Origin: Photobacterium sp. CCB-ST2H9 | Lineage (GTDB): Bacteria > Pseudomonadota > Gammaproteobacteria > Enterobacterales > Vibrionaceae | NCBI RefSeq assembly: GCF_023151555.2 | Contig: NZ_CP100426.1 | Span: forward strand, 1,240,001-1,304,000 | Length of the DNA: 64,000 bases | Reading direction: 5' to 3' | In this document: positions 1-64,000 of the stretch, piece after piece | Position numbering within the stretch: the first letter of the stretch is position 1 | Layout of the letters: the number at the start of each line of letters is the position of its first letter | Made by a program: the position numbers and the translations under genes | Notes under the pieces: model-generated | What the model saw: only the letters and a program-made list of their open reading frames with translations | Told to the model about the DNA's origin: nothing | Databases searched by the model: none

Positions 1-327
1 CAGACACCCACAATCCGAAAGAATCTGTAAAAATTTCATTTTCATTTTTTATTATCATCAATATGTCCATTCCATTCAATATGGAATAACCAGTTATTCA
101 TCACCAAAACAATCAACAAACACATTATAAAAACGATATAACATTTAAATTCAAGACAAAGCGTACTCCTTATTTATTGACTAACATCAGCTACAATCGT
201 AATAAAAAACTCACTTTCTACGTTCAAAAAAATTTTTATACTATCTTATTCAACATACATTTAAAATCAAATCCGTTAAAAAACTATCAACACAGTATTT
301 TTGCATGAATTCTCGCATATTTTCATT
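1..327. other. AT-rich stretch, no gene seen
   Basis: Very AT-rich sequence at the distal end of the toxin/immunity array. No credible reading frame, RNA or repeat was recognised. It may hold decayed remains of further modules that continue beyond the window. Confidence 0.5.
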
Positions 328-618
328 TTATATTGACCAATAAACTGAAATCCTTTTTATAATAGAAGTATCAAATACTACTTCAACCATACTATCTAAA
401 TCAAATCCATCTTGAATCCTAACAATAATCGAACCATTTTTACATTCATATACACCAGATAAGACATGGCGGTAAGTATCCCCTCCAGCAACTGGTGGTA
501 TAATATTACAAAATTTGTTCGCTTGAAATTCATCTCCTTGAAATAAAACCAAGCCATCACAACTTCGCAAAATAATAGACGACTCATCAATAGGAATTAG
601 TAACGTACATGATTTCAT
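328..618 (-). CDS. Small unknown protein, possible orphan immunity protein
   Basis: A 96-residue protein with no signal peptide, no membrane segment and no family that I recognise. The start is ATG, and the upstream sequence has a weak purine-rich stretch (TGAGG) in ribosome-binding position. It is AT-rich like its neighbours and lies on the same strand as the whole orphan array downstream of the CDI operon. By position and size it is most easily read as another orphan immunity gene, but this is inference from context only. No toxin scar could be read directly upstream, in contrast to most of the other members of the array. Confidence 0.45.
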   Translation of the reverse strand: MKSCTLLIPIDESSIILRSCDGLVLFQGDEFQANKFCNIIPPVAGGDTYRHVLSGVYECKNGSIIVRIQDGFDLDSMVEVVFDTSIIKRISVYWSI

Positions 619-988
619 TAAAACCTCATATTTTTACTTTATTTTTTGTGATATTTTTTCAAAAATTTTATATCTTTATGAACACAACACTGTCACTTAT
701 ACGCCAAAATAAATAACAGAATAATCCATTGGATGAAAATTTAATATTGTCCTTTATTATGATTCATGAATCACCATCAAAATATTTCAAATAACTCATC
801 CATAATCATATTAAACAATCAATTAATATGATTCACAAAATTTATTAAAAAGACACCTTAAGATCGCCATGATGTGTATTTTAAAAAATATTTTAGAGCA
901 CCCCACTCATATAAACCAAAAAAAAACAAAAATAACATTAATACACCATTAAAAACTTGATATTATTTATTTAAAACAATCCGTTATT
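619..988. other. AT-rich spacer, no gene seen
   Basis: About 370 bases of highly AT-rich DNA between two array members. No reading frame of convincing length or composition was found on either strand. Confidence 0.45.
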
Positions 989-1460
989 TTAATTTAAACA
1001 TACTTTTTGAGCTGTGAATTTCTTAGTGCAATCAAATGCCATAACAACCTCCACAAACTCTTGAGGAGGCAAATAACTATGTTTTTCGACATAGTGGTAA
1101 ACCATCGATGGCGCTGCAAAAAAACACATCCATTTCTTGATGAAACCCATATTCTTGCAGCCCCCAAATACTCTTTTCGACCACCAGATTCAATATCCAA
1201 TGTAGAAGAACCTTCAGCGTGATTCATAAAGCGAAAACAATCTTGTAGAGGATATCTTCCTCCACTACAAGATAAAAAAACAAAATAATCTTCAGGTAAG
1301 AGAGCATCAATAATTTCAATCATCACTTCACCATTCATTGTAAGCTTTGATAACCAATACTGCCACATCTCTAGTGTATTTAACGACATCTTATGAATCA
1401 TACGGAATGAAATGAACTCATCCTTATACCTAGTAATAAATGTGGGTAGAAGCTAATCAT
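989..1460 (-). pseudogene. Frameshifted orphan immunity gene
   Basis: The frame from 1401 reads a plausible cytosolic protein (MIHKMSLNTLEMWQYW...) until a run of seven T on the coding strand near 1118-1124. After it the current frame turns into unlikely sequence, whereas the next frame reads smoothly through AAPSMVYHYVEKHSYLPP to a stop at 989-991. One extra T (eight instead of seven) would join both halves into one protein with the SMVYHYVEKH-type motif that I associate with immunity-like proteins of polymorphic toxin loci. At the 5' end a second frame break is likely, because an ATG at 1460 opens a frame (MISFYPHLLL) that continues in the main frame as RYKDEFISFR. Either a true pseudogene or a homopolymer sequencing error; I cannot separate these. 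Confidence 0.6.
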
Positions 1461-1576
1461 AAAAATTCTGAAATAGTGATTTGTTCTTTATATAACTGTT
1501 AATTTTTTTAGATTATCGAAAAGTGTGCCACAAGTAAATATGAGTATAATTTCTTCATTATCACTTGAGAATCTGC

Positions 1577-2194
1577 TTAGTTGAAGTCCTGTGATACTAA
1601 AAGTTCCGTTCCAGTAAGAGCATAGTCTCCACGTAATTCCCAGAGCTTGAAAAAATTAGAAAAATCTATTGATGTTTCCGTCAAAGGAGCACATAGATAC
1701 CATTTCATGGGAAATAAAGTTGTCATCCCATAAAATGCCTCAAAAATCGCATAATAATGCTGTTCTCTGGAAATCATAACCGAATTCACATAATCATTAG
1801 TATTTTCAATAAGGCCAACGTTCCAATCATCACTTTGTGCAGTTCTTACCATTGAAAAATCCGAAACAAATCTTTTAGATACACTCCTTGCAACATCTAC
1901 TAGTTCCTCATCACCTAGCAACCTAGATGCTTTTAATCTTTCCGATAAATCTCGTGCTGCTAGTTCCAGACACTGAGCTGGATCACTATTACCTAAACTT
2001 CTAAGATTATGCATCACAGACTGAACGTTCCTGACTCGATCAATCAACTCAGAAGCACAAGGAAAATACTTAAAAATCTCTTCAAGATCTCTATCACTGA
2101 TGACACCATGAAACATCGTTAAAAAATACGAAGGTTCTAAAATCACTTTCCCTTCACAGAAATTACACCACTTATTGAAAGTTTCATATTCCAT
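1577..2194 (-). CDS. Unknown protein, probable orphan immunity protein
   Basis: A 205-residue soluble protein without signal peptide or membrane helix; family not recognised. The N-terminal half is helical and charged, the C-terminal part is rich in aromatic residues. The ATG start is preceded by GGAGGG about seven bases upstream, a good ribosome-binding site. It appears intact. It sits in tandem with other probable immunity genes downstream of cdiA, and a frame just upstream (2397-2199) ends five bases before this start, which is the arrangement expected for a toxin tail followed by its immunity gene. The role is inferred from position. Confidence 0.6.
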   Translation of the reverse strand: MEYETFNKWCNFCEGKVILEPSYFLTMFHGVISDRDLEEIFKYFPCASELIDRVRNVQSVMHNLRSLGNSDPAQCLELAARDLSERLKASRLLGDEELVDVARSVSKRFVSDFSMVRTAQSDDWNVGLIENTNDYVNSVMISREQHYYAIFEAFYGMTTLFPMKWYLCAPLTETSIDFSNFFKLWELRGDYALTGTELLVSQDFN

Positions 2195-2620
2195 ACCATT
2201 ACCCTCCAGAGCTTGAAAAATCCGGCAGAAGCAAAAGAGCGATACTCCAAGGATCTCTAAGAGGTTGAACTATGGAATTAAATTCATTTAATGAATTACT
2301 AATATCAATCATGTCTCTGAGTTCTTTTTTGAAATTGCTCTGAACCTTTTCCACCATGGCTACCAGATTTTCCCATGTAGAGATGTACCAAATTTAATCT
2401 CTTTCGTCTGAATCTGAAATATTTTTAAATTAATTATTTATACCAAAAATTATAGTCATATTTACATCTAAATTTTAATGCTACCTGTATGACTTTCCTA
2501 TATTTAATATCTTCCCAACAAAGAAAATCATAATTAAAACTAACAAATCATTTAATCAAAAATATGTAATAAGTAAAATCTACACATTTACAAAACAAAA
2601 ATCCCAACTAAACTGAACTA
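2195..2620 (-). other. Intergenic stretch with a possible toxin-tail scar
   Basis: On the minus strand an open frame without its own start runs from about 2397 to a TAA at 2201-2199, directly before the next immunity-type gene. Its reading (..NFKKELRDMIDISNS.. to ..PDFSSSGG) is plausible but a competing frame through GGAAAATCTGGTAGCC also reads well for about 25 codons, so which one was coding is unclear. The rest of the stretch (2400-2620) is AT-rich with nothing recognised. Confidence 0.3.
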
Positions 2621-3481
2621 TCATTTTAATCCAAAATTTTTTGCATTTAAGGGAACCTCATTAATTTCATCAGCATTAAAGTTTATATAATTAGATAATG
2701 ATTCCTTCGGGATATTCAAAAACAATCCATAACCTGAAGCCAAAAGATAGCGCAACTCAGATTCTGAAAGATCAATAATGACTTTATTCTTCACTTGAAC
2801 ATCTAATCGGACACATGAACCCCTCCAATACTAACTAAATCATAATTAGGTTGATTATAAAAACCTATCAATCTGTTTTGATCCTGCCTTCCCAAAATCA
2901 TCTCTACGTATTCCAATTATTCATGATTGATCCTATAAACTATTTCATGATTTTCCCATTCTCCCGAAACATCTCAACCAGTTTCTATTACCTTAACAGC
3001 AAGAACGTACGCTAAATATTCTTTAAATATGCTAAGACTTTTTATTAACCAGTCTCATTTATTTCTTCCATCTCTGAAAATCTGATTAGAGAGGCAATAT
3101 TCATAATCAGACAGAGATATTAAATTAAATGTATCAACACCTTGAAACCAACCATATTCAGAAAAATCCCCAATATCCCAAGCATCTTGTTCTATTGTAT
3201 AGAGAACACAAATTTCCAAAGGAATGACAGTCAATATGATTAGATATAAAGCATCCATTTGTGATGAATTAATGTCGATTTTACGAACAAAAAAATCAAC
3301 ATACGAAGATTTCTTAGTTAAAATCCCTTCTATCTCAGATAAATTGTCTTCATCGAATCTCTCATCACTCCACAGCTTATCCAGTTCTATCTCCGTTGAG
3401 TCAATTGTCAACCTCCGAATAGTTCCAAGTTAGATGAATGGTTTAGATCATACCAATATCCAAATCATGTATAAATTTCAC
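2621..3481 (-). pseudogene. Heavily decayed immunity-type gene, single ancestral frame
   Basis: Reading the minus strand from a GTG at 3481 (good AGAGG site five bases upstream) shows one ancestral gene of roughly 280 codons. It is broken by a TAA after MKFIHDLDIGMI, a frameshift before TIDSTEIELDKLW, in-frame stops at 3057-3055 (TGA), 2976-2974 (TGA) and 2919-2917 (TAA), and a frameshift near 2815, and it ends with a stop at 2623-2621. Between the stops the same frame gives well-formed protein such as SLSIFKEYLAYVLAVKV and DVSGEWENHEIVYRINHE. The 118-codon open frame at 3411-3055 is therefore only a fragment. The family is not recognised; an old orphan immunity gene fits the context. Confidence 0.7.
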
Positions 3482-3574
3482 TATCACCTCTTGTAGAACC
3501 TCAAAAATCGATCAGAAACATTTACTGAACTTTTATAAAGTAGTTGGATTTATCAGCCCCTCTTCCAAAAAAAA

Positions 3575-4129
3575 TTACTTCCCAAGCTCACTCAATTCTT
3601 CAATGATTAGTTTGGAAATCATCTGAATATCTCTCGGCTCATCTTCTGCTCCCCATTGGAAGGAAGCTATTTCTAACGATACTGCGGCATCTTCAAAATA
3701 AGCATATTTTGTTGTGTATCCAGACTCCTGGAAGCTAGCCAATCGTTTGCCATTCCGTTGTACAACCACTTCGTGGGATACAGCAGGTTTGTTCAACGCC
3801 TTGCCACCATAGTTAAAGTTTCTTTGGTACTGAATACTGATACTTGCTTGAATTGCATCTTTATCGTTATTATTTGACAACACACCTTGCTTATTCATTT
3901 CTTCTAGTAATGCAGCATAAAACTCTTCTTTCAACTTAGACTCAGAAGCAAAAGTTGTGTCTCCAGGAATCGCTCCATGACCTAAAGTTAATTTTAGGTT
4001 TACATCGTTCAGCTGGTATTTCGTTATCCCCTTTTCAATTGATGTCGACTCTTCATAGTACTGATATGGTGAACTGGAACACCCAGCTAGTATTGCCACA
4101 ATACCGACAGCTAGAGATTTTTTAAACAT
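3575..4129 (-). CDS. Predicted lipoprotein in the CDI island
   Basis: A 184-residue protein with a lipoprotein signal: MFKKS, a hydrophobic segment, and the lipobox LAGC followed by SSS, so it should be lipidated at the Cys near residue 17. The residue after Cys is Ser, which favours sorting to the outer membrane under the usual Lol rule. I start it at the second Met (4129) because the signal peptide begins there and GTGAGAA lies upstream. The mature part is charged, without repeats, and its family is not recognised. It is the only clearly intact exported protein inside the orphan array. It could be a surface protein unrelated to toxin immunity; a possible role in the CDI system is speculation. 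Confidence 0.75.
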   Translation of the reverse strand: MFKKSLAVGIVAILAGCSSSPYQYYEESTSIEKGITKYQLNDVNLKLTLGHGAIPGDTTFASESKLKEEFYAALLEEMNKQGVLSNNNDKDAIQASISIQYQRNFNYGGKALNKPAVSHEVVVQRNGKRLASFQESGYTTKYAYFEDAAVSLEIASFQWGAEDEPRDIQMISKLIIEELSELGK

Positions 4130-4331
4130 GATTATTCTCACTTATGTATATCTATTCAAACATTTTCATTCGAAAACCATTTAATCAATGAGGACAGTTT
4201 GATGGAAAAATTAATCAAACTGCCATAAAAATTCACCAAAACGAAGCGACATCACGCTTGTAATGATATCTTTCTACTTCATCATCTACAGTAATTTACG
4301 GCTCTAAAAATGTTGTCTCAAATATATTCCG

Positions 4332-4754
4332 TCAGCTGTCAAGGGTGACATCCACATTGCCTTGCTGACGATCGACGTCGAACAGTTCCTGGCTGGTGCT
4401 GCTGGAATCGCGGTTCAGGGCGGTGAGGTCGCTGTCGTCCGCGATACTGATCTCACCTTGTCCCAGCGTCGCGAGCGTCTTGTCTTTGCGGTAAGACGAG
4501 GTGTTTTTGTACTGCAGAGTGGTGGTGTTTTTAGTCCAATCGATACTACCTGACAGACCCACGCTGGACGTCAGCCCCCCGGACATGTCCTGACGGTAGT
4601 CGGTATTGTTCAGATCGCGGAATGTCAGACTGCCGGTCGTCAGAGCCAGATTACCGAGGTCATTGCCGTCTTCATCGACGATGGCGATCACCGCGCCGGT
4701 GGCGTCGGTATTCCCGGCGACTTTGATATCTGCTGTGCCGCCTGAGGTTAAGGT
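4332..4754 (-). pseudogene. Detached internal fragment of cdiA
   Basis: The block 4338-4754 matches cdiA 12958-13374 base for base with only scattered differences and no length change, in the same orientation (constant offset 8,620). It encodes the segment TLTSGGTAD... to ...QQGNVDVTLD of the FHA-type repeat region and then stops two codons after the homology ends. It has no start codon, and an in-frame stop lies just upstream. The fragment is GC-rich inside AT-rich DNA, so it was copied or left behind from a cdiA gene. Such fragments are typical of orphan CDI modules and can act as homology for recombination with the intact gene. Confidence 0.9.
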
Positions 4755-4776
4755 TATGGGCTGACTTTAGGTGCTT

Positions 4777-4837
4777 TTAGGGATGTTAGGGATGTTAGGG
4801 ATGTTAGGGATGTTAGGGATGTTAGGGATGTTAGGGA
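4777..4837. repeat. 9-bp tandem repeat (TTAGGGATG), 6.8 copies
   Basis: Six perfect tandem copies of TTAGGGATG followed by a partial seventh (TTAGGGA). It starts 23 bases from the edge of the cdiA fragment. Two of the three minus-strand frames are open through it, but no gene appears to use it. Confidence 0.95.
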
Positions 4838-5049
4838 AAGCTCAGAAAGTCATACACAAACGTGTCAGTCCTTGCAACTCCAACAAGTCACTTGGACCAA
4901 TCAGTATAAACCAGAGAAGGCAACAACATAAGGCATTGAAATTTAGAGTTTTTTATTTTTATACTATTTTTCTTGTAAGTCACAACTATTGATGGCATTC
5001 TCTTGGAGCATAAGAATATCCGACTTTCAGAAAACTCAAAAAACTATCA

Positions 5050-5730
5050 GTGGAACCTATTTTCAATCACCCTTGGGCTTTATCCCAGGAAGAAGCTTTA
5101 AACCTACAACAAGAGCTGGCTGCTAAAGTTGTAAAGACAGATCAAGTCAATAAAGTAAAGCTTGTTGCTGGAGTTGATGTCGCCTACCAGAAGGACAGCG
5201 ATAGATTGGTTGCCTCAGTTGTTGTTCTTGATGCTGAGACTCTAGAAGTTATTGAAACAGCTACCGCTATTGATAAAGAGCAATTTCCTTATATTCCTGG
5301 CCTATTTTCTTTTCGGGAATTGCCACCACTGATAAAGGCATTTGAGAAGGTAAAGCACCTACCCGATTTAATCGTATGCGATGGCCAAGGTTATGCACAT
5401 CCTCGCCGCTTTGGATTAGCTTGCCATTTAGGGGTGATTTTTGATGTACCGACGGTTGGCTGCGGTAAAACTCGTTTATTAGGAGAGCATACAGAACCAG
5501 ATAAAAATAGAGGAGCAACAGCCCCTCTCATTGATAATGGTGAAACAATCGGTAGTGTATTACGAACACAAGATTTCATAAACCCAATTTATGTTTCCAT
5601 TGGTCATCGTGTTTCGTTAGCAACAGCTTGTGAATGGATTTTAAAACTCTCACCTAAATACCGCTTACCAGAAACAACAAGGAAAGCAGATCAATTAGTA
5701 AACGCTACAATTAAGAAATTAAACAATTAA
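5050..5730 (+). CDS. nfi: Endonuclease V
   Basis: A 226-residue protein matching the endonuclease V family, which cuts DNA 3' to deaminated bases such as inosine and starts alternative excision repair. Family landmarks are present: GVDVAY with the first metal-binding Asp at residue 43, FSFRELPPL with Glu90, and CDGQGYAHPRRFGLA with Asp111 and His117; length matches the usual 220-230. The start is GTG at 5050; no strong ribosome-binding site is visible. It is the only plus-strand gene in the first 25 kb and runs convergently into the next immunity gene, overlapping its stop by four bases. It is an odd resident of a toxin/immunity array, though a deaminase-like toxin remnant lies only 0.9 kb away. 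Confidence 0.92.
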   Translation: MEPIFNHPWALSQEEALNLQQELAAKVVKTDQVNKVKLVAGVDVAYQKDSDRLVASVVVLDAETLEVIETATAIDKEQFPYIPGLFSFRELPPLIKAFEKVKHLPDLIVCDGQGYAHPRRFGLACHLGVIFDVPTVGCGKTRLLGEHTEPDKNRGATAPLIDNGETIGSVLRTQDFINPIYVSIGHRVSLATACEWILKLSPKYRLPETTRKADQLVNATIKKLNN

Positions 5731-6602
5731 ACTAATACTTCCACTCGATTGAACTCGACATAACAATCCGGATTATTTAACTTAAATAACTTTAAGTCAT
5801 CTAAGTTTATAATATTAGAGTTTATAAGCAGATTTTTAAGATTACTATCCTCTTGCAGTAAAAATAAGCTTTCTTTTGTCACTGCTGTTTGGAATAGGCT
5901 AATACTCTCCATCAGCTCTAGCACTCCCGAATAAATTAATCGTCTAAACAACTTATCTGTAACTGAATGTCCAGAAAGAGATAAAAACTCAGCTGATTTT
6001 AAATTTCTTAAAAAAGAATCATCTTTAAAAGCTGGAATTACTAACTTATCTGATATCATTTTTACTTGATTAAAGTAATCACCTTCCATTCCAAGAACAG
6101 ACAAGTATCCATTTTCATTAAACGCTAAATCAAAAGAAAATGAGTTTCTTGATGTAACTTCATATTTCTTTAACTGATCATTTTCATACCACTGATAAAT
6201 TTGAGAGAAACCATCCTCAACAAGCTCTATTGACTCTAAGCATCCCGTCTCATAGTAGGCAACTTGTGAGTCAGACCATCCTCTTACATACAATACCTCT
6301 CCTGTACAAAATGCACCATCAAACTCTAGCGCAATTCCACTAAAACGCTCCCCATTTAAACATAGAAATGGTTCATAATCGTCTTCATTTTCGGGTTCTA
6401 AAAGCTCAATATCGATAATTTTACTTTCAGATACAGGTAAATAGCTAGGAAAATACTTCCCTATTTCCACCCCTTCCGAAATGTTAATCGCATTTACCAT
6501 TTCACCATCACTCATAGTAAATGCAACTCCAGAGAAAAGATCACCTTTATAAAAAAATTTTCCTTCCTCTTCTGTTAATGCATTTTTTTTTAACCTCAGC
6601 AT
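5727..6602 (-). CDS. Probable immunity protein of the adjacent deaminase-like toxin
   Basis: A 291-residue soluble acidic protein. The first half has short repeated motifs of the type KGDLFSGVAF and NGERFSGIAL, resembling the MORN-like repeats of YwqK-type antitoxins; the second half is helical and not recognised. It starts with ATG one base after the stop of the deaminase-like toxin fragment, the normal arrangement for a toxin-immunity pair. The gene looks intact although the toxin fragment seems inactive. The immunity role is inferred from position and repeat type. Confidence 0.65.
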   Translation of the reverse strand: MLRLKKNALTEEEGKFFYKGDLFSGVAFTMSDGEMVNAINISEGVEIGKYFPSYLPVSESKIIDIELLEPENEDDYEPFLCLNGERFSGIALEFDGAFCTGEVLYVRGWSDSQVAYYETGCLESIELVEDGFSQIYQWYENDQLKKYEVTSRNSFSFDLAFNENGYLSVLGMEGDYFNQVKMISDKLVIPAFKDDSFLRNLKSAEFLSLSGHSVTDKLFRRLIYSGVLELMESISLFQTAVTKESLFLLQEDSNLKNLLINSNIINLDDLKLFKLNNPDCYVEFNRVEVLV

Positions 6603-6603
6603 G

Positions 6604-7132
6604 TTACTTAACCCCAGTCAAAATATTTACAGAATTCGACAAAATGCCTCCACAATTACTACATGCTGGAAATGGCAAACCTTGCCCAGGGCCAGGAGCT
6701 AATTTGATCGTCGATACATTTATTTTCGATAAATCAAAGTCTACTGGCACTTGATTTATTACACTGTTTACTGATTGAACTTCTGCTTGCAAACCAGGGA
6801 TACCTGCTTGCGTTGGATACTGTCTAGTACCATCTCCAACATGCTCTAATATTCTGGCTCGAGTAACAGAGTTTAAAGTATTTCCAGAATCTAAATCCAA
6901 CTTTTCAACCTGTTTTATGTACGCAGCATGATCGTCAATACCGAAGACTTGATCATCTAATCTACGAACTCCCGGAAATGTATAGTTTTTACTAACGATA
7001 CCTGATTCATCAACACCAGCTCGAGACAAAGCAGCCTGTTTTCGCAGCTGCTTTTTGGTAGAACTTGAAATGATCGATGCAGCATCATCAGTTAAACCAC
7101 TAGTTAATCTGTTTGGAACAACAAATCAATAA
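6604..7132 (-). pseudogene. Orphan CT toxin fragment, deaminase-like, probably inactive
   Basis: An open frame from about 7132 to the stop at 6604 with no ATG; possible starts are internal TTG or GTG codons. The C-terminal part has the layout of the YwqJ/BURPS668-type cytidine deaminase toxins: GIPGLQAEVQSVN in place of the family's (H)AE helix, and FPACSNCGGIL as the PCxxC-type zinc motif. The zinc-binding His of the first motif is replaced by Gln (codon CAA), and the Pro before the first Cys by Ala, so catalysis is doubtful. No repeat or secretion domain is attached, as expected for an orphan CdiA-CT. Cognate immunity is probably the next gene downstream. Confidence 0.7.
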
Positions 7133-7409
7133 CTATTCAGCAGGAAAAACAACGTCCCACAAAAACTCTTTGGCAACTGATTTTGCTTCTTCTTCAGTTT
7201 CAAAAAAGGAAACTTCGCAATCATCCATTAGTTTTGCCCAAGACAGAGATTCATCACGAAAAGCCTTTTTGAGTTCAGCCTCATACCTTCTCGAAAAGGT
7301 TCATGCTGCAAATATTTTAGAAATGCAGCAATGGCTTCTTCATCATCCAAGCCTGCCTGGGCTCCATAAATCCCAGCCAAAACGCTTTCATTAACTTATA
7401 TGATTCCAT
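7133..7409 (-). pseudogene. Frameshifted small acidic immunity gene
   Basis: Reading three frames in turn restores a protein of about 92 residues. It starts MESYKLMKAFWLGF, continues GAQAGLDDEEAIAAFLKYLQ after a first frameshift near 7360, then YEAELKKAFRDESLSWAKLM and SVAKEFLWDVVFPAE after a second near 7290, with the stop at 7135-7133. The composition (acidic, rich in Glu and Asp) and the position five bases after a toxin tail are those of a CdiI-type protein. The two shifts make it non-functional. Confidence 0.7.
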
Positions 7410-7411
7410 AA

Positions 7412-7775
7412 TTACTTATCTGGAATTGGGTATATTGTATTCGTCTGCCAGACATTTTTAGCTGGATCGTACACATACCATGCCTCAACATTTATCAGAC
7501 CATCGACTTTTTTAATGGCCCTGATAGCCCCGTTTTTTGCCAACTGGAACATAGCCTCGGCCTAATTCAGCCCCCTATCAGCTGAAAATTTGATCCTTAA
7601 TGTACCTGCTCTGCATTTTTAATTGCATTATCCAGGTAATTATTTCTAAGGAAGTCATCAGCTCGCACCAATAGTTCATCACTATTAAATGCCGTCGATC
7701 TAGGAGTGTAAGCTCGTCTTGTTTTAGAGCTATCTGGAGCAACACCTGTCCGTGCTCGAACATACACTACTCATC
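7412..7775 (-). pseudogene. Decayed toxin tail (CdiA-CT scar)
   Basis: The minus strand reads APDSSKTRRAYTPRSTAF, ..LDNAIKNAEQVH, then after a frameshift IKFSADRGLN, a TAG stop, and in the same frame AEAMFQLAKNGAIRAIKK to INVEAWYVYDPAKNVW and a final stop at 7414-7412. It ends two bases before the ATG of the decayed immunity gene. The family is not identified. One frameshift and one internal stop mark it as dead. Confidence 0.65.
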
Positions 7776-7819
7776 TGTGACAGACCCACCATGCCTTTCA
7801 ACGTTTAATTTATAGATGG

Positions 7820-8161
7820 TTATTGGTCAGGATACTCAAATTTGGTCGTTACAGTTCCATCTGCATTGATAAACAGTATGAATGCATTCCAATCCCCCCC
7901 TGTATGCGCCTTCATCTTGGCATGAAGCTGGAGCACTAAATCCTTAACTAAACGCCGAAGTTCTCTTTCAAGCGCTGGGAAAAACTCTTCATTTCTGGTT
8001 ATATAACTAAAAGCGGATCCTACACTCAAACTACCATCTTCATAGCCATGGTCATATTCAAAACGACACTTAGCTGACGTGGCATCAACAGGACAGCTCC
8101 CCTTCACTACTAGAAACAGCTGTTCAATCAATTTATGTTGTTCTTAAATCGGATTATCCAT
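7820..8161 (-). pseudogene. YezG-type immunity gene with stop at codon 6
   Basis: The natural start is the ATG at 8161, with GGAGG at ideal distance, but codon 6 is TAA (8146-8144). From there the frame runs intact for about 108 codons to 7820. The C-terminal part GGDWNAFILFINADGTV..FEYPD fits the YezG family of antitoxins, which pair with YeeF-type nuclease toxins. A TTG at 8131 could allow weak restart and give a 103-residue product, so partial function is not excluded. The ATG overlaps the stop of a toxin tail, which fixes the ancestral pair. Confidence 0.75.
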
Positions 8162-8252
8162 ATTTATCCTCCAGCCTGACTTTTAGATTACTTAGTATAG
8201 TTCGACCATTAATTTGATATTCAATGTCAGGGCTATCTGACCTTGGATTATC
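8154..8252 (-). pseudogene. Toxin-tail scar upstream of the YezG-type gene
   Basis: A 32-codon frame without start, reading DNPRSDSPDIEYQINGR and ILSNLKVRLEDKYG, stops inside the ATG region of the YezG-type gene (GGATAA overlapping ATGGATAA). In-frame stops lie just upstream. The remaining 8253-8543 is AT-rich with nothing recognised. Confidence 0.6.
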
Positions 8253-8543
8253 AGGTTATCCACAATTCGATTTCACTTTTTTATATCCGATATTTCACTA
8301 TTTTTTGATAAATCGTTCCACATTTCAGTCGATTCCCAGTATCAACACACTGGATATGCTCACTGACTTATGTATCTAAGCCTAGCTTTATAAAAATATT
8401 TGACGACTATCCGAAAGCATATTAATGTAAATTAGCATGAAACTTATTTTATTTATAAAAATACTTATCACTTCTATAATCCGTGTCAATTTCCACATTG
8501 AAAATTAATCAGATATGAAAAATTACTTGTTTTTCAAATTCAA

Positions 8544-9107
8544 TCAATCATGCGTTTGATGAATCCAATACTTTTGTTCATCCGGGATTAATGATAAGAA
8601 ATCACCACAACTCCCTGACCAACTTTCATATATCGTATCCTCATGACATCTTCCCCAATCCATGTGCATAAATAGCTTCTTATCAAAATTAATATAAAAA
8701 AGTGGAAGGAAATAGCCTATTTTTTGAGTAAGATAAAAGTCCTCTTCAGATAGTTCATCCCTATATGTGAGATAATTTTCAACCTTTGTACTTAGAGTGC
8801 GGTCTAGCACTACTTCACATTTAAATATATCCACTGAAAAATTCTCAACAGAATCTAAATCAACATAATTTATGAAATTTTCAGAGGTCAACCTTAAAAT
8901 GCCCTGTCTAAACTCTTTGCATGCTTTGTTAAACTCTTCTTTTGTTATATATCCTTTATTTAAATATGCCTTATATTCTTTTTCTCCATCCAAACAAATA
9001 TTATATTTCTTATCTATCAACCAATAGTATCTACGGTTGTGAACAAAAAAACAAATTGCACTTTCTCCATTCCATAACTCTTCTTTTATATTATCACTAA
9101 AGATCAT
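8544..9107 (-). CDS. Unknown protein, probable orphan immunity protein
   Basis: A 187-residue soluble protein, strongly AT-biased in codon use and rich in Tyr, Phe, Lys and Glu. No signal peptide or membrane segment and no family recognised. The frame is intact. A 28-codon toxin-tail scar ends about 30 bases upstream, which supports an immunity role. Function remains inference from context. Confidence 0.6.
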   Translation of the reverse strand: MIFSDNIKEELWNGESAICFFVHNRRYYWLIDKKYNICLDGEKEYKAYLNKGYITKEEFNKACKEFRQGILRLTSENFINYVDLDSVENFSVDIFKCEVVLDRTLSTKVENYLTYRDELSEEDFYLTQKIGYFLPLFYINFDKKLFMHMDWGRCHEDTIYESWSGSCGDFLSLIPDEQKYWIHQTHD

Positions 9108-9135
9108 TTAAAATAGTTCTTTCATTAATATTATC

Positions 9136-9220
9136 CTACATAGTCACATGATAATCTTGATGTTCATCTCTTATTTCAAGTCTAGCAGGCCCTATATATA
9201 AGGGAGATCGATATATGAAA
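9136..9220 (-). pseudogene. Short toxin-tail scar
   Basis: The minus strand reads PFIYRSPLYIGPARLEIR and DEHQDYHVTM to a TAG at 9138-9136, directly upstream of the 187-residue gene. A stop lies immediately before it in the same frame, so only the last 28 or so codons of the toxin remain. Confidence 0.5.
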
Positions 9221-9359
9221 GGCTAATAGAATAAGTCAACCTGTAAAATTTTTCAGCGTAGTATAGTGCCATGATGAATTTAATTGAGATTCTGTAGGTC
9301 TTTCAGTGAACAATAACAGTTTAGATCGTTCCTAGTAATCGAACAGTACTTTGAATATT

Positions 9360-9992
9360 TTAATATGGTATTCGAGGCACCCCACCTAGTTGGCGCAGAA
9401 TTGTTAAATGAACATCTAATTTTAACTTGGTTAGGTTCTCGAATGACAATGAACCTCCAAGCACTAATGCTGGTTCAAATCCATATAACTCATCTTTTTT
9501 CAACGCCCCTAGTTTTTCAACAGATCGCTCAAAAAATGGTTCTTCTTCAATATCTTCAACGTCATACCGCTCAAGGTCTGACATAGCTAGAAAAGAACCG
9601 ATAGTTAAATCAGGGTTATCAGATGGCACATCCAATTCACTCGCCACTGCAATTACAGATCCAGTAAGGCAAGAAATTGTAATTTTCCTGTTATACTTTT
9701 CTCCCCAGGCAAAAAGATCCCCAAAAGCACTACGTGCGATAACATGGTAAGTATCTATCTCATTGACAGAGGTTCCTTCTAACCACATTTCAACTAAATG
9801 GGAGTATTCATCAGGGTTTACGATCCAAAAAAGACCGTTTGCATATCCATTCCAGCCTTCTTCCTGCCATATTTTTATCAAAGATAGAGGCAAAATACTT
9901 CTATATTTTTCTATGACGGATGGATCAGCAACTTCATGATCAGTTGCCTCCCCCATCTCTTCAATAAAGATTTCAAAATCTTCATCCCTCAT
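9360..9992 (-). CDS. GAD-like / DUF1851 immunity protein
   Basis: A 210-residue protein with the layout of GAD-like domain proteins joined to the DUF1851 (Tdi1 C-terminal) region: FEIFIEEMGEATDHEVAD near the start, PLSLIKIWQEEGWNGYANGLFWIVNPDEY in the middle, and FGDLFAWGEKYNRKI followed by a loop-rich tail. This family includes immunity proteins of type VI and CDI toxins. The ATG overlaps the TGA of the toxin tail upstream (ATGA), so translation would be coupled. The gene is intact although its toxin is reduced to a tail. Confidence 0.82.
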   Translation of the reverse strand: MRDEDFEIFIEEMGEATDHEVADPSVIEKYRSILPLSLIKIWQEEGWNGYANGLFWIVNPDEYSHLVEMWLEGTSVNEIDTYHVIARSAFGDLFAWGEKYNRKITISCLTGSVIAVASELDVPSDNPDLTIGSFLAMSDLERYDVEDIEEEPFFERSVEKLGALKKDELYGFEPALVLGGSLSFENLTKLKLDVHLTILRQLGGVPRIPY

Positions 9993-10177
9993 AATTGATT
10001 AGGTCCTCGTAATAATTCCAACCGGATGTTCAATTTTGCGCCACCGTTACCATTTGCAATCGCATCTGACACCATCTCATCTATTGCAGGAAGTCTACTA
10101 GACCAACTCACACCAATGGCAGAATTGACCCCAGAATCACCTATTCCTGTAGGAGCAGCTGAAGCCCTTCCGCCTTA
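9989..10177 (-). pseudogene. Toxin-tail scar paired with the GAD-like gene
   Basis: A start-less frame of about 62 codons (GGRASAAPTGIGDSGVNS, AIGVSWSSRLPAIDEMV, then GGAKLNIRLELLRGPNQL) ends in a TGA that overlaps the ATG of the GAD-like immunity gene. It is preceded by stops of the previous pseudogene. Confidence 0.65.
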
Positions 10178-10183
10178 CTTATT

Positions 10184-10388
10184 TCAATGATATTCAAACT
10201 ATGTAGTTACACTAGCATCTTTATGAATTACCATAATAAACACATACCATTCCCCACCGGTATGCGACTTCATTACAGATCTAACTGACCCCAGCTCTTT
10301 GTCACTGAAATAATTAAAAAGTGCCACATCTAAACGCTGTGTATCCCTTCGCCAATTGGAGAACAAGAAAGTATCAATCCGTTGATTA
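10184..10388 (-). pseudogene. Second YezG-type immunity remnant
   Basis: The 3' part of a gene homologous to the YezG-type gene at 7820-8161: both have MK(A/S)HTGG(D/E)W and a DxxVTT..FEY ending. Here TAG replaces the codon after VTT and the reading starts without an initiation codon right after the stop of the gene upstream. At least the first third is missing. Confidence 0.65.
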
Positions 10389-11027
10389 TCACCGTGATAT
10401 TTTTCGTATTTCTTTTATCACTATTTTTTCTGTTCCTAGCCACTGACCTGTTAACTTATTTTTACTTTTGATTAAATTAATAGATTTTTCATTCCCTATT
10501 TTTCTTAGAGCACAAATGGCTACAGCATATTGGTTTTCTGTCTCAACAACACTTATATAACGATGAATAAAATCTCTAATAAATGATGTAGTATCCTCTA
10601 ACAGAATAACATCTGGAGGAAATGACAATATAACATTTAAACTTGACACTATGGTATCAGATAAAACGGTGTATTCTTCTGGCTGAAGCATTACATATGA
10701 AAATATATCAACTAATGCTTCCACACTATTTGTTGAATGTAAATGTTCTAATAAGGCTACAACAAACCTTGCATATGGTCCATTTTTGAAAATAGTTAAC
10801 CCAGAAAACCCGTCTTTCAAATATACTTCTACAACTGTTGCCCAAGCTTCGAATGGCACTTCACCTTCAGAAAGAGACTGAATTGGACTCCATCCTGAAG
10901 ACTCCTTTAATTCATGTAAAAATGTTGATGTTTCTTTATTTCCATTTATAGAAAGATCGAGTATATCCTCTACTTCTAAATTACCAGATGAAACACGGTT
11001 CAATATTTTTTTTTCAATGCTATTCAC
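10389..11027 (-). CDS. cdiI: Probable CdiI immunity protein for the cdiA-encoded toxin
   Basis: A 212-residue, all-helical soluble protein with HEAT-like spacing of hydrophobic residues (YARFVVALLEHL, VEALVDIFSYVM, YAVAICALRKIG); no signal peptide. Its ATG overlaps the end of the cdiA gene by eight bases, the standard coupling for cdiA-cdiI. The frame is intact. It should bind and neutralise the C-terminal toxin of the adjacent CdiA in sister cells. Immunity families are highly variable, and I do not recognise this one, so the call rests on gene position. Confidence 0.75.
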   Translation of the reverse strand: MNSIEKKILNRVSSGNLEVEDILDLSINGNKETSTFLHELKESSGWSPIQSLSEGEVPFEAWATVVEVYLKDGFSGLTIFKNGPYARFVVALLEHLHSTNSVEALVDIFSYVMLQPEEYTVLSDTIVSSLNVILSFPPDVILLEDTTSFIRDFIHRYISVVETENQYAVAICALRKIGNEKSINLIKSKNKLTGQWLGTEKIVIKEIRKISR

Positions 11028-14000
11028 GCCTAATTATCCTCGTTTCACAATAAATTTCAACAAGACACCCAGTTTCACGATCTCTAACATACTTTCCTCC
11101 AGAGTCGCGAATTCGTTTTTCCTTTTCACTTTGTTTCTCTTTTCTTGCAGACAAACTCGTTGTTTCAGCACTATCTATAACTTTACCATTTTGAATAACC
11201 ACATGATCTATTCGTCGACCCTCACCAGTTAAAGGATCCTTTACAATTCTTCCATCACTATCACGCAAATATTGTTCAGGCTGTACCGATGCTTCTGGAT
11301 ATCGAGCATTGAGCTCTGCTTCTGTTTCAAAGTTTCTTCTATTCCCCTCAACAGCATTTGGTATTGGTTCACCTGAAGCTGTAGGGGAATATAGATTTCC
11401 TTCCTGTGAAACACGAACTGGATGGCCTTGATTAACATCTTTGCGAACAGCACTAAATGAACCATTAGCATTTTGTCGAACAGTATAGTTATCTCCCTGC
11501 CCGTCTGGCAACTTATCCAATTCAGCTCGTATAGATCCACGTGTTGGGCCTTGTAGAGAGTTATTTCCAACAACACTCTCTCCCGGCATCCTACCATTAT
11601 CGCTACCCTGACGGCCATTGACATCCTTCTTTGCCATCAAGCTGTCAGCCTCTGCGCTTGGCAACTGCAGTGGCTGACTATCTACTTCACTTACCTTCAG
11701 AGTTGAATTTTGCTGCTGACCACCTACGTCTGAAGTATTTGACTTGAGTTTGCTTCCTTGGACACTAGGAAATCGCTGACGAACACCACCGCCAGCTTTC
11801 GAGTTTGTCACTCCACTGCCACTTGCCTTCACAGCTCCAAAAAACATGGCAATATTAAAGCCAATTCTTAAAGCTTGCTCTGTCTTGTCTTCAGATAAAT
11901 CGTACCCTTTTGCAATTAGGCTAGCTGACTGGGCAAAACCGAATTTCTCAAGATCTTCGGAATTATCTTTCTTAGAATACCTGAACTGTGGTGTTTCTGT
12001 CTCATAAGCCATATTTGGCGAAAATGAGACAATCCATTCCTTAACAAATTGATTTTGTAATAATTGTTTTAATTCACGATTGTCTTGACCTTCCCGTTCA
12101 AGTTGCTCGTAATAAGTCCGCTCTGGAGAATCAAGAGCAAACTCTTTCGCACAGTTAAGAAGAGAGCACGCCGCACTCAGCAGTTCAAGTTGCTTGTCCG
12201 GATCATCCCCAGCCAGCTTCTTCAGAACGGATTGCTCTGTCTCATTCGGCAAACGAAAATCCATCTCGCCACTTTGCCTGTCAGACTCAAAGTGGCTCTG
12301 GTTTTGTGCAATCAGCTCACTGCCTTTCGTGCCGGTTTGCGTATTCCAGCCGCCAAACTCGCCCTTGTCTGCATTGCCGTAGTTGAAGCTCAGGTAATCT
12401 TGGGTCGCCTCTCCCATCACCTCGGCATATTGTTCGCGGTTGTCATCGTAGGTTTCACCTTCTCCCTGATGGCCGCGCTGGGCATCAATGTGATGCTGGG
12501 TTTCATGACCCACAGTGGTCACCACATCTTCAAGGCGGGTATGTTCACGGTCGTCGACATAAAACGTCCCGTTGGCATAGGCGCCTTTTCGTCTGTCACC
12601 ATCAAAGGTGTCAACCACAGCCAGCAGGGCTTGTGCCGGAGGAATGCCCAGCTCTGCCGAAACGTAACCCGACAGCGCAGCATAAGCGGCCTGCTTTTGT
12701 TCCGGTGTCGCATGACTGTCATTCAGAACCGCCACCAAGGCTTCATTCTGCGGCTCCGTCACAAAATTCTTGGTCGCTGTGAAGAATTTCTGTTTGTTGT
12801 CCTGATGTGCAAAGAAATTCTCGACACCCTTGGCTGCATCACCCAGCAGGCCAATACTTTCGTTCTGTGCTGTATCCACGACAGCATCGACAAAGATGCC
12901 ATTCCGCTTCACATCCTCTTTAATCTCCTTCCACCCATCTTCCGTCAGCAGCCGGTGGTCAAGGGTGACATCTACGTTACCTTGCTGGCGATCGACGTCG
13001 AACAGATCCCGGCTGATGGTGCTGGAGTCGCGGTTCAGGGCGGTGAGGTCGCTGTCGTCCGCGATACTGATCTCACCTTGTCCCAGCGTCGCGAGCGTCT
13101 TGTCTTTGCTGTAAGACGAGGTGTTTTTGTACTGCAGAGTGGTGGTGTTTTTAGTCCAATCGATACTACCTGACAGACCCACGCTGGACGTGAGTCCCCC
13201 GGACATGTCCTGACGGTAGTCGGTGTTGTTCAGGTCGCGGAATGTCAGGCTGCCAGTGGTCAGAGCCAGATTACCGAGGTCATTGCCATCTTCATCGACG
13301 GTGGCGACCAAGGCACCGGTGATATCGGTGTTCCCGGCGACGTTGATGTCCGCCGTACCGCCAGAGGTTAAGGTCGTCAGCAACGTGTCTGAGGTGACTG
13401 AACGGCCCTTGCTGGCATTCAGGCCGCCATTCATACCGGAAAAGCTTGCGCTTTCATCAACGCTGGCACCGCCGCTGATCCCTGCGCCCTGATGACTGGC
13501 GCTGTGGCGGTTCTGCACCGAGGCCACGTTGAGGTCGCCACCGATATCCAGATTCAGGGCATTTACTGCATCAACATTGGCGCCTTCGATGTTGGCGTCA
13601 CCACGGGAGTTAATTGTGATAGTGCTGCCCGACACACCACTGTTAACATAGCTGGTCGACTGACTGCGCTGCTCCGACAGGTTCAGGCTGGCATTGAGAC
13701 TGCCGCCCGTGCTGCTGCCGTGGACCGTCATCGACGCACCGATGGTGCCGCTTTCAGTGGAAGACTGACCGGATTGGGTTTGCTGCGCAGCAACCACATT
13801 CACGGTGTCGCCATCCAGGACCACTTCTTCTTTGGCCTTGAGCACACTACCCTGCACCAGAACCTGCTGATCGGTCTGCGTGCCGGATTTCACGACGATG
13901 TTCTGGCCCGCGAGCGACGAGCCTCTTGCAGTCGTACTGGTACTTTGGCTATCGGTCTGCGCAACCGACATATCCAGATGAAGCCCGGCATCAAAGCCCA

Positions 14001-17000
14001 GCGTGCTGGTACTTTGTGCAGCTGCGGCCCCTTGCTTGATCAGTAAGGTGGTTTTCGAAGCAAGATCTGCCGTCGCGAGCGTGATGCTGGCGAGATAGAA
14101 TGCTTCATCGTTTTTCACCTCTTTGATGATGCCTTTCAGCTCATCAACATCGGCAGCATCCACGCCCGGCTCATGGTTTGCCAGTGCCTGCGCCAGCGAT
14201 GACAGAGTGTCTTCAAGGCTGTCCAGCTGCTTCTTGTATTGACGGTAATCCCGATTGGCCTGCTTGAGTTTGTCGGCAGACTCTTTCAGCGCAATCGCGG
14301 CTTTGCCGGTTTCAACAGACTGATGCTGCACCACCAGACTCAGTTCACCATTGCCTTTTGTATTCGATGACTGTGTGGTTTGTGTATCGGTGACTTCGCG
14401 GATCAGAACATCGTTCGCAGCCGTCAGTTCGATGTTGCCGTGGCCGTCTTCATCGGCATCGGCCAGTACCTCAGAACCTTCAATCAGAATGTCCTCGGCA
14501 GCATTCATCAGCACCGTGCCTTTGCCCATGATGGACGCGCCGCGATGGGTGGTGGCATCGGTTTTACTGTCCGATTTTTCGTAGTCGGCTTTCGCCAGCG
14601 TCAGCTTGGCCTGACCGTCGTCAAAATTCACCGACTCATACGGATTCACGACCGACTTCAGGGCATCTTTCACGTCAACCGACAGAGACTCCGAAGACGA
14701 CCAGGTGGTATGCGTTTCTTCCGCCGCCAGCACGGCAACGCTGCCGGTATCGGCCGTGAAACTGGCGTCGGTCTCGGCGCTGACATCAGCCCCAATCACG
14801 GTCACAATGCCGCCTTTGACATTCACCGCTCCGCCCGACGTCAGTGCACTGCCTTTGGCGGTGTTGTGGATTTCGCCCTGACGCGCTGAATCCATCGCGA
14901 ACAGGTCACCACCTCTGAAGGCGCCGTATTCCTGCTCAAAAGTCTCACGCTGACGGCTTTCCTGCCCGGCGGCGATGATCACTTCATCCACCGCACTGGC
15001 ATTAATATCGCCGCCCGCCTCAACCTCACTGGCGATCAGTTCGATTGTTTTACCCGACGTGATGTCAATATTGTCGCTGCTCATCATGCCGCTGGCATTG
15101 AGCAGCGTTGCAGAGTCCAGGTCGGATTTGTGAGAGCCCGAGAAACCGCCGAAGCCTTTTTTAATTTTCTCATTACGGCTGAAGGTGCGGTATTGCTGAG
15201 CGTAAACGCCAACGCTGCCGTCAGCTGAAGCTTCAATGCCTTCACCGGCTTTGAAATTGGCACCAATCAGCGTGATATCGCTGTCGCCGCCAGCCATCTG
15301 CACATCATCGAACTTCTGAGCCTTCACGATGATTTTACCGCCAGCAGTGACATCGGCACCGACAACCGTTTCGGTCAGCGACTCCTGAATGTGGGTCTCT
15401 TTGCGGCCAAAAGATTTCTTTCGGGTCGTCTCGTCATGGTGATATTCGCTGTCATTCACCGCTTGGAAGGTCACATCACCTTTTGCCAGCGCGACCACAT
15501 CGCCTTTCGTGATGATCTGGCTGCCAGTGGCTGTGAGATTGTTGCCCGACTGAATGAAAACACCGTCGTTGGCCGCCATCTGCGTCCGCTGATGCTGCCG
15601 AAGATGGCTCACAGATTTGCTGTTGCCGGAGGTCTCACTACTGAAGCTTTCATTCACCAGGGTATCCAGGGCAACATCCCAGCCCGCAACCATCGCCAGT
15701 TTGCCCCTGATTTCCATATCAGATGCGGTAACCGAAATATTCTCACCGGCATCAACACTCAGGTCACCACCTGAAAACACGCTGGATCCCAGCACGGCCA
15801 CGTTCAGTTGTTCCTGATCGCGCATTTTCATATATTCGCGATCGGTTTCAGCGGCCAGAATGATGTCTTTTTCTGCGGTGAAGCTAAGGTCACTTCCGGC
15901 AGAGACGTTCGCGGCCGTATTGATAATCGAGCCACCAGCGTTCATCGTCACCTTGCCACGACCACTGATCGTAGCGGTATCGCCAACTCGGGTTCCGGTG
16001 TACACCACACCGCTGGCATTCTCTGCCGTGGTGACGGTGCCGTCCTGCGTGATACTGATGCGCTCAACCTCAGTCCGGTTGATGATGTCGCCGTTCTCCG
16101 TGGTCAGGGCGATATTTTCCCCGGAAATCGCTCCGCTGATATTCTGAATATCATTCACCGCAACCAACGCAATATCATCGCCAGCCGTCATGCTGCCGCC
16201 CAGGTTGCTGATGCTGTCGTCACTCACCAGATGCAGTTTGCCCTGACTGTCCATCTGGCCGCTGTTGACGATATTACCCGCCTTGGCATACACCTCAGCA
16301 CCGCTGATCAGTGCACCGCCATCCAGGTTATCCTGTGTCACTTTCGACAGATACAGCTTGGGTGCCAGCACCTGCTGGCCTTTTACCTCAACCGGTTCCC
16401 ACCAGACAATATCCTGCGTCAGCCCTGCAACCTGCTCAGGTGTGAGCGCAATACCGGCTTGCAGGTTCAGACTGTGTTTCTGCTGACCTGCGTTATCCAG
16501 CAGTTGCTGCATCTGAGCGAGATCTGTCCCGACATCGTCATGGAGATAACGCTTGCCCGTTTGTTCGAAAATGGCCGTGGTGATGGTCTGGGTGTCATAG
16601 TACGCATCACCCAGCACCTTGAGATCTTTTTCCGGACTGAAGCCGATACTGTCAAAGAAATAATCTGAACCCAGAAACTGATCCAGATTCGTCAGCATCG
16701 GATTGGTCTCGATTAAATAGTGGCTGTCTGGACCATTGTTATAAATGAACAGCCCATTTGGCGTGGTTGGCAAACGGAAATCGGGGAAAGCAATCCCACT
16801 GCCTTCAGTGTTCAAAATATCTAACTGGCTGCCTGAAGCCGTTGTGTCTGTCAGCTGCTTTGACGGACGGCCAGCATTGGACGAGCCGGTATCAGACTGA
16901 ATGTCTGAGTTGTTCAGCTTGTTTTTGACATTAAGAACGGTTTTACCACCGGATGAGATGGTGGACGAAATCGTGCTCACGCCCGACTCCGTCGTATTTT

Positions 17001-19719
17001 TACCGGTTAAACCATAGGTAAAACTTTTAATGCCATCATGAGATTTTAATCTGTAAGTCGCTGTAGTGGTATAAACGCCTGTTTTATAACCTTTATTATC
17101 TAGCGTATTGGTCGTGAGGTTCAGGTTTTGATTCACCTGAATCAAACTGGCATCATTCTTTAACGTATTGGATGTCAGTGAAGCATTACCGCCGGCAATA
17201 ATCTGTGATGCTGCGGATTGATTACCAATAACAAGCTTCTCATTTTCAACAACGAAACTGTGCGAGTCGTAAGTAACATATAAACTCGTAGAACAAGACT
17301 CACGATCACCATTCCGTCCTTCACGACATTCCGTTTCATATTTATAAGAAGGCGCATATTTAGAGTTCTTTCCAACCGTAAATTCATTCCGGTTATAATG
17401 AGGGTCGAGCTGGATGCCTTCTCCGGACGATTGTTGGATCTCCAGCACCTTCCGTTTGTTGACGATATTCTCGGCCTTCATCTCCAGATCATCACCGGAC
17501 TGAATCACACCGGACAGATTCTGAACCGACTTCGACAGGGCGCCGCTGGTATCGCCGGCGATCATCATGTTGCCGCCCGTCAGAACATCCCCTTCGGTGT
17601 TCACCAGATCGCCTTTCACATAGAAAGAACCGGTATTACCGGCATACAACAGACCTGTGTTCGAGAGATTGCCAGCGACATTCAGGGTTGTGTCCTGCAT
17701 ACCGAGTGTCGCGCCCTGATTGGTGAACTGCGTCAGGGTCGCCATCAGATTCGTCAGGGCCTGCAAGGTCCCCTGATTATTCAGTCCATTGGCATTGAGT
17801 GTGGTGGAGTTGCCTGAAACCAGTCCTGTTGCCTGGTTGGTCAAAGTCCCACCCGCAGACAACTCGGTATGACCCTGTGCCACCAAGCTGCCTTTGTTGG
17901 TGAGCTGATCACCTGCAGTGATCCGGATATCCTTGAGTGACGTCAGAGTACCGTCGTTGATCATGCTTCCGGCATTGATCTGGATCTGACCATCGCCAGA
18001 GACATCGCCCTGCTGAGCAAAAACTTGCGCCGTAAGAGATTGATCCCCTGCCGCCTGAACATGACCGGTATTTAGCAGCTGTCCCGAGACTTTAATCTGC
18101 TGCGTTCCGACAGATGCCAGCGTCCCTGCGTTTTCAAGCGTATCTGAAATGATCTGCTGGCTGCCGGCAGACATCAGCTTGCCATCGTTTGTCAGTGCAT
18201 CCGCCTGTACCGTCATCTCCGACTGGGCTGTGAGCTGACTTTGATTGCTGATCTGGCTTGCCTGAATTGACAGTGAGTCTGCACTCACTTTGCCCGATCC
18301 TGAAAGCTTCAGCGACTGATCTGAGGCGATTTGCAAGCTTTGCTTCGCGGCAATCTGGCCGTTGTTGATCAGGTTGTCAGCGTCTGTAAATTCCACCTGT
18401 TCAGCCGCAATCGTGCTGCCTGCATTCAGCGCCAGCTGGCTGACACCGCTATGAAACTGACCGGAGACCTGAACAGCACTGTCCGACAGGGTTGCCTCTG
18501 CCGCCTGAATGCTGACCGTACCAGTATTGGTCTCGCTGCCGTCAGACGTCACGCCCGCGGTCAGGGTGCTTTGATTCAATGCCAGCGTATCGGCCTGAAT
18601 CTCAATGTGCTGCGCAGCTGTTTCAGCCTGTGCCAGCGACACCGATTTCGCTTGAAACGATGCACTTTTCCCGGCATTTACCAGACCGTTCAGGTTGATC
18701 TGCTCACCAGCGGATGCCTGAAAACGGGTTGCGGAATTTTCACCGTTAAGATGCAGGCTGTCTGCAGCGGCGTATGCAATCTGCTGCCCGGCCTGTTGTG
18801 TTCCTGTCGTCGAAACCGACTGGTTCGAAATCACCTTGAGCGATTGCTGGCTGCGGACATCACCCAAGGTGATCTGTCCGTCCGCAGAAAGCTGAATATC
18901 CCCGACCGAGCTGAACAGCTTCCCGGTATTGACGCCAACCCCCTGTTCCGTGGCCACCAACGAAATTCGTCCGGCATACATGCCGCCGAGCGCCGAAGAA
19001 TCAATCGCCAGTGCGGGCTGATCCGCACTGGTATGCGTAGCTGTGACTGTGTTGGTTTGGTAATCGATCTGATTTGGTCCGGTGACGACAGACAAATTGT
19101 TTGCATGAATATCCGCGTTGATTTTTGCTGTGCGGGAAAGAATATCGAAATAGTCCTGACCGGTACCGTCCAGCCCCAGTCCACTAATTGTCACATCCCC
19201 CTGCCGGATATCAAAACCACTCAGCAAACCATTCTGAAATTGCGGTACGCCAGTGGTTAAAGTTGCACGTGATGTATTGATAAAACCGCAGCCATCACAG
19301 GTAATGCCGTATGGGTTGGCAACAATCACATTCGCCTGCTTGCCCAAAACTTCCGTATAGCCATTCAGCTGGCTTCGGTTTGCGCCCGTCACTTCATTAA
19401 GAATCACTGAAGCGGCCTGACCGTTCAGCTGGGTATTACCCGACAAATAACCGGCCAGCTGAGACTGAGCGAGTTTTTCTGTTGAGTTATTCAGGATCAG
19501 CCCGGCTTTACCCACGTCGTACTGATCAAACTGGTTATGTGACAGACCTTTGGCATTTGGGGCTGCAATATTCAGCACCGGTACACCGTTCGCCGCTGAA
19601 GTCAGGGTGGCATTATTTGGGCGATTTTGATCCACCTTAATACCGGCCCACACCGGCTGCGTTGCCAGTAACCAGCATAAAACGTAAGTGAAAACTCGCT
19701 TAAATCTTTGATGATGCAT
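11020..19719 (-). CDS. cdiA: CdiA-like contact-dependent toxin exoprotein (TpsA)
   Basis: A giant exoprotein of about 2,899 residues. Start chosen at ATG 19719 (GAGGT five bases upstream); the signal peptide ends ATQPVWA. Residues about 30-300 are a TPS domain with NPYGITCDGCGFI, followed by FHA-type repeats. The centre has the conserved CdiA stretch with YLIETNP, FLGSDYF and VWWEPVEV, a coiled coil near residues 1800-1880, and a second repeat block to about 2200. A pretoxin region carries HETQH (residues about 2405-2409). The C-terminal domain (last 110 residues or so) has RRIDHVV, AETTS and SARKEKQ, an Asp-Glu-Lys order that suggests a nuclease of the PD-(D/E)xK type. GC content drops sharply from about 12,050 on, as usual for exchangeable CdiA-CT. 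Downstream cdiI overlaps. Confidence 0.92.
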   Translation of the reverse strand: MHHQRFKRVFTYVLCWLLATQPVWAGIKVDQNRPNNATLTSAANGVPVLNIAAPNAKGLSHNQFDQYDVGKAGLILNNSTEKLAQSQLAGYLSGNTQLNGQAASVILNEVTGANRSQLNGYTEVLGKQANVIVANPYGITCDGCGFINTSRATLTTGVPQFQNGLLSGFDIRQGDVTISGLGLDGTGQDYFDILSRTAKINADIHANNLSVVTGPNQIDYQTNTVTATHTSADQPALAIDSSALGGMYAGRISLVATEQGVGVNTGKLFSSVGDIQLSADGQITLGDVRSQQSLKVISNQSVSTTGTQQAGQQIAYAAADSLHLNGENSATRFQASAGEQINLNGLVNAGKSASFQAKSVSLAQAETAAQHIEIQADTLALNQSTLTAGVTSDGSETNTGTVSIQAAEATLSDSAVQVSGQFHSGVSQLALNAGSTIAAEQVEFTDADNLINNGQIAAKQSLQIASDQSLKLSGSGKVSADSLSIQASQISNQSQLTAQSEMTVQADALTNDGKLMSAGSQQIISDTLENAGTLASVGTQQIKVSGQLLNTGHVQAAGDQSLTAQVFAQQGDVSGDGQIQINAGSMINDGTLTSLKDIRITAGDQLTNKGSLVAQGHTELSAGGTLTNQATGLVSGNSTTLNANGLNNQGTLQALTNLMATLTQFTNQGATLGMQDTTLNVAGNLSNTGLLYAGNTGSFYVKGDLVNTEGDVLTGGNMMIAGDTSGALSKSVQNLSGVIQSGDDLEMKAENIVNKRKVLEIQQSSGEGIQLDPHYNRNEFTVGKNSKYAPSYKYETECREGRNGDRESCSTSLYVTYDSHSFVVENEKLVIGNQSAASQIIAGGNASLTSNTLKNDASLIQVNQNLNLTTNTLDNKGYKTGVYTTTATYRLKSHDGIKSFTYGLTGKNTTESGVSTISSTISSGGKTVLNVKNKLNNSDIQSDTGSSNAGRPSKQLTDTTASGSQLDILNTEGSGIAFPDFRLPTTPNGLFIYNNGPDSHYLIETNPMLTNLDQFLGSDYFFDSIGFSPEKDLKVLGDAYYDTQTITTAIFEQTGKRYLHDDVGTDLAQMQQLLDNAGQQKHSLNLQAGIALTPEQVAGLTQDIVWWEPVEVKGQQVLAPKLYLSKVTQDNLDGGALISGAEVYAKAGNIVNSGQMDSQGKLHLVSDDSISNLGGSMTAGDDIALVAVNDIQNISGAISGENIALTTENGDIINRTEVERISITQDGTVTTAENASGVVYTGTRVGDTATISGRGKVTMNAGGSIINTAANVSAGSDLSFTAEKDIILAAETDREYMKMRDQEQLNVAVLGSSVFSGGDLSVDAGENISVTASDMEIRGKLAMVAGWDVALDTLVNESFSSETSGNSKSVSHLRQHQRTQMAANDGVFIQSGNNLTATGSQIITKGDVVALAKGDVTFQAVNDSEYHHDETTRKKSFGRKETHIQESLTETVVGADVTAGGKIIVKAQKFDDVQMAGGDSDITLIGANFKAGEGIEASADGSVGVYAQQYRTFSRNEKIKKGFGGFSGSHKSDLDSATLLNASGMMSSDNIDITSGKTIELIASEVEAGGDINASAVDEVIIAAGQESRQRETFEQEYGAFRGGDLFAMDSARQGEIHNTAKGSALTSGGAVNVKGGIVTVIGADVSAETDASFTADTGSVAVLAAEETHTTWSSSESLSVDVKDALKSVVNPYESVNFDDGQAKLTLAKADYEKSDSKTDATTHRGASIMGKGTVLMNAAEDILIEGSEVLADADEDGHGNIELTAANDVLIREVTDTQTTQSSNTKGNGELSLVVQHQSVETGKAAIALKESADKLKQANRDYRQYKKQLDSLEDTLSSLAQALANHEPGVDAADVDELKGIIKEVKNDEAFYLASITLATADLASKTTLLIKQGAAAAQSTSTLGFDAGLHLDMSVAQTDSQSTSTTARGSSLAGQNIVVKSGTQTDQQVLVQGSVLKAKEEVVLDGDTVNVVAAQQTQSGQSSTESGTIGASMTVHGSSTGGSLNASLNLSEQRSQSTSYVNSGVSGSTITINSRGDANIEGANVDAVNALNLDIGGDLNVASVQNRHSASHQGAGISGGASVDESASFSGMNGGLNASKGRSVTSDTLLTTLTSGGTADINVAGNTDITGALVATVDEDGNDLGNLALTTGSLTFRDLNNTDYRQDMSGGLTSSVGLSGSIDWTKNTTTLQYKNTSSYSKDKTLATLGQGEISIADDSDLTALNRDSSTISRDLFDVDRQQGNVDVTLDHRLLTEDGWKEIKEDVKRNGIFVDAVVDTAQNESIGLLGDAAKGVENFFAHQDNKQKFFTATKNFVTEPQNEALVAVLNDSHATPEQKQAAYAALSGYVSAELGIPPAQALLAVVDTFDGDRRKGAYANGTFYVDDREHTRLEDVVTTVGHETQHHIDAQRGHQGEGETYDDNREQYAEVMGEATQDYLSFNYGNADKGEFGGWNTQTGTKGSELIAQNQSHFESDRQSGEMDFRLPNETEQSVLKKLAGDDPDKQLELLSAACSLLNCAKEFALDSPERTYYEQLEREGQDNRELKQLLQNQFVKEWIVSFSPNMAYETETPQFRYSKKDNSEDLEKFGFAQSASLIAKGYDLSEDKTEQALRIGFNIAMFFGAVKASGSGVTNSKAGGGVRQRFPSVQGSKLKSNTSDVGGQQQNSTLKVSEVDSQPLQLPSAEADSLMAKKDVNGRQGSDNGRMPGESVVGNNSLQGPTRGSIRAELDKLPDGQGDNYTVRQNANGSFSAVRKDVNQGHPVRVSQEGNLYSPTASGEPIPNAVEGNRRNFETEAELNARYPEASVQPEQYLRDSDGRIVKDPLTGEGRRIDHVVIQNGKVIDSAETTSLSARKEKQSEKEKRIRDSGGKYVRDRETGCLVEIYCETRIIRRE
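12958..13374 (-). repeat. cdiA segment duplicated at 4338-4754
   Basis: Source copy of the 417-bp direct repeat, at constant offset 8,620 and without gaps. It encodes part of the repeat region before the pretoxin domain. Confidence 0.9.
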
Positions 19720-19738
19720 GCAGACCTCAGACACAGTT

Positions 19739-21397
19739 TCAAAACTTCAGTGACAAACGGTAATTCAGGCTATAATCGTCCGCCTGCAACCAGGATGGAT
19801 GCTCAATCGGCCAACCAACGGAAACGGAACTCTGGTGAAACACCGACTGGCTGCGAACCGCCAGTGCACCACCGGTAAGATGGCCGCGCTCAAATGAATC
19901 AGGATTATCCGGAGTGCTGTCCGGATGAATCGCTCCCGTATCCAGTGACAGGCCCAGATTGATCTGACCGAGCCAGGGGAACGTCCCCAGGGCATAATTC
20001 AGATCATTGCGCCAGTAATAACCCGCATCGCCCGACAGTGACTGGCCTTTAAATCCGCGCACCGAATATTCGCCACCCACACTCAGTCGCGCACTCCCCG
20101 GAAGCGAATTGGTTGCAATTTGAGCAAATGCGGTAGTGGACAGAGACCATTCAGGCGACAGCGGATAAGAAAAATTAAGCGTCAACGTGCTTTTATTGAA
20201 TTCATCATCAGGCTGCCCGGTCGTTGCAGATGATTTTCCCGGCACAGCCAGTCCACGTTCGTATAAAGGAGAGAATGTCAGAAACCCACCCGCCAGACGC
20301 GTGCTGTATTCCACCGAAACACTGGCGGACATGCGTTTGTGGCTGCTGCCTTTGAGTTGGGTATCGTCGATGTAGTTTTTCACGCCGTCGTAGTTCAGTA
20401 CGAATCGAAGTGATGACTTACTCATACTGTCCCGGAAAAACAGCCACTGACTATCCAGTCCGTGACTCTGGGTCTCACCACTGGACGCAAAAGAAAAACT
20501 CTGGCTTTCGACCGTTGTCAGATAATCGCTGTAGGCATACCGGTAACCGAAGGTCCAGTAACCGGCAGGGATCCCAACACTGAATTGAAGGCTTTGACTG
20601 TCCCGGCCATTGACAAAGGCTGCACTTTTCGAGCCCGACAAACTCCAGTTGTCATAAACTCCAAAGATATCTTCAGCCACCAGCGTGAGGGACAACTGCT
20701 GCTCGCCCGTACTTTCCTGACCGGCATTATTCAGCCCCAGCTCTCCCTGCCACCACGGACCGGACTGAGATTGAATGTTCACAATGCTGTCGCCCGGCTC
20801 GCTGCCCGGTAATAGCTGAACCGTTGCGTTATACCGCGACAACCGGTTAATCTGATCCAGTGTCTGCTCAATATCCCTTAAATTCAGGATTTCATCTGCT
20901 TCCGCAGGATACAGTCGCTGGATACGGGCTGAGGGCTGGCCGTTATTCTTAAGCGCTTGCATCCGGCCTTCCAGAATTTCAATCTCCAGATCACCATCCG
21001 ACAAATCCTGCGGGAGCAATACGGCCCGGGAAGTCACATAGGCATGTTCAACATACGTATTGGTGATCACCTTGAGCATATTGTTGATCGCGTGAATGCC
21101 AATACAATCGCCCGGGCGAAATGGTAACGCCTGCAATAAAGCTTCCGTTGTGATCACCCGGTTTCCTTTCAGGATCACGGTGTCGACCACAAAGCACTGC
21201 GCCTCATCCCCCTCAGACACAGGCAAGGCAGATGGCAGCGGCTGTAATTGTTCCAGCGCTTGTTGAGATGCCTGAATAGATTGCAGCCGTTCTGCCTGTT
21301 CCGATTCAATCCCGCTTTTAACGGCAGGCGAAAGTACCGCCGCCTGTGCTGGCACACTGGCAGACATCCACAATAAAAATGCGAAGCGATAATGCAT
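19739..21397 (-). CDS. cdiB: TpsB/CdiB outer-membrane transporter
   Basis: Two-partner secretion transporter of the Omp85/FhaC type that exports CdiA across the outer membrane. I start it at the second Met (21397) because a signal peptide follows (HYRFAFLLWMSASVPAQA) and AGGTG precedes it; an upstream ATG at 21439 would add 14 residues. A POTRA domain is visible around CFVVDTVILKGN to EIEILEG, followed by the 16-strand barrel region with the VRGF lid-lock motif (SVRGFKGQSLSGDAGYYW) and a terminal Phe in RLSLKF, the outer-membrane sorting signal. The stop lies 19 bases before cdiA, so the two form one operon. Confidence 0.93.
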   Translation of the reverse strand: MHYRFAFLLWMSASVPAQAAVLSPAVKSGIESEQAERLQSIQASQQALEQLQPLPSALPVSEGDEAQCFVVDTVILKGNRVITTEALLQALPFRPGDCIGIHAINNMLKVITNTYVEHAYVTSRAVLLPQDLSDGDLEIEILEGRMQALKNNGQPSARIQRLYPAEADEILNLRDIEQTLDQINRLSRYNATVQLLPGSEPGDSIVNIQSQSGPWWQGELGLNNAGQESTGEQQLSLTLVAEDIFGVYDNWSLSGSKSAAFVNGRDSQSLQFSVGIPAGYWTFGYRYAYSDYLTTVESQSFSFASSGETQSHGLDSQWLFFRDSMSKSSLRFVLNYDGVKNYIDDTQLKGSSHKRMSASVSVEYSTRLAGGFLTFSPLYERGLAVPGKSSATTGQPDDEFNKSTLTLNFSYPLSPEWSLSTTAFAQIATNSLPGSARLSVGGEYSVRGFKGQSLSGDAGYYWRNDLNYALGTFPWLGQINLGLSLDTGAIHPDSTPDNPDSFERGHLTGGALAVRSQSVFHQSSVSVGWPIEHPSWLQADDYSLNYRLSLKF

Positions 21398-21439
21398 AAC
21401 ACCTAATTCGACAGCAATGTCCGGGAGAGACGGCTTCAT

Positions 21440-21773
21440 TTACGGACAGATTCAATCATGTCGCGAAATAACAGAAAAAGCAGAAGCACATTGAGATCCT
21501 TTCTCAATATGCAATAAATAGTTCCCGGATGAGTTTGAATAAAAAATGAATTAGAAAATAATAATTTATCTAAATAAAAATTAAGGTTTACTTATTTATT
21601 TGGTAATGATGATTCATTACATAAAATTAAATTTATTTACATAGCCGATAAATTCTTGCGACCAGCATCACTTGGGTATGAAATTTAAAGTTTAAAAATG
21701 CTTGTAAAAAAACGGCCCCGAGTCAAACTCAGGGCCGTTGGTCAATTCAGAAAATCTTTTTGATTTGATGGAC
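21440..21773. other. Spacer between ackA and the CDI operon
   Basis: Holds the ackA terminator (21707-21740) and about 260 bases of AT-rich DNA (21450-21700) in which the cdiBA promoter should lie. No gene or clear operator was recognised. Confidence 0.5.
21707..21740 (-). terminator. Rho-independent terminator of ackA
   Basis: On the minus strand AACGGCCC pairs with GGGCCGTT across a TGAGTTTGACTC apex, followed by seven T. It lies about 35 bases after the ackA stop. Confidence 0.9.
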
Positions 21774-22967
21774 TCAGGCGTGCAGCAGCGCCATTGATTC
21801 TTTGGCAATCACCCACTCTTCGTTAGTTGGGATCACCATGGCAACCGGGGTATTCGGCTTGGTAATGATGCCTTTCTCGCCAAAGCGGGCTTGTTCATTC
21901 CCCGCGGTATCTTCACGGTAACCAAAAATCTTCAGGTGTTTCAGCACTGCACTGCGCACCGGCAATGAATTCTCACCAATACCGCCGGTAAAGACGATCG
22001 CATCCAGCTCGTCCAGTGCCACCATGTAAGAAGCAATATATTTCGCAACGCGGTAGGTGAAGATTTCAAAGGCCAGCGTTGCGCCTTCATGGCCCTGTTC
22101 CATGGCTTCAACAATACCTCGGCAGTCGCTGGTCAGGCCCGAGACTCCCAAAAAGCCCGCTTCTTTGTTCAGTGCCTGCTGCAAATCCCCCTGACTCCAG
22201 CCTTTGCTCATCAGAAAATCAATGATACCCGGATCCAAATCGCCACAGCGTGTACCCATCATCAGACCTGCTGTCGGCGTGAATCCCATGCTGGTGTCGA
22301 CACTTTTGCCATTGCGCACAGCACAAATCGACGCGCCGTTGCCCAGGTGAACTGTGATTACATTGGTTTTTTCAGCCGGTTTACTCAGCTGTTTTGCCGC
22401 TTCCTGACTGACGAAATAATGGCTGGTGCCGTGGAAACCGTAACGGCGGATCCCATAGTCCTGATACAGTTTTTGCGGCAAAGCATAATGATAAGCTTTG
22501 GCTGGCATGCTCTGGTGGAAAGCGGTATCAAACACTGCATATTGAGGCAGAAACGGGAAGGCGCTCATCGCTGCACGAATGCCGATCACATGTGCCGGAT
22601 TATGCAGCGGGGCCAGTTCACTCAGTGCATCAATTTGACTGAGTACGTTCTCATCAATTTTCACTGTTTCACTGAATCGCTCACCGCCGTGTACCACCCG
22701 ATGGCCAATCGCAATGATGTCTTGTTTCAGACCCAGTTCCTCCAGGAGGGTCACCAAGCGTTCAATGGCCTGCTGGTGATGGTTTCCTGTGGCTTCCAGC
22801 GCACAGCTTGCTTTCTCACCGTCATATTTCCAGCTGACAGAAGCGTTGCTGAGACCAAAACACTCCCCCAGTCCGGTCAGACGGGCATCGCCGCTCACGG
22901 CATCGATCAGGGCAAATTTAAGCGAGGAGCTTCCGGAATTAATCACTAGTACTAAAGAATGGCTCAT
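21774..22967 (-). CDS. ackA: Acetate kinase
   Basis: A 397-residue acetate kinase that interconverts acetyl phosphate and acetate with ATP. Signature motifs are intact: VINSGSSSLKF at the N terminus, HRVVHGGERF, YGFHGTSH, TVHLGNGAS, MGFTPTAGLMMGTRCGDLDPG and FTGGIGENS. Length is as expected (about 400). No pta gene lies beside it, unlike the usual ackA-pta operon; Vibrionaceae often carry a second, lone ackA on chromosome II, and this is probably that copy. It ends in its own terminator. Confidence 0.96.
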   Translation of the reverse strand: MSHSLVLVINSGSSSLKFALIDAVSGDARLTGLGECFGLSNASVSWKYDGEKASCALEATGNHHQQAIERLVTLLEELGLKQDIIAIGHRVVHGGERFSETVKIDENVLSQIDALSELAPLHNPAHVIGIRAAMSAFPFLPQYAVFDTAFHQSMPAKAYHYALPQKLYQDYGIRRYGFHGTSHYFVSQEAAKQLSKPAEKTNVITVHLGNGASICAVRNGKSVDTSMGFTPTAGLMMGTRCGDLDPGIIDFLMSKGWSQGDLQQALNKEAGFLGVSGLTSDCRGIVEAMEQGHEGATLAFEIFTYRVAKYIASYMVALDELDAIVFTGGIGENSLPVRSAVLKHLKIFGYREDTAGNEQARFGEKGIITKPNTPVAMVIPTNEEWVIAKESMALLHA

Positions 22968-23262
22968 GGGGTTCCCACCAGAAGATTATCGGCTGATTTG
23001 GCACAGAGTGCCGCCTGACAACAAAGGTTGTCGAGCACAGATGCTCAGAAATTGATGTGGAGCAACAGGTTCAGAGCATCTTGTGCTGCCCCCATATTAC
23101 TCAATTTTTTTTGATACATTCAACTCAACATTCAATTAAAGTGTAAAAAATTCAAACTTATTTGCAATGCATCAAAAAATATTGAGCAAAGCATCAACAA
23201 AATGTTGAGATGAGAAACAGTATCTGAAATGGCAAACAGGAATCGGGAGAGCCGCTTTCCGG

Positions 23263-23922
23263 CTACTCCGAAAAAGAAAGGAATCGCTGATACAAGGTAT
23301 CCACATCATGGCTGCACATGACGTCCATATTGGCTTTCAGTGTCGATAACGGCCAGTCCCACCATTTCATTTCAAGCAGCTTGGCCACATCTTCCGCATT
23401 AAAGCGAGTTTTGACGACGCGCCCCGGGTTACCGACCACAACACTGTATGGCGGCACATCTTTCGTTACGACGGCTCTGGCCCCGATGACGGCACCATCG
23501 GCAATGTGAACGCCGGGCATGATCACACACTCAGAGCCGATCCAGACATCATTGCCAATGACCGTATCTCCGACCCGGGCAAAGCCCGTTTTCACCTTAT
23601 CGCCAAATTCGCTGACATCAAACGGGTAAGAAGATATCCAGTCATGTCTGTGTCCCTGATTCCCCGCCAGCATAAACACAGCGCCAGATGCAATGGAGCA
23701 GAATTTGCCGATAATCAGCTTATCCACATCCCCAAAGATACCTGAATCCCACACGGCCTTGGTGCAGTGATCCCCCATCAGATAACGGACACAATAATCC
23801 TCGAAATGTTTATCGTGGTAATAACCGGAATAATAAGTAAAGTCGCCGACAATGATGTTCGGGTTTGTAATTTTCTTATTGAGCTCGTATCCGCCGAGCC
23901 AGGAGGGAAAGATAGTTGCCAT
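23263..23922 (-). CDS. Xenobiotic (chloramphenicol-type) acetyltransferase, CatB/Vat family
   Basis: A 219-residue left-handed beta-helix acetyltransferase of the CatB/Vat class. Hexapeptide repeats are visible (LIIGKFCSIASGAVFML, VIGNDVWIGSECVIMPGVHIADGAVIGARAVVTKDVPPYSVVVGNP) with the typical catalytic His loop GNQGHRHDWISSYPF and the C-terminal WWDWP. I start it at the Met of MATIFPSW (23922), which has AGAGGT upstream; an in-frame ATG at 24006 would add 28 residues unlike the family. It could acetylate chloramphenicol or a natural substrate; chromosomal copies are common in Vibrionaceae and do not prove resistance. Confidence 0.9.
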   Translation of the reverse strand: MATIFPSWLGGYELNKKITNPNIIVGDFTYYSGYYHDKHFEDYCVRYLMGDHCTKAVWDSGIFGDVDKLIIGKFCSIASGAVFMLAGNQGHRHDWISSYPFDVSEFGDKVKTGFARVGDTVIGNDVWIGSECVIMPGVHIADGAVIGARAVVTKDVPPYSVVVGNPGRVVKTRFNAEDVAKLLEMKWWDWPLSTLKANMDVMCSHDVDTLYQRFLSFSE

Positions 23923-24043
23923 GGCTACCTCTAGACTATCTTGCGCCAAAGTACTGCATAAGTATAACGTAGCGGAATGAGCCAGCCGCGCTTTACTGTC
24001 CATCAACTAAGACAGACCTCTGGCGCGGCTGGAAAAAACGGGG

Positions 24044-25225
24044 TCAGGATGTGAAGGATTCTGTCGTCACCATGTCTCCGCTCCAGTTTGTCGGAGCAGA
24101 ACCGGTTCCCCCAGACTGCGCAGGCGCAGCGGGTGCAGCGGTCTGATAATCCACTTGATCTATATCTTCATTGATGCGGCCCAGTGCGCCGTCCAGCTCT
24201 GCGTCGGTCGGACGATATTTAGAGCGGTCATACACTTTATCCAGCAAGTCCATAATGGCATGTTCAGGAACTGGCGGATTATGAACCAGCTTATAAATCT
24301 GCTTCGCCACTTTCTGCACATTCAGAATGGATTCAATCCCGACATGCTGTACCGCCATGTCCCGTTCTTTCTTGGCATCCTGATAGCCAGATGCAAAAGC
24401 AACGGAGAACCAGATATAAGCAACAGCCGCATCCGTCACATTGGTGACAGGCTGGTCATAGTTCAGATGCATTTTACCCGCCAGGTATTGTGCTTCCACA
24501 CTGCCCAGCTCTGTGGCTTTTTCCAGCCAGTAAATTGCACGGCGACGATCTTTGGCTACGCCAATTCCCGTCTGATAACAATAGGCCACCTTAATACAGC
24601 CCTTCGGATCTCTGTTCACGGCTGATTTCAGCCGCCAGAAGAAGGCACTGCGGGGTGATGGGGACGGATTCGATTCCACCACATACCAGTCGCCGAGAAA
24701 CAGCTGCGCCGGCACATAATCCATTTCTGCCGCCTGGATCAGATGTCCGACACCCGAAGCGGTATTGATGGCAGTGCCGTATCCCCGAATTTCATAACGG
24801 CCCAGCTCAAACAAGGCTTCCGGGTCATTATGATTTGCTTTGACAATACAAGTCCAATAGCGAGACCTGGCCTCACCATGCGGATCATCAACATCCTGGC
24901 GGCATAATCTTGCCAGCGCATTCTGTCCAATTTCGTTACCAAGCTCAGCGGCTTTCTGGTACCAACTGACTGCTTCACGGAGATTGCCAATTTCATTTTC
25001 CTTCGCTAATGACAGAATGCTTGGAATATGACCTGACTGAGCCTTTCTGACTTTTTCTTCGTGTTCAACAGCCTTTGCCTGTTCTAATACCTGGCGGTAT
25101 TTTTCGTCCCTGCGAGCCTGCTCTCTGGCTGCCTCGCGGACTTCTTTCATCAGAGCAAAATACCGGGAAACCGCCACAATCAGCAATACAATACCAAGGC
25201 AGACGCCTAAACCGAGTTGTGACAT
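24044..25225 (-). CDS. Sel1-repeat protein with N-terminal membrane anchor
   Basis: A 393-residue protein. It starts with a membrane anchor (LGLGVCLGIVLLIVAVSRYF), then a charged coiled coil to about residue 65, then four or more Sel1-like repeats (AVSWYQKAAELGNEIGQNALA, PEALFELGRYEIRGYGT, CIKVAYCYQTGIGVAKDRRRAIYWLEKATELGSVEAQYLAGKMH). Sel1 repeats are protein-protein scaffolds. The C-terminal 60 residues are low-complexity. It stands alone, and its partner is unknown. Confidence 0.85.
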   Translation of the reverse strand: MSQLGLGVCLGIVLLIVAVSRYFALMKEVREAAREQARRDEKYRQVLEQAKAVEHEEKVRKAQSGHIPSILSLAKENEIGNLREAVSWYQKAAELGNEIGQNALARLCRQDVDDPHGEARSRYWTCIVKANHNDPEALFELGRYEIRGYGTAINTASGVGHLIQAAEMDYVPAQLFLGDWYVVESNPSPSPRSAFFWRLKSAVNRDPKGCIKVAYCYQTGIGVAKDRRRAIYWLEKATELGSVEAQYLAGKMHLNYDQPVTNVTDAAVAYIWFSVAFASGYQDAKKERDMAVQHVGIESILNVQKVAKQIYKLVHNPPVPEHAIMDLLDKVYDRSKYRPTDAELDGALGRINEDIDQVDYQTAAPAAPAQSGGTGSAPTNWSGDMVTTESFTS

Positions 25226-25397
25226 AACCCCTCTTGAGACAATTCTTTCTTCTTCTTAATAACGGCATCTTGAGAGAAATCTAAAGTTAAATTTTCTCTG
25301 ATTTTGAATCTGGTCAGATCAGCGATTGAAAACAGGAGGGAATATCCCGGTTTCAACGTACCGGGATATGAACAGATGGCAAGGTCACCAGCCGTAT

Positions 25398-25823
25398 TTA
25401 GTTCAGTGAAATACCATTCACTTTCAGGCCCACGGCAACGTTGCCGCTGACAGCATTGGAATACGGACAAACCTGATGCGCGGCTTTCACCAGTGCAATC
25501 GCGGCCTCGTTTTCCATCGCCAGTTCCACCTCAAGATCGACGGCCAGAGCAAATCCACCGTCCTCTTTGGCCAGCAACTGCACCTGCGCCGTCGTGGGTG
25601 CTTCTTTCAGAGCCAGCTTTTGCAGACGGGCAATGTGGAGCACAGCATTCGAAAAACAGGCCGAATAACCTGCAGCGAACAGCTGCTCAGGATTGGTCGC
25701 TTCACCGGTTCCGCCCAGTGCTTTCGGGTAACTCAGCGATACACTCAGTAATCCGTCATCGGTTGCTACCTGACCATTGCGACCCGCCAGTGCTTTTGCT
25801 GAAGTGGTATAAACTGTTTTCAT
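25398..25823 (-). CDS. ohr: Organic hydroperoxide resistance protein Ohr
   Basis: A 141-residue peroxidase of the Ohr/OsmC family that reduces organic hydroperoxides. Both reactive cysteines are in place: FAAGYSACFSNAVLH and AHQVCPYSNAVSGN. It is divergent from ohrR with a 128-bp intergenic region carrying two palindromic operators. Confidence 0.96.
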   Translation of the reverse strand: MKTVYTTSAKALAGRNGQVATDDGLLSVSLSYPKALGGTGEATNPEQLFAAGYSACFSNAVLHIARLQKLALKEAPTTAQVQLLAKEDGGFALAVDLEVELAMENEAAIALVKAAHQVCPYSNAVSGNVAVGLKVNGISLN

Positions 25824-25840
25824 CGTATTTCTCCCGGATT

Positions 25841-25924
25841 AATTAAATTGCACACAATTAAGTTGTGAGCAATATTAGATCGATCCAAATGTTGAATGCA
25901 AGTATATTGTGCACAATTTAATTG
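25841..25924. promoter_or_regulatory. Ohr/OhrR divergent operator region
   Basis: Two related inverted-repeat sites: TTAAATTGCACACAATTAAG (about 25843-25862, continued by TTGTGAGCAAT) and ATTGTGCACAATTTAATT (25906-25923). They share the TTGTGCACAATTNAATT type core expected for OhrR and flank the predicted promoters of both genes. Confidence 0.7.
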
Positions 25925-25951
25925 AAAGCGATCGATTCAAGGTGACCCACC

Positions 25952-26404
25952 ATGTCTGATGCCCCGCAAATTCCAGCCAATATCACGCTGGATGACATGA
26001 TCTGTTTCTCCCTTTACAGTGCTTCAAACGCCATGATCCGAGCCTACCGGCCGATGCTGGATGCACTGAACCTGACCTATCCGCAATACCTGGTCATGCT
26101 GGTCATGTGGGAAAGAAAATGTCTCAGCGTGAAAGCGCTGGGAGAAAAACTCCACCTGGATTCAGGCACATTAACGCCTTTACTGAAACGACTGGAGAGT
26201 AAAGGACTGGTCATTCGCCGGAGAAGCGAAACGGACGAAAGGGTTCGTGAAATCAGCCTGACGGACGAAGGAAAGGCAATGCAGCAGCAAGCCGCACAAG
26301 TCCCGGCGTCGCTGCTGTGTAAAGTCGACATGCCGCTGACATCACTCAAAACGCTGAAAGACACCTGCGATGCACTGTATGCGGCGCTGTCCGGGCTGGA
26401 GTAA
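25952..26404 (+). CDS. ohrR: MarR-family peroxide regulator OhrR
   Basis: A 150-residue MarR-family repressor. The sensor Cys is Cys18 in DDMICFSLYSASNAMIRAYRPML, the standard OhrR N-terminal helix; the winged helix follows (LSVKALGEKLHLDSGTLTPLLKRLESKGLVIRRR). Oxidation of Cys18 should release it from the operators in the ohr-ohrR gap, inducing ohr. Divergently arranged with ohr. Confidence 0.95.
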   Translation: MSDAPQIPANITLDDMICFSLYSASNAMIRAYRPMLDALNLTYPQYLVMLVMWERKCLSVKALGEKLHLDSGTLTPLLKRLESKGLVIRRRSETDERVREISLTDEGKAMQQQAAQVPASLLCKVDMPLTSLKTLKDTCDALYAALSGLE

Positions 26405-26446
26405 CCCAATAATCACTACCACAGGCGGTGGTTGAGGGATGACAAT

Positions 26447-26477
26447 AAAAAATGCGCAGCCTGGGCTGCGCATTTCG
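26447..26477. terminator. Bidirectional terminator between ohrR and putP
   Basis: AAATGCGCAGCC pairs with GGCTGCGCATTT around a TG loop; A-rich on the left and T-rich on the right, so it can serve both convergent genes. Confidence 0.85.
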
Positions 26478-26499
26478 TTCAGACAAATAAAAGCAGTAA

Positions 26500-27996
26500 T
26501 TAATCGAACGCTTTCAGGTTTTTCTCGAACGTAGCATGCTGTTCGTGCAGGTCTGAAGACGCACCGCCGGTGGCCTTGCTGACAGCCACAATAGCAATCA
26601 GAGCGAAAACAAATCCGGGAACGATTTCGTACATATCAAAGATACCGCCGGTCAGCTGTTTCCAGATCACCACAGTCAGTGCACCCACAATGATACCTGC
26701 CAGTGCACCATTCCGGTTCATATCTTTCCAGAACAGGCTCAGCAGCAGCGCAGGACCAAATGCCGCACCGAATCCGGCCCAGGCATAAGAAACCAGACCC
26801 AGAACCGTGCTGTCCGGATTCATCGCCAGAATCAGGGCAATCACTGACAGTACAATCACAGCCACACGGCCGACCATCACGATCTCTTCAGTTGAAGCAT
26901 CTTTGCGGATCACTTGCTTATAAAAATCTTCTGCCAGTGCAGACGAAGAAACCAGCAGCTGAGAATCCGCCGTACTCATAATTGCCGCCAGAATAGCCGC
27001 CAGCAGAATACCAGCCATCACTGGGTGGAAGATGGAGTTCACCAGCAGCATGAAGATTTTTTCGCCATCAGCCAGATCGCCGGCCAGCTGGTTATCCACA
27101 TACAAAATGCCGACCAGACCAACCAGAATCGCCCCCGCCATGGACAGTGCAGTCCAGGTCACGGCGATACGGCGAGCCGTACCAATGTCTTTGTTGGAAC
27201 GGGTCGCATTGAAACGCGCCAGGATGTGCGGCTGACCAAAATAGCCCAGGCCCCAGGCCGCCAGAGAAATAATGCTGATTGCCGTCAGCGGCTGACCTTT
27301 CACGTCGTTGAATATAGTCATCAGATCCGGGTTCTTCGCTTCCAGAGAAGCAGCCAGATCCCCGAAACCGCCCTGCATTGCAGCGATAGGTACAATCAAC
27401 AGTGCAGCACTCATCAGCAGGCCCTGAACAAGGTCAGTCCAGGATACCGCCAGGAAGCCACCAAACAGCGTATAGGAAACGACGCAAAGCGTACCGACAA
27501 CCACAGCAATTTTGTAGTCCAGACCAAATACGGTTTCGAACAGTTTACCGCCTGCGACCAAGCCGGAACTGGTATAGAAAAGGAAGAACATCAAAATGAA
27601 GAAGGCTGAAATTGTCTGGATTAACTTAGAGTTATCCTTGAATCGATTCGACAGATATTCAGGAATCGTGATCGAATTATCGGCAGTAATTGTGTAGGTA
27701 CGCAGACGCTTGGCACAAATCAGCCAGTTCAGCCATGTACCCAGCAGCAGGCCACCAGCCAGCCACAGCGACTCCATACCGGCAGCAAAAGCATAGCCGG
27801 GCAGACCCAGCAGCAGCCAGCCACTCATATCAGATGCACCGGCAGACAATGCCGCAGGCCACGGGCCCAGTGAACGACCGCCCAGGAAGTAGTCTGATGA
27901 ATCTGCTGTGCGTTTATAGGCGTAATACCCGATTGCCAGCATTACAATCAGATACACAATAAACGTACCTGTGATAGCAAAGCTATTTTCTATCAT
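26500..27996 (-). CDS. putP: Sodium/proline symporter PutP
   Basis: A 498-residue SSS-family symporter with about 13 membrane segments that imports proline with sodium. Typical sequences: YFLGGRSLGPWPAALSAGASDMSGWLLLGLPGYAF in the early helices, and MSTADSQLLVSSSALAEDFYK later. Last gene of the put cluster, about 220 bases after the aldehyde-dehydrogenase-like gene on the same strand. It supplies substrate to PutA. Confidence 0.96.
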   Translation of the reverse strand: MIENSFAITGTFIVYLIVMLAIGYYAYKRTADSSDYFLGGRSLGPWPAALSAGASDMSGWLLLGLPGYAFAAGMESLWLAGGLLLGTWLNWLICAKRLRTYTITADNSITIPEYLSNRFKDNSKLIQTISAFFILMFFLFYTSSGLVAGGKLFETVFGLDYKIAVVVGTLCVVSYTLFGGFLAVSWTDLVQGLLMSAALLIVPIAAMQGGFGDLAASLEAKNPDLMTIFNDVKGQPLTAISIISLAAWGLGYFGQPHILARFNATRSNKDIGTARRIAVTWTALSMAGAILVGLVGILYVDNQLAGDLADGEKIFMLLVNSIFHPVMAGILLAAILAAIMSTADSQLLVSSSALAEDFYKQVIRKDASTEEIVMVGRVAVIVLSVIALILAMNPDSTVLGLVSYAWAGFGAAFGPALLLSLFWKDMNRNGALAGIIVGALTVVIWKQLTGGIFDMYEIVPGFVFALIAIVAVSKATGGASSDLHEQHATFEKNLKAFD

Positions 27997-28214
27997 GATT
28001 GAGTTCCCTCATTTTGGTTGCTCCCGTCACAGCAGGAGCTTATTGAATGGTGCTGATCCTTTTCAGCCTTTTGGTCGTCTGCCCACTGCTCCACCACGTA
28101 CAACGTACCTTCAGATTTGCCGTGTGCCGGCAAACCCTTATCCTGTTTAAAAAAACCGCCGGTCAACCGACCCGCGGTCTAGGTCACGAGTTACAGGTAA
28201 CAGTATTCAGCGAC

Positions 28215-28916
28215 TTAATGTACTTCTTCGCCGCTCCCCAACTCCAGCAGTGTCGCGTTACCGCCAACTGCCGTGATATTGATGGTTCGCGTTCTTTCTG
28301 TCACAAAACGCAGCGAATAAGTCGGGCTGCCAATCACCGGGTAAGACTCGAAGTCAGACTCAGCAATCAGCTGACCCAGCAGCCCGTCTCGGGCTGCCAA
28401 ATCACGGGACAGCGACAGCGCTGTCTCGCGTTTTCCTGCATAAACCACACCGGCAACAGCGGTATGGCGTACAATGTCATCAAGTTTGTCGGCACTGACC
28501 GGCAGCACAACGCCCTTCGGCAGTTCAGCCTGCTCCAGTTCAGACACCATTTGCTGCGCTGATTTCGCAAAGCCTTCCGGCAGGCACAGCAACACCGTAT
28601 TCCCGGTCACCAGCGCTGCCGTCAGCTGACCGGCAACCGCAACCAAAGGTGTATCTGCATCTGCCGTGACCACAAAAATGCCGCGGCCTGCACAGTACAG
28701 TTCATTGGTTTCACCCGTGGGTCCTGGCATCAGTTCCGTTTCAGCAACATGTGCATTGGCGTTCCGGCACTGAAATGCCACCATCGCCGCCACGTCAGAT
28801 TCCAGCTTGCTGCTCCACTGAGTCAGCTGAGTGATCCGTTTTTCAAAACCCAGGTTATTCCAGTTTTCCCAGGCTGCATTGCTCTGATCGACGAGTGCTT
28901 GAATACTTGTTGTCAT
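28215..28916 (-). CDS. Truncated aldehyde-dehydrogenase-like protein of the put cluster
   Basis: A 233-residue protein resembling the part of P5C/aldehyde dehydrogenases around VAGQLTAALVTGNTVLLCLPEG and VVLPVSADKLDDIV, but lacking the catalytic Cys motif and the Glu motif. Start chosen at ATG 28916 with AAAGGAA upstream; the first ten codons of the longer frame are unlikely. It lies 30 bases after putA and before putP. Genes of this kind occur at the same place in other Vibrionaceae and are often mis-named P5C dehydrogenase. Without catalytic residues it may be structural or regulatory; its role is unknown. Confidence 0.8.
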   Translation of the reverse strand: MTTSIQALVDQSNAAWENWNNLGFEKRITQLTQWSSKLESDVAAMVAFQCRNANAHVAETELMPGPTGETNELYCAGRGIFVVTADADTPLVAVAGQLTAALVTGNTVLLCLPEGFAKSAQQMVSELEQAELPKGVVLPVSADKLDDIVRHTAVAGVVYAGKRETALSLSRDLAARDGLLGQLIAESDFESYPVIGSPTYSLRFVTERTRTINITAVGGNATLLELGSGEEVH

Positions 28917-28945
28917 CTTTAATTCCTTTCCAATTCCGGCAGCCA

Positions 28946-31900
28946 TTACGCAGTGAACACATCTTTCGTGAAACGATACAGGTAGTGCGGACCACCTGCT
29001 TTCGGGCCTGTACCAGACAGTCCCTGTCCACCGAACGGCTGAACACCGACCACAGCACCCACCTGATCACGGTTGATATAGCAGTTACCGACACGGGCAC
29101 GACGCTCAATATGGCTGTAAGTACGTTCGTTACGGCTGTGAACACCCATCGTCAGGCCAAAGCCGGTCTGGTTGATCTGATCAATCACCTGATCCAGCTC
29201 ACTGGCCTTGAAGCGCACGATATGCAGAATCGGACCAAAGTTCTCATTTTGCAGCACATTGATACCGCGAATTTCAAACGCTGTCGGCAGTACGAAGTCA
29301 CCATGGGCGCAATCCGCGCTGGCCGATGCCTGCGCAACCATTTTGGCCTGGTTCTTCAGGGCGCCAATGTGCGTCAGCAGCTTCTGTTTCGCAGTTGCGT
29401 CAATGACCGGACCAACATCTGTACTGTGCAGCTCAGGACGGCCAACCTTCAGTTCCGCCATCGCTCCTTTGATCAGGCCGACCACGCGGTCTGCAACATC
29501 TTCCTGCACAAACAGAACGCGCAGCGCTGAACAACGCTGTCCGGCAGATGCAAAGGCAGAGCGAACAACATCACGGACGACCTGCTCCGGCAACGCGGTA
29601 CTGTCGACGATCATGGCGTTCTGGCCGCCGGTTTCTGCGATAAACGGCACCGGATCGCAATCACGCGCCGCCAGTGTGCGGTTGATGCGCTGTGCAGTCT
29701 CTGTAGAACCGGTAAAGGCAACACCGGCGATTCGGGCATCTGAAGTCAGCACTGAACCCACTTCTGCACCGCGACCCGGAACAAACTGAATCGCACCCGC
29801 CGGAACACCGGCTTCCAGCATCATCTGGATGGCACGGAATGCAATCAGAGATGTTTGCTCTGCCGGTTTACAGACCACAGTGTTCCCTGCCGCCAGTGCC
29901 GCAGACACCTGACCGAGGAAAATGGCCAACGGGAAGTTCCATGGACTGATACAGGCGAACACGCCACGTCCCTGATAGGTCAGTGTGCGTTCCTGTCCGT
30001 CAAAGCCCACCACAGGTTTCCCTGCCGCAAATTCAGTGGCAGCCTGATGCGAATAGAAGCGCAGGAAGTCCACCGCTTCACGGATCTCGTCAATACTGTC
30101 CTGAATTGTTTTACCGGCTTCACGATGACACAGCGCAACCAGCTCACCGGTATTGGCTTCCAGCAGATCTGCCAGACGCTGAAGGCAGGCACCGCGCTCC
30201 GCAGCCGGAGTCGCCGACCATGCCGGGAAAGCTTCAGCGGCAACATCAATTGCTTTCGCCACCAGCTCGCTGCTGGCAAAGGCAACCTCACCGACCGATT
30301 CACGACGGTCATAAGGTGCAGTCACTTTGTAAATGTCACCGCTCTGCATTTCGCCGTTCACAATCGCGCCAGCAGTCCAGTGGTGCTCCGCATAAGCTTC
30401 AACGGATTCACGGAATGGCTGCCACTCAGAAGCGATATCAATATTGATACCGGCAGAGTTCTTGCGATCAGCACCAAAGATATCGTTTGGCAACGGGATC
30501 AGATGGTTATGCAGCGTCGGACGCGAACGCAGCATATCGACCGGATGCTGAACCAGATCCGAAATCGGACAACGGGCATCAACCAGACGGTGGACGAAAG
30601 AGCTGTTCGCACCATTTTCCAGCAGACGGCGAACCAGATACGGCAACAGATCTTTATGGCTGCCGACCGGCGCATAAATACGGACGTTCACGCCATAGAG
30701 CGCCATCACGTGGTTATACAGCGCATCACCCATGCCGTGCAGGCGCTGGAATTCAAAGTCACGGTGCTTGGCCATTGCCAGAATTGCAGTCACCGTGTGA
30801 GCGTTGTGGCTTGCAAACTGCGGGAAGATCAGGCCACGAATGTGTGGCGACAACAGGAAGCGCGCACAAGCCAGATAAGACGTATCTGTCGCTTCCTTGC
30901 GGGTATATACCGGATAACCCTGGTAACCGCTTTGCTGACACAGTTTCAGTTCGCTGTCCCAGTACGCACCTTTTACCAGACGCAGCGGGATCACATCCCC
31001 CTGTTCTTTACTCAGTGCTGCCAGCCAGGCCAGAACAGGTAGCGCACGCTTCGAGTACGCCTGAACGACCAGACCAAAACGGCCCCAGCCTTTCACTTCT
31101 TCTGAACGGTACAGTTTTTCAAACAGTTTCAGAGACAGTTCCAGACGATCGGCTTCTTCCGCATCGATCGTGATGCCAACGTTCAGTTCGCGGGCGCGTT
31201 TGAGCAGTTCCAGCACGGTGTCAAACATTTCTGTCAGGACACGGTCTTCGTTAGAAACATCGTAACGCGGGTGCAATGCAGACAGTTTGATCGAAACGGT
31301 CGGGCAAGGTGAATTGGAATGCTTTTTGTTGTTCAGGCCAACGGCTTCAATCGCTTCAATATAATCGTTGAAGTATTTCTTGGCATCGTCCTGCGTCAGT
31401 GCCGCTTCACCCAGCATATCGAACGAATAGGTGAACCCTTTATCGCGCTTCGACTGACCATTTTTCATGGCTTCGCCAATGGTACGGCCCAGCACGAACT
31501 GGTGGCCCATGATTTTCATGGCCTGATGCATCGCTTTACGGATCACCGGCTCAGACATTTTATTCGTCAGGCGGTTGATCACACGTGCAGGGCTGCCATC
31601 TTGCTTGGCGTCCATGCTGATCACTTTACCGGTCAGCATCAGACCCCAGGTGGATGCATTCACAAACAGGGAATCGGAGTTTTTCAGGTGAGTCTTCCAG
31701 TCCGCAACGCTCAGCTTATCGCGGATCAGCGCATCTGCTGTCGCTGCATCAGGAATCCGCAACAGGGCTTCGGCCAGACACATCAGCAAAATGCCTTCTT
31801 TTGTGTCCAGGCTGTATTCCAGCAACAGGGCATCAATCATCTGGATTGCACTGCGATCAGCACGCACCTGTTCGATCAGGCTGGTGGCCTTATCCGTGGT

Positions 31901-32056
31901 GTACTGACGCTCTTGTTCAGAAGGCTCAGCCAGAGGCAACAGTTGTTCCAGCCAGGCAGATTCATCAACCGAATAAAGCGGTGAGATCTGCTGCCATAGT
32001 GCATCTAAAGGTTGCTCAATAAAAGATGGCTGAAGGGCATCTGCCGCATTGAACAT
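28946..32056 (-). CDS. putA: Bifunctional proline dehydrogenase / P5C dehydrogenase PutA
   Basis: A 1,036-residue enzyme that oxidises proline to glutamate. The proline dehydrogenase barrel spans about residues 80-480 (YRSEEVKGWGRFGLVVQAYSKRALPVL, RLVKGAYWDSELK, YTRKEATDTSYLACARFLL). The P5C dehydrogenase follows, with ETGGQNAMIVDSTALPEQ and the catalytic Cys in ASAGQRCSALRVLF. It lacks the N-terminal ribbon-helix-helix domain found in E. coli PutA, so it should not repress its own operon. Start at 32056 (GAGGGA seven bases upstream) rather than the ATG-like codon at 32098. Confidence 0.96.
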   Translation of the reverse strand: MFNAADALQPSFIEQPLDALWQQISPLYSVDESAWLEQLLPLAEPSEQERQYTTDKATSLIEQVRADRSAIQMIDALLLEYSLDTKEGILLMCLAEALLRIPDAATADALIRDKLSVADWKTHLKNSDSLFVNASTWGLMLTGKVISMDAKQDGSPARVINRLTNKMSEPVIRKAMHQAMKIMGHQFVLGRTIGEAMKNGQSKRDKGFTYSFDMLGEAALTQDDAKKYFNDYIEAIEAVGLNNKKHSNSPCPTVSIKLSALHPRYDVSNEDRVLTEMFDTVLELLKRARELNVGITIDAEEADRLELSLKLFEKLYRSEEVKGWGRFGLVVQAYSKRALPVLAWLAALSKEQGDVIPLRLVKGAYWDSELKLCQQSGYQGYPVYTRKEATDTSYLACARFLLSPHIRGLIFPQFASHNAHTVTAILAMAKHRDFEFQRLHGMGDALYNHVMALYGVNVRIYAPVGSHKDLLPYLVRRLLENGANSSFVHRLVDARCPISDLVQHPVDMLRSRPTLHNHLIPLPNDIFGADRKNSAGINIDIASEWQPFRESVEAYAEHHWTAGAIVNGEMQSGDIYKVTAPYDRRESVGEVAFASSELVAKAIDVAAEAFPAWSATPAAERGACLQRLADLLEANTGELVALCHREAGKTIQDSIDEIREAVDFLRFYSHQAATEFAAGKPVVGFDGQERTLTYQGRGVFACISPWNFPLAIFLGQVSAALAAGNTVVCKPAEQTSLIAFRAIQMMLEAGVPAGAIQFVPGRGAEVGSVLTSDARIAGVAFTGSTETAQRINRTLAARDCDPVPFIAETGGQNAMIVDSTALPEQVVRDVVRSAFASAGQRCSALRVLFVQEDVADRVVGLIKGAMAELKVGRPELHSTDVGPVIDATAKQKLLTHIGALKNQAKMVAQASASADCAHGDFVLPTAFEIRGINVLQNENFGPILHIVRFKASELDQVIDQINQTGFGLTMGVHSRNERTYSHIERRARVGNCYINRDQVGAVVGVQPFGGQGLSGTGPKAGGPHYLYRFTKDVFTA

Positions 32057-32419
32057 AGTCATTCCCTCAATATAGTGGACCTGAATAACCATCAACACAG
32101 TTTGACATGTGATTCAGGATAAATGTTACACCAGTGTTACTTTAACGGGGGATTTTATTTTGTACCTGTCGCAGAGTCTTACCAAAAACTCCGATCATTT
32201 GTCGAAAAAGTCCGCTTTATAACAAAATTAGACCCAAGTAATTAGCAAAAAATGCTGTTTTCACTTTTAATTGCTGTAAGAAACAGCAACCCGGGTGCCT
32301 GAAAAGATAATTCAGTGAAAAGTGACCTGTGAGAAAAGCAGCAGAAATAGCGGCAGAGAAATATAAAAGCGAATCGGTTTATGCTTTGGGAGAATAAAGA
32401 AAGTCAGGGCTGGCGGCCG
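32057..32419. other. Spacer upstream of putA
   Basis: Carries the putA promoter region and the 3' flank of the AraC-type gene. No operator or RNA was recognised with confidence. Confidence 0.4.
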
Positions 32420-33205
32420 TCAGATCCATTGACGGCGAAATTTGGCTGGTGAGACCCCAAAGTGACGGGAGAACGCCTGTGTAAAGTTACTCTGGCTGGC
32501 AAAACCGGATGACTGTGCGATTTGCGCCAGACTCAGCCTCGGCTCTTCCATCAGCTGGCGTGCAAACTCCAGACGCTTCAGCAGCACATACTGGTGCGGC
32601 GTCATCCCGGTTTGCTCTTTAAACACCAAGTGGAACTGGCTCTCTCCAAGAAACACCAGTCCGGCCATCTGCGCCACCGTGATCTTACGGGACAGATGCT
32701 GCTGAATGTAGTGATCGATGGCATCCATATTTAACCTTGGCAGATACCGCTCAGACGCCAGGGGTTTAAAGTGTCGCTGTAAGACGCACATTAATGTATC
32801 TGTGCAGGCTTTACTGAGCAGCCAGTCATCCGGATTGGCCTGCATTTCGGCCGTCAGTGCACGAATCAGGGTTTGCGCCTGATTATCCAGATGAAAATAC
32901 GAAGACTGATCAAACAGCCTGTGCATCCGCTCGACCGGATAGTCAGGTGCAGTTTCCGTAACCGGCACGTTCAGTACCAAAATCTCATTATGACCAATGC
33001 CGGAAAAACCGTGCTCTGAATCCGCCGTCACCAGACAACCCTGACCGGGACACACCAGACTGCCGCATCCTTCAATATCAAATTCAGTCTGTCCTGCCAG
33101 TGCAATCACCACCTGGTTGTAACCATGATTGTGGTGATCCATATGCTCCGGCAGTTTCATGATCTCCGCAGGTTTGAACCCTGACAGAGGGGACATATCC
33201 TTCAT
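32420..33205 (-). CDS. AraC-family regulator, probable regulator of put genes
   Basis: A 261-residue AraC-type activator: N-terminal cupin-like sensor (HNHGYNQVVIALAGQTEFDIEG), and a C-terminal double helix-turn-helix (KITVAQMAGLVFLGESQFHLVFKEQTGMTPHQYVLLKRLEFARQLM, then LAQIAQSSGFASQSNFTQAFSRHFGVSPAKFRRQW). It is the gene just upstream of putA on the same strand. Because this PutA has no repressor domain, an AraC-type regulator is the natural candidate for proline control; that link is inference from position. Confidence 0.88.
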   Translation of the reverse strand: MKDMSPLSGFKPAEIMKLPEHMDHHNHGYNQVVIALAGQTEFDIEGCGSLVCPGQGCLVTADSEHGFSGIGHNEILVLNVPVTETAPDYPVERMHRLFDQSSYFHLDNQAQTLIRALTAEMQANPDDWLLSKACTDTLMCVLQRHFKPLASERYLPRLNMDAIDHYIQQHLSRKITVAQMAGLVFLGESQFHLVFKEQTGMTPHQYVLLKRLEFARQLMEEPRLSLAQIAQSSGFASQSNFTQAFSRHFGVSPAKFRRQWI

Positions 33206-33325
33206 CTGTTCTTCCTGCGTTATTCAAACGTCGCCCTGTATCAGGCGAAATGGATGCAGAATGATAATAGATAAGCATCAGCAAAGAAAAGAGACGTCTC
33301 AATTATTCGCTCGCATCAGTTCAAC

Positions 33326-33739
33326 CTTGATCATCTTTCCTGTATCCCCCGGAAAAAGCGATCACGAGGCTTCGGAAGCGTGATCAAGACTCAACTTTTT
33401 ACGGGCAGTGTCATTTCAATTTTATCCCGATGAATTTTCAGTCAGCCGCATTGGCAATCGACTGAAAAGATCCATCCGGGAATCACCCCGGATGCAACAA
33501 ATGATAAATCAATAACTTAAATCAATTTGTCTTGATCATTGTTCCGTTCATGTTGAACGTTATCCCTGTCAACGCTCCCGGAAGATCCAAAAGCCGTTTG
33601 ATCTTCCCTTGATCATTGTTCTGTCACTTACTGAGACGCCGTCTGGCTCACACCAGATCCTGCAATAAAGATCCAGCTTGATCATCTTTCCAGTCCAAAT
33701 GACACAGCCCGTTAATTATCCCAGCTTGATCATTTTTCC
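33326..33739. repeat. Cluster of six RctB-type boxes, 15 kb from ori2
   Basis: Copies of CTTGATCATCTTTCC or close variants: 33326-33340 and 33677-33691 (perfect), 33531-33545 (..TTGTTCC), 33608-33622 (..TTGTTCT), 33725-33739 (..TTTTTCC), and one inverted (33374-33388, CTTGATCACGCTTCC). The same box occurs in ori2 at 49274-49288, in the rctB promoter and at 52179-52193. They lie in a 739-bp gene-free stretch between the AraC-type and AEC genes (33206-33944), which otherwise shows nothing else. Confidence 0.8.
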
Positions 33740-33944
33740 AGAGTAAAAATCATGTGTTGCATGGCATTTGGCCGGATATCTTCCGGTTGAGAGAGACCAG
33801 CGACTACCCGCCACGGGTAAAACATCGAAATTGACAAATAAATCGGTTGGTTACTGCCACTTTACAGGCGTTGTGGTAAAACAGGATCAGTAATATTCAC
33901 TGAACTTCAGCCTCCCCCCAGACCTATTGAGATAAGGAAATACA

Positions 33945-34901
33945 ATGGGTGAGTTTCTGACACAGTTTTCTTTCTCTTTTACGGTCACCGGCCCGATTTT
34001 TTTGATGCTGGCGCTTGGTATCGCCCTGAAACACTGGGGAATTATCAATGAAGCCTTTATACAAAGCGGATCAAAACTGGTATTCACGGTCACTTTACCC
34101 ACGCTTCTCTTTCTGAATCTGATCAATACCGACATTCACCGGCTGGGCAATGGATCCCTTTATCTGTTTGCCGCACTCGCAAATGTTATTATTTTTCTGT
34201 TGTTTGAAACGCTGGCCGGAAAAATGATCAAGGAGCCGAATGAACGTGGTGTTGTTGTCCAGGGCGCATTTCGGGCGAACACCGGCATTATTGGGCTGGC
34301 TTATGTTGCCAATGCTTACGGTGATGCCGGTATCGCTGTGGGAGCACTCTATGTTGCTGTGATCACTGTGCTGTACAATATTATGGCCGTGATCACGCTC
34401 AGTCGCTCCAGCGCAGCCTCCGCTTCCCTTGATCATCGTTACGTCCTCAAAGCGATTCTGAAGAACCCCTTGATCATCGGCATTTGCAGTGCCCTGCCAT
34501 TTACTGTCCTTGAAATCCGGCTCCCTGAAGTTCTGATGCAATCGGGCCGATACTTTGCCGACATGACCTTACCACTGGCATTGCTCTGTACCGGAGCCAG
34601 CCTGGATCTGCGTCAGCTGAAACAGGAATCATCCCATGCCAATCTTTCATCGATCGCACGCTTGATCATCGCTCCGGGATTGATCACGCTTGCCGGCTAT
34701 ATATACGGTTTTCGCGGCAACGAATTAGGGATCATTTTTCTGATGAGTGCCGCGCCAACAGCGGCTGCAAGCTATGTCATGGCAAGAGCAATGGGCGCAA
34801 ATGCCAATCTAGCCGCAAATATCATTGCCATGACGACAGTAGGCTCGATGTTCACCTGCAGTCTGGGGCTGACTCTTTTAAAGACACTGAATATCATCTG
34901 A
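33945..34901 (+). CDS. AEC-family (auxin efflux carrier type) transporter
   Basis: A 318-residue inner-membrane transporter with about ten helices arranged as two inverted halves, typical for the AEC family (KHWGIINEAFIQSGSKLVFTVTLPTLLFLNLI in the first half, LPLALLCTGASLDLRQLK and SAAPTAAASYVMARAMGANANLAANIIAMTT in the second). Start ATG has AAGGA at good distance. Substrate unknown; members export or import small organic acids. The coding sequence contains four more CTTGATCA-type boxes, continuing the cluster upstream. Confidence 0.9.
   Translation: MGEFLTQFSFSFTVTGPIFLMLALGIALKHWGIINEAFIQSGSKLVFTVTLPTLLFLNLINTDIHRLGNGSLYLFAALANVIIFLLFETLAGKMIKEPNERGVVVQGAFRANTGIIGLAYVANAYGDAGIAVGALYVAVITVLYNIMAVITLSRSSAASASLDHRYVLKAILKNPLIIGICSALPFTVLEIRLPEVLMQSGRYFADMTLPLALLCTGASLDLRQLKQESSHANLSSIARLIIAPGLITLAGYIYGFRGNELGIIFLMSAAPTAAASYVMARAMGANANLAANIIAMTTVGSMFTCSLGLTLLKTLNII
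34428..34694 (+). repeat. RctB-like boxes inside the AEC gene
   Basis: Boxes at 34428-34442 (CTTGATCATCGTTAC), 34469-34483 (CTTGATCATCGGCAT), 34661-34675 (CTTGATCATCGCTCC) and 34680-34694 (TTGATCACGCTTGCC). The third matches the intergenic consensus at 13 of 15 positions. They fall in coding sequence (e.g. LDHRY, LIIAPGLI), so part of the match could be codon usage. Confidence 0.5.
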
Positions 34902-34922
34902 GCATCCAGCGCCACAAATACA

Positions 34923-34941
34923 ATTGATAATCACTCTCAAT
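34923..34941. promoter_or_regulatory. Fur/Mur-like operator before the metal transporter gene
   Basis: ATTGATAATCACTCTCAAT, a 19-bp imperfect palindrome close to the 7-1-7 Fur consensus TGATAATNATTATCA. It lies about 45 bases upstream of the transporter start. Confidence 0.6.
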
Positions 34942-34986
34942 TAATATTAAATGAGGATAGTTCTTATTTATAAGTAGAGAGTGCCC

Positions 34987-36177
34987 ATGGTATCCCAGAT
35001 AAAATCTTTGCAGCTCCGGGAAACAAGACAACGCTGGCGATTGACCAACAAGCGGTTTCTTTTTCCGGTTTTTCTGTTTGCGATGCTGGTCAGCCCAGCA
35101 ACCAGAGAAATGACCGTCACCGTTCTTGCGGATGCTTTCTGGCAAGTAGCTGCGTATGTCGCCGCAACATTGACCGTTTATCATGCAGTCTCAGCCAGAA
35201 TGAGCTACAACACCAAGATCAGCGCGTATCTTCAGAGAAGCCAGCGATTTCAGGTCATCTTTGCGGCCGTCATGGGCGCCTTACCCGGCTGCGGCGGAGC
35301 AATTATCGTCATGACCCAGTTTGTCCGGGGCCGACTCAGCTTTGGTTCTGTCGTGGCGGTACTGACCGCGACCATGGGTGATGCTGCTTTTCTGTTATTG
35401 GCAGCCAAGCCGCTCACCGGATTATTCACCGTTGGCGTCGGACTAACCGTCGGAATGATTTCAGGCTGGCTGGTAGACACCCTGCACGGCGGTACATTTA
35501 TGCAACCGGTTCAAAGTGAAATTTTGGCTCCTGAGCATCACCATCCCCAGTCAGATACTCAAAGTACTTCCCTTCGCTGGCAAGGCTATTTCTGGCAATG
35601 GCTGCTGCTTCCAAGCGCTTTCGTTGCCGTCTCCGGCTCATTCCAGATCGATCTTGATACGGTTTTCCATTTTCCTCAGGGATCCACGTCAACGCTAGGG
35701 GCCATTTTTGCCTTGACCGCTATGGTGCTCTGGTCACTGAGCAGGGACATCAAAAATTATCAGGACGCCGTCTCCGAAGATCCAAAACCGGCCACAGCCA
35801 AACTCTTCCAGAGGGTTGCGCAAGATACCAATTTCGTCACAACTTGGGTCATCGGGGCATTTTTGTGTTTTGAAATCGTGATGCGAATAACGGGATGGGA
35901 TTTAGCCACCTTTTTCACGACCTGGTCACCCGTCATGCCCCTGCTGGGTGTCATGATCGGTCTCATTCCAGGTTGTGGACCGCAAATTCTGGTGACCTCA
36001 CTGTATATTCAGGGCGCGATCCCCCTGTCTGCGCAGCTGGGTAACGCGATCAGCAACGATGGTGACGCACTCTTTCCGGCTATTGCGCTGGCGCCGAAAG
36101 CGGCCTTACTGGCGACAGTCTACTCCGGTATCCCCGCAATTCTGATTTCTTATGGTTTTTACTGGCTTTTTGAATGA
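34987..36177 (+). CDS. Putative manganese/metal transporter, membrane protein
   Basis: A 396-residue polytopic membrane protein with two homologous halves, each marked by a GxxPGCG motif: GALPGCGGAIIVMTQFVRG and GLIPGCGPQILVTSLYIQG. Proteins with this layout are annotated as putative manganese (efflux) transporters in proteobacteria. The middle carries a hydrophilic His-rich loop (EHHHPQSDTQ). I start it at ATG 34987; a GTG two codons earlier is possible. A Fur-like box lies in the promoter, and a perfect terminator follows. Metal specificity is inferred from family naming and the box. Confidence 0.75.
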   Translation: MVSQIKSLQLRETRQRWRLTNKRFLFPVFLFAMLVSPATREMTVTVLADAFWQVAAYVAATLTVYHAVSARMSYNTKISAYLQRSQRFQVIFAAVMGALPGCGGAIIVMTQFVRGRLSFGSVVAVLTATMGDAAFLLLAAKPLTGLFTVGVGLTVGMISGWLVDTLHGGTFMQPVQSEILAPEHHHPQSDTQSTSLRWQGYFWQWLLLPSAFVAVSGSFQIDLDTVFHFPQGSTSTLGAIFALTAMVLWSLSRDIKNYQDAVSEDPKPATAKLFQRVAQDTNFVTTWVIGAFLCFEIVMRITGWDLATFFTTWSPVMPLLGVMIGLIPGCGPQILVTSLYIQGAIPLSAQLGNAISNDGDALFPAIALAPKAALLATVYSGIPAILISYGFYWLFE

Positions 36178-36216
36178 TGAACTCGCCGTTCTGGATTATC
36201 GTCAAAATAAATATGC

Positions 36217-36246
36217 AAAAAAAATCGACCTGAGGTCGATTTTTTA
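36217..36246 (+). terminator. Terminator after the metal transporter gene
   Basis: AAAAAATCGACC, TGA loop, GGTCGATTTTTT: a perfect 12-bp stem with a T tract; can work in both directions. Confidence 0.92.
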
Positions 36247-36292
36247 ATATCTTAGACGCCAACTCTCAGAGTTTAATAGCACTTAATCGCAT

Positions 36293-36311
36293 ATTGAGAA
36301 TTACTATCAAT
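36293..36311. promoter_or_regulatory. Second Fur-like palindrome, upstream of vqmR
   Basis: ATTGAGAATTACTATCAAT. Matches the reverse complement of the box at 34923-34941 at 16 of 19 positions. It lies 31 bases before the VqmA box. Confidence 0.55.
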
Positions 36312-36341
36312 TAAAAATCATACTTTCAAAGCATTGTCAAT

Positions 36342-36357
36342 AGGTGATTTCCCCCCT
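36342..36357. promoter_or_regulatory. VqmA binding site of the vqmR promoter
   Basis: AGGTGATTTCCCCCCT, close to the V. cholerae VqmA operator AGGGGGGATTTCCCCCCT: the right half is identical, the left half is degenerate and the spacing is shorter by two bases. A TATAGT -10 element follows at 36380-36385. Confidence 0.85.
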
Positions 36358-36391
36358 TAACCTAATGAGCGTCATTCACTATAGTTGCATC

Positions 36392-36589
36392 TGTAGGCAG
36401 TGATAGAAACCCTCTCTTTCACTGACTGCAGTATCCGAATCTGGATACATGCCAATGAGGTTGCTTTGATATTTACCCTCATATCAAAGTCATGAACTTG
36501 ATTGGATACCTCTTCTACACGTCGTACAGGATTGTACTCTTAGGAGTCAAACTCTTGTCTTTGCCGGCCAGTTTGGCCGGCTTTTTTTT
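36392..36589 (+). ncRNA. vqmR: VqmR small regulatory RNA
   Basis: VqmR is the Hfq-dependent small RNA of the DPO (3,5-dimethylpyrazin-2-ol) quorum-sensing circuit, encoded just upstream of vqmA and activated by VqmA. Here the VqmA box, a TATAGT -10 and a strong terminator (GCCGGCC, AGTTT, GGCCGGC, then eight T, 36563-36589) bracket a transcript in the intergenic space between the metal transporter gene and vqmA. The 5' end is inferred from the -10; it would give about 198 nt, longer than the roughly 140 nt known from V. cholerae. If a later start is used the RNA is shorter. No reading frame of note is present. Confidence 0.8.
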
Positions 36590-36702
36590 CTAATTTATTT
36601 CAATAATGTCTAAGTTTTCAGCAAGCGTGTATTGTAACATTCCGCACATCTATTAAACTCAGAGCTAACCCGCCCATCAAAATAATAAAATCTGGCTAAA
36701 GC

Positions 36703-37413
36703 GTGAAAGACACACTCGATCCCAATTTATTGCATATGTTTAATCAGCTTCCTGGATGTTGGGGTTGTAAAGATAAAGATTCGGTTTTTGTTTATGCCAA
36801 TGAGGAATATGGAAAAATCATTGGGGTCAACCATCACCTGGACTGTGTCGGTCGGACGGACTTTGACATGCCCAGTCCGACAATCGAATGCGCCGAAACA
36901 TTCAGGGACCAAGACCATCAGGTTATTGTGAGTGAACAACGTATGCGCGTACTGGATATCCATCCCTATTCAGATGGAAACTGGCGTGCGCATATGTTCA
37001 CGAAAATGCCGTGGCGAAATGAAGAAAACGAAGTGGTTGGCACTATTTTTTCCGGTATTGAACTGAAAGATACGGCCATTCTGGAAGTCGGGCATTGGAT
37101 CTGCCGGGCCGCCGGACTGAACAACAATCAGCAAACCTCCTTCAACCTGGATCTTCATCGTCAAAAGGTGCAACTGAATACACGCGAATCTGAAGTACTG
37201 TTCCTGTTGTTATATGGTAAAAAACCACAATACATCGCTAAAGTGCTCAACGTTTCAGTGAAAACAGTTGAAAACTATGTGATCAAACTTCGCGAAAAGT
37301 TTAATGCCAACTCTAAAAACGAATTGCTGGATGTAGCGCTCGATCTTGGATTTGGTTCTCATATCCCCGAAAGCATGCTGACCAGTCAGCTCTCGATTAT
37401 CCTGAAAGAGTAA
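36703..37413 (+). CDS. vqmA: DPO receptor and LuxR-type regulator VqmA
   Basis: A 236-residue regulator: N-terminal PAS domain (about residues 10-120; LFNQLPGCWGCKDKDSVFVYANEEYGKIIG type sequence) that binds DPO, and a C-terminal LuxR/FixJ helix-turn-helix (LNTRESEVLFLLLYGKKPQYIAKVLNVSVKTVENYVIKLREKFNANSKNELLDVA). The order vqmR-vqmA-pdxH is as in V. cholerae chromosome II. The start is GTG at 36703, without a strong ribosome-binding site; an ATG eleven codons in is the alternative. It should activate vqmR through the box at 36342. Confidence 0.93.
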   Translation: MKDTLDPNLLHMFNQLPGCWGCKDKDSVFVYANEEYGKIIGVNHHLDCVGRTDFDMPSPTIECAETFRDQDHQVIVSEQRMRVLDIHPYSDGNWRAHMFTKMPWRNEENEVVGTIFSGIELKDTAILEVGHWICRAAGLNNNQQTSFNLDLHRQKVQLNTRESEVLFLLLYGKKPQYIAKVLNVSVKTVENYVIKLREKFNANSKNELLDVALDLGFGSHIPESMLTSQLSIILKE

Positions 37414-37416
37414 AAT

Positions 37417-37444
37417 AAAAGGCCACCGCTCAGGTGGCCTTTTT
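37417..37444. terminator. Bidirectional terminator between vqmA and pdxH
   Basis: AAAAGGCCACC, GCTCA loop, GGTGGCCTTTT. It sits between the convergent stops of vqmA and pdxH. Confidence 0.9.
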
Positions 37445-37449
37445 GATGT

Positions 37450-38085
37450 TCAGGGTGCCAGGCGGTCAATGTGCCACGCTTCACCTTCTCTTTCATACAG
37501 AAAGCGGTCATGTAAGCGATGTTCACCGCCTTGCCAGAATTCCATTGATTTAACTTTCACCCGGTACCCACCCCAGAACGTCGGAAACGGAACTTCGCCT
37601 GCGGAAAATTTCTTTTTCAGTTCCATGAACTTCCCTTCCAGAGCCTGACGAGCCGTCAGTCTGGCACTTTGTTTACTGGCCCAGGCTGCGATCTGACTTT
37701 CTTTCGGACGGGAAGCAAAATATCTCATCACTTCCATCGTTGACAGCTTTTCCGCTTCACCTGTGATATGTACCTGACGTTCAATCGGGTGCCATGGAAA
37801 ATGCAGACTGATTTTACTGTTATCCGCAAGTTGAGCGGCTTTGCGGCTGCCCAGATTGGTGTAGAACACAAAGCCCTGCGAATCAAAATGCTTCAGCAAG
37901 ACAATCCGCTGATATGGCTGACCTGTGGCATCAACAGTTGCGACAGTCATAGCAGTCGGATCCGTCAATCCGGCATCAATCGCCTGCTGCAACCAGTGCT
38001 TAAACAAATCCAGCGGCTGCTCAGGTAAATCTCGGCGGCGCAAACCACCTTTGGTGTACTCGCGACGAATATCAGACAGCTCCAT
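37450..38085 (-). CDS. pdxH: Pyridoxine/pyridoxamine 5'-phosphate oxidase
   Basis: A 211-residue FMN enzyme that makes pyridoxal 5'-phosphate. Family motifs: [27 protein letters not shown] at the N terminus, [46 protein letters not shown], and the C-terminal [23 protein letters not shown]. Start set at ATG 38085, where the family's [10 protein letters not shown] begins; the frame is open further upstream but that extension is unlike PdxH. Confidence 0.96.
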
Positions 38086-38328
38086 TGTATTCTCCGTTTT
38101 CTTTCTGCCGGGTGCTGAAATGCGCCACTGAGCAGGGATAAGTCTTGTCCTGAATTGTCCAATGTCGCCTCTTGAAAAACAAGCATCTCCTGCAAAGTCG
38201 CTGTCTTTTCCTGCCATAAACTACACAGACAAAGATCGGGATCAATCTGAAGGACACAAGCTTTAGAGGCATCTGAAAAAAAGTGATAATTTGTCCTCTT
38301 CACTATGCACTGAGACAGGTCTGCCGCT

Positions 38329-40146
38329 TTGCCAAAAAAAACAACACTCGTACTGCTGACCGGGCTGGGAATAATCCTGTCCATCATGATTGGCCTGATC
38401 ACGCAGCAGCACTTTATTGATGAAAAATCCAGGCAGATCAAATATGACATCTCCTCTCTGGGGGAAAAGCTCGATCAACGTCTGAAACGTTACCAGCAGC
38501 TGCCACAACTGCTCGCCCATGATCCAAGGCTCCTGGACTCTTTGATGGCCGAGGCAGCCCCGAAGACAGAGCGTCAGGCTAAATTGTTGCAGACCAACCT
38601 GCTGCTGACCTACTGGAGCAAGACCCTGCTTGCCGACACGATTTACCTGTTGAATGCAACCGGAGATACACTGGCTGCAAGTAACTGGCAGGCCGGCGAC
38701 AGTTTTGTCGGCTCCAACTATGCCTATCGCCCTTATTTCAAAGACGCCATGAAAGGCCACCCGGGGCAGTTCTTTGCTTTAGGTATCAGTTCCGGGAAAC
38801 GCGGCTACTTCTTCTCCGCTCCGGTTTACGGTCTCGACCAGCATGTTCAAGGTGTGATCGTGATAAAAATCGATTTGGATCTGGTTGATGAAATCTGGCA
38901 GTACCAGGAGCTGGAGTATGTGATCAGCGATCCCTTCGGTGTGGTGTTTTACAGCTCCATCGACAGCTGGATTTATCACAGCCTGGTTCCCTTGACTGAT
39001 GCCCAGCAGCAAAGTGTGCTGGAGAGCCGTCAATATGGCGATCCCCCGCTGACTGCTCTGACGGCAGTTTCAAGCCTGAACGAGCTCAACGCCAGTCGTC
39101 AGGCCATGATTCTGTTGCCGCAACAGAAAAAACGTCAGTCGTTTCTGTACGCCCATCATGAGATGAATACAGCAGGATGGGTCATCTACGGCTTCATGCC
39201 AACCTATCAGATCCTCAGTGAGGTGTTTGAAAGTGTTTTGCTCTTTGTCGCTTTTTATATCCTGCTGGTTCTGGTGCTGATCTACTGGTGGCAGACGTTC
39301 AGTGCCAAAGAAGCACTGGCTAAATTAAATGACACCCTTGAAGAGCAGGTTGCCGACCGCACGGAACACCTGCATCAGGCGAACAAACAACTCTGGCATG
39401 CCATTGAGCAATATGAACTGACCCAGGCTGAATTAAAAGAAACCCGGACAGAGCTGATCCAGACCGCGAAACTGGCTATGCTGGGCGAACTGTCTGCCAG
39501 TATTAATCACGAAATCAATCAGCCTTTGGCTGCGATGCGCGCCTATTGCGAAAACAGCCTCAAGTTGCTGCACAAAGAACGCTATGAAGCCGTCGCCAGT
39601 AACCTGGAACAACTGAATGATCTGAATCAGCGAATCGCAGATATCATTGCCCGATTCAAAGTTTTTGCCCGCAAAGGGACACCGCAGGAAAGCTTTGTGG
39701 ATGTCACAGGTTCAATCCGAAATGCCATTCAGCTGATGCAAGCTTCCCTGACCAATCATCAGGTCAAACTGATGCTCAGTCTTCACGAAGAGGTTCGGGT
39801 AAAGATTGATGCGGTCCAGTTTGAACAGATCATCATTAACCTGATCCAGAATGCCATTCAGGCGCAAGATGCCGTCCATGACAGGATAATTGGTATCAGT
39901 GTTCAGGCCGGTCGTCAGCGTGTGATCATTTCAATCTGGGATAATGGCCCCGGATTAGATAACACCCAAAAGCAAAGAATTTTTACCCCGTTTTTCAGCA
40001 CCAAGCAGGACGGTCTGGGACTTGGCCTGACCATCTGCCGGCGTATTCTTGATTTATTTTCAGGGAGCCTGACGGTGCATGATCATGAAGGCGGGGGCGC
40101 TGAATTCCGAATCAGTCTGCCATTGGGCAAAGAGGAACAAGAATGA
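38329..40146 (+). CDS. dctB: DctB-like sensor histidine kinase
   Basis: A 605-residue kinase with the DctB layout: helix at residues 5-25, a periplasmic double-PAS (dCache) domain to about 300 with YAYRPYFKDAMKGHPGQFFALG, second helix (LLFVAFYILLVLVLIYWW), a coiled coil (LEEQVADRTEHLHQANKQ), the H box LGELSASINHEINQPLAAMRAYCEN, and an ATPase domain with NLIQNAIQA, DNGPGL and GLGLTIC. It would sense C4-dicarboxylates such as succinate. It starts with TTG at 38329; no better start fits the signal anchor. The stop overlaps the next gene's start (ATGA). Confidence 0.9.
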   Translation: MPKKTTLVLLTGLGIILSIMIGLITQQHFIDEKSRQIKYDISSLGEKLDQRLKRYQQLPQLLAHDPRLLDSLMAEAAPKTERQAKLLQTNLLLTYWSKTLLADTIYLLNATGDTLAASNWQAGDSFVGSNYAYRPYFKDAMKGHPGQFFALGISSGKRGYFFSAPVYGLDQHVQGVIVIKIDLDLVDEIWQYQELEYVISDPFGVVFYSSIDSWIYHSLVPLTDAQQQSVLESRQYGDPPLTALTAVSSLNELNASRQAMILLPQQKKRQSFLYAHHEMNTAGWVIYGFMPTYQILSEVFESVLLFVAFYILLVLVLIYWWQTFSAKEALAKLNDTLEEQVADRTEHLHQANKQLWHAIEQYELTQAELKETRTELIQTAKLAMLGELSASINHEINQPLAAMRAYCENSLKLLHKERYEAVASNLEQLNDLNQRIADIIARFKVFARKGTPQESFVDVTGSIRNAIQLMQASLTNHQVKLMLSLHEEVRVKIDAVQFEQIIINLIQNAIQAQDAVHDRIIGISVQAGRQRVIISIWDNGPGLDNTQKQRIFTPFFSTKQDGLGLGLTICRRILDLFSGSLTVHDHEGGGAEFRISLPLGKEEQE

Positions 40147-41438
40147 AACCACCAGTCATCTTCATTGATGATGAAAAGTCAGTCCGTGATTCACTGGGAC
40201 AAACCCTGGAACTTGAAGATTATCAGGTTCAGTTGTTTGCCAGTGCCCGACAAGCGCTCAGCGCCTTTGACAACCAATTTCCGGGCGTCATCATCTCCGA
40301 TATCAATATGCCGGGTATGGATGGCATGACTTTTCTCAAACAGGCACTCAGTATTGATGACGAGCTTCCCGTAATTATGCTGACCGGCCATGGTGATATC
40401 TCTACGGCTGTGGATGCCATGAGAATAGGCGCGTACGATTTTCTGGAAAAACCCTTTTCCACCGAGCATCTGCTTGATGTCGTGAAACGTGCATGCGACA
40501 AGCGGGAACTGATCCTTGAGAACAGGGAATTGAAGCGGGAGCTGGAATCTCAAAGCAGTCCGGGCCCTCGTATCTTGGGCAACAACCTCGCGATGAAGCA
40601 ACTCAGACGACGGTTATACCAGCTGAAAGATCACACTCAAAGTGTATTACTGCAGGGAGAATCCGGGACAGGAAAACGGATGATGGCTCAGTTTCTGCAC
40701 GATCACAGCCCGCGTCAGCATCGGCCTATGATCACCTTGAAGTGTCAGGATCTCACAGCGCAACAATTTGAAGACGAACTCACTTGTCAGGGCGGGAAAT
40801 GGCAATCCGCTTCAGGCAGTAGTTTGTATCTGGAAAACATTGACCAGTTGCCGCTCCCGGCGCAGCAACTGTTGGTCACGGCTTTGCAGACACAATCGAT
40901 GCAAACCGAACCAGCTCACCGGATCAGACTGATTGCCAGCAGTGAGTCAGACCTGAAGCAACTGACCGGGCAAAACCAATTTACCGAAGAACTGTATCAA
41001 ATCATTCGGGACTGCATTCTTGTTTTACCGCCCCTTCGGGCACGTCAAGAAGATATCGAATTGCTCTTTCAAAACTTTATTCGCACGGTTGCTTCACGCT
41101 ACAACATTGAAGCCCCGGTTCTGAGTACAGCACAAAAGGAAAAGCTACTCGCTCATCACTGGCCCGGCAACGTCCGTGAGTTAAGAAATCTGGCCGAACG
41201 TTTAGTGCTGCTAGGGGATCAATTTGATCAACAACAGCCTCTGAATATGGACAGTCCTCAGCCCACTCTGGCTGAGAAAGTACATCAGTTTGAATTCACA
41301 TTATTGAGTGATGCGCTTCGCCGCCATCACGGCCGCTTGAAGGATGTGCAGGCCGAGTTGGGATTAGCAAGAAAAACGCTGTACGACAAAATGAAAAAGC
41401 ACGGATTAGATAAGGAAGATTTTAAAGACTCTTTCTGA
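40143..41438 (+). CDS. DctD-like response regulator with degenerate AAA+ domain
   Basis: A 431-residue regulator with receiver (phospho-acceptor Asp53 in ISDINMPGMDGM), an AAA+ region and a Fis-type helix-turn-helix at the end (RHHGRLKDVQAELGLARKTLYDKMKKHG). Walker A is present (GESGTGKRMMAQFL), but the GAFTGA loop that contacts sigma-54 is absent: the segment after the Walker A runs straight from KCQDLTAQQFEDEL to GKWQSASGSSLYLENID. Walker B is LYLENI rather than LFLDEI. It also retains NVRELRNL. So it is probably not a normal sigma-54 activator. Overlaps dctB by four bases; one operon. Confidence 0.85.
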   Translation: MKPPVIFIDDEKSVRDSLGQTLELEDYQVQLFASARQALSAFDNQFPGVIISDINMPGMDGMTFLKQALSIDDELPVIMLTGHGDISTAVDAMRIGAYDFLEKPFSTEHLLDVVKRACDKRELILENRELKRELESQSSPGPRILGNNLAMKQLRRRLYQLKDHTQSVLLQGESGTGKRMMAQFLHDHSPRQHRPMITLKCQDLTAQQFEDELTCQGGKWQSASGSSLYLENIDQLPLPAQQLLVTALQTQSMQTEPAHRIRLIASSESDLKQLTGQNQFTEELYQIIRDCILVLPPLRARQEDIELLFQNFIRTVASRYNIEAPVLSTAQKEKLLAHHWPGNVRELRNLAERLVLLGDQFDQQQPLNMDSPQPTLAEKVHQFEFTLLSDALRRHHGRLKDVQAELGLARKTLYDKMKKHGLDKEDFKDSF

Positions 41439-41456
41439 GAGCAATCCTCTGACAAA

Positions 41457-41471
41457 ATTTACAGTGTAAAT
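41457..41471. repeat. parS2 centromere site 1
   Basis: ATTTACAGTGTAAAT, a perfect match to NTTTACANTGTAAAN, the chromosome II ParB2 site of Vibrionaceae. Confidence 0.92.
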
Positions 41472-41498
41472 ACTTCAGCCCCCATTGACGGTCACCAG

Positions 41499-41513
41499 AT
41501 TTACACTGTAAAT
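41499..41513. repeat. parS2 centromere site 2
   Basis: ATTTACACTGTAAAT; perfect match, 42 bases after site 1 in the same intergenic gap. Confidence 0.92.
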
Positions 41514-41531
41514 AATCCCCCAGAAACCAAC

Positions 41532-43208
41532 TCAGTGAGACTTCAGTGGCTGACAAACAATCATCTGATCTTTCCAACAGATGAAACAAGCCGTCATGTC
41601 TTCTTCGACAATGAATTCTTTCTCTTCGATTCGAACATGGACGCCGGCATGAATCATATGACTTATTTCAACTCTCGCAGACGCCAGCTGAAGGTCATAC
41701 TGTTCGCGAAGCAGCTGGTGGCGGGTTTTCATGTCTGCAAGACTAGACATAAAATGTGCTTTCCCAGTATTCACTTTCTCAACCAGTTCAGGCGAACGTT
41801 TGTCTCTGGGTTGTTTTGAAAGTTTTATCTGAAGCACCACCAACTGGTGTATCCGCTCCTCCGCTTCTTTCATTTCCGATTTCAGGGAGTCCATTTCAGC
41901 TTTCAGCTCCCGGAACTGTCCCATCAACTGAATTTGAGTCTCGACACCCGCCTCAGCGCCCAGTACCCGGGCATAAACACCGCCATCAGCAATGGTCACA
42001 CCACCAGTCACGCTGCCATGACGCTGCGCTGCATCCGAGACCCGGACAGCTCCCTTCGCATGAACCAGGCTGTGCGCCAGATGAAGGTATAATTCTGTAT
42101 CAGCCCCGGATTCAATCTGAGCATACTGCGCAAATTTGGCCGCCACTTTTCCCTGCGATTTCAAACCGCAGTAAACCAGCTTGCCTTCGTGCATTCTTCC
42201 GATTACCCCCCCTGCGACAATAATATCGCCACCGGCTTCCAGCTCAGCCAGTTCCACAACACCTGTGACGGTAATATTACCCGCAGCCTTAATTTTCATA
42301 CCAGAACTGACATCGCCGTAAACCAGCACAGCCCCGTTGAAATCAACATGGCCGGTTGTCACATCAACTTTATCGACGGTGAGAATGTCATCAACGGCCA
42401 TCCCGGTCTTCCCGTGACGTGGCATACCGTCTTTATCGGCTACAAGCACGTTGCTGTCATCATCGGAAAGACGGGTACCAACGCCAACCTGGAAAGGTAT
42501 CTCTTTTCCTGGCGTCGGATGAACGACCCGGCCATGCACATCATATCCGGATTCACCATTCGTAGGCTGCAAGCGGCGCATCAGCGCCTGACCAGCCTGG
42601 ACCGTGATCAGTTGCCCCAGGTCACGCATATCCACTTTCCCGTGATCACTGTCCTGAGGTGCGAGAATGCGTTCAGACGCATCAGGAACCAAGGCTTCGA
42701 ACTGCGTATCCTGACCCTGTACGGCAGGGCGTCCAGCTGCAACCTTCAAAGAGAAAGTTTCACCAGGCGCTAATTCCCAGCTTTTTTGCAACAAATACTG
42801 AAGCCGCTTTTTACTCACGCCACGGACAATGGCCTGAGCTTTCAATGCCTCGATCAGAATCTGAGCCGTTAATTTTTCGCCGCCAAATGCACCTGTCAGA
42901 GCGACAAAGGCACACATGTGATCGTCAGAAAGAGATATATCAATCTGAACATCCTTGCGCTCTGCCACAACAAAGACGGATTCGCCGAAGGTGACCTTGC
43001 TATTCCAGTATTGAATGGCATCTTGAATTGCTGAATCCAGACGCAAATAATCATGAAATGGTGACGCAGCCAAAAATGCATCAATCGCATCGACATCAAT
43101 TTCCTGCGAATCACCGTCTTCTGGTTTGCTCATGATTAAGCTCAGATGGACGCCTTGCGGTTCTAACGTAAGCAGTGTTTCCAGCATGGCGGTCTCCTCT
43201 TCCCTCAT
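41532..43208 (-). CDS. FapA/DUF342 family protein
   Basis: A 558-residue cytosolic protein of the FapA (DUF342) family: N-terminal region, then the long beta-helix-like part with VDFNGAVLVYGDVSSGMKIKAAGNITVTGVVELAELEAGGDIIVAGGVIG, and a C-terminal coiled coil (FRELKAEMDSLKSEMKEAEERIHQL, YDLQLASARVEISH). I start it at ATG 43208, which has AGGAGG five bases upstream; an ATG seven codons later also has a good site. In other bacteria FapA proteins are linked to lipid or polysaccharide regulation; here the function is unknown. Confidence 0.88.
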   Translation of the reverse strand: MREEETAMLETLLTLEPQGVHLSLIMSKPEDGDSQEIDVDAIDAFLAASPFHDYLRLDSAIQDAIQYWNSKVTFGESVFVVAERKDVQIDISLSDDHMCAFVALTGAFGGEKLTAQILIEALKAQAIVRGVSKKRLQYLLQKSWELAPGETFSLKVAAGRPAVQGQDTQFEALVPDASERILAPQDSDHGKVDMRDLGQLITVQAGQALMRRLQPTNGESGYDVHGRVVHPTPGKEIPFQVGVGTRLSDDDSNVLVADKDGMPRHGKTGMAVDDILTVDKVDVTTGHVDFNGAVLVYGDVSSGMKIKAAGNITVTGVVELAELEAGGDIIVAGGVIGRMHEGKLVYCGLKSQGKVAAKFAQYAQIESGADTELYLHLAHSLVHAKGAVRVSDAAQRHGSVTGGVTIADGGVYARVLGAEAGVETQIQLMGQFRELKAEMDSLKSEMKEAEERIHQLVVLQIKLSKQPRDKRSPELVEKVNTGKAHFMSSLADMKTRHQLLREQYDLQLASARVEISHMIHAGVHVRIEEKEFIVEEDMTACFICWKDQMIVCQPLKSH

Positions 43209-43441
43209 CGATTCCTCCTGTACCCTTCCCAATTGAGATATAAGATCGGGTGATAGGCTCTCCATGAGTTTCAAAGAAAACAAACCTGTGCTTAATCTCA
43301 ATACGCTTTAAAATCTTACAGAAGTTTCAACAGAGTAGACATAGAAGACAGTCACACTTCGTGGAGCAGGTTCAAAAGAATAACAAAGAAGCGAGCAGGA
43401 AAAACCATGCTCGCTCGCCTGTTTGTGTCTCAGTGAGTCAA

Positions 43442-43849
43442 TTAGTCGGCAATCAGCCAGTTCAAATCATCATCCGTCAGCCATTCATCCGGATGGAACT
43501 GGTAAATGCAAGGCAAATGAACGTCATTATCCCCAGAGGATTCTGCAGTCAGGTACCCTTCCAAGAGTCTCAGTCCCTGAACCTGAAGCTGGTAAGAGGC
43601 CGATAAATCCAGTGGCACCATCGCGATAAAATAGATGCAATTCTTGCTTAATTTGTTCAGCCGGACTTTCAATCCCAAATTATTACATTCATTTGAAGAC
43701 AATGAGCCCACACTGCTGTTAGCTTTCTTCAGTAAGCGCGCGGCAAAGCCGCCGGACACAAGGCTGAACGTCATATTGGGTTTAATTGAACGCACTCCCG
43801 GCTCAATCAAGGTTCGCATTGCCTTGCTCTCTACCTTTACAAAACTCAT
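43442..43849 (-). CDS. Small unknown cytosolic protein
   Basis: A 135-residue protein starting MSFVKVESKAMRTLIEP, with no signal peptide, no membrane segment and no family recognised. Composition and codon use match the host genes. It lies 230 bases upstream of the FapA-type gene on the same strand. Function unknown. Confidence 0.65.
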   Translation of the reverse strand: MSFVKVESKAMRTLIEPGVRSIKPNMTFSLVSGGFAARLLKKANSSVGSLSSNECNNLGLKVRLNKLSKNCIYFIAMVPLDLSASYQLQVQGLRLLEGYLTAESSGDNDVHLPCIYQFHPDEWLTDDDLNWLIAD

Positions 43850-44108
43850 ATCCCACCCCTTAACGCTTCCTGATTATTATTTTGTGCTTCCAGACGTTTT
43901 GCCTGTTCCGCTCAGTTTCAGTACAAATCTTACGATCAGGTAAAATAACTCTAGTCTAGTTTTGCTGTTCTTGTGGTAGTACCTTGTACTTTTTTTAGCA
44001 TGACCACTGACTTGGGTAAGTATTCGCTTACCTTGCAGCATCTGAAAAGAAAGGGAACGAATCGTCCAATCTCAACGCGTTGAATGAAGGTAAGAATCAA
44101 ATATGAAA

Positions 44109-44123
44109 ATTTACACTGTAAAT
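44109..44123. repeat. parS2 centromere site 3
   Basis: ATTTACACTGTAAAT, perfect match. Confidence 0.92.
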
Positions 44124-44137
44124 CTGACCGATGAGCA

Positions 44138-44152
44138 ATTTACAGTGTAAAT
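44138..44152. repeat. parS2 centromere site 4
   Basis: ATTTACAGTGTAAAT, perfect match, 29 bases after site 3 and six bases from the tmcA stop. Confidence 0.92.
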
Positions 44153-44157
44153 AACAC

Positions 44158-46248
44158 TTAAACGGCGGGTAATGTGAGGGTCTTGGCGACAAAATCACGC
44201 AGAAACTGCTCAGCCTGTTTACGACCACTGAGGCTAAATTGTTGCTGAACCGATGACCAGGATTGACGCTGAATGATTTTCGCCACCATCACTTCGAGGC
44301 CGTGCTTATTCTCCGACCGACCCGATTTCATCTGATGTTGCAGCCATAGAGACAGTTGGCCAATGATCAAATCGTAACCGAGCCCACCCTGAGAAAAATT
44401 TCGTAACTGCTGCTCTGTTGTTTCAAGGAGTTCAGGGATTGATGACAATCGTAATGCATGGAGATACAAGGGGATGAACACGTCACTTTCAAGCGACTGA
44501 AACTGTTCACAAGCCTGCGCCATAAAATTCAGGGAAAACGAAACTTGTGCCGTTTCAAACCAATGTGTCGTTTGCACAGAAAGCGGGCGAACACTCAATA
44601 ACGAATGACAGCCGCTCGCTGCATCTTTCGCAACGCCCAAACGAACAGGCAGATAACCGGCTTTTTGCCAAAATGGCAACAGCTCTCCACTGGCCGCAAA
44701 ACTGGTCCCTAAATAGTCCAGCTTTTGTTGCCGCGCCCAATCGTAAATACATGCCAGTAAAGCCGAACCGACACCAAGTTGACGGGCATCGTCATGAACC
44801 GCAATTCTTAAGACTCGCCCGCAATGCTGACTGGCAGCCTCGGCCAGCCCAAGATGGGCCGCAACTGACTGAGCGAGTAAATGTCCTTTGGGACGCCGCT
44901 TTCCCTGACAAACGGCTTCAGCCAGCTCCGCTGAAAAACCGCCTTCCCGGGAAACCAGGGCACAACCACAAATCGTGTCCTGCTGTAAGGCCACAAAAAC
45001 AAACACCGCTTCATCATCTAACAGTTGTCTGAGATCCGCCGGAGACGTCTGATAATGCGCGTGAATCAACAGCCCGAATAAACTGGATAACCTGTCCGGC
45101 CGTGCCAGTAACCACTGCGGTGAGACCTGACGATATTCAAGTGTCTCGCTTTGCAAAGGCAGAGCAACGGCGGATGGTTCGGCATCCAGCAACAGGGTCT
45201 GAAAAAGCCATTGTTCTAAGGGATCATTCTCAGCCCAGCGAATGGGGTGATTCATCGACAGTGCACGCCAGTTCGGCGTCATCACATCCAAAGCGGCTTT
45301 GAACTTAATGGCGAAACCACGTCCGGTGCCTTCATAGCCATGGACGGTGGAGGCAAACACCACTCGGGAGTAAGACGCCAACATCTTCTGAAGCAAAGGC
45401 GCCGGTATTGCTGCCGCTTCATCAACAATCAGCAAATCCATCTCCGGCAGCGCTTCCAGTAAACGATCTGGCGCCCAGAAACTGAGTGTGCTGTGTTCGC
45501 TGGCCAGCTGATAGCCGGGAAAACCGGAAGCTCCTAAAACTCGTGCGGCATGATGAAACAAGGTCTGGCAATGTCGCTGGCGCGGCGCGGTCACCACAAT
45601 CTGCCTTGCTTTCTCCTGCATCAGTGTGGCAGCGGCAATACCAAGGGCAGAAGACTTTCCCCGTCCCCGGTCTGCAGTGATCACCAAAGGGCGTCTGCGA
45701 TGACCGGTCACCACTCGACGCACAGCCTCAACAGCCGTAACCTGCTCCTCACTGAGACATCCGTAAGGACGCACAGGTTGCGTCACCGGGACAATCGCAT
45801 CATTTGGCAATGCAGGAATCATGATTTGTCCGTCACTTTGCCGGGTCAGGAACATCACCTCAGGGGCTTGTAACCGGGTCAGGAAGCGCTGCATAAAAGG
45901 CGTTTGCCAGATCTCAGCGCGTACTCGCGGCAACAGCAGAATCATCAGACCGCCTCCGCGAATGGTTCCCGCAAGCGCCGCGAGGGCTTCAACATCGAAT
46001 CCGCAATGCGAATCGACGACCAGGCAGTCACAATCCTGACCCAGCCAGGATTTTGCCTGACCGGGCAAAAGTGCATGGACGCCATCGGGCGCATGTTCGC
46101 CGAGCCATAAGCAAGAGGAATACAGAGGCAATGCCGATTGAGCGGCCTCAATTCCCCATGATTGATCACTCTCAATACATACGAAATCTCGGTGCCGGCT
46201 CGCTTGCGCACGATGGGCAAGCGCAGAAAAAAAATGGGACAGTTCAGA
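44158..46248 (-). CDS. tmcA: tRNA(Met) cytidine acetyltransferase TmcA
   Basis: A 696-residue enzyme that makes N4-acetylcytidine at the wobble base of elongator tRNA(Met), using ATP and acetyl-CoA. Domains: N-terminal DUF1726-type region, RNA-helicase-like ATPase with Walker A ITADRGRGKSSALGIAAA and DEAAAIP, then a GNAT acetyltransferase (RIAVHDDARQLGVGSALLACI, YLGTSFAASGELLPFWQKAGYLPVRLG) and a tRNA-binding tail. Start at ATG 46248 with AGAGG six bases upstream rather than the codon at 46269. Last gene before the par locus; parS2 sites follow it. Confidence 0.96.
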   Translation of the reverse strand, partial: SELSHFFSALAHRAQASRHRDFVCIESDQSWGIEAAQSALPLYSSCLWLGEHAPDGVHALLPGQAKSWLGQDCDCLVVDSHCGFDVEALAALAGTIRGGGLMILLLPRVRAEIWQTPFMQRFLTRLQAPEVMFLTRQSDGQIMIPALPNDAIVPVTQPVRPYGCLSEEQVTAVEAVRRVVTGHRRRPLVITADRGRGKSSALGIAAATLMQEKARQIVVTAPRQRHCQTLFHHAARVLGASGFPGYQLASEHSTLSFWAPDRLLEALPEMDLLIVDEAAAIPAPLLQKMLASYSRVVFASTVHGYEGTGRGFAIKFKAALDVMTPNWRALSMNHPIRWAENDPLEQWLFQTLLLDAEPSAVALPLQSETLEYRQVSPQWLLARPDRLSSLFGLLIHAHYQTSPADLRQLLDDEAVFVFVALQQDTICGCALVSREGGFSAELAEAVCQGKRRPKGHLLAQSVAAHLGLAEAASQHCGRVLRIAVHDDARQLGVGSALLACIYDWARQQKLDYLGTSFAASGELLPFWQKAGYLPVRLGVAKDAASGCHSLLSVRPLSVQTTHWFETAQVSFSLNFMAQACEQFQSLESDVFIPLYLHALRLSSIPELLETTEQQLRNFSQGGLGYDLIIGQLSLWLQHQMKSGRSENKHGLEVMVAKIIQRQSWSSVQQQFSLSGRKQAEQFLRDFVAKTLTLPAV

Positions 46249-46312
46249 CATACAGGCCTCTGAAGTCACAGAAAACAGATGGGGAAACAGGCCTGTATAC
46301 TATCAAGAGGAA

Positions 46313-46341
46313 TAAAAAAAGCCACGTCGTCTGACGTGGCT
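46313..46341 (-). terminator. Terminator of the parA2-parB2 operon
   Basis: On the minus strand AGCCACGTC, AGAC loop, GACGTGGCT, then seven T. It lies about 20 bases after the parB2 stop. Confidence 0.92.
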
Positions 46342-46361
46342 GAGATGATTCACCTGAAATG

Positions 46362-47339
46362 TTATTTCAGATAATCGGCCAGATAGGCAAGAATCTCATC
46401 TGCCTGCTGGTCGGAAAGCTGACTCAATTTCAGCTGAAGTTTGTCGCCATCACGGACATAAGTCGCCTGGCCCCGAACCAGCTCAACTGCCTGAGGCTTA
46501 CTGTCGACCGGCGCTTTCGGACGTACCTGCTCACTCAACTGCTCGATATGGCTGGTCACTTCGCGAGTGATCCGGGTAATTCCCTGGGCATCGACGCTTT
46601 GCCATACCGGCTGCTCCTGCTGAGACAGTGCGGCAACAAAGGATTTCTGCTGTTCATCATCCATCGAGGAATAGAGCTTGTGCAGCTTGACAATCGTCGG
46701 GCGGCCAAGCTCCCCGACACTAGGATAAGCCATCAAGAGTTCCATCGGCAGACTGGCTGCTTTCAGCGCACCACTCACCAGCGCTTCACTGCACTGACAG
46801 TACCGGGCCAAGGCTTTCTGATCAGCCACTTTACCGCCAGCCAGCAGCGCCTGCATTTCTTTTCCCCGCTCATACAGAGACAAAGGCTTGTGCGCGTTTG
46901 CAACATCAGACAGGAATTTCGCGTGGTGGCTATTGATTCCCTTGGCAACGTAAATCAGAAAATCCTGTTTCGCCAGCAAACACGCCATGCGGCGACGGCT
47001 GCCATCCAGAACTTCGATCCGGCCGTCATCCATCCAGCGTCCGACCGCCGGATACTGCTGGCCACGATCTTTCAGGGTCGTCAGAATATCGGCCAACGCA
47101 TGTTCATTGAGAAATGCCTGCTCACGGGCATTCTGAGCAAATACCTGAGTTTTTGTGCCAATTTCATCCGCAATGACTTTGACCAGCTCAAAAGCAACCG
47201 TCGTTTCACCCGCAACGGCAAGCTCAATCACAGCCGCTTTATCTTTGACCGCACTTTGTACTTCGGCAACAGTCGTCGCGCGCCGTTTATCGGCTTTACC
47301 GAACAGACGGGCATTCAGATCATTCGTTTTTATTGCCAC
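46362..47339 (-). CDS. parB2: Chromosome II partition protein ParB2
   Basis: A 325-residue ParB that binds parS2 and spreads to form the segregation complex of chromosome II. The N-terminal CTPase motif is visible as RIEVLDGSRRRMACLL (the GSRRR of the C motif), then the helix-turn-helix region KALARYCQCSEALVSGALKAASLP, and a short C-terminal dimerisation helix. It sits directly behind parA2 with a three-base gap, so the two are co-translated. Its seven target sites in the window lie at 41457, 41499, 44109, 44138, 48784, 52274 and 58856. Confidence 0.96.
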   Translation of the reverse strand: MAIKTNDLNARLFGKADKRRATTVAEVQSAVKDKAAVIELAVAGETTVAFELVKVIADEIGTKTQVFAQNAREQAFLNEHALADILTTLKDRGQQYPAVGRWMDDGRIEVLDGSRRRMACLLAKQDFLIYVAKGINSHHAKFLSDVANAHKPLSLYERGKEMQALLAGGKVADQKALARYCQCSEALVSGALKAASLPMELLMAYPSVGELGRPTIVKLHKLYSSMDDEQQKSFVAALSQQEQPVWQSVDAQGITRITREVTSHIEQLSEQVRPKAPVDSKPQAVELVRGQATYVRDGDKLQLKLSQLSDQQADEILAYLADYLK

Positions 47340-47342
47340 CTG

Positions 47343-48560
47343 TTATTTCTCCTGGTTCAAATTCGCCCAGTGACTGTGCATGACACGTTCCAGCTCAAGG
47401 CCAACCCGCTGAACCGCGTCCTGGGCAGTTGATAAGGTTTTCTTACCCCCTTCAAAATCTGACGTTGTCAGATCGAAGACGGTACTGTAAGTATCCGCGC
47501 AAGTCTCAAAAGCACGGCTGCGAGGCACAGTGGCCATCATCACCTGCTCCTGAAGCAGATAGTTCATTTCAGTCAGAACAGAAACCTGTTTTTTATTGTC
47601 ATCTTCAAACATGGTCGGGACCAGGCGAATAAACTCCAGTCCGTGCCAGTCTTCCGGGAACATTTCGTACACCGTAGGCAGATGCTGGAAGAAATTCACC
47701 GTAGATGCCCAGTCCAGACGCTTCGCCGCACAAGGGATCAGCAAAGCATTGGATGCATACATCGCGTTCCAGACCAAAGGATCGATGTGCGGGCCGGTAT
47801 CAATCATAATGATGTCGAATTCATCCTCGATCTGATCAATCACACGCTCTTTCAGCAGGCGGACAATATCCAGATTCTGATTTACCGCCAGATCCTGCCA
47901 CGCATCAGCATTGAACATTGCATCTTCAGGAAAAGCGGCAATCGTTTTCAGATTCGGATACTGAGTCGGCATCACCACGTTATTCATCAGAAAGGTTTTA
48001 TCCGTTGCCAGCTCTTCCGGAATATTCCCCAGCATCACATCCACTGCCGAGTAAATATTTTCCTGATCACCGATGCTGATTTGCGGGTTCAGAAATAAAC
48101 GGAGAGAACCTTGGGGATCCAGGTCAATCAGGCAGATACGGTAACGCTTTTCCAGATCTAGCGCCAAACAGGCCGCCAGGTGAACTGCGGTCATCGATTT
48201 ACCGGTTCCGCCTTTCTGGTTTTGCACGTTCACAACCCAGGGCTTACGTTTGCCATTTTGCCGTTCATGGAAAGCCGGACGCTCAGCGGCATCCATCAGC
48301 ATGTGCGCTTCACTCAGGGTGATCGAGTAATGATTGGCATTATTTTTCGTGAACTGATGACCGGCTTCTTCCATCCGGGCAATCGCTTCATCCAGTTTAC
48401 GACGGGTCAGACCGGAACGGGTTTCCATCAAAGCTTTCGACATCGATGGGAAATGATCATCCCTGCGTTCTTCCAACACAATCTCAATTCGGTCCGCCTG
48501 GACCTGTTTGGTCTGCTCTGCAATATTGAGCAAGTTTTCAATTGTTTCTAACCGATTCAT
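47343..48560 (-). CDS. parA2: Chromosome II partition ATPase ParA2
   Basis: A 405-residue ParA of the large type (type Ia, P1/Vibrio ParA2-like): N-terminal helix-turn-helix (SMSKALMETRSGLTRRKLDEAIARMEEAGHQF) for autoregulation and deviant Walker A NQKGGTGKSMTAVHLA, Walker B-type DIIMIDTGPHIDPLVWNAM. It moves the ParB2-parS2 complex. It is transcribed away from ori2, divergent from rctB. A parS2 site lies 224 bases upstream of its start, near its promoter. Confidence 0.97.
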   Translation of the reverse strand: MNRLETIENLLNIAEQTKQVQADRIEIVLEERRDDHFPSMSKALMETRSGLTRRKLDEAIARMEEAGHQFTKNNANHYSITLSEAHMLMDAAERPAFHERQNGKRKPWVVNVQNQKGGTGKSMTAVHLAACLALDLEKRYRICLIDLDPQGSLRLFLNPQISIGDQENIYSAVDVMLGNIPEELATDKTFLMNNVVMPTQYPNLKTIAAFPEDAMFNADAWQDLAVNQNLDIVRLLKERVIDQIEDEFDIIMIDTGPHIDPLVWNAMYASNALLIPCAAKRLDWASTVNFFQHLPTVYEMFPEDWHGLEFIRLVPTMFEDDNKKQVSVLTEMNYLLQEQVMMATVPRSRAFETCADTYSTVFDLTTSDFEGGKKTLSTAQDAVQRVGLELERVMHSHWANLNQEK

Positions 48561-48783
48561 GTTGTTCTTTCACCCTACAGTGTGTTTGGCAAAATTGTAC
48601 AACATAAATATACAAAAACAACAAAAAGCTGAACGTATAACTGTGACAAACACCTCAAGTCAAATTTATGTCAAACTTGATAAAAGGCGTATTTTTCGAC
48701 AAAAACGATACAAAATAAGCCTAAACTTTATGTGAAGCCAGATGACTCAACAGCCTGAGATTTAAAATGTCACAGTGTCACAA

Positions 48784-48798
48784 ATTTACAATGTAAAG
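48784..48798. repeat. parS2 centromere site 5
   Basis: ATTTACAATGTAAAG, match to the consensus, inside ori2 on the parA2 side. Confidence 0.88.
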
Positions 48799-48979
48799 CA
48801 ATTTTAAGTCTGATTCTCTGGAAGCCTGATCAATCACGGCTAAAGTACGAGCATTGTCGTTTCAACTTAAATTCGCTGCCGATTTCAACCTGAAAGACAG
48901 CAACGTCCGTACGGAAGCTGCCCTAGCAATCGTCTGCAGACCCCAATCCGGTCCCCTCCAACATCCATTCGGTATTTAC

Positions 48980-49428
48980 CTTGATCATGCTTCGGAACAG
49001 ATCGAGGGAAAACGAAACGATGATCAAGGGAATATTTGTACAGGACTTCAACGAAAAAACAGCTGAAATGACAAAGACAAGATCGGATCAATGATCAAGG
49101 TTTGATCCTGTCATTCATCTGGTTTCGGATCCCACCGGAAGCATCCTTATCAGCCACTAAATTACGGTCAGTGCTTGATGTACTTGAATCCAGAGTAAAG
49201 AAAACAGACTGAAAGAGAAGAAATCCAGGCTCCTTGGCTCTATAGGTGGCAATTGAAATGACACGGTTCCTGTCTTGATCATCTTTCCTTTACCGGACAC
49301 ATATAAAACCTCGCTGCAATTACGGGAAGTGTCATTTTGAAAATGACGAAAAAAACATCAGCGGGAGCGGCGGATACAATGAAACGGTCGCCAGAGAGTC
49401 AAAATAGCACTCACTTGATCATCGTTCT
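48980..49428. promoter_or_regulatory. Regulatory RctB boxes in the left arm of ori2
   Basis: Boxes of the CTTGATCATNNTTCC type at 48980-48994 (+), 49014-49028 (inverted), 49085-49099 (inverted), 49274-49288 (+, perfect CTTGATCATCTTTCC) and 49414-49428 (+, CTTGATCATCGTTCT). The first two form an inverted pair 19 bases apart. In V. cholerae the corresponding region limits initiation. Confidence 0.75.
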
Positions 49429-49513
49429 GACTGTAAAAACACATCCATTTCCCCATCCTGATGCTTTTTCAGCCTGAACCGTACAGGGAAAATCAAAACG
49501 CCATGAACAACTC

Positions 49514-49522
49514 TGTGGATAA
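49514..49522 (-). promoter_or_regulatory. DnaA box of ori2
   Basis: TGTGGATAA, the exact complement of the strong DnaA box TTATCCACA, 16 bases before the first iteron. Confidence 0.9.
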
Positions 49523-49534
49523 CCTGTAAAAATT

Positions 49535-49662
49535 CATTGATCATGTTTCTGTCACAATAATGATCATGCTTTCAAATCATTGTTGATCATGAATCCGGAG
49601 ACAATATGATCATGCTTGCCGAACGATGTTGATCACCGATCCGAAACATCATTGATCATACT
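49535..49662 (+). repeat. Six RctB iterons of the ori2 core
   Basis: TGATCA cores at 49538, 49561, 49584, 49607, 49630 and 49653, i.e. exactly 23 bp apart throughout, all in the same orientation and with the extension CATG(C/T)TT in most copies. Every core contains a GATC, so binding should depend on Dam methylation as known for V. cholerae RctB. Confidence 0.95.
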
Positions 49663-49692
49663 TCCAGTGCGCTGATAAATTTAGCTTTTAAT

Positions 49693-49771
49693 TATCATGA
49701 GCTTAGCTTGACTTTTTTGCCCGGATCATAAGATCAGTTCATCAGATAGATCATTCAAATCAAAAAGATCA
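49693..49771 (+). promoter_or_regulatory. Unwinding element with ATCA repeats
   Basis: AT-rich segment with ATCA at 49725, 49733, 49741, 49750, 49759 and 49768 (spacing 8, 8, 9, 9, 9) and one outlier at 49694. In V. cholerae RctB binds such repeats as single strand during opening. Confidence 0.8.
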
Positions 49772-49825
49772 TGATTAAAAAGCCACAGTAAAAAAAGCTT
49801 TCATTCTTAGTATTTTTTTATTATT

Positions 49826-49846
49826 CTTTCCGGAAAGATGATCAAT
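49826..49846. promoter_or_regulatory. RctB operator at the rctB promoter
   Basis: CTTTCCGGAAAG is a perfect 12-bp palindrome (49826-49837) overlapping an inverted RctB box (49832-49846; ATTGATCATCTTTCC on the minus strand), 17 bases before the rctB start. A binding site here fits autoregulation. Confidence 0.75.
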
Positions 49847-49862
49847 TTACGGCCTTTGACAG

Positions 49863-51866
49863 ATGAAGTCCTCCGCGACACGTGATGAGAAATACGACGA
49901 AAAGATCCTGATCTCCGCACCTCGATCCCACAAGGACGGGCATTTATTTTCAATTCCTCAGGCTTTGATCGACTGGCTGCCCCAATATCAGCATTTTAAA
50001 GGTGTGACTAAAAGCATCATTGAATTGCTGAATCTGATTTCCCTGCGAGGCCTTTCAAGCCAGGACGGCATGGTGTCGACAACGGAACTGGTTGAAGCGA
50101 CAGAAGGTCAGTTAACCCGTGCCGCGATACAGCAACGTCTGCGGGCTGCCGTCAGTATTGGACTGTTTATTCAGCAGCCTGTGCGGTTTGAGGAAGGGCT
50201 GGCCGGAAAAACCATGCTGCACCACTTCATCAATCCGGCGTTGCTGATCTCTCAGCTGGGCACTGCCGGTTTACAGTCAGATCAGAGCAAGGAAAAAGAA
50301 AAGCAGAAGCGCTCAAAGGCCCTGGCACAGAATGTCGTGAATAAACGACTGCTGAATGAGCATGGACTGGGAACCCCACCCATGATGCCGGATGAAGCCG
50401 ATCAAATTGTTGTATCTCCGACCAGCTGGGCCGGGATCATTGATCAGGCACTGGCGCCGCCGCGAACCAAGAAAAGCTATCAGAAATCGATGGTTGCGAT
50501 TTCCGGCACCCGGGCGATCATTGAGACACGATCCTCGAAGGCGATCATGACGGTAGACGACATGATGACCCTGTTTGCCCTGTTCACTCTGACCGTGCAG
50601 TACCATGATCATCATTTGCCGGAATATGAGCTGCAATCGCGGCACATGAGCAATAAAACGCCCATCTATATCACCGATATTCTCGCGCTGCGCGGGAAGA
50701 AGGACAGCGGTCCGGCCCGGGATTCAATCCGTGAAAGTATCGACCGGATCGAGTTTACGGACTTTCAGCTGCATGAGCTGACAGGGCGCTGGCTGAGTGA
50801 AAATATGCCGGAAGGTTTCAAAAGTGATCGCTTCCGTTTTCTGGCCCGTACCATCACCGCGTCTGAAGAAGCACCGCAGGAAGGCGAAGACGGTGAAATC
50901 CGGATCAAGCCGAATCTGTATATTCTGGTGTGGGAACCCTCGTTTTTTGAAGAACTGCTGACACGCGATTATTTCTTCCTGTTCCCGCCGGAGATCCTCC
51001 GTCAGCATACGTTGATCTTCCAGCTGTATACCTTCTTCCGGAGCCGGATGACCCGGCGCGGGCACGACAGCATGCTCCTGAGTGAACTGAATCAGAAGCT
51101 GGCCCGTAACATCGAATGGCGTCGTTTTTCGACTGATTTGATCCGTGAACTGAAAAAGCTCGCGGAAGGGAAGGTGACTGAGTCGTTGTTTGCGGTGAAC
51201 CTGTGGGGCTATCACCTGACCATCAGTCCGGCAGAAGGGAAAGCATCCCGTTATCAGGACTATCAGATTGAGATCAAGTGTGATGCCGAAGAGGTCATTC
51301 GTTTCTCTCGTGCGAAGATGCACAACGAAGGCAAACGCTCGCTGGCACCCACGATGCCCAACCCGCTGCGAAACGAAATCCTGCCGCGTCAGGAGCTCGA
51401 ACAGCTGTCTTCTATCATTGACGGTGAGTTCGAGCCGATACAACGCAAGGAAGGGCGCCCGAAGGGCCGTTTGGGGCGTCGTGTGAAGCTCAGAAAGCAT
51501 CTGGTTGAGATTAATGCCGATGAGCTGACCATTGTCCTGTCAAAATATACCTCTCAGGAGGCCCTGCAACGCAGTATCACGGCGCTTTCTGCCATGTCTG
51601 GACATGCGGCCAGCGTGATCACGGAAGAATGTCAGGGCTATCTGGATAAGCTGGACTGGTTGCGTGTGGGCAGCGAAGTCGTGGCTTATGAGACGCTGAG
51701 TAAAATGGTCGAGTTGTTTAACAATCAACATGATGAGCGCCATCTGTCGATTGAACGACTGATTTCAGGGTTGGCTGTGCGGCGCAAAGTGTGCAAGTTG
51801 GTGCATGAGGGGCACATCAATGATCAGGTCCTGACGGCACTGGATGATATTGCGAACGGCAGATAG
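49863..51866 (+). CDS. rctB: Chromosome II replication initiator RctB
   Basis: A 667-residue initiator found only in Vibrionaceae chromosome II (V. cholerae form 658 residues). The N-terminal region starts RSHKDGHLFSIPQALIDWLPQYQHFKGVTKSI; winged-helix DNA-binding parts follow over the first 500 residues (GQLTRAAIQQRLRAAVSIGLF; RKGRP-type basic stretch RKEGRPKGRLGRRVKLRKH near 540), and the C-terminal domain is the one that limits copy number. It binds the iterons and ATCA repeats next to its gene. Start ATG at 49863; the ribosome-binding site is weak, which suits low expression. Confidence 0.98.
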   Translation: MKSSATRDEKYDEKILISAPRSHKDGHLFSIPQALIDWLPQYQHFKGVTKSIIELLNLISLRGLSSQDGMVSTTELVEATEGQLTRAAIQQRLRAAVSIGLFIQQPVRFEEGLAGKTMLHHFINPALLISQLGTAGLQSDQSKEKEKQKRSKALAQNVVNKRLLNEHGLGTPPMMPDEADQIVVSPTSWAGIIDQALAPPRTKKSYQKSMVAISGTRAIIETRSSKAIMTVDDMMTLFALFTLTVQYHDHHLPEYELQSRHMSNKTPIYITDILALRGKKDSGPARDSIRESIDRIEFTDFQLHELTGRWLSENMPEGFKSDRFRFLARTITASEEAPQEGEDGEIRIKPNLYILVWEPSFFEELLTRDYFFLFPPEILRQHTLIFQLYTFFRSRMTRRGHDSMLLSELNQKLARNIEWRRFSTDLIRELKKLAEGKVTESLFAVNLWGYHLTISPAEGKASRYQDYQIEIKCDAEEVIRFSRAKMHNEGKRSLAPTMPNPLRNEILPRQELEQLSSIIDGEFEPIQRKEGRPKGRLGRRVKLRKHLVEINADELTIVLSKYTSQEALQRSITALSAMSGHAASVITEECQGYLDKLDWLRVGSEVVAYETLSKMVELFNNQHDERHLSIERLISGLAVRRKVCKLVHEGHINDQVLTALDDIANGR

Positions 51867-52054
51867 GAAGAAACATCAAAGATTTTCCGTCAAATCAAAG
51901 AGTTTTGACATTGCGATGACATTCGGAACAGAAAAAAAGCCAAAATAAACCTCGATATAACCTTTGTCCCTTTCGATGAGAAAGGTAACACCTGGCAAGG
52001 ATGGCGGGTCAGTTATCTTGTGAGTCTCTCGAAAATGCAATATGTGAGTTTGTT

Positions 52055-52084
52055 GCGAGCCCGTCCCGGCTCGCTTTTTTTTGC
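52055..52084 (+). terminator. Rho-independent terminator downstream of rctB
   Basis: GCGAGCC, loop CGTCCC, GGCTCGC, then eight T. It lies 190 bases after the rctB stop. Confidence 0.9.
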
Positions 52085-52178
52085 CTGTTTTTTGCTGTGC
52101 CCTGAAGGTGTCATCCTGCGCTCTTTTGGATACTGCCAGTTCTTCGCCAGCCTGTATCAGCCATTCACTCTTTTTCCC

Positions 52179-52193
52179 CTTGATCATCTTTCC
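52179..52193 (+). promoter_or_regulatory. RctB box downstream of rctB
   Basis: CTTGATCATCTTTCC, identical to the box in ori2 at 49274-49288, 80 bases before a parS2 site. Confidence 0.75.
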
Positions 52194-52273
52194 GTTGCTG
52201 TTCATTGAAGCCTGTTTCTGAAACACCGTTTTTCTTCGCTCTGTCGCCCGACGAATTCAAGATGCCGGTGCGG

Positions 52274-52288
52274 TTTACACTGTAAACT
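52274..52288. repeat. parS2 centromere site 6
   Basis: GTTTACACTGTAAAC, a perfect palindrome matching the consensus. Confidence 0.92.
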
Positions 52289-52443
52289 CGTCGGATTGGC
52301 GTTTTTCATTTTCTTGTCCATCGCACAGCCGTGGGCCGTTCTCAATTGACGTGACGTCAATAAATAGCGGCTGGCTATACTTACTGAGATTGGCGTAAGT
52401 TCCTATTTTCTTCACTTCTGGCTCGGTTTACAGGAGCACATGG

Positions 52444-53520
52444 ATGAAAGTCACCCTGGCCGTTGGCATGCTTTTCTTGCTGGCGCTGGTGTTGGGAATC
52501 GGGTACACCGAATACCAACGCAATGCACAGACCCAGATCAGGTCGTCGCGGCCCGCGCCCAATGTCGTGGTAAAGCCGGTTGTGCGACAAAATGTCGCCC
52601 GCCAGGTCGAAGCGCTGGGAACTGTGAAATCCCGGGAGTCTGTTCAAATCACGGCGAAAGTCACTGAAAAAGTTGAGCAGGTCCATTTTGAAGATGGTGA
52701 GCAGGTGAAAGCCGGGGCTCTGCTGGTGACGCTGACTTCCGGTGAGCAGCAGGCCAAAGTCCGGGCTGCGCAGGCCAATCTGAATGAGCAGCAACGGGAG
52801 TATCACCGGATCGAGGGACTGGTAAGGCAAAATACCATGGCCCGCTCGGAGCTGGATAAGCTCAGAACCGGCATTGAGGTCGCAAGAGCCATTCTGGCAC
52901 AGAATCAGGCCGAGCTGGATGCCCGCACGATTGTGGCGCCTTTTACCGGCGTATTGGGATTTCGTCAGATCAGCCAGGGAGCGCTGGTGACACCTGGTAT
53001 GGTGGTGACGACGCTGGATGCCCTGGATACGGTCAAACTGGACTTTTCGGTCCCGGAACGTTTTCTGGGGCAGATCCGCCCCGGTGCACAGGTTAACGGT
53101 CAGGTCGCTGCGTTTCCTGATCAGGTCTTTTCCGGCAAGGTGACGGGGATTAACAGCCGGGTCGATCCGCAGACCCGCGCTGTTGAAATCCGGGCGAGAG
53201 TGGATAATCCGCAATTATTGCTCCGTCCCGGGATGCTGATGACGCTGGCACTGACCGTGGAAGCCCGCGACGGGCTGGTCGTCCCGGAAGAAGCGATTGT
53301 GCCGCGTCAGGCCGATCATTTCCTGATGGTTGTGAACGGCGAAAACGTGGTGGAACAGCGGCTGGTTCAGCTGGGCATCCGCAGTCGTGGTGCGGTGGAG
53401 ATCCTCAGTGGAGTCTCTGAAGGTGAACGGGTGATTACCCGGGGGATGGAGAAAGTGCGTCCGGGACAGAAGGTGACCCCCCAGTCTGAGGAGCATTTTA
53501 CTTACCGGGGAGCGGGCTGA
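52444..53520 (+). CDS. RND efflux periplasmic adaptor protein
   Basis: A 358-residue membrane fusion protein with N-terminal anchor (KVTLAVGMLFLLALVLGIG), lipoyl/hairpin domains (ITAKVTEKVEQVHFEDGEQVKAGALLVTLTSGEQQAK and ARTIVAPFTGVLGFRQISQGALVTPGMVVTTL) and the beta-barrel region. It links the inner-membrane pump to an outer-membrane channel. ATG 52444 has AGGAG seven bases upstream. It overlaps the pump gene by one base. No outer-membrane factor gene follows, so TolC encoded elsewhere is the likely partner. Confidence 0.94.
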   Translation: MKVTLAVGMLFLLALVLGIGYTEYQRNAQTQIRSSRPAPNVVVKPVVRQNVARQVEALGTVKSRESVQITAKVTEKVEQVHFEDGEQVKAGALLVTLTSGEQQAKVRAAQANLNEQQREYHRIEGLVRQNTMARSELDKLRTGIEVARAILAQNQAELDARTIVAPFTGVLGFRQISQGALVTPGMVVTTLDALDTVKLDFSVPERFLGQIRPGAQVNGQVAAFPDQVFSGKVTGINSRVDPQTRAVEIRARVDNPQLLLRPGMLMTLALTVEARDGLVVPEEAIVPRQADHFLMVVNGENVVEQRLVQLGIRSRGAVEILSGVSEGERVITRGMEKVRPGQKVTPQSEEHFTYRGAG

Positions 53521-56500
53521 TGTTCCTGACTGATCTGGCTGTCCGGCGTCCTGTTTTTGGTTCGGTGATCAGTTTACTGCTGATCACCTTTGGTCTGGTT
53601 GCGTACGACCGGTTGCCGCTGCGTGAATATCCGGATATTGATCCGCCGATAGTGACGATCTCGACCAATTACCGGGGCGCTTCGGCAGCGATTGTCGAAA
53701 GCCGGATCACCCGGATTGTGGAAGATCGGGTTTCCGGCATTGAAGGGATCCGCAACATCAGTTCCACCAGCAGTGACGGCCGTTCTGATGTCACACTGGA
53801 ATTCAGTATTGGCCGGGACATTGATGCTGCGGCCAATGATGTCCGCGACCGGATTTCCGGGATTCTCAATAACCTGCCTGATGAAGCCGACCCGCCGGAA
53901 GTCCAGAAAGCGGAAGGCAATTCGGAAGTGATCATGTGGCTCAATCTGGTTTCCGACCGGATGGATACACTTGAGCTGACCGATTACGCGAACCGGTATC
54001 TGGTCGATCGCTTTTCGGTGCTGGATGGCGTAGCGGCTGTCCGGATCGGTGGCGGGAAAGAGTATGCCATGCGGATCTGGATCGACCGGCAGAAACTGGC
54101 ATCACGTCAGCTCACCGTGACGGATGTTGAGAATGCGCTCCGAGCCGATAACGTTGAGCTCCCGGCCGGTTCGATTGAATCGGCGCAGCGACAGTTTTCG
54201 ATTCGGACGCAGCGCAGTTTTCTGGCGCCGGACGATTTTTCCCGGCTGGTTATTGGCGTCGGGGATGACGGCTATCTGATCCGGCTGGGGGATGTTGCCC
54301 GGGTTGAACTGGCTGCAGAGGAAGAGAAAATCATGTTCCGCGGTAACACGCAGGACATGATTGGACTGGGGATTAACCGGCAGTCGACGGCCAATACCCT
54401 GGCTGTGGCGCGATCGGTGAATGCGCTGGTGGCTCAGCTGAATCCGACCTTACCGGAAGGGATGGAAATCAAGGAGTCTTATGATTCCTCGGTGTTTATC
54501 CAGGCCTCAATTGATGAAGTCTACAAAACCCTTTTTATTGCGCTGCTGCTGGTGATCATCACGATTTATCTGTTTCTGGGCAGCGTCCGGGCGATGCTGA
54601 TTCCGGCGCTGACCGTGCCGGTGTCGCTGATCGGGACCTTTATTATCCTCTATGCGCTGGGCTACACCATCAACCTGCTGACGCTGCTGGCACTGATTCT
54701 GGCAATCGGGATTGTGGTCGATGATGCCATCGTCATGCTGGAGAACATTCACCGCCGGATCGAGCTGGGAGAATCACCGCTGAAGGCCGCCTTTCTCGGG
54801 GCCCGGCAGGTCGGGTTTGCTATCGTTGCGACGACGGTTGTACTGATTTCCGTCTTTCTGCCGATCGGTTTTCTCGAAGGCGATCTGGGCAAATTGTTCC
54901 GGGAGTTCTCAGTAGCCATGAGTACCGCGGTTTTGCTGTCTTCGCTGGTTGCACTGACCCTGACGCCCATGATGGGGTCGAAAATCATGCAGCCGGTTGA
55001 CCGGGAACCCTGGCTGGTCCGAAAGGTCAGTGCCGTGCTGGCGGCCGTGACCGTATTTTACCGCACCACCCTGATTCAGGGTCTGAAACGGCCTGCGCTG
55101 ACTCTCATCATGCTGGGACTGATGCTGGCCGGCAGCGTGTGGCTGGCAACCCGGATTCCGAGTGAATTTGCGCCGCGAGAGGATCGGGGAGCGATGTTTA
55201 TTCTGATCAACGGACCGCAGGGTGCCAGCTATGAATACATGCAGCCCTACATGAATGAAATTGAGCACCGGCTGATGCCTCTGGTGGACAGCGGTGAAAT
55301 TATGCGGCTGCTGGTCAGGGCCCCCCGGGGCTGGGGACTTTTGGAAGATTTTTCCAACGGATTCGCGATTGTGGTGCTGGAAGACTGGGCGGAACGTCGC
55401 AATGCATTTGTAATTATTCGGGATATTCAGCAGCGGCTTCATGATCTGGCTGGCGTTACTGCTTTTGCGGTGATGCGACAGCCGTTCGGCCGCGGGGTCA
55501 ATAAGCCGGTCCAATTTGTGATTGGCGGCGGTACGTATGCGCAGCTGGCCGAATGGCGGGACATCATCATGGAAAAAGCGGCGCAGAATCCGGGCCTGGA
55601 AGGACTGGATCATGATTACAAGGAAACCAAGCCGTTGCTGGGAGTAAACATCAATATCGAGCGGGCCGGGGATCTGGGGGTTTCAGTGACAGAAATCGGC
55701 CAGACGCTGGAATCTATGCTCGGCTCCCGTGTGGTGACCCGGTACGAATGGCGGGGTGAGGAATATGATGTCCTGATTGAAGGTCAGCCTGAGCGGCAGA
55801 ATACGCCACAGGATCTGAGCAACCTTTATGTACGCTCCCGTCACCATGGCGAATTGATCCCGCTGTCCAATCTGGTCACGGTGACTGAATATGCCGATGC
55901 CCCGACCCTGAACCGGTTTAACCGGATCCGGGCGGTCACGATTGAGGCGAATCTTGCCGACAATTACACACTGGGCGAAGCGTTGACCTATCTGAACGGG
56001 CTGGTGAAACAGTATCTGCCCGTGGATGCCGTTGTGAACTACAAAGGTCCGTCGCAGGATTTTCAGACTGCCAGCCATTCGATTCTGTTTGTGTTTGCGC
56101 TGGCGCTGGCTGTGGTCTTTCTGGTGCTGGCCGCGCAGTTTGAAAGTTATATCCATCCCTTCGTGATTATGCTGACGGTGCCGCTGGCGACTTTTGGGGC
56201 CTTGCTGGGGCTGTATTTTACCGGGCAGACCCTCAATATTTACTCCGAAATCGGCATCATCATGCTGGTCGGGCTGGCGGCAAAAAACGGGATTTTGATT
56301 GTGGAATTTGCCAATCAGCTGCGCGATCAGGGCATCGCTTATGAAGCGGCTGTGATAGACGCCGCCTGTATCCGTTTTCGCCCGATTCTGATGACGGCGA
56401 TCACGACAGCGGCCGGTTCGGTGCCGCTGATTCTCGCAACTGGTGCTGGTGCAGAAACCCGGCTGGTGATCGGGATTGTGGTCTTGTGCGGGATTCTGGT

Positions 56501-56648
56501 GGCCACCTGTTTTACCCTGCTGGTCATCCCTGTGGTGTACCACCTGTTGGCGCGTCACACCAATAGTCCGGAATTTGTGACCCGCCAGCTGGAGAAAGAA
56601 CTGGCCGAGGACAATACGGTACTGCTCAGGAAAAAGCGACGGGGGTGA
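53520..56648 (+). CDS. RND-family efflux pump (inner-membrane permease)
   Basis: A 1,042-residue RND pump with twelve membrane helices and two large periplasmic loops, full length for the family. Landmarks: FLTDLAVRRPVFGSVISLLLITFGL at the N terminus, REYPDIDPPIVTISTNYRGASA, the proton-relay Asp pair in IVVDDAIVMLENIHRR, and AAKNGILIVEFANQ in the second half. Substrates cannot be read from sequence; the sequence is of the multidrug (HAE1-type) group. Co-translated with the adaptor. Confidence 0.95.
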   Translation: MFLTDLAVRRPVFGSVISLLLITFGLVAYDRLPLREYPDIDPPIVTISTNYRGASAAIVESRITRIVEDRVSGIEGIRNISSTSSDGRSDVTLEFSIGRDIDAAANDVRDRISGILNNLPDEADPPEVQKAEGNSEVIMWLNLVSDRMDTLELTDYANRYLVDRFSVLDGVAAVRIGGGKEYAMRIWIDRQKLASRQLTVTDVENALRADNVELPAGSIESAQRQFSIRTQRSFLAPDDFSRLVIGVGDDGYLIRLGDVARVELAAEEEKIMFRGNTQDMIGLGINRQSTANTLAVARSVNALVAQLNPTLPEGMEIKESYDSSVFIQASIDEVYKTLFIALLLVIITIYLFLGSVRAMLIPALTVPVSLIGTFIILYALGYTINLLTLLALILAIGIVVDDAIVMLENIHRRIELGESPLKAAFLGARQVGFAIVATTVVLISVFLPIGFLEGDLGKLFREFSVAMSTAVLLSSLVALTLTPMMGSKIMQPVDREPWLVRKVSAVLAAVTVFYRTTLIQGLKRPALTLIMLGLMLAGSVWLATRIPSEFAPREDRGAMFILINGPQGASYEYMQPYMNEIEHRLMPLVDSGEIMRLLVRAPRGWGLLEDFSNGFAIVVLEDWAERRNAFVIIRDIQQRLHDLAGVTAFAVMRQPFGRGVNKPVQFVIGGGTYAQLAEWRDIIMEKAAQNPGLEGLDHDYKETKPLLGVNINIERAGDLGVSVTEIGQTLESMLGSRVVTRYEWRGEEYDVLIEGQPERQNTPQDLSNLYVRSRHHGELIPLSNLVTVTEYADAPTLNRFNRIRAVTIEANLADNYTLGEALTYLNGLVKQYLPVDAVVNYKGPSQDFQTASHSILFVFALALAVVFLVLAAQFESYIHPFVIMLTVPLATFGALLGLYFTGQTLNIYSEIGIIMLVGLAAKNGILIVEFANQLRDQGIAYEAAVIDAACIRFRPILMTAITTAAGSVPLILATGAGAETRLVIGIVVLCGILVATCFTLLVIPVVYHLLARHTNSPEFVTRQLEKELAEDNTVLLRKKRRG

Positions 56649-56656
56649 GTGGTGTG

Positions 56657-56686
56657 AACCTGCAACAGTAGGAACTGTTGCAGGTT
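56657..56686. terminator. Perfect 12-bp hairpin after the efflux operon
   Basis: AACCTGCAACAG, TAGGAA loop, CTGTTGCAGGTT, between convergent stops at 56648 and 56696. The T tract after it is poor (GACGTCTTCTTATT), so it may stop transcription only weakly. Confidence 0.6.
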
Positions 56687-56695
56687 GACGTCTTC

Positions 56696-57751
56696 TTATT
56701 GAGCCGGCTGGGAACCTGATTCGTTGCCATCCTGCCCGGTCCAGGACCACCCCGGATAAAGGATGCCATTCACGGTGGCATTGTTGCCTGAAATAATTGA
56801 GTGAGGTTGATTCACTGCTTTCCAGTTCTCTGCCGTGGTGTGTTCTAATTCAAATACCACATTCCCCCAGAGATCATACGGGCCTGTGATTGAGGAATTT
56901 TTGAATGCTGCAAAATACGTCTGTCCCCCCATCATTAAATGTCCGACTGAACTTTGTTGATTGATATCCACGGCTGCCTTACTCCAGATCATCAGGGTTT
57001 GGATGTGTGTGCCCTGATCCGCCAGAAAATAGCCGTTGCCCGAGACTTGTACCGCTGTAAATTGGTTTGGCGTGCTGGACTGGGCGGAAGAAGTGTCCGT
57101 CACATTCAAAGTTAAATCCTGATTCTCTTGCTGAAAATCAGCAAATGAATTTTTCGACACCCGGATATGACTGCCTGACATTCTGGTCAGATAGAGAGTG
57201 CTGTTTTCACTGACGGTAAACTGCTCCAAAGGTGTGTCTGTCGAGCTGATGGCATTGGTGGTGATCTGATCCAAAGCGACATTACTATTGGCTTTTACCA
57301 GTAAGGCCGGGACGTCAATCGGGACGTTGATATGGACATTTCGTAGTGTGACAACAGCCGACTGAATCACGATGGCACTGGTGTCTTGCGGCTGATCCAC
57401 CACAATCGACGCTCCGTGAACGGCATCGCCGGAGATGCTGAGATGAGTTTGAGCAATCTTCAATGGCCCACGACATTGGCCGGAGATGGTGAGATTGAGC
57501 TGATCGATCGGCCAGAATTTGTTTTCGATGATGTGTTTCAAGGCTTCGGGCCTTTTGGAGCAATCAAGGGTCAGTTTCTTGGCTTTTTTTTCCTTCAGGG
57601 CTTTTCCGGTTTGGGTCAGGTTCTGTTCAGAGCTGAAGACGGTATCCTCAAAAACAGGGTTCGCCTGAGCAGTTGATATCAGAATGATGAAGGCGGTACT
57701 CACGATTGAGCGGAGAATACGCGGATGCTTCGGTTGGTTAAAATGAGTCAT
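56696..57751 (-). CDS. Exported beta-helix-like protein, unknown function
   Basis: A 351-residue protein with a Sec signal peptide (LRSIVSTAFIILISTAQA, cleavage after AQA). The mature part reads as short beta strands with repeated turns (LNLTISGQCRGPLKIAQTHLSISGDAVHGASIVV, VVTLRNVHINVPIDVPALLVKANSNVALDQIT), the pattern of a parallel beta-helix. I start it at ATG 57751 (AAAGGA upstream). No family recognised; related to adhesins or carbohydrate-active beta-helix proteins only by fold type. Monocistronic. Confidence 0.75.
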   Translation of the reverse strand: MTHFNQPKHPRILRSIVSTAFIILISTAQANPVFEDTVFSSEQNLTQTGKALKEKKAKKLTLDCSKRPEALKHIIENKFWPIDQLNLTISGQCRGPLKIAQTHLSISGDAVHGASIVVDQPQDTSAIVIQSAVVTLRNVHINVPIDVPALLVKANSNVALDQITTNAISSTDTPLEQFTVSENSTLYLTRMSGSHIRVSKNSFADFQQENQDLTLNVTDTSSAQSSTPNQFTAVQVSGNGYFLADQGTHIQTLMIWSKAAVDINQQSSVGHLMMGGQTYFAAFKNSSITGPYDLWGNVVFELEHTTAENWKAVNQPHSIISGNNATVNGILYPGWSWTGQDGNESGSQPAQ

Positions 57752-58062
57752 CGGGATTCCTTTCAAAGATGTGGGTGGCTCGTATTCAAAAACAGAAGTA
57801 TGGATCTGTATTCATATGCTTTGTCAGCATGATTGGGAATGCTTTTTTGCTTCATTCAACAGAGCTTCTGATTATTCCGAGATAAATTTGTCGAATGAAT
57901 GCTTCTGAGGACGGGCGAGATGTAATGTCGGACACATTTATTCCGCAGGCAGTGATGCATGGTTGCGGGGATATGAATCAGATTTAATCTTTTCGCATGA
58001 AAGCCGCCATGCCATTGGGTAATAGAGCGCATGTCAGTTTTACTGTGTCTGGGAGAGTATGT

Positions 58063-58821
58063 GTGAAAATCAATCAAAATTTGTTGGTCTTGATTGGGAG
58101 TCTTTGCATCTTATATGGGATAGATAGCCTTTTGGGGGACAAGCTGGAATTATCTCGTTTTATGATGAATCAATCGCCCTTGATCAGCGCAACGCCACTT
58201 GATCAGAATGATTTTCAGATTGTGCACCAACCGGAAAGTGATGCAGAGTATTCTGCCCGGTTGGAAAAAATCGATCGTGTATTCAAAAACTATGATTTGA
58301 TTCGTGAGCGCCCCTATTTGTACATTGGGGAAGAGAAATCAGTGAAGCAAAGTTCAAAACAGGTAGGCAATCATGTGATGACGGTATCCTGGCCAACCAC
58401 CCCTTCTTTTTATTCGGCAGTTTATCTGGCCGGAGAAGACAGCGCGTTTGCCGGAGACTACATCTATGTGGATAAAAGTACTGGCCACAGCAAGGTGTAT
58501 ACGCTCCCCGCATCTGATGTGAAGCTTGTCTCTGACTTCCCGGATATGAAAGCAAGAATCAGGTCTCAGAATATCAGGGCCATGGATGATGCTGAACAGC
58601 AACTGATTGAGACATTCGCAGAGCGTCTGGTCGCCCGAAAAATATGCCCGAGTGTCCGCTCTGCGGCCAGATATGAAGGGTGGAACATTACGGCATTTTG
58701 TGGTGATGGCATGGAATACAAAATGAGCTTACAAGACATTCAGGCGGATGCACCGATCCAAACTCGAATCGTACGGGAATATGCGCAGTTCAAGCGCCCT
58801 TCAGGGGGATCTGTCCAATAA
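58063..58821 (+). CDS. Membrane-anchored protein of unknown function
   Basis: A 252-residue protein with an N-terminal helix (INQNLLVLIGSLCILYGID) that acts as anchor or uncleaved signal, followed by a soluble domain. I use GTG 58063, which has GGGAG seven bases upstream, instead of the ATG 66 bases earlier. Two Cys (in KICPSVRSAARY and FCGDGMEYKM) suggest a periplasmic disulphide. Family not recognised. It ends 37 bases before the stop of the convergent regulator gene. Confidence 0.65.
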   Translation: MKINQNLLVLIGSLCILYGIDSLLGDKLELSRFMMNQSPLISATPLDQNDFQIVHQPESDAEYSARLEKIDRVFKNYDLIRERPYLYIGEEKSVKQSSKQVGNHVMTVSWPTTPSFYSAVYLAGEDSAFAGDYIYVDKSTGHSKVYTLPASDVKLVSDFPDMKARIRSQNIRAMDDAEQQLIETFAERLVARKICPSVRSAARYEGWNITAFCGDGMEYKMSLQDIQADAPIQTRIVREYAQFKRPSGGSVQ

Positions 58822-58855
58822 AACGAATCTGGTATCTTTCGGTAAAAGGGGCTGC

Positions 58856-58870
58856 TTTTACACTGTAAAT
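58856..58870. repeat. parS2 centromere site 7
   Basis: TTTTACACTGTAAAT, match to the consensus. It overlaps the last codons and stop of the regulator gene next to it, which read TTTACAGTGTAA (Phe-Thr-Val-stop) on the minus strand. Confidence 0.9.
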
Positions 58871-59634
58871 CCGTTTGCCGCCGTCCACAGATGAACCTCA
58901 TACTGTTTGCAGAGCGCTTCAATGGCCGCATCGGGCTGATCAATGAACATGGCGTCCATTTCATGAAGCTGGCCGCTGATCACCGGCGCATAGCGACCCA
59001 GTTTGCTGGTATCGGCAACCAGCCAGCATTGCTCGCTCTGGCTGATGATGGCGCGGGAGAGCGCGGCTTCCTCCGGACTGAAGTCCAGCAGTTCCCCTTG
59101 TTGTCCTAGCCCGCCAACGCCAAAGATTCCGTACTGAATCTGAAAGCTGCGGTAAAAGTCAGTGGTCACTTCACCAACCGTATCTTTGTCTTTCGCTCTG
59201 AGCATGCCTCCGGCCAGGTGAATGGTGGCGTTAGGGTTGAGGCTGAGTGTCAGGGCTGCCTGAATATTGTTGGTGACCAGCGTGAGGCCCGGATGGTCGA
59301 GCAGGGCCTGCGCGACATATTTGGGGGTGGTACCAATGCCGAGAAACAGGCTGCATCCTTCGGGTAAGCAGCTGGCCACCAGCCGTGCAATGGCTTGTTT
59401 GGCACCGGAATGCAAGGTGTCACGATTGGCAAATGACAGATTATCCTGGCTGCCGGGCAGCAGAATGCCACCGTGGACCCGACGAACCAGCCCTAACGCA
59501 TCAAGTTCATTGAAATCTTTACGCAGGGTCTGAACTGAGACCTGAAATTGATCCACCAGGGTGTTGCTGGAAAGCACCCCCGGATGCTGTTGCAGATGGT
59601 CGAGAATTGCCTGCTGGCGGGAAGATAGTTTCAC
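58858..59634 (-). CDS. DeoR-family regulator, probable regulator of the ugp operon
   Basis: A 258-residue DeoR/GlpR-type regulator: N-terminal helix-turn-helix (KLSSRQQAILDHLQQHPGVLSSNTLVDQFQVSVQTLRKDFNELDALGLVRRVHGG) and a C-terminal sugar-phosphate-sensing domain (GCSLFLGIGTTPKYVAQAL, TLVTNNIQAALTL). Start at GTG 59634 with TGGAG upstream. It is the last gene of the ugp cluster and would sense a phosphorylated metabolite such as glycerol 3-phosphate; the link is by position and by family (GlpR is the best-known member). A parS2 site lies in its 3' end. Confidence 0.88.
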   Translation of the reverse strand: MKLSSRQQAILDHLQQHPGVLSSNTLVDQFQVSVQTLRKDFNELDALGLVRRVHGGILLPGSQDNLSFANRDTLHSGAKQAIARLVASCLPEGCSLFLGIGTTPKYVAQALLDHPGLTLVTNNIQAALTLSLNPNATIHLAGGMLRAKDKDTVGEVTTDFYRSFQIQYGIFGVGGLGQQGELLDFSPEEAALSRAIISQSEQCWLVADTSKLGRYAPVISGQLHEMDAMFIDQPDAAIEALCKQYEVHLWTAANGFTV

Positions 59635-59676
59635 TTGAACTCCAGGGCCAGCCTGATGGCTGGCCAACACGCTGAC

Positions 59677-60759
59677 TTAACTGGCGATTGCTTGTGGTGT
59701 TGCAGGTAACAGGCGTTGCCCCTGACTGTCGAACAGATGCAGTTTGTCCGGATCGACATAAATTGCCAGCGACTGATGTAAGGCCAGCGGCTGTTCCGGT
59801 GTCACTGCCGTGAACATCTGGCCAAGTAACTGACCGTGGACCAGCTGATTCGGACCCAGCGGTTCGACAACCTGAACGTCCAGCTCTAACCGAAGCGGGT
59901 GTGTATCGGTTGCCAGACTGAGCTGCTCCGGACGGATCCCGACTTTGATGCTTTGGTCCGGCAGGTGGGCATACGCCGGCAGGCTGTAAATCTGACCGCT
60001 GGTCAGAACCAGCTGACCGCCAGAAAGGGTTGCCGGTAACAGGTTGATGGCCGGGCTGCCGATAAAACCGGCGACAAATTCGCTTTGTGGCTGGTGGTAG
60101 ATTTCGGAAGGGGTACCCACCTGTTCGATGTTGCCTTGATTTAAGACCACAATGCGATCCGCCAGGGTCATGGCTTCGACTTGATCATGGGTGACATATA
60201 CACTGGTGACCCCGAGTTCGCGCTGCAGTTTCTTGATTTCCAGCCGCATATGGGCGCGCAGGGCGGCATCCAGATTCGACAGCGGTTCGTCGAACAGAAA
60301 CAGCTTGGGGTCACGAACTATCGCACGTCCCATCGCCACCCGCTGGCGCTGGCCGCCGGACAGTTTGGCGGGTTTCCGGTCGAGGTAATCTTCAATTTTC
60401 AGCGTGTTTGCCACGCGGCGGATTTTGCTGTCAATCAGGCTTTTCTCGACCCCCCGGTTTTTCAGGCCGTAGGCCAGATTGTCGTAAACCGTCATGTGCG
60501 GATAGAGCGCATAGTTCTGGAATACCATCGCGATATCCCGTGCGGCCGGTTTGATCGGATCGACCCGGCGACCGTCGAGTTCAATACTGCCGCTGGTGAT
60601 GGCTTCCAGCCCGGCAATGGAACGCAGAATGGAGGATTTTCCGCAGCCGGACGGCCCGACCAGCACGATAAACTCACCGGCCTTCACATCCAGGTTGATC
60701 CCTTTGACTGCCTGATGGCCGTTCTCGTAAGTTTTGATTAATTGATTCAGTTTCAGCAT
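59677..60759 (-). CDS. ugpC: ABC transporter ATPase UgpC (glycerol-3-phosphate type)
   Basis: A 360-residue ATPase of the MalK/UgpC group: Walker [20 protein letters not shown] loop, signature [15 protein letters not shown], Walker [15 protein letters not shown] loop [13 protein letters not shown], then an OB-type regulatory domain. ATG 60759 is chosen because [11 protein letters not shown] is the family start. It energises the UgpA/UgpE permease. Confidence 0.93.
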
Positions 60760-60846
60760 GCTTTTCTCGTGCTCATATCTTGTGAACATGTCTTGTGATC
60801 ATGTTTTTCGTGATTTGGCAGGGCAGGAGACACTGTCTCCCGCCGG

Positions 60847-61761
60847 TTATTTCTCGGATTCCACCAGCCCTTTGACGAACCAGCGCTGGAAAATGACAAC
60901 CACCAGTACCGGGGGCAGCATGGCAAGGATGGCCATGGCGAAGGCGTAGTCGTAACGCGGCTGGCGGGACTCGGTAATGTTGCTCAGGATCTGTTTGATC
61001 CCCATGACGATGGTGTTGTAGGCCTCATCCGTGGTGATCATGATCGGCCACAGATACTGGTTCCAGCCCACCACAAACATGATGATGAAAATGGCTGCCA
61101 TCATGGTTTTAGACAGGGGCAGCAGAATGTCTACCAGAAAACGCCAGGGACCGGCATTGTCGAGCTGGGCGGCTTCCAGCAGTTCATCCGGGATTGTTTT
61201 GAAAAACTGACGGAAGAAAAATGTTGCGGTTGCAGAAGCAATCAGCGGCAGAATCAGTCCGGTATAGGAGTTCAGTATGCCAAGGTTCGCCACCACTTCA
61301 TAAGACGGAATAATCCGGACTTCCAGCGGCAGTAACAGGGTGATGAAGATCAGCCCGAACCAGAGGCTGGCATAAGGCAGCCGGAAAAAAACCAGTGCGT
61401 AGGCTGCCAGCATGGAGATGATAATTTTACCGATGGCAAACCCCAGTCCCATGATCATGGAGTTCATAATCATGGTGCTGGCATTGACGTCCTGGCTGAA
61501 TCCGATACTGCTTTGCCAGGCTTCCTGATAGACAGAGAGAAAGCGGTCTCCCGGCAGCCATTGCAGACCATCACTGATGATGGTGTTCGGATCGTGGGTT
61601 GAACTGGCGAAGATTAGCCAGACCGGCACCAGCATGAACGCCATGCCGGCCAGCAGGATCAGGTGATCCAGCCATTGACTGCGGTGCAGGGAAACCGAAC
61701 GATTCTCGTGTTGTTTCTTTGTCGGAATTGCCGGAATCCGGCTTGTCTGAGTCGTGTGCAT
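60847..61761 (-). CDS. ugpE: ABC transporter permease UgpE
   Basis: A 304-residue inner-membrane permease with six helices and the EAA loop (DELLEAAQLDNAGPWRFLVDILLPLSKTMMAAI). It overlaps the stop of ugpA, so it is translationally coupled. It forms the channel for glycerol 3-phosphate or a related diester with UgpA. Confidence 0.92.
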   Translation of the reverse strand: MHTTQTSRIPAIPTKKQHENRSVSLHRSQWLDHLILLAGMAFMLVPVWLIFASSTHDPNTIISDGLQWLPGDRFLSVYQEAWQSSIGFSQDVNASTMIMNSMIMGLGFAIGKIIISMLAAYALVFFRLPYASLWFGLIFITLLLPLEVRIIPSYEVVANLGILNSYTGLILPLIASATATFFFRQFFKTIPDELLEAAQLDNAGPWRFLVDILLPLSKTMMAAIFIIMFVVGWNQYLWPIMITTDEAYNTIVMGIKQILSNITESRQPRYDYAFAMAILAMLPPVLVVVIFQRWFVKGLVESEK

Positions 61762-62642
61762 CAGTAATGTACCTTTCGTTCTATGACACGGAACTGGAAG
61801 TAAGTCAGTGCTAACACCAGCAGCAACAGGACGACGGACTGGGCTGAGCTGCCGCCTAAGTCGGCGCCGATGAAACCATCCTGAAAGACTTTGTAGACCA
61901 TGGTGGTGGTACTGCCACCTGGGCCGCCTGAGGTCATGGTGTCGATGATGCCGAAGGTGTCGAAGAAGGCATAAGTCAGATTGATCACCAGCAGGAAGAA
62001 ACCGGTGGGTGCCAGCAATGGGAACGTAATGGTCCAGAACCGGCGCCGGTCGGACGGGCAGTCCAGCTCCGCAGCCTCGCGGACGGAATGCGAGATTGAC
62101 TGCAGGCCCGCCAGAAAGTAGACGAAATTCACGGATACCTGCTTCCAGACCGAAACAATGATCAAGGCGAAGGTGGCATCAAATGCACTGGTCTGGTAAC
62201 TGAAATCCCAGCCAAAAATTGCGAACATGTCGGTAAAGGTGCCGAAGTGCGGGTTAAACAGAAAACTACCCATGATACCGGCGACTGCGGGAGCGACTGC
62301 GTAAACCCAGGTCAGTGTCACTTTGTAACCGCTCTGCCCGCGTCGGATGTTGTTGGCTTTCACGGCCAGCAAGAGTGCCAGGGCCAGTGACAGCAGGGCA
62401 ACGGTGAATGAAAACAGCAGCGTAAATCCGATGGATTTCAGGTATTCCGATGAGCTGAACAGCATCTGGTAGTTTTCGAACCCGATGAAGGTACTGGACA
62501 GTCCCCAGGGATCTTCCAGCATGAACGACAGATATACCGCCTGCGCAGCCGGATAGAAAAAGAAGATGGTAATGATCATGATCTGGGGAGCCAGCATCAG
62601 ATACGGCACACCCGAGTGATGGAATTGTTGTCGGCGTTCCAC
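61761..62642 (-). CDS. ugpA: ABC transporter permease UgpA
   Basis: A 293-residue permease, six helices, EAA loop SVREAAELDCPSDRRRFWTITFPLLAPTGFFLLVINLT. It starts with GTG at 62642, 69 bases after ugpB. Partner of UgpE. The order ugpB-A-E-C is as in E. coli, but ugpQ (diesterase) is replaced here by the DeoR-type regulator. Confidence 0.92.
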   Translation of the reverse strand: MERRQQFHHSGVPYLMLAPQIMIITIFFFYPAAQAVYLSFMLEDPWGLSSTFIGFENYQMLFSSSEYLKSIGFTLLFSFTVALLSLALALLLAVKANNIRRGQSGYKVTLTWVYAVAPAVAGIMGSFLFNPHFGTFTDMFAIFGWDFSYQTSAFDATFALIIVSVWKQVSVNFVYFLAGLQSISHSVREAAELDCPSDRRRFWTITFPLLAPTGFFLLVINLTYAFFDTFGIIDTMTSGGPGGSTTTMVYKVFQDGFIGADLGGSSAQSVVLLLLVLALTYFQFRVIERKVHY

Positions 62643-62711
62643 GGTCGTCTCGATGAAGGTGAAGAAATCAGTACACAGCGCGGTCAGTCACCGCGCTGCG
62701 GGGAGGGCACG

Positions 62712-64000
62712 TTATTTCACGGTGCGGGCAAAACGTTTCAGCAGCACCTGACTTTCTTTTTCAACTTTGTCGAAACTGTCTTCGACGGTGCTGGTGCCCG
62801 CGAAAATGTTGTCGAACTCGCGGTGCATGATTTGCTGAATCTGCGGGTAGAAACCTAAACGGTAGCCTCTGGTCCAGTCGCCACCAGGCAGGCTGAGCTG
62901 TTTCACGCCGATTTCGGCATCCGGCTGCTTCTTGTAATAGCCCGATGCTTTGGCCTGCTCGTAAGCGGCTTCAGTGACCGGTACATAGCCTGTCGCTTCG
63001 TGCCAGAACACCTGAGTGTCGGCTTTGGTCAGATAATGGAAGAAGCTGGCGACGCCTTTTTCTTCCGCTTTGCTGTGTCCGTTCAGGGCGAACAGGGCGG
63101 CACCGCCAATGAAAGTACGGCCGGCATTGTGATTGAGGGAATCCCAGTAGGGCAGATAGGTAGTTCCCAGGTTGAACTTCACGCGGTTACGCAGGCCGCC
63201 GAAAGAACCGGAAGAACCCATCCACATGGCCACTTCCTGGCGCTCAAACGGGGTCTGGTTAGCATCCCAGTCTGAACCGTAATATTTGTAATAGCCTTTG
63301 TCTTCCCACTCTTTGAGTTTGTGGAAATGCATGCGCATGTCCGGCGTGTTGAACATCAGCTTGGTCGCCGGACCTTCATAGCCGTTGTTTCTGTCGGCCA
63401 GCGGCAGGTTATGACGGGACTTGAAGTTTTCAAACATAATCCAGGGGGTCAGCGACTGAGAGAAACCGGCATAGCCTTTGTCTTTCAGCCTGGCAGCAAC
63501 CTTTTCCAGATCTTCATAGGTCTTGGGCGGCTGAACGCCGACTTTATTCAGAATGTCTTTGTTGTAGTACAGCACCGGGGTCGAGCTGTTGAAAGGCATG
63601 CCAATCATCTTGCCCTGATTATCGGCGTAAAAGTTGCGTACCCCGGCGATGTAATCCTTGCTGTTAAAGTCGTATCCGGCACTGACAAGAATATCCTGGA
63701 CGGGTTTGGCGACGCCCGGCGCGTTCATGATGGTGGCGGCACCCACATCTGCGACCTGCAGGATATTCGGCGCTTCTCCGGCGCGGAAGGCGGCGATCCC
63801 TGCAGTCAGGGTTTCAACGTAAGTACCTTTGTAAACCGGTACGATTTTGTATTCATCCTGTGAGGCATTGTACTCCTTCGCCAGATGGTTCACGGTCTCG
63901 CCAAGTTCTCCGCCCATGGCATGCCACCAGGTAATTTCGGTCGTTGCCCATGCTGAGCCGGCAAAACTGGCACCTGCAACGGCCATGACCAGTGCGCGCA
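62712..64000 (-). CDS. ugpB: Glycerol-3-phosphate binding protein UgpB (5' end cut by the window)
   Basis: At least 424 residues of a periplasmic binding protein; the signal peptide (..ALVMAVAGASFAGSAWA) is entered from outside the window, so the start codon is not visible. The mature sequence aligns well by eye with E. coli UgpB: TTEITWWHAMGGELGETVNHLAKEYN, EYKIVPVYKGTYVETLTAGIAAFRAG, MPFNSSTPVLYYNKD, and YGSDWDANQTPFERQEVAMWMGSSGS. It captures sn-glycerol 3-phosphate or glycerophosphodiesters. Confidence 0.93.
   Translation of the reverse strand, partial: RALVMAVAGASFAGSAWATTEITWWHAMGGELGETVNHLAKEYNASQDEYKIVPVYKGTYVETLTAGIAAFRAGEAPNILQVADVGAATIMNAPGVAKPVQDILVSAGYDFNSKDYIAGVRNFYADNQGKMIGMPFNSSTPVLYYNKDILNKVGVQPPKTYEDLEKVAARLKDKGYAGFSQSLTPWIMFENFKSRHNLPLADRNNGYEGPATKLMFNTPDMRMHFHKLKEWEDKGYYKYYGSDWDANQTPFERQEVAMWMGSSGSFGGLRNRVKFNLGTTYLPYWDSLNHNAGRTFIGGAALFALNGHSKAEEKGVASFFHYLTKADTQVFWHEATGYVPVTEAAYEQAKASGYYKKQPDAEIGVKQLSLPGGDWTRGYRLGFYPQIQQIMHREFDNIFAGTSTVEDSFDKVEKESQVLLKRFARTVK

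What the first reader, a model, noticed from the sequence alone, without database searches (positions are those of the whole stretch)
33326..34694. Distal cluster of RctB-type boxes, six intergenic and four inside the AEC gene
Identical 15-mers CTTGATCATCTTTCC occur here, in ori2, in the rctB promoter and after rctB. Ten boxes within 1.4 kb, 15 kb from ori2, could titrate the initiator in a way comparable to datA for DnaA; I recall a distant RctB-binding site cluster on V. cholerae chromosome II, but I cannot verify it is the same. Extension of the boxes into a coding gene would be unusual.
Basis: partly seen in the sequence, partly recalled or inferred. Interest (0 to 1): 0.78.

Follow-up and report, generated by a model that had tools for sequence, protein, structure and literature searches.

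The report
Conserved distal RctB-site cluster near ori2
Near the replication origin of its second chromosome, this marine Photobacterium carries a dense, very old patch of DNA sites that look like binding sites for the protein that starts copying of that chromosome; the patch is probably a brake on replication, and it is a larger relative of a site already tested in Vibrio cholerae.

Summary
The cluster is real: CTTGATCA occurs 10 times in 33326-34668, against 3.8 expected in the whole window. Nine of the ten are good RctB boxes, six intergenic and three inside the AEC gene; the one at 34469 is probably coincidence.

They form two composite iteron+39-mer units facing opposite ways, with an IHF-like site between them.

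In 50 of 50 evaluable Photobacterium loci the cluster has at least one composite unit. It persists in 16 of 42 loci without the AEC gene. Three coding boxes show raised synonymous conservation only in clades that carry them.

Composite units also lie beside the same araC gene in 7 of 7 named chromids opened. The layout matches chrII-10 and chrII-5/-6 of V. cholerae, which bind RctB and inhibit chromosome II replication (PMC3937223).

Best reading: an expanded, structured version of that inhibitory locus, restraining ori2 by titration and probably bridging. RctB binding was not tested here. Known kind, new variant.

The parts
33326..33340 (+). iteron-type RctB box CTTGATCATCTTTCC (score 23.4)
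33374..33388 (-). iteron-type box of composite unit A (score 18.8)
33399..33416 (+). 39-mer-like motif TTACGGGCAGTGTCATTT of unit A, 10 bp after the box, no mismatch to TWACGGNNNNTGTCATTT
33507..33519 (+). IHF-consensus match AATCAATAACTTA between the two units
   Evidence: consensus recalled
33531..33545 (+). iteron-type box (score 24.1)
33608..33622 (+). iteron-type box (score 20.9)
33670..33673 (.). GATC 7 bp before the next box; a GATC at -7 or -8 is kept in 37 of 38 genomes with the 48-bp box pair
33677..33691 (+). iteron-type box, first of the pair 48 bp apart (score 23.4)
33697..33714 (-). 39-mer-like motif TAACGGGCTGTGTCATTT of unit B, no mismatch
33725..33739 (+). iteron-type box of composite unit B, second of the pair (score 23.4)
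34218..34232 (-). box inside the AEC gene (score 23.4), synonymous sites conserved in the 11 genomes compared as carriers
34428..34442 (+). box inside the AEC gene (score 21.1), synonymous sites invariant in the 7-genome clade
34469..34483 (+). CTTGATCA inside the AEC gene, rejected as an RctB box: score under 14, no special synonymous conservation
34661..34675 (+). box inside the AEC gene (score 19.2), synonymous sites conserved in 17 genomes; a box lies at the same codons in G056, another genus
33945..34901 (+). AEC-type transporter gene (Pfam Mem_trans); absent beside the cluster in 16 of 42 Photobacterium loci
32420..33205 (-). AraC-family regulator gene, the neighbour shared across genera
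28946..32098 (-). putA, neighbour shared across genera; carries a box pair in most g12 loci fetched
48561..49862 (+). ori2 region between parA and rctB, with the iteron-type boxes and one perfect 39-mer-like motif at 49320-49337
49863..51866 (+). rctB, the replication initiator expected to bind the cluster
52179..52193 (+). single box after rctB, same 15-mer as 33326

Best explanation
The cluster is the Photobacterium version of a distal RctB-binding locus shared across Vibrionaceae genera, known from V. cholerae as chrII-10 with chrII-5/-6. RctB binds the Dam-methylated iteron-type boxes and the two 39-mer-like sites (inferred). The two composite units face opposite ways with an IHF-like bend site between them, so bound RctB probably forms one compact complex. 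That complex takes RctB away from ori2 and probably also bridges to ori2 in trans. The locus lies about 11-33 kb from rctB in the 42 Photobacterium genomes mapped, so it is duplicated soon after ori2 fires; its doubled inhibitory capacity would then help block re-initiation until crtS is copied on chromosome 1. Shown here: sequence, architecture, conservation, shared neighbourhood, synonymous constraint. Shown by others in V. cholerae: RctB binding to, and inhibition by, the sites taken as orthologous. Inferred: binding, complex shape and timing role in Photobacterium.
For: Nine boxes sharing the ori2 consensus, far above chance. Composite box-10 bp-TWACGG units with 25/26 bp start spacing: unit A in 42 of 50 Photobacterium loci, unit B type in the rest, at least one in 50 of 50. 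IHF match within one mismatch in 39 of 42 intervals against a shuffle mean of 15.0, largest 27. Extra GATC 8.4 per kb in the cluster against 4.4 outside, higher in 42 of 50. Synonymous constraint on three coding boxes. Composite beside araC in 7 of 7 named chromids opened, 8 units found where 0.46 were expected by chance. In V. cholerae chrII-10 is an iteron nested in a 39-mer that binds RctB, inhibits mini-chrII, and whose deletion raised oriII/terII (PMC3937223).
Against: No binding data exist for Photobacterium. Deleting chrII-10 in V. cholerae gave no growth phenotype (PMC3937223). A later V. cholerae study found about 10-fold higher RctB signal at ori2 than elsewhere, and that removing three prominent chromosome 1 sites had minimal effects (PMC11711613). 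The V. cholerae sequence itself was not opened, so orthology rests on geometry and on other vibrios. Box number falls to two in 10 of 50 loci. Related genomes are not independent.
Confidence: 0.72

Rival explanations
1. Pure titration: the cluster is only a passive sink for RctB, and arrangement of the boxes does not matter.
For: Box number (score >=15 within 1.5 kb) varies from 2 to 9 between species, as expected if only capacity matters. Most single V. cholerae distal sites behaved as titrators relieved by more RctB (PMC3937223, section 7).
Against: Fixed spacings are kept across the genus: 25/26 bp, 48 bp, GATC at -7. The matching composite site chrII-10 inhibited in a way that more RctB did not relieve (PMC3937223, section 7).
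Confidence: 0.15
2. RctB acts here as a transcription regulator of the AEC, araC or putA genes, and the boxes are operators.
For: Six boxes lie in the intergenic stretch between divergent araC and AEC genes. RctB represses its own gene, and one V. cholerae gene with an RctB site in its promoter changed weakly (PMC11711613).
Against: The cluster stays in 16 of 42 loci without the AEC gene. Boxes inside the AEC gene are conserved too. No sigma-70-like promoter was found in the intergenic part (a weak test). In V. cholerae RctB was concluded to regulate only its own transcription (PMC11711613).
Confidence: 0.07
3. A second, or relic, RctB-dependent origin: a displaced copy of ori2.
For: It shares box and 39-mer-like sequences, GATC richness and an IHF-like site with ori2.
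Against: No TTATCCACA DnaA box in the cluster, and no regular head-to-tail iteron array like the 23-bp one at 49536-49651. A V. cholerae fragment with chrII-5/-6 had no origin activity (PMC3937223, section 7).
Confidence: 0.03
4. Chance or protein-coding coincidence.
For: One of the ten copies, 34469, is explained by the conserved peptide NPLII.
Against:: far above shuffles, and the same arrangement in 50 of 50 evaluable loci.
Confidence: 0.01

Closest known systems
V. cholerae distal chrII RctB sites, above all chrII-10 and chrII-5/-6 (Baek and Chattoraj 2014, PMC3937223)
   Same: Outside ori2 on the rctB chromosome; iterons with TGATCA; an iteron joined to a 39-mer; two iterons about 3 kb from the composite site, the layout also seen in most g12 loci beside araC and inside putA.
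   Different: In V. [quoted passage not shown] here nine boxes and two 39-mer-like motifs in 1.35 kb, about 14 kb from ori2, in two inverted composite units with an IHF-like site between, and boxes inside an AEC gene.
39-mer / 29-mer inhibitory RctB sites of ori2
   Same: TTACGG-type RctB motif; a perfect copy of the motif used here lies at 49320 in this ori2.
   Different: The distal units have an iteron box at a fixed 10 bp from the motif; the ori2 copy at 49320 has none at that place.
E. coli datA
   Same: Cluster of initiator boxes near the origin, with an IHF-like site; proposed brake on re-initiation.
   Different: Boxes are for RctB, not DnaA; no TTATCCACA DnaA box in the cluster. datA promotes hydrolysis of DnaA-ATP (PMC3937223 introduction), for which there is no evidence here.
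crtS (chromosome 1 site)
   Same: Distal DNA site acting on ori2 through RctB.
   Different: crtS enhances ori2 firing and lies on chromosome 1; this cluster lies on the rctB replicon and is made of inhibitory-type sites.

Membership tests
chrII-10-type distal RctB site | iteron with conserved TGATCA, outside ori2, on the rctB replicon | tested here: met
   nine boxes
chrII-10-type distal RctB site | iteron combined with a TTACGG-type 39-mer in one short site | tested here: met
   two units with no motif mismatch
chrII-10-type distal RctB site | same gene neighbourhood as chrII-10 | tested here: inconclusive
   araC beside the unit in 17 of 17 g12 loci (chosen by motif) and 7 of 7 named chromids (not chosen by motif); V. 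cholerae itself matched only by published coordinates and spacing
chrII-10-type distal RctB site | binds RctB and inhibits ori2 replication in trans | not testable with these tools
   needs EMSA, ChIP or plasmid assay
datA | cluster of DnaA boxes | tested here: not met
   no TTATCCACA between 33300 and 34700
datA | IHF site within the box cluster | tested here: met
   consensus match only: exact at 33507; exact in 13 of 42 and within one mismatch in 39 of 42 intervals
datA | promotes inactivation of the initiator | not testable with these tools
   biochemistry needed
RctB-dependent origin | regular array of iterons plus a DnaA box | tested here: not met
   irregular spacing and no DnaA box in the cluster

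The most novel reading that the evidence does not exclude
The two inverted composite units, the IHF-like bend and the paired GATC sites build a defined RctB nucleoprotein complex, an RctB counterpart of datA, that actively locks RctB in its inhibitory form or cuffs it to ori2. Its box number, kept even inside a coding gene, would tune the crtS-to-ori2 delay, which was among the longest in Photobacterium profundum and is unexplained (PMC5854411, section 10).
Probability: 0.3. Interest if true: 0.77.

Novelty: new variant of a known kind. Interest (0 to 1): 0.6.

Why it matters
The distal RctB sites of V. cholerae were found by ChIP, and deleting chrII-10 gave no growth phenotype, so their importance stayed open. 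A composite unit found in five genera, fixed geometry and constraint on silent codon positions suggest that they matter. The Photobacterium version is large and compact, hence easy to delete or move as one piece. [quoted passage not shown]

Tried and rejected
Rejected: ten equal boxes (34469 fails score and conservation); RctB as regulator of the AEC gene (cluster kept without AEC in 16 of 42 loci); second origin; chance.

Errors corrected on the way. One search returned no training sites because of an index slip. The first box matrix was trained on 30 rctB loci of which the minus-strand ones had not been reversed, so part of the training DNA was the wrong flank; searches used it. It was rebuilt; searches use the new one, and the cluster maps agree in layout. 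(first synonymous test) had the same strand error and is superseded. The first whole-cluster alignment was too gappy and was replaced by an anchored view. In one search unit A is missing in 8 of 50: in G032 its box fell just under the threshold (14.5 with the first matrix) and in G037 the contig starts there; the other six have unit B only. Lists were cut by the tool and were used only for the rows shown.

Literature: PMC3937223 read in passages and section 7; PMC11711613 in passages and section 6; PMC5854411 in passages and section 10; PMC6090056, PMC9201469 and PMC3688505 in passages; the rest as search listings. No title in the listings concerned this cluster in Photobacterium or family-wide conservation of chrII-10, and chrII-10 was found in one paper only. 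The library lacks most subscription journals, and supplementary files could not be read.

Full report
Setting. The window is bases 1240001-1304000 of a 1.505 Mb replicon (C2) in a 5.17 Mb genome of three contigs. rctB is 49863-51866, parA 47343-48560(-), and a ParB-like gene 46362-47339(-). The closest by RctB is G013 (99%), the one matching P. galatheae.

Observation. Ten CTTGATCA lie at 33326-34668 out of 22 in the window; shuffle mean 3.81, largest 9. With a matrix trained on 347 sites from 30 Photobacterium rctB-upstream regions, 20 sites reach score 17 in the window against a shuffle mean of 0.36, and no shuffle had two in 1.4 kb. Nine of the ten cluster sites score 18.8-24.1; the copy at 34469 does not reach 14. 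In the whole genome CTTGATCATNNTTCC occurs 8 times without mismatch: five in the cluster, one in ori2, one after rctB, one on the 80 kb contig C3. The rctB-promoter copy differs by one base from the 15-mer.

Anatomy. The intergenic part holds two copies of a composite unit. Unit A is box(-) 33374-33388, 10 bp, then the 39-mer-like motif TTACGGGCAGTGTCATTT(+) at 33399. Unit B is the same unit reversed, box(+) 33725-33739 with the motif(-) at 33697-33714, plus a further box 48 bp before. TWACGGNNNNTGTCATTT has three perfect matches in the 64 kb: these two and one in ori2 at 49320. The TTACGG motif marks 29/39-mer RctB sites in V. cholerae ChIP-seq (PMC11711613, section 6). Between the units lies an IHF consensus at 33507-33519.

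Conservation in the genus. rctB is in 52 of 52 genomes. Distal loci were read for 42 genomes and for nine of the other ten (and loci). G047 has no match to the neighbouring pdxH-like gene, and in G023 the contig ends and no box was found. In the remaining 50 of 50, at least two boxes and at least one composite unit are present. Unit A is found in 42 of 50; the box-to-motif start distance is 25 bp in 39 of these and 26 bp in three. The 48-bp box pair is in 38 of 50, and in 36 of those 38 the reversed motif lies 28 bp before the second box with at most four mismatches. A GATC lies within 12 bp before the pair in 37 of 38, at -7 in 36. The IHF consensus is exact in 13 of 42 and within one mismatch in 39 of 42 intervals; shuffles gave means of 1.1 and 15.0, maxima 7 and 27. 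Related genomes are not independent, so these counts overstate significance. In the 42 genomes mapped, the cluster is about 11-33 kb from rctB on the parA side. The AEC gene is absent beside it in 16 of 42, and the cluster remains.

Boxes in the coding gene. In 28 AEC genes I compared synonymous codon identity at each box with other windows of the gene. 34218: 0.94 in 11 genomes that keep the ATGATCAAG core, 1 of 312 windows as high; in the other 17 genomes 0.44, 99 of 314. 34428: 1.00 in the seven-genome clade, 2 of 314; in all 28 genomes 0.45, 78 of 314. 34661: 0.92 in 17 genomes, 2 of 290; in the other 11 genomes 0.36, 229 of 310. 34469: 0.75 in the seven-genome clade, 26 of 313, and 62 of 297 in the 17-genome set. 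Counts include the box's own window. The groups were chosen by looking at the boxes, so the contrast with the remaining genomes is the useful part. In G056, of another genus and with an AEC protein 50% identical, a full-score box lies at the same codons as 34661. Three coding boxes therefore look selected as DNA, and the fourth does not.

Other genera. The composite pattern with at most two mismatches is in 104 of 296 family genomes, with no hit of the reversed control in the rows. It undercounts, since it also misses some Photobacterium clusters, and some hits are off-target. An exact collection scan gave 26 stretches: 20 Photobacterium, 5 Salinivibrio, 1 Vibrio. Besides Photobacterium, G055, G056 and G058 of three other genera have a unit with a 25 bp start distance. 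Seventeen g12 loci (presumably Vibrio), chosen because they matched, have the araC homologue beside the unit in 17 of 17, putA in 16 of 17, and a box pair 90 bp apart inside putA in 15 of 17, mostly about 3 kb from the unit. As a check not chosen by motif, I took the 12 named chromid records with a full-length RctB, found the araC homologue in 12 of 12, and opened 7: four Vibrio, two Salinivibrio, and one Photobacterium whose record length equals that of contig C2 of G041. In two of the four Vibrio the 39-mer part has five mismatches, so it is weak there. In Vibrio sp. HDW18 putA is not between araC and putP, yet the 90-bp box pair remains there. Distances from rctB, computed from the coordinates, run from about 12 kb (G156, taking the replicon as circular) to about 347 kb (G256); V. 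campbellii has the unit about 41 kb away. The local gene neighbourhood is kept although the locus has moved.

Link to V. cholerae. [quoted passage not shown] chrII-10, an iteron nested in a 39-mer, lies between 1027995 and 1028034; chrII-5/-6 lie within 1024390-1025604 (PMC3937223). The roughly 3 kb spacing and the two-iteron plus composite arrangement are those of the g12 loci above. VCA1073 is described as PutA-like (PMC9201469), a locus number that fits that part of chromosome II (inference). Extra RctB did not relieve inhibition by chrII-10; its deletion changed oriII/terII in the direction opposite to extra copies, which lowered it, but gave no growth phenotype.

Against the reading. RctB signal in V. 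cholerae is about 10-fold higher at ori2 than elsewhere, and removal of three prominent chromosome 1 sites had minimal effects. In 10 of 50 Photobacterium loci only two boxes remain. No binding experiment exists for this organism.

Mechanism. Best supported: a distal RctB inhibitory locus, duplicated early after ori2 fires, which holds RctB away from ori2 and probably bridges to it. Pure titration explains the varying box number but not the fixed geometry. A regulator role for nearby genes and a second origin are unlikely.

Novelty. The kind is known. New, within the papers searched, are the paired inverted composite units with an IHF-like site, the presence of the locus in every evaluable Photobacterium, its shared gene neighbourhood across genera, and selected boxes inside a gene. 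P. profundum shows one of the longest crtS-to-ori2 delays, without explanation (PMC5854411, section 10); whether this locus causes it is a guess that can be tested.

Noticed in passing
G000 contig C3 (79,850 bp): 9341-9355 (L228) and 47718-47732 (L229): The third replicon carries one perfect-consensus RctB box, CTTGATCATTGTTCC, inside an ORF (L228 8265-9656, minus strand), and one weaker box. It may be chance.
   Followed up: partly
window 17956-17970 and 62152-62166: Two further high-scoring RctB-type boxes (21.8 and 22.8) lie inside long ORFs of the window, outside the cluster and ori2.
   Followed up: no
L231 (Vibrio sp. HDW18) 7040-7144: putA is not at its usual place between araC and putP, yet the pair of boxes 90 bp apart that lies inside putA in other vibrios is still there. 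This hints at selection on the box pair itself.
   Followed up: no
G005 C32, G024 C5, G026 C26, G049 C36, G252 C3; plasmid records H13-H20: Distant RctB relatives (about 21-30% identity) occur as second copies in some genomes and on plasmids.
   Followed up: no
upstream of the cluster, for example L067 (G008), L069 (G001), L073 (G044): Several Photobacterium loci have another inverted high-scoring box about 1.1 kb before unit A, around the putA-araC border; the window lacks it.
   Followed up: no
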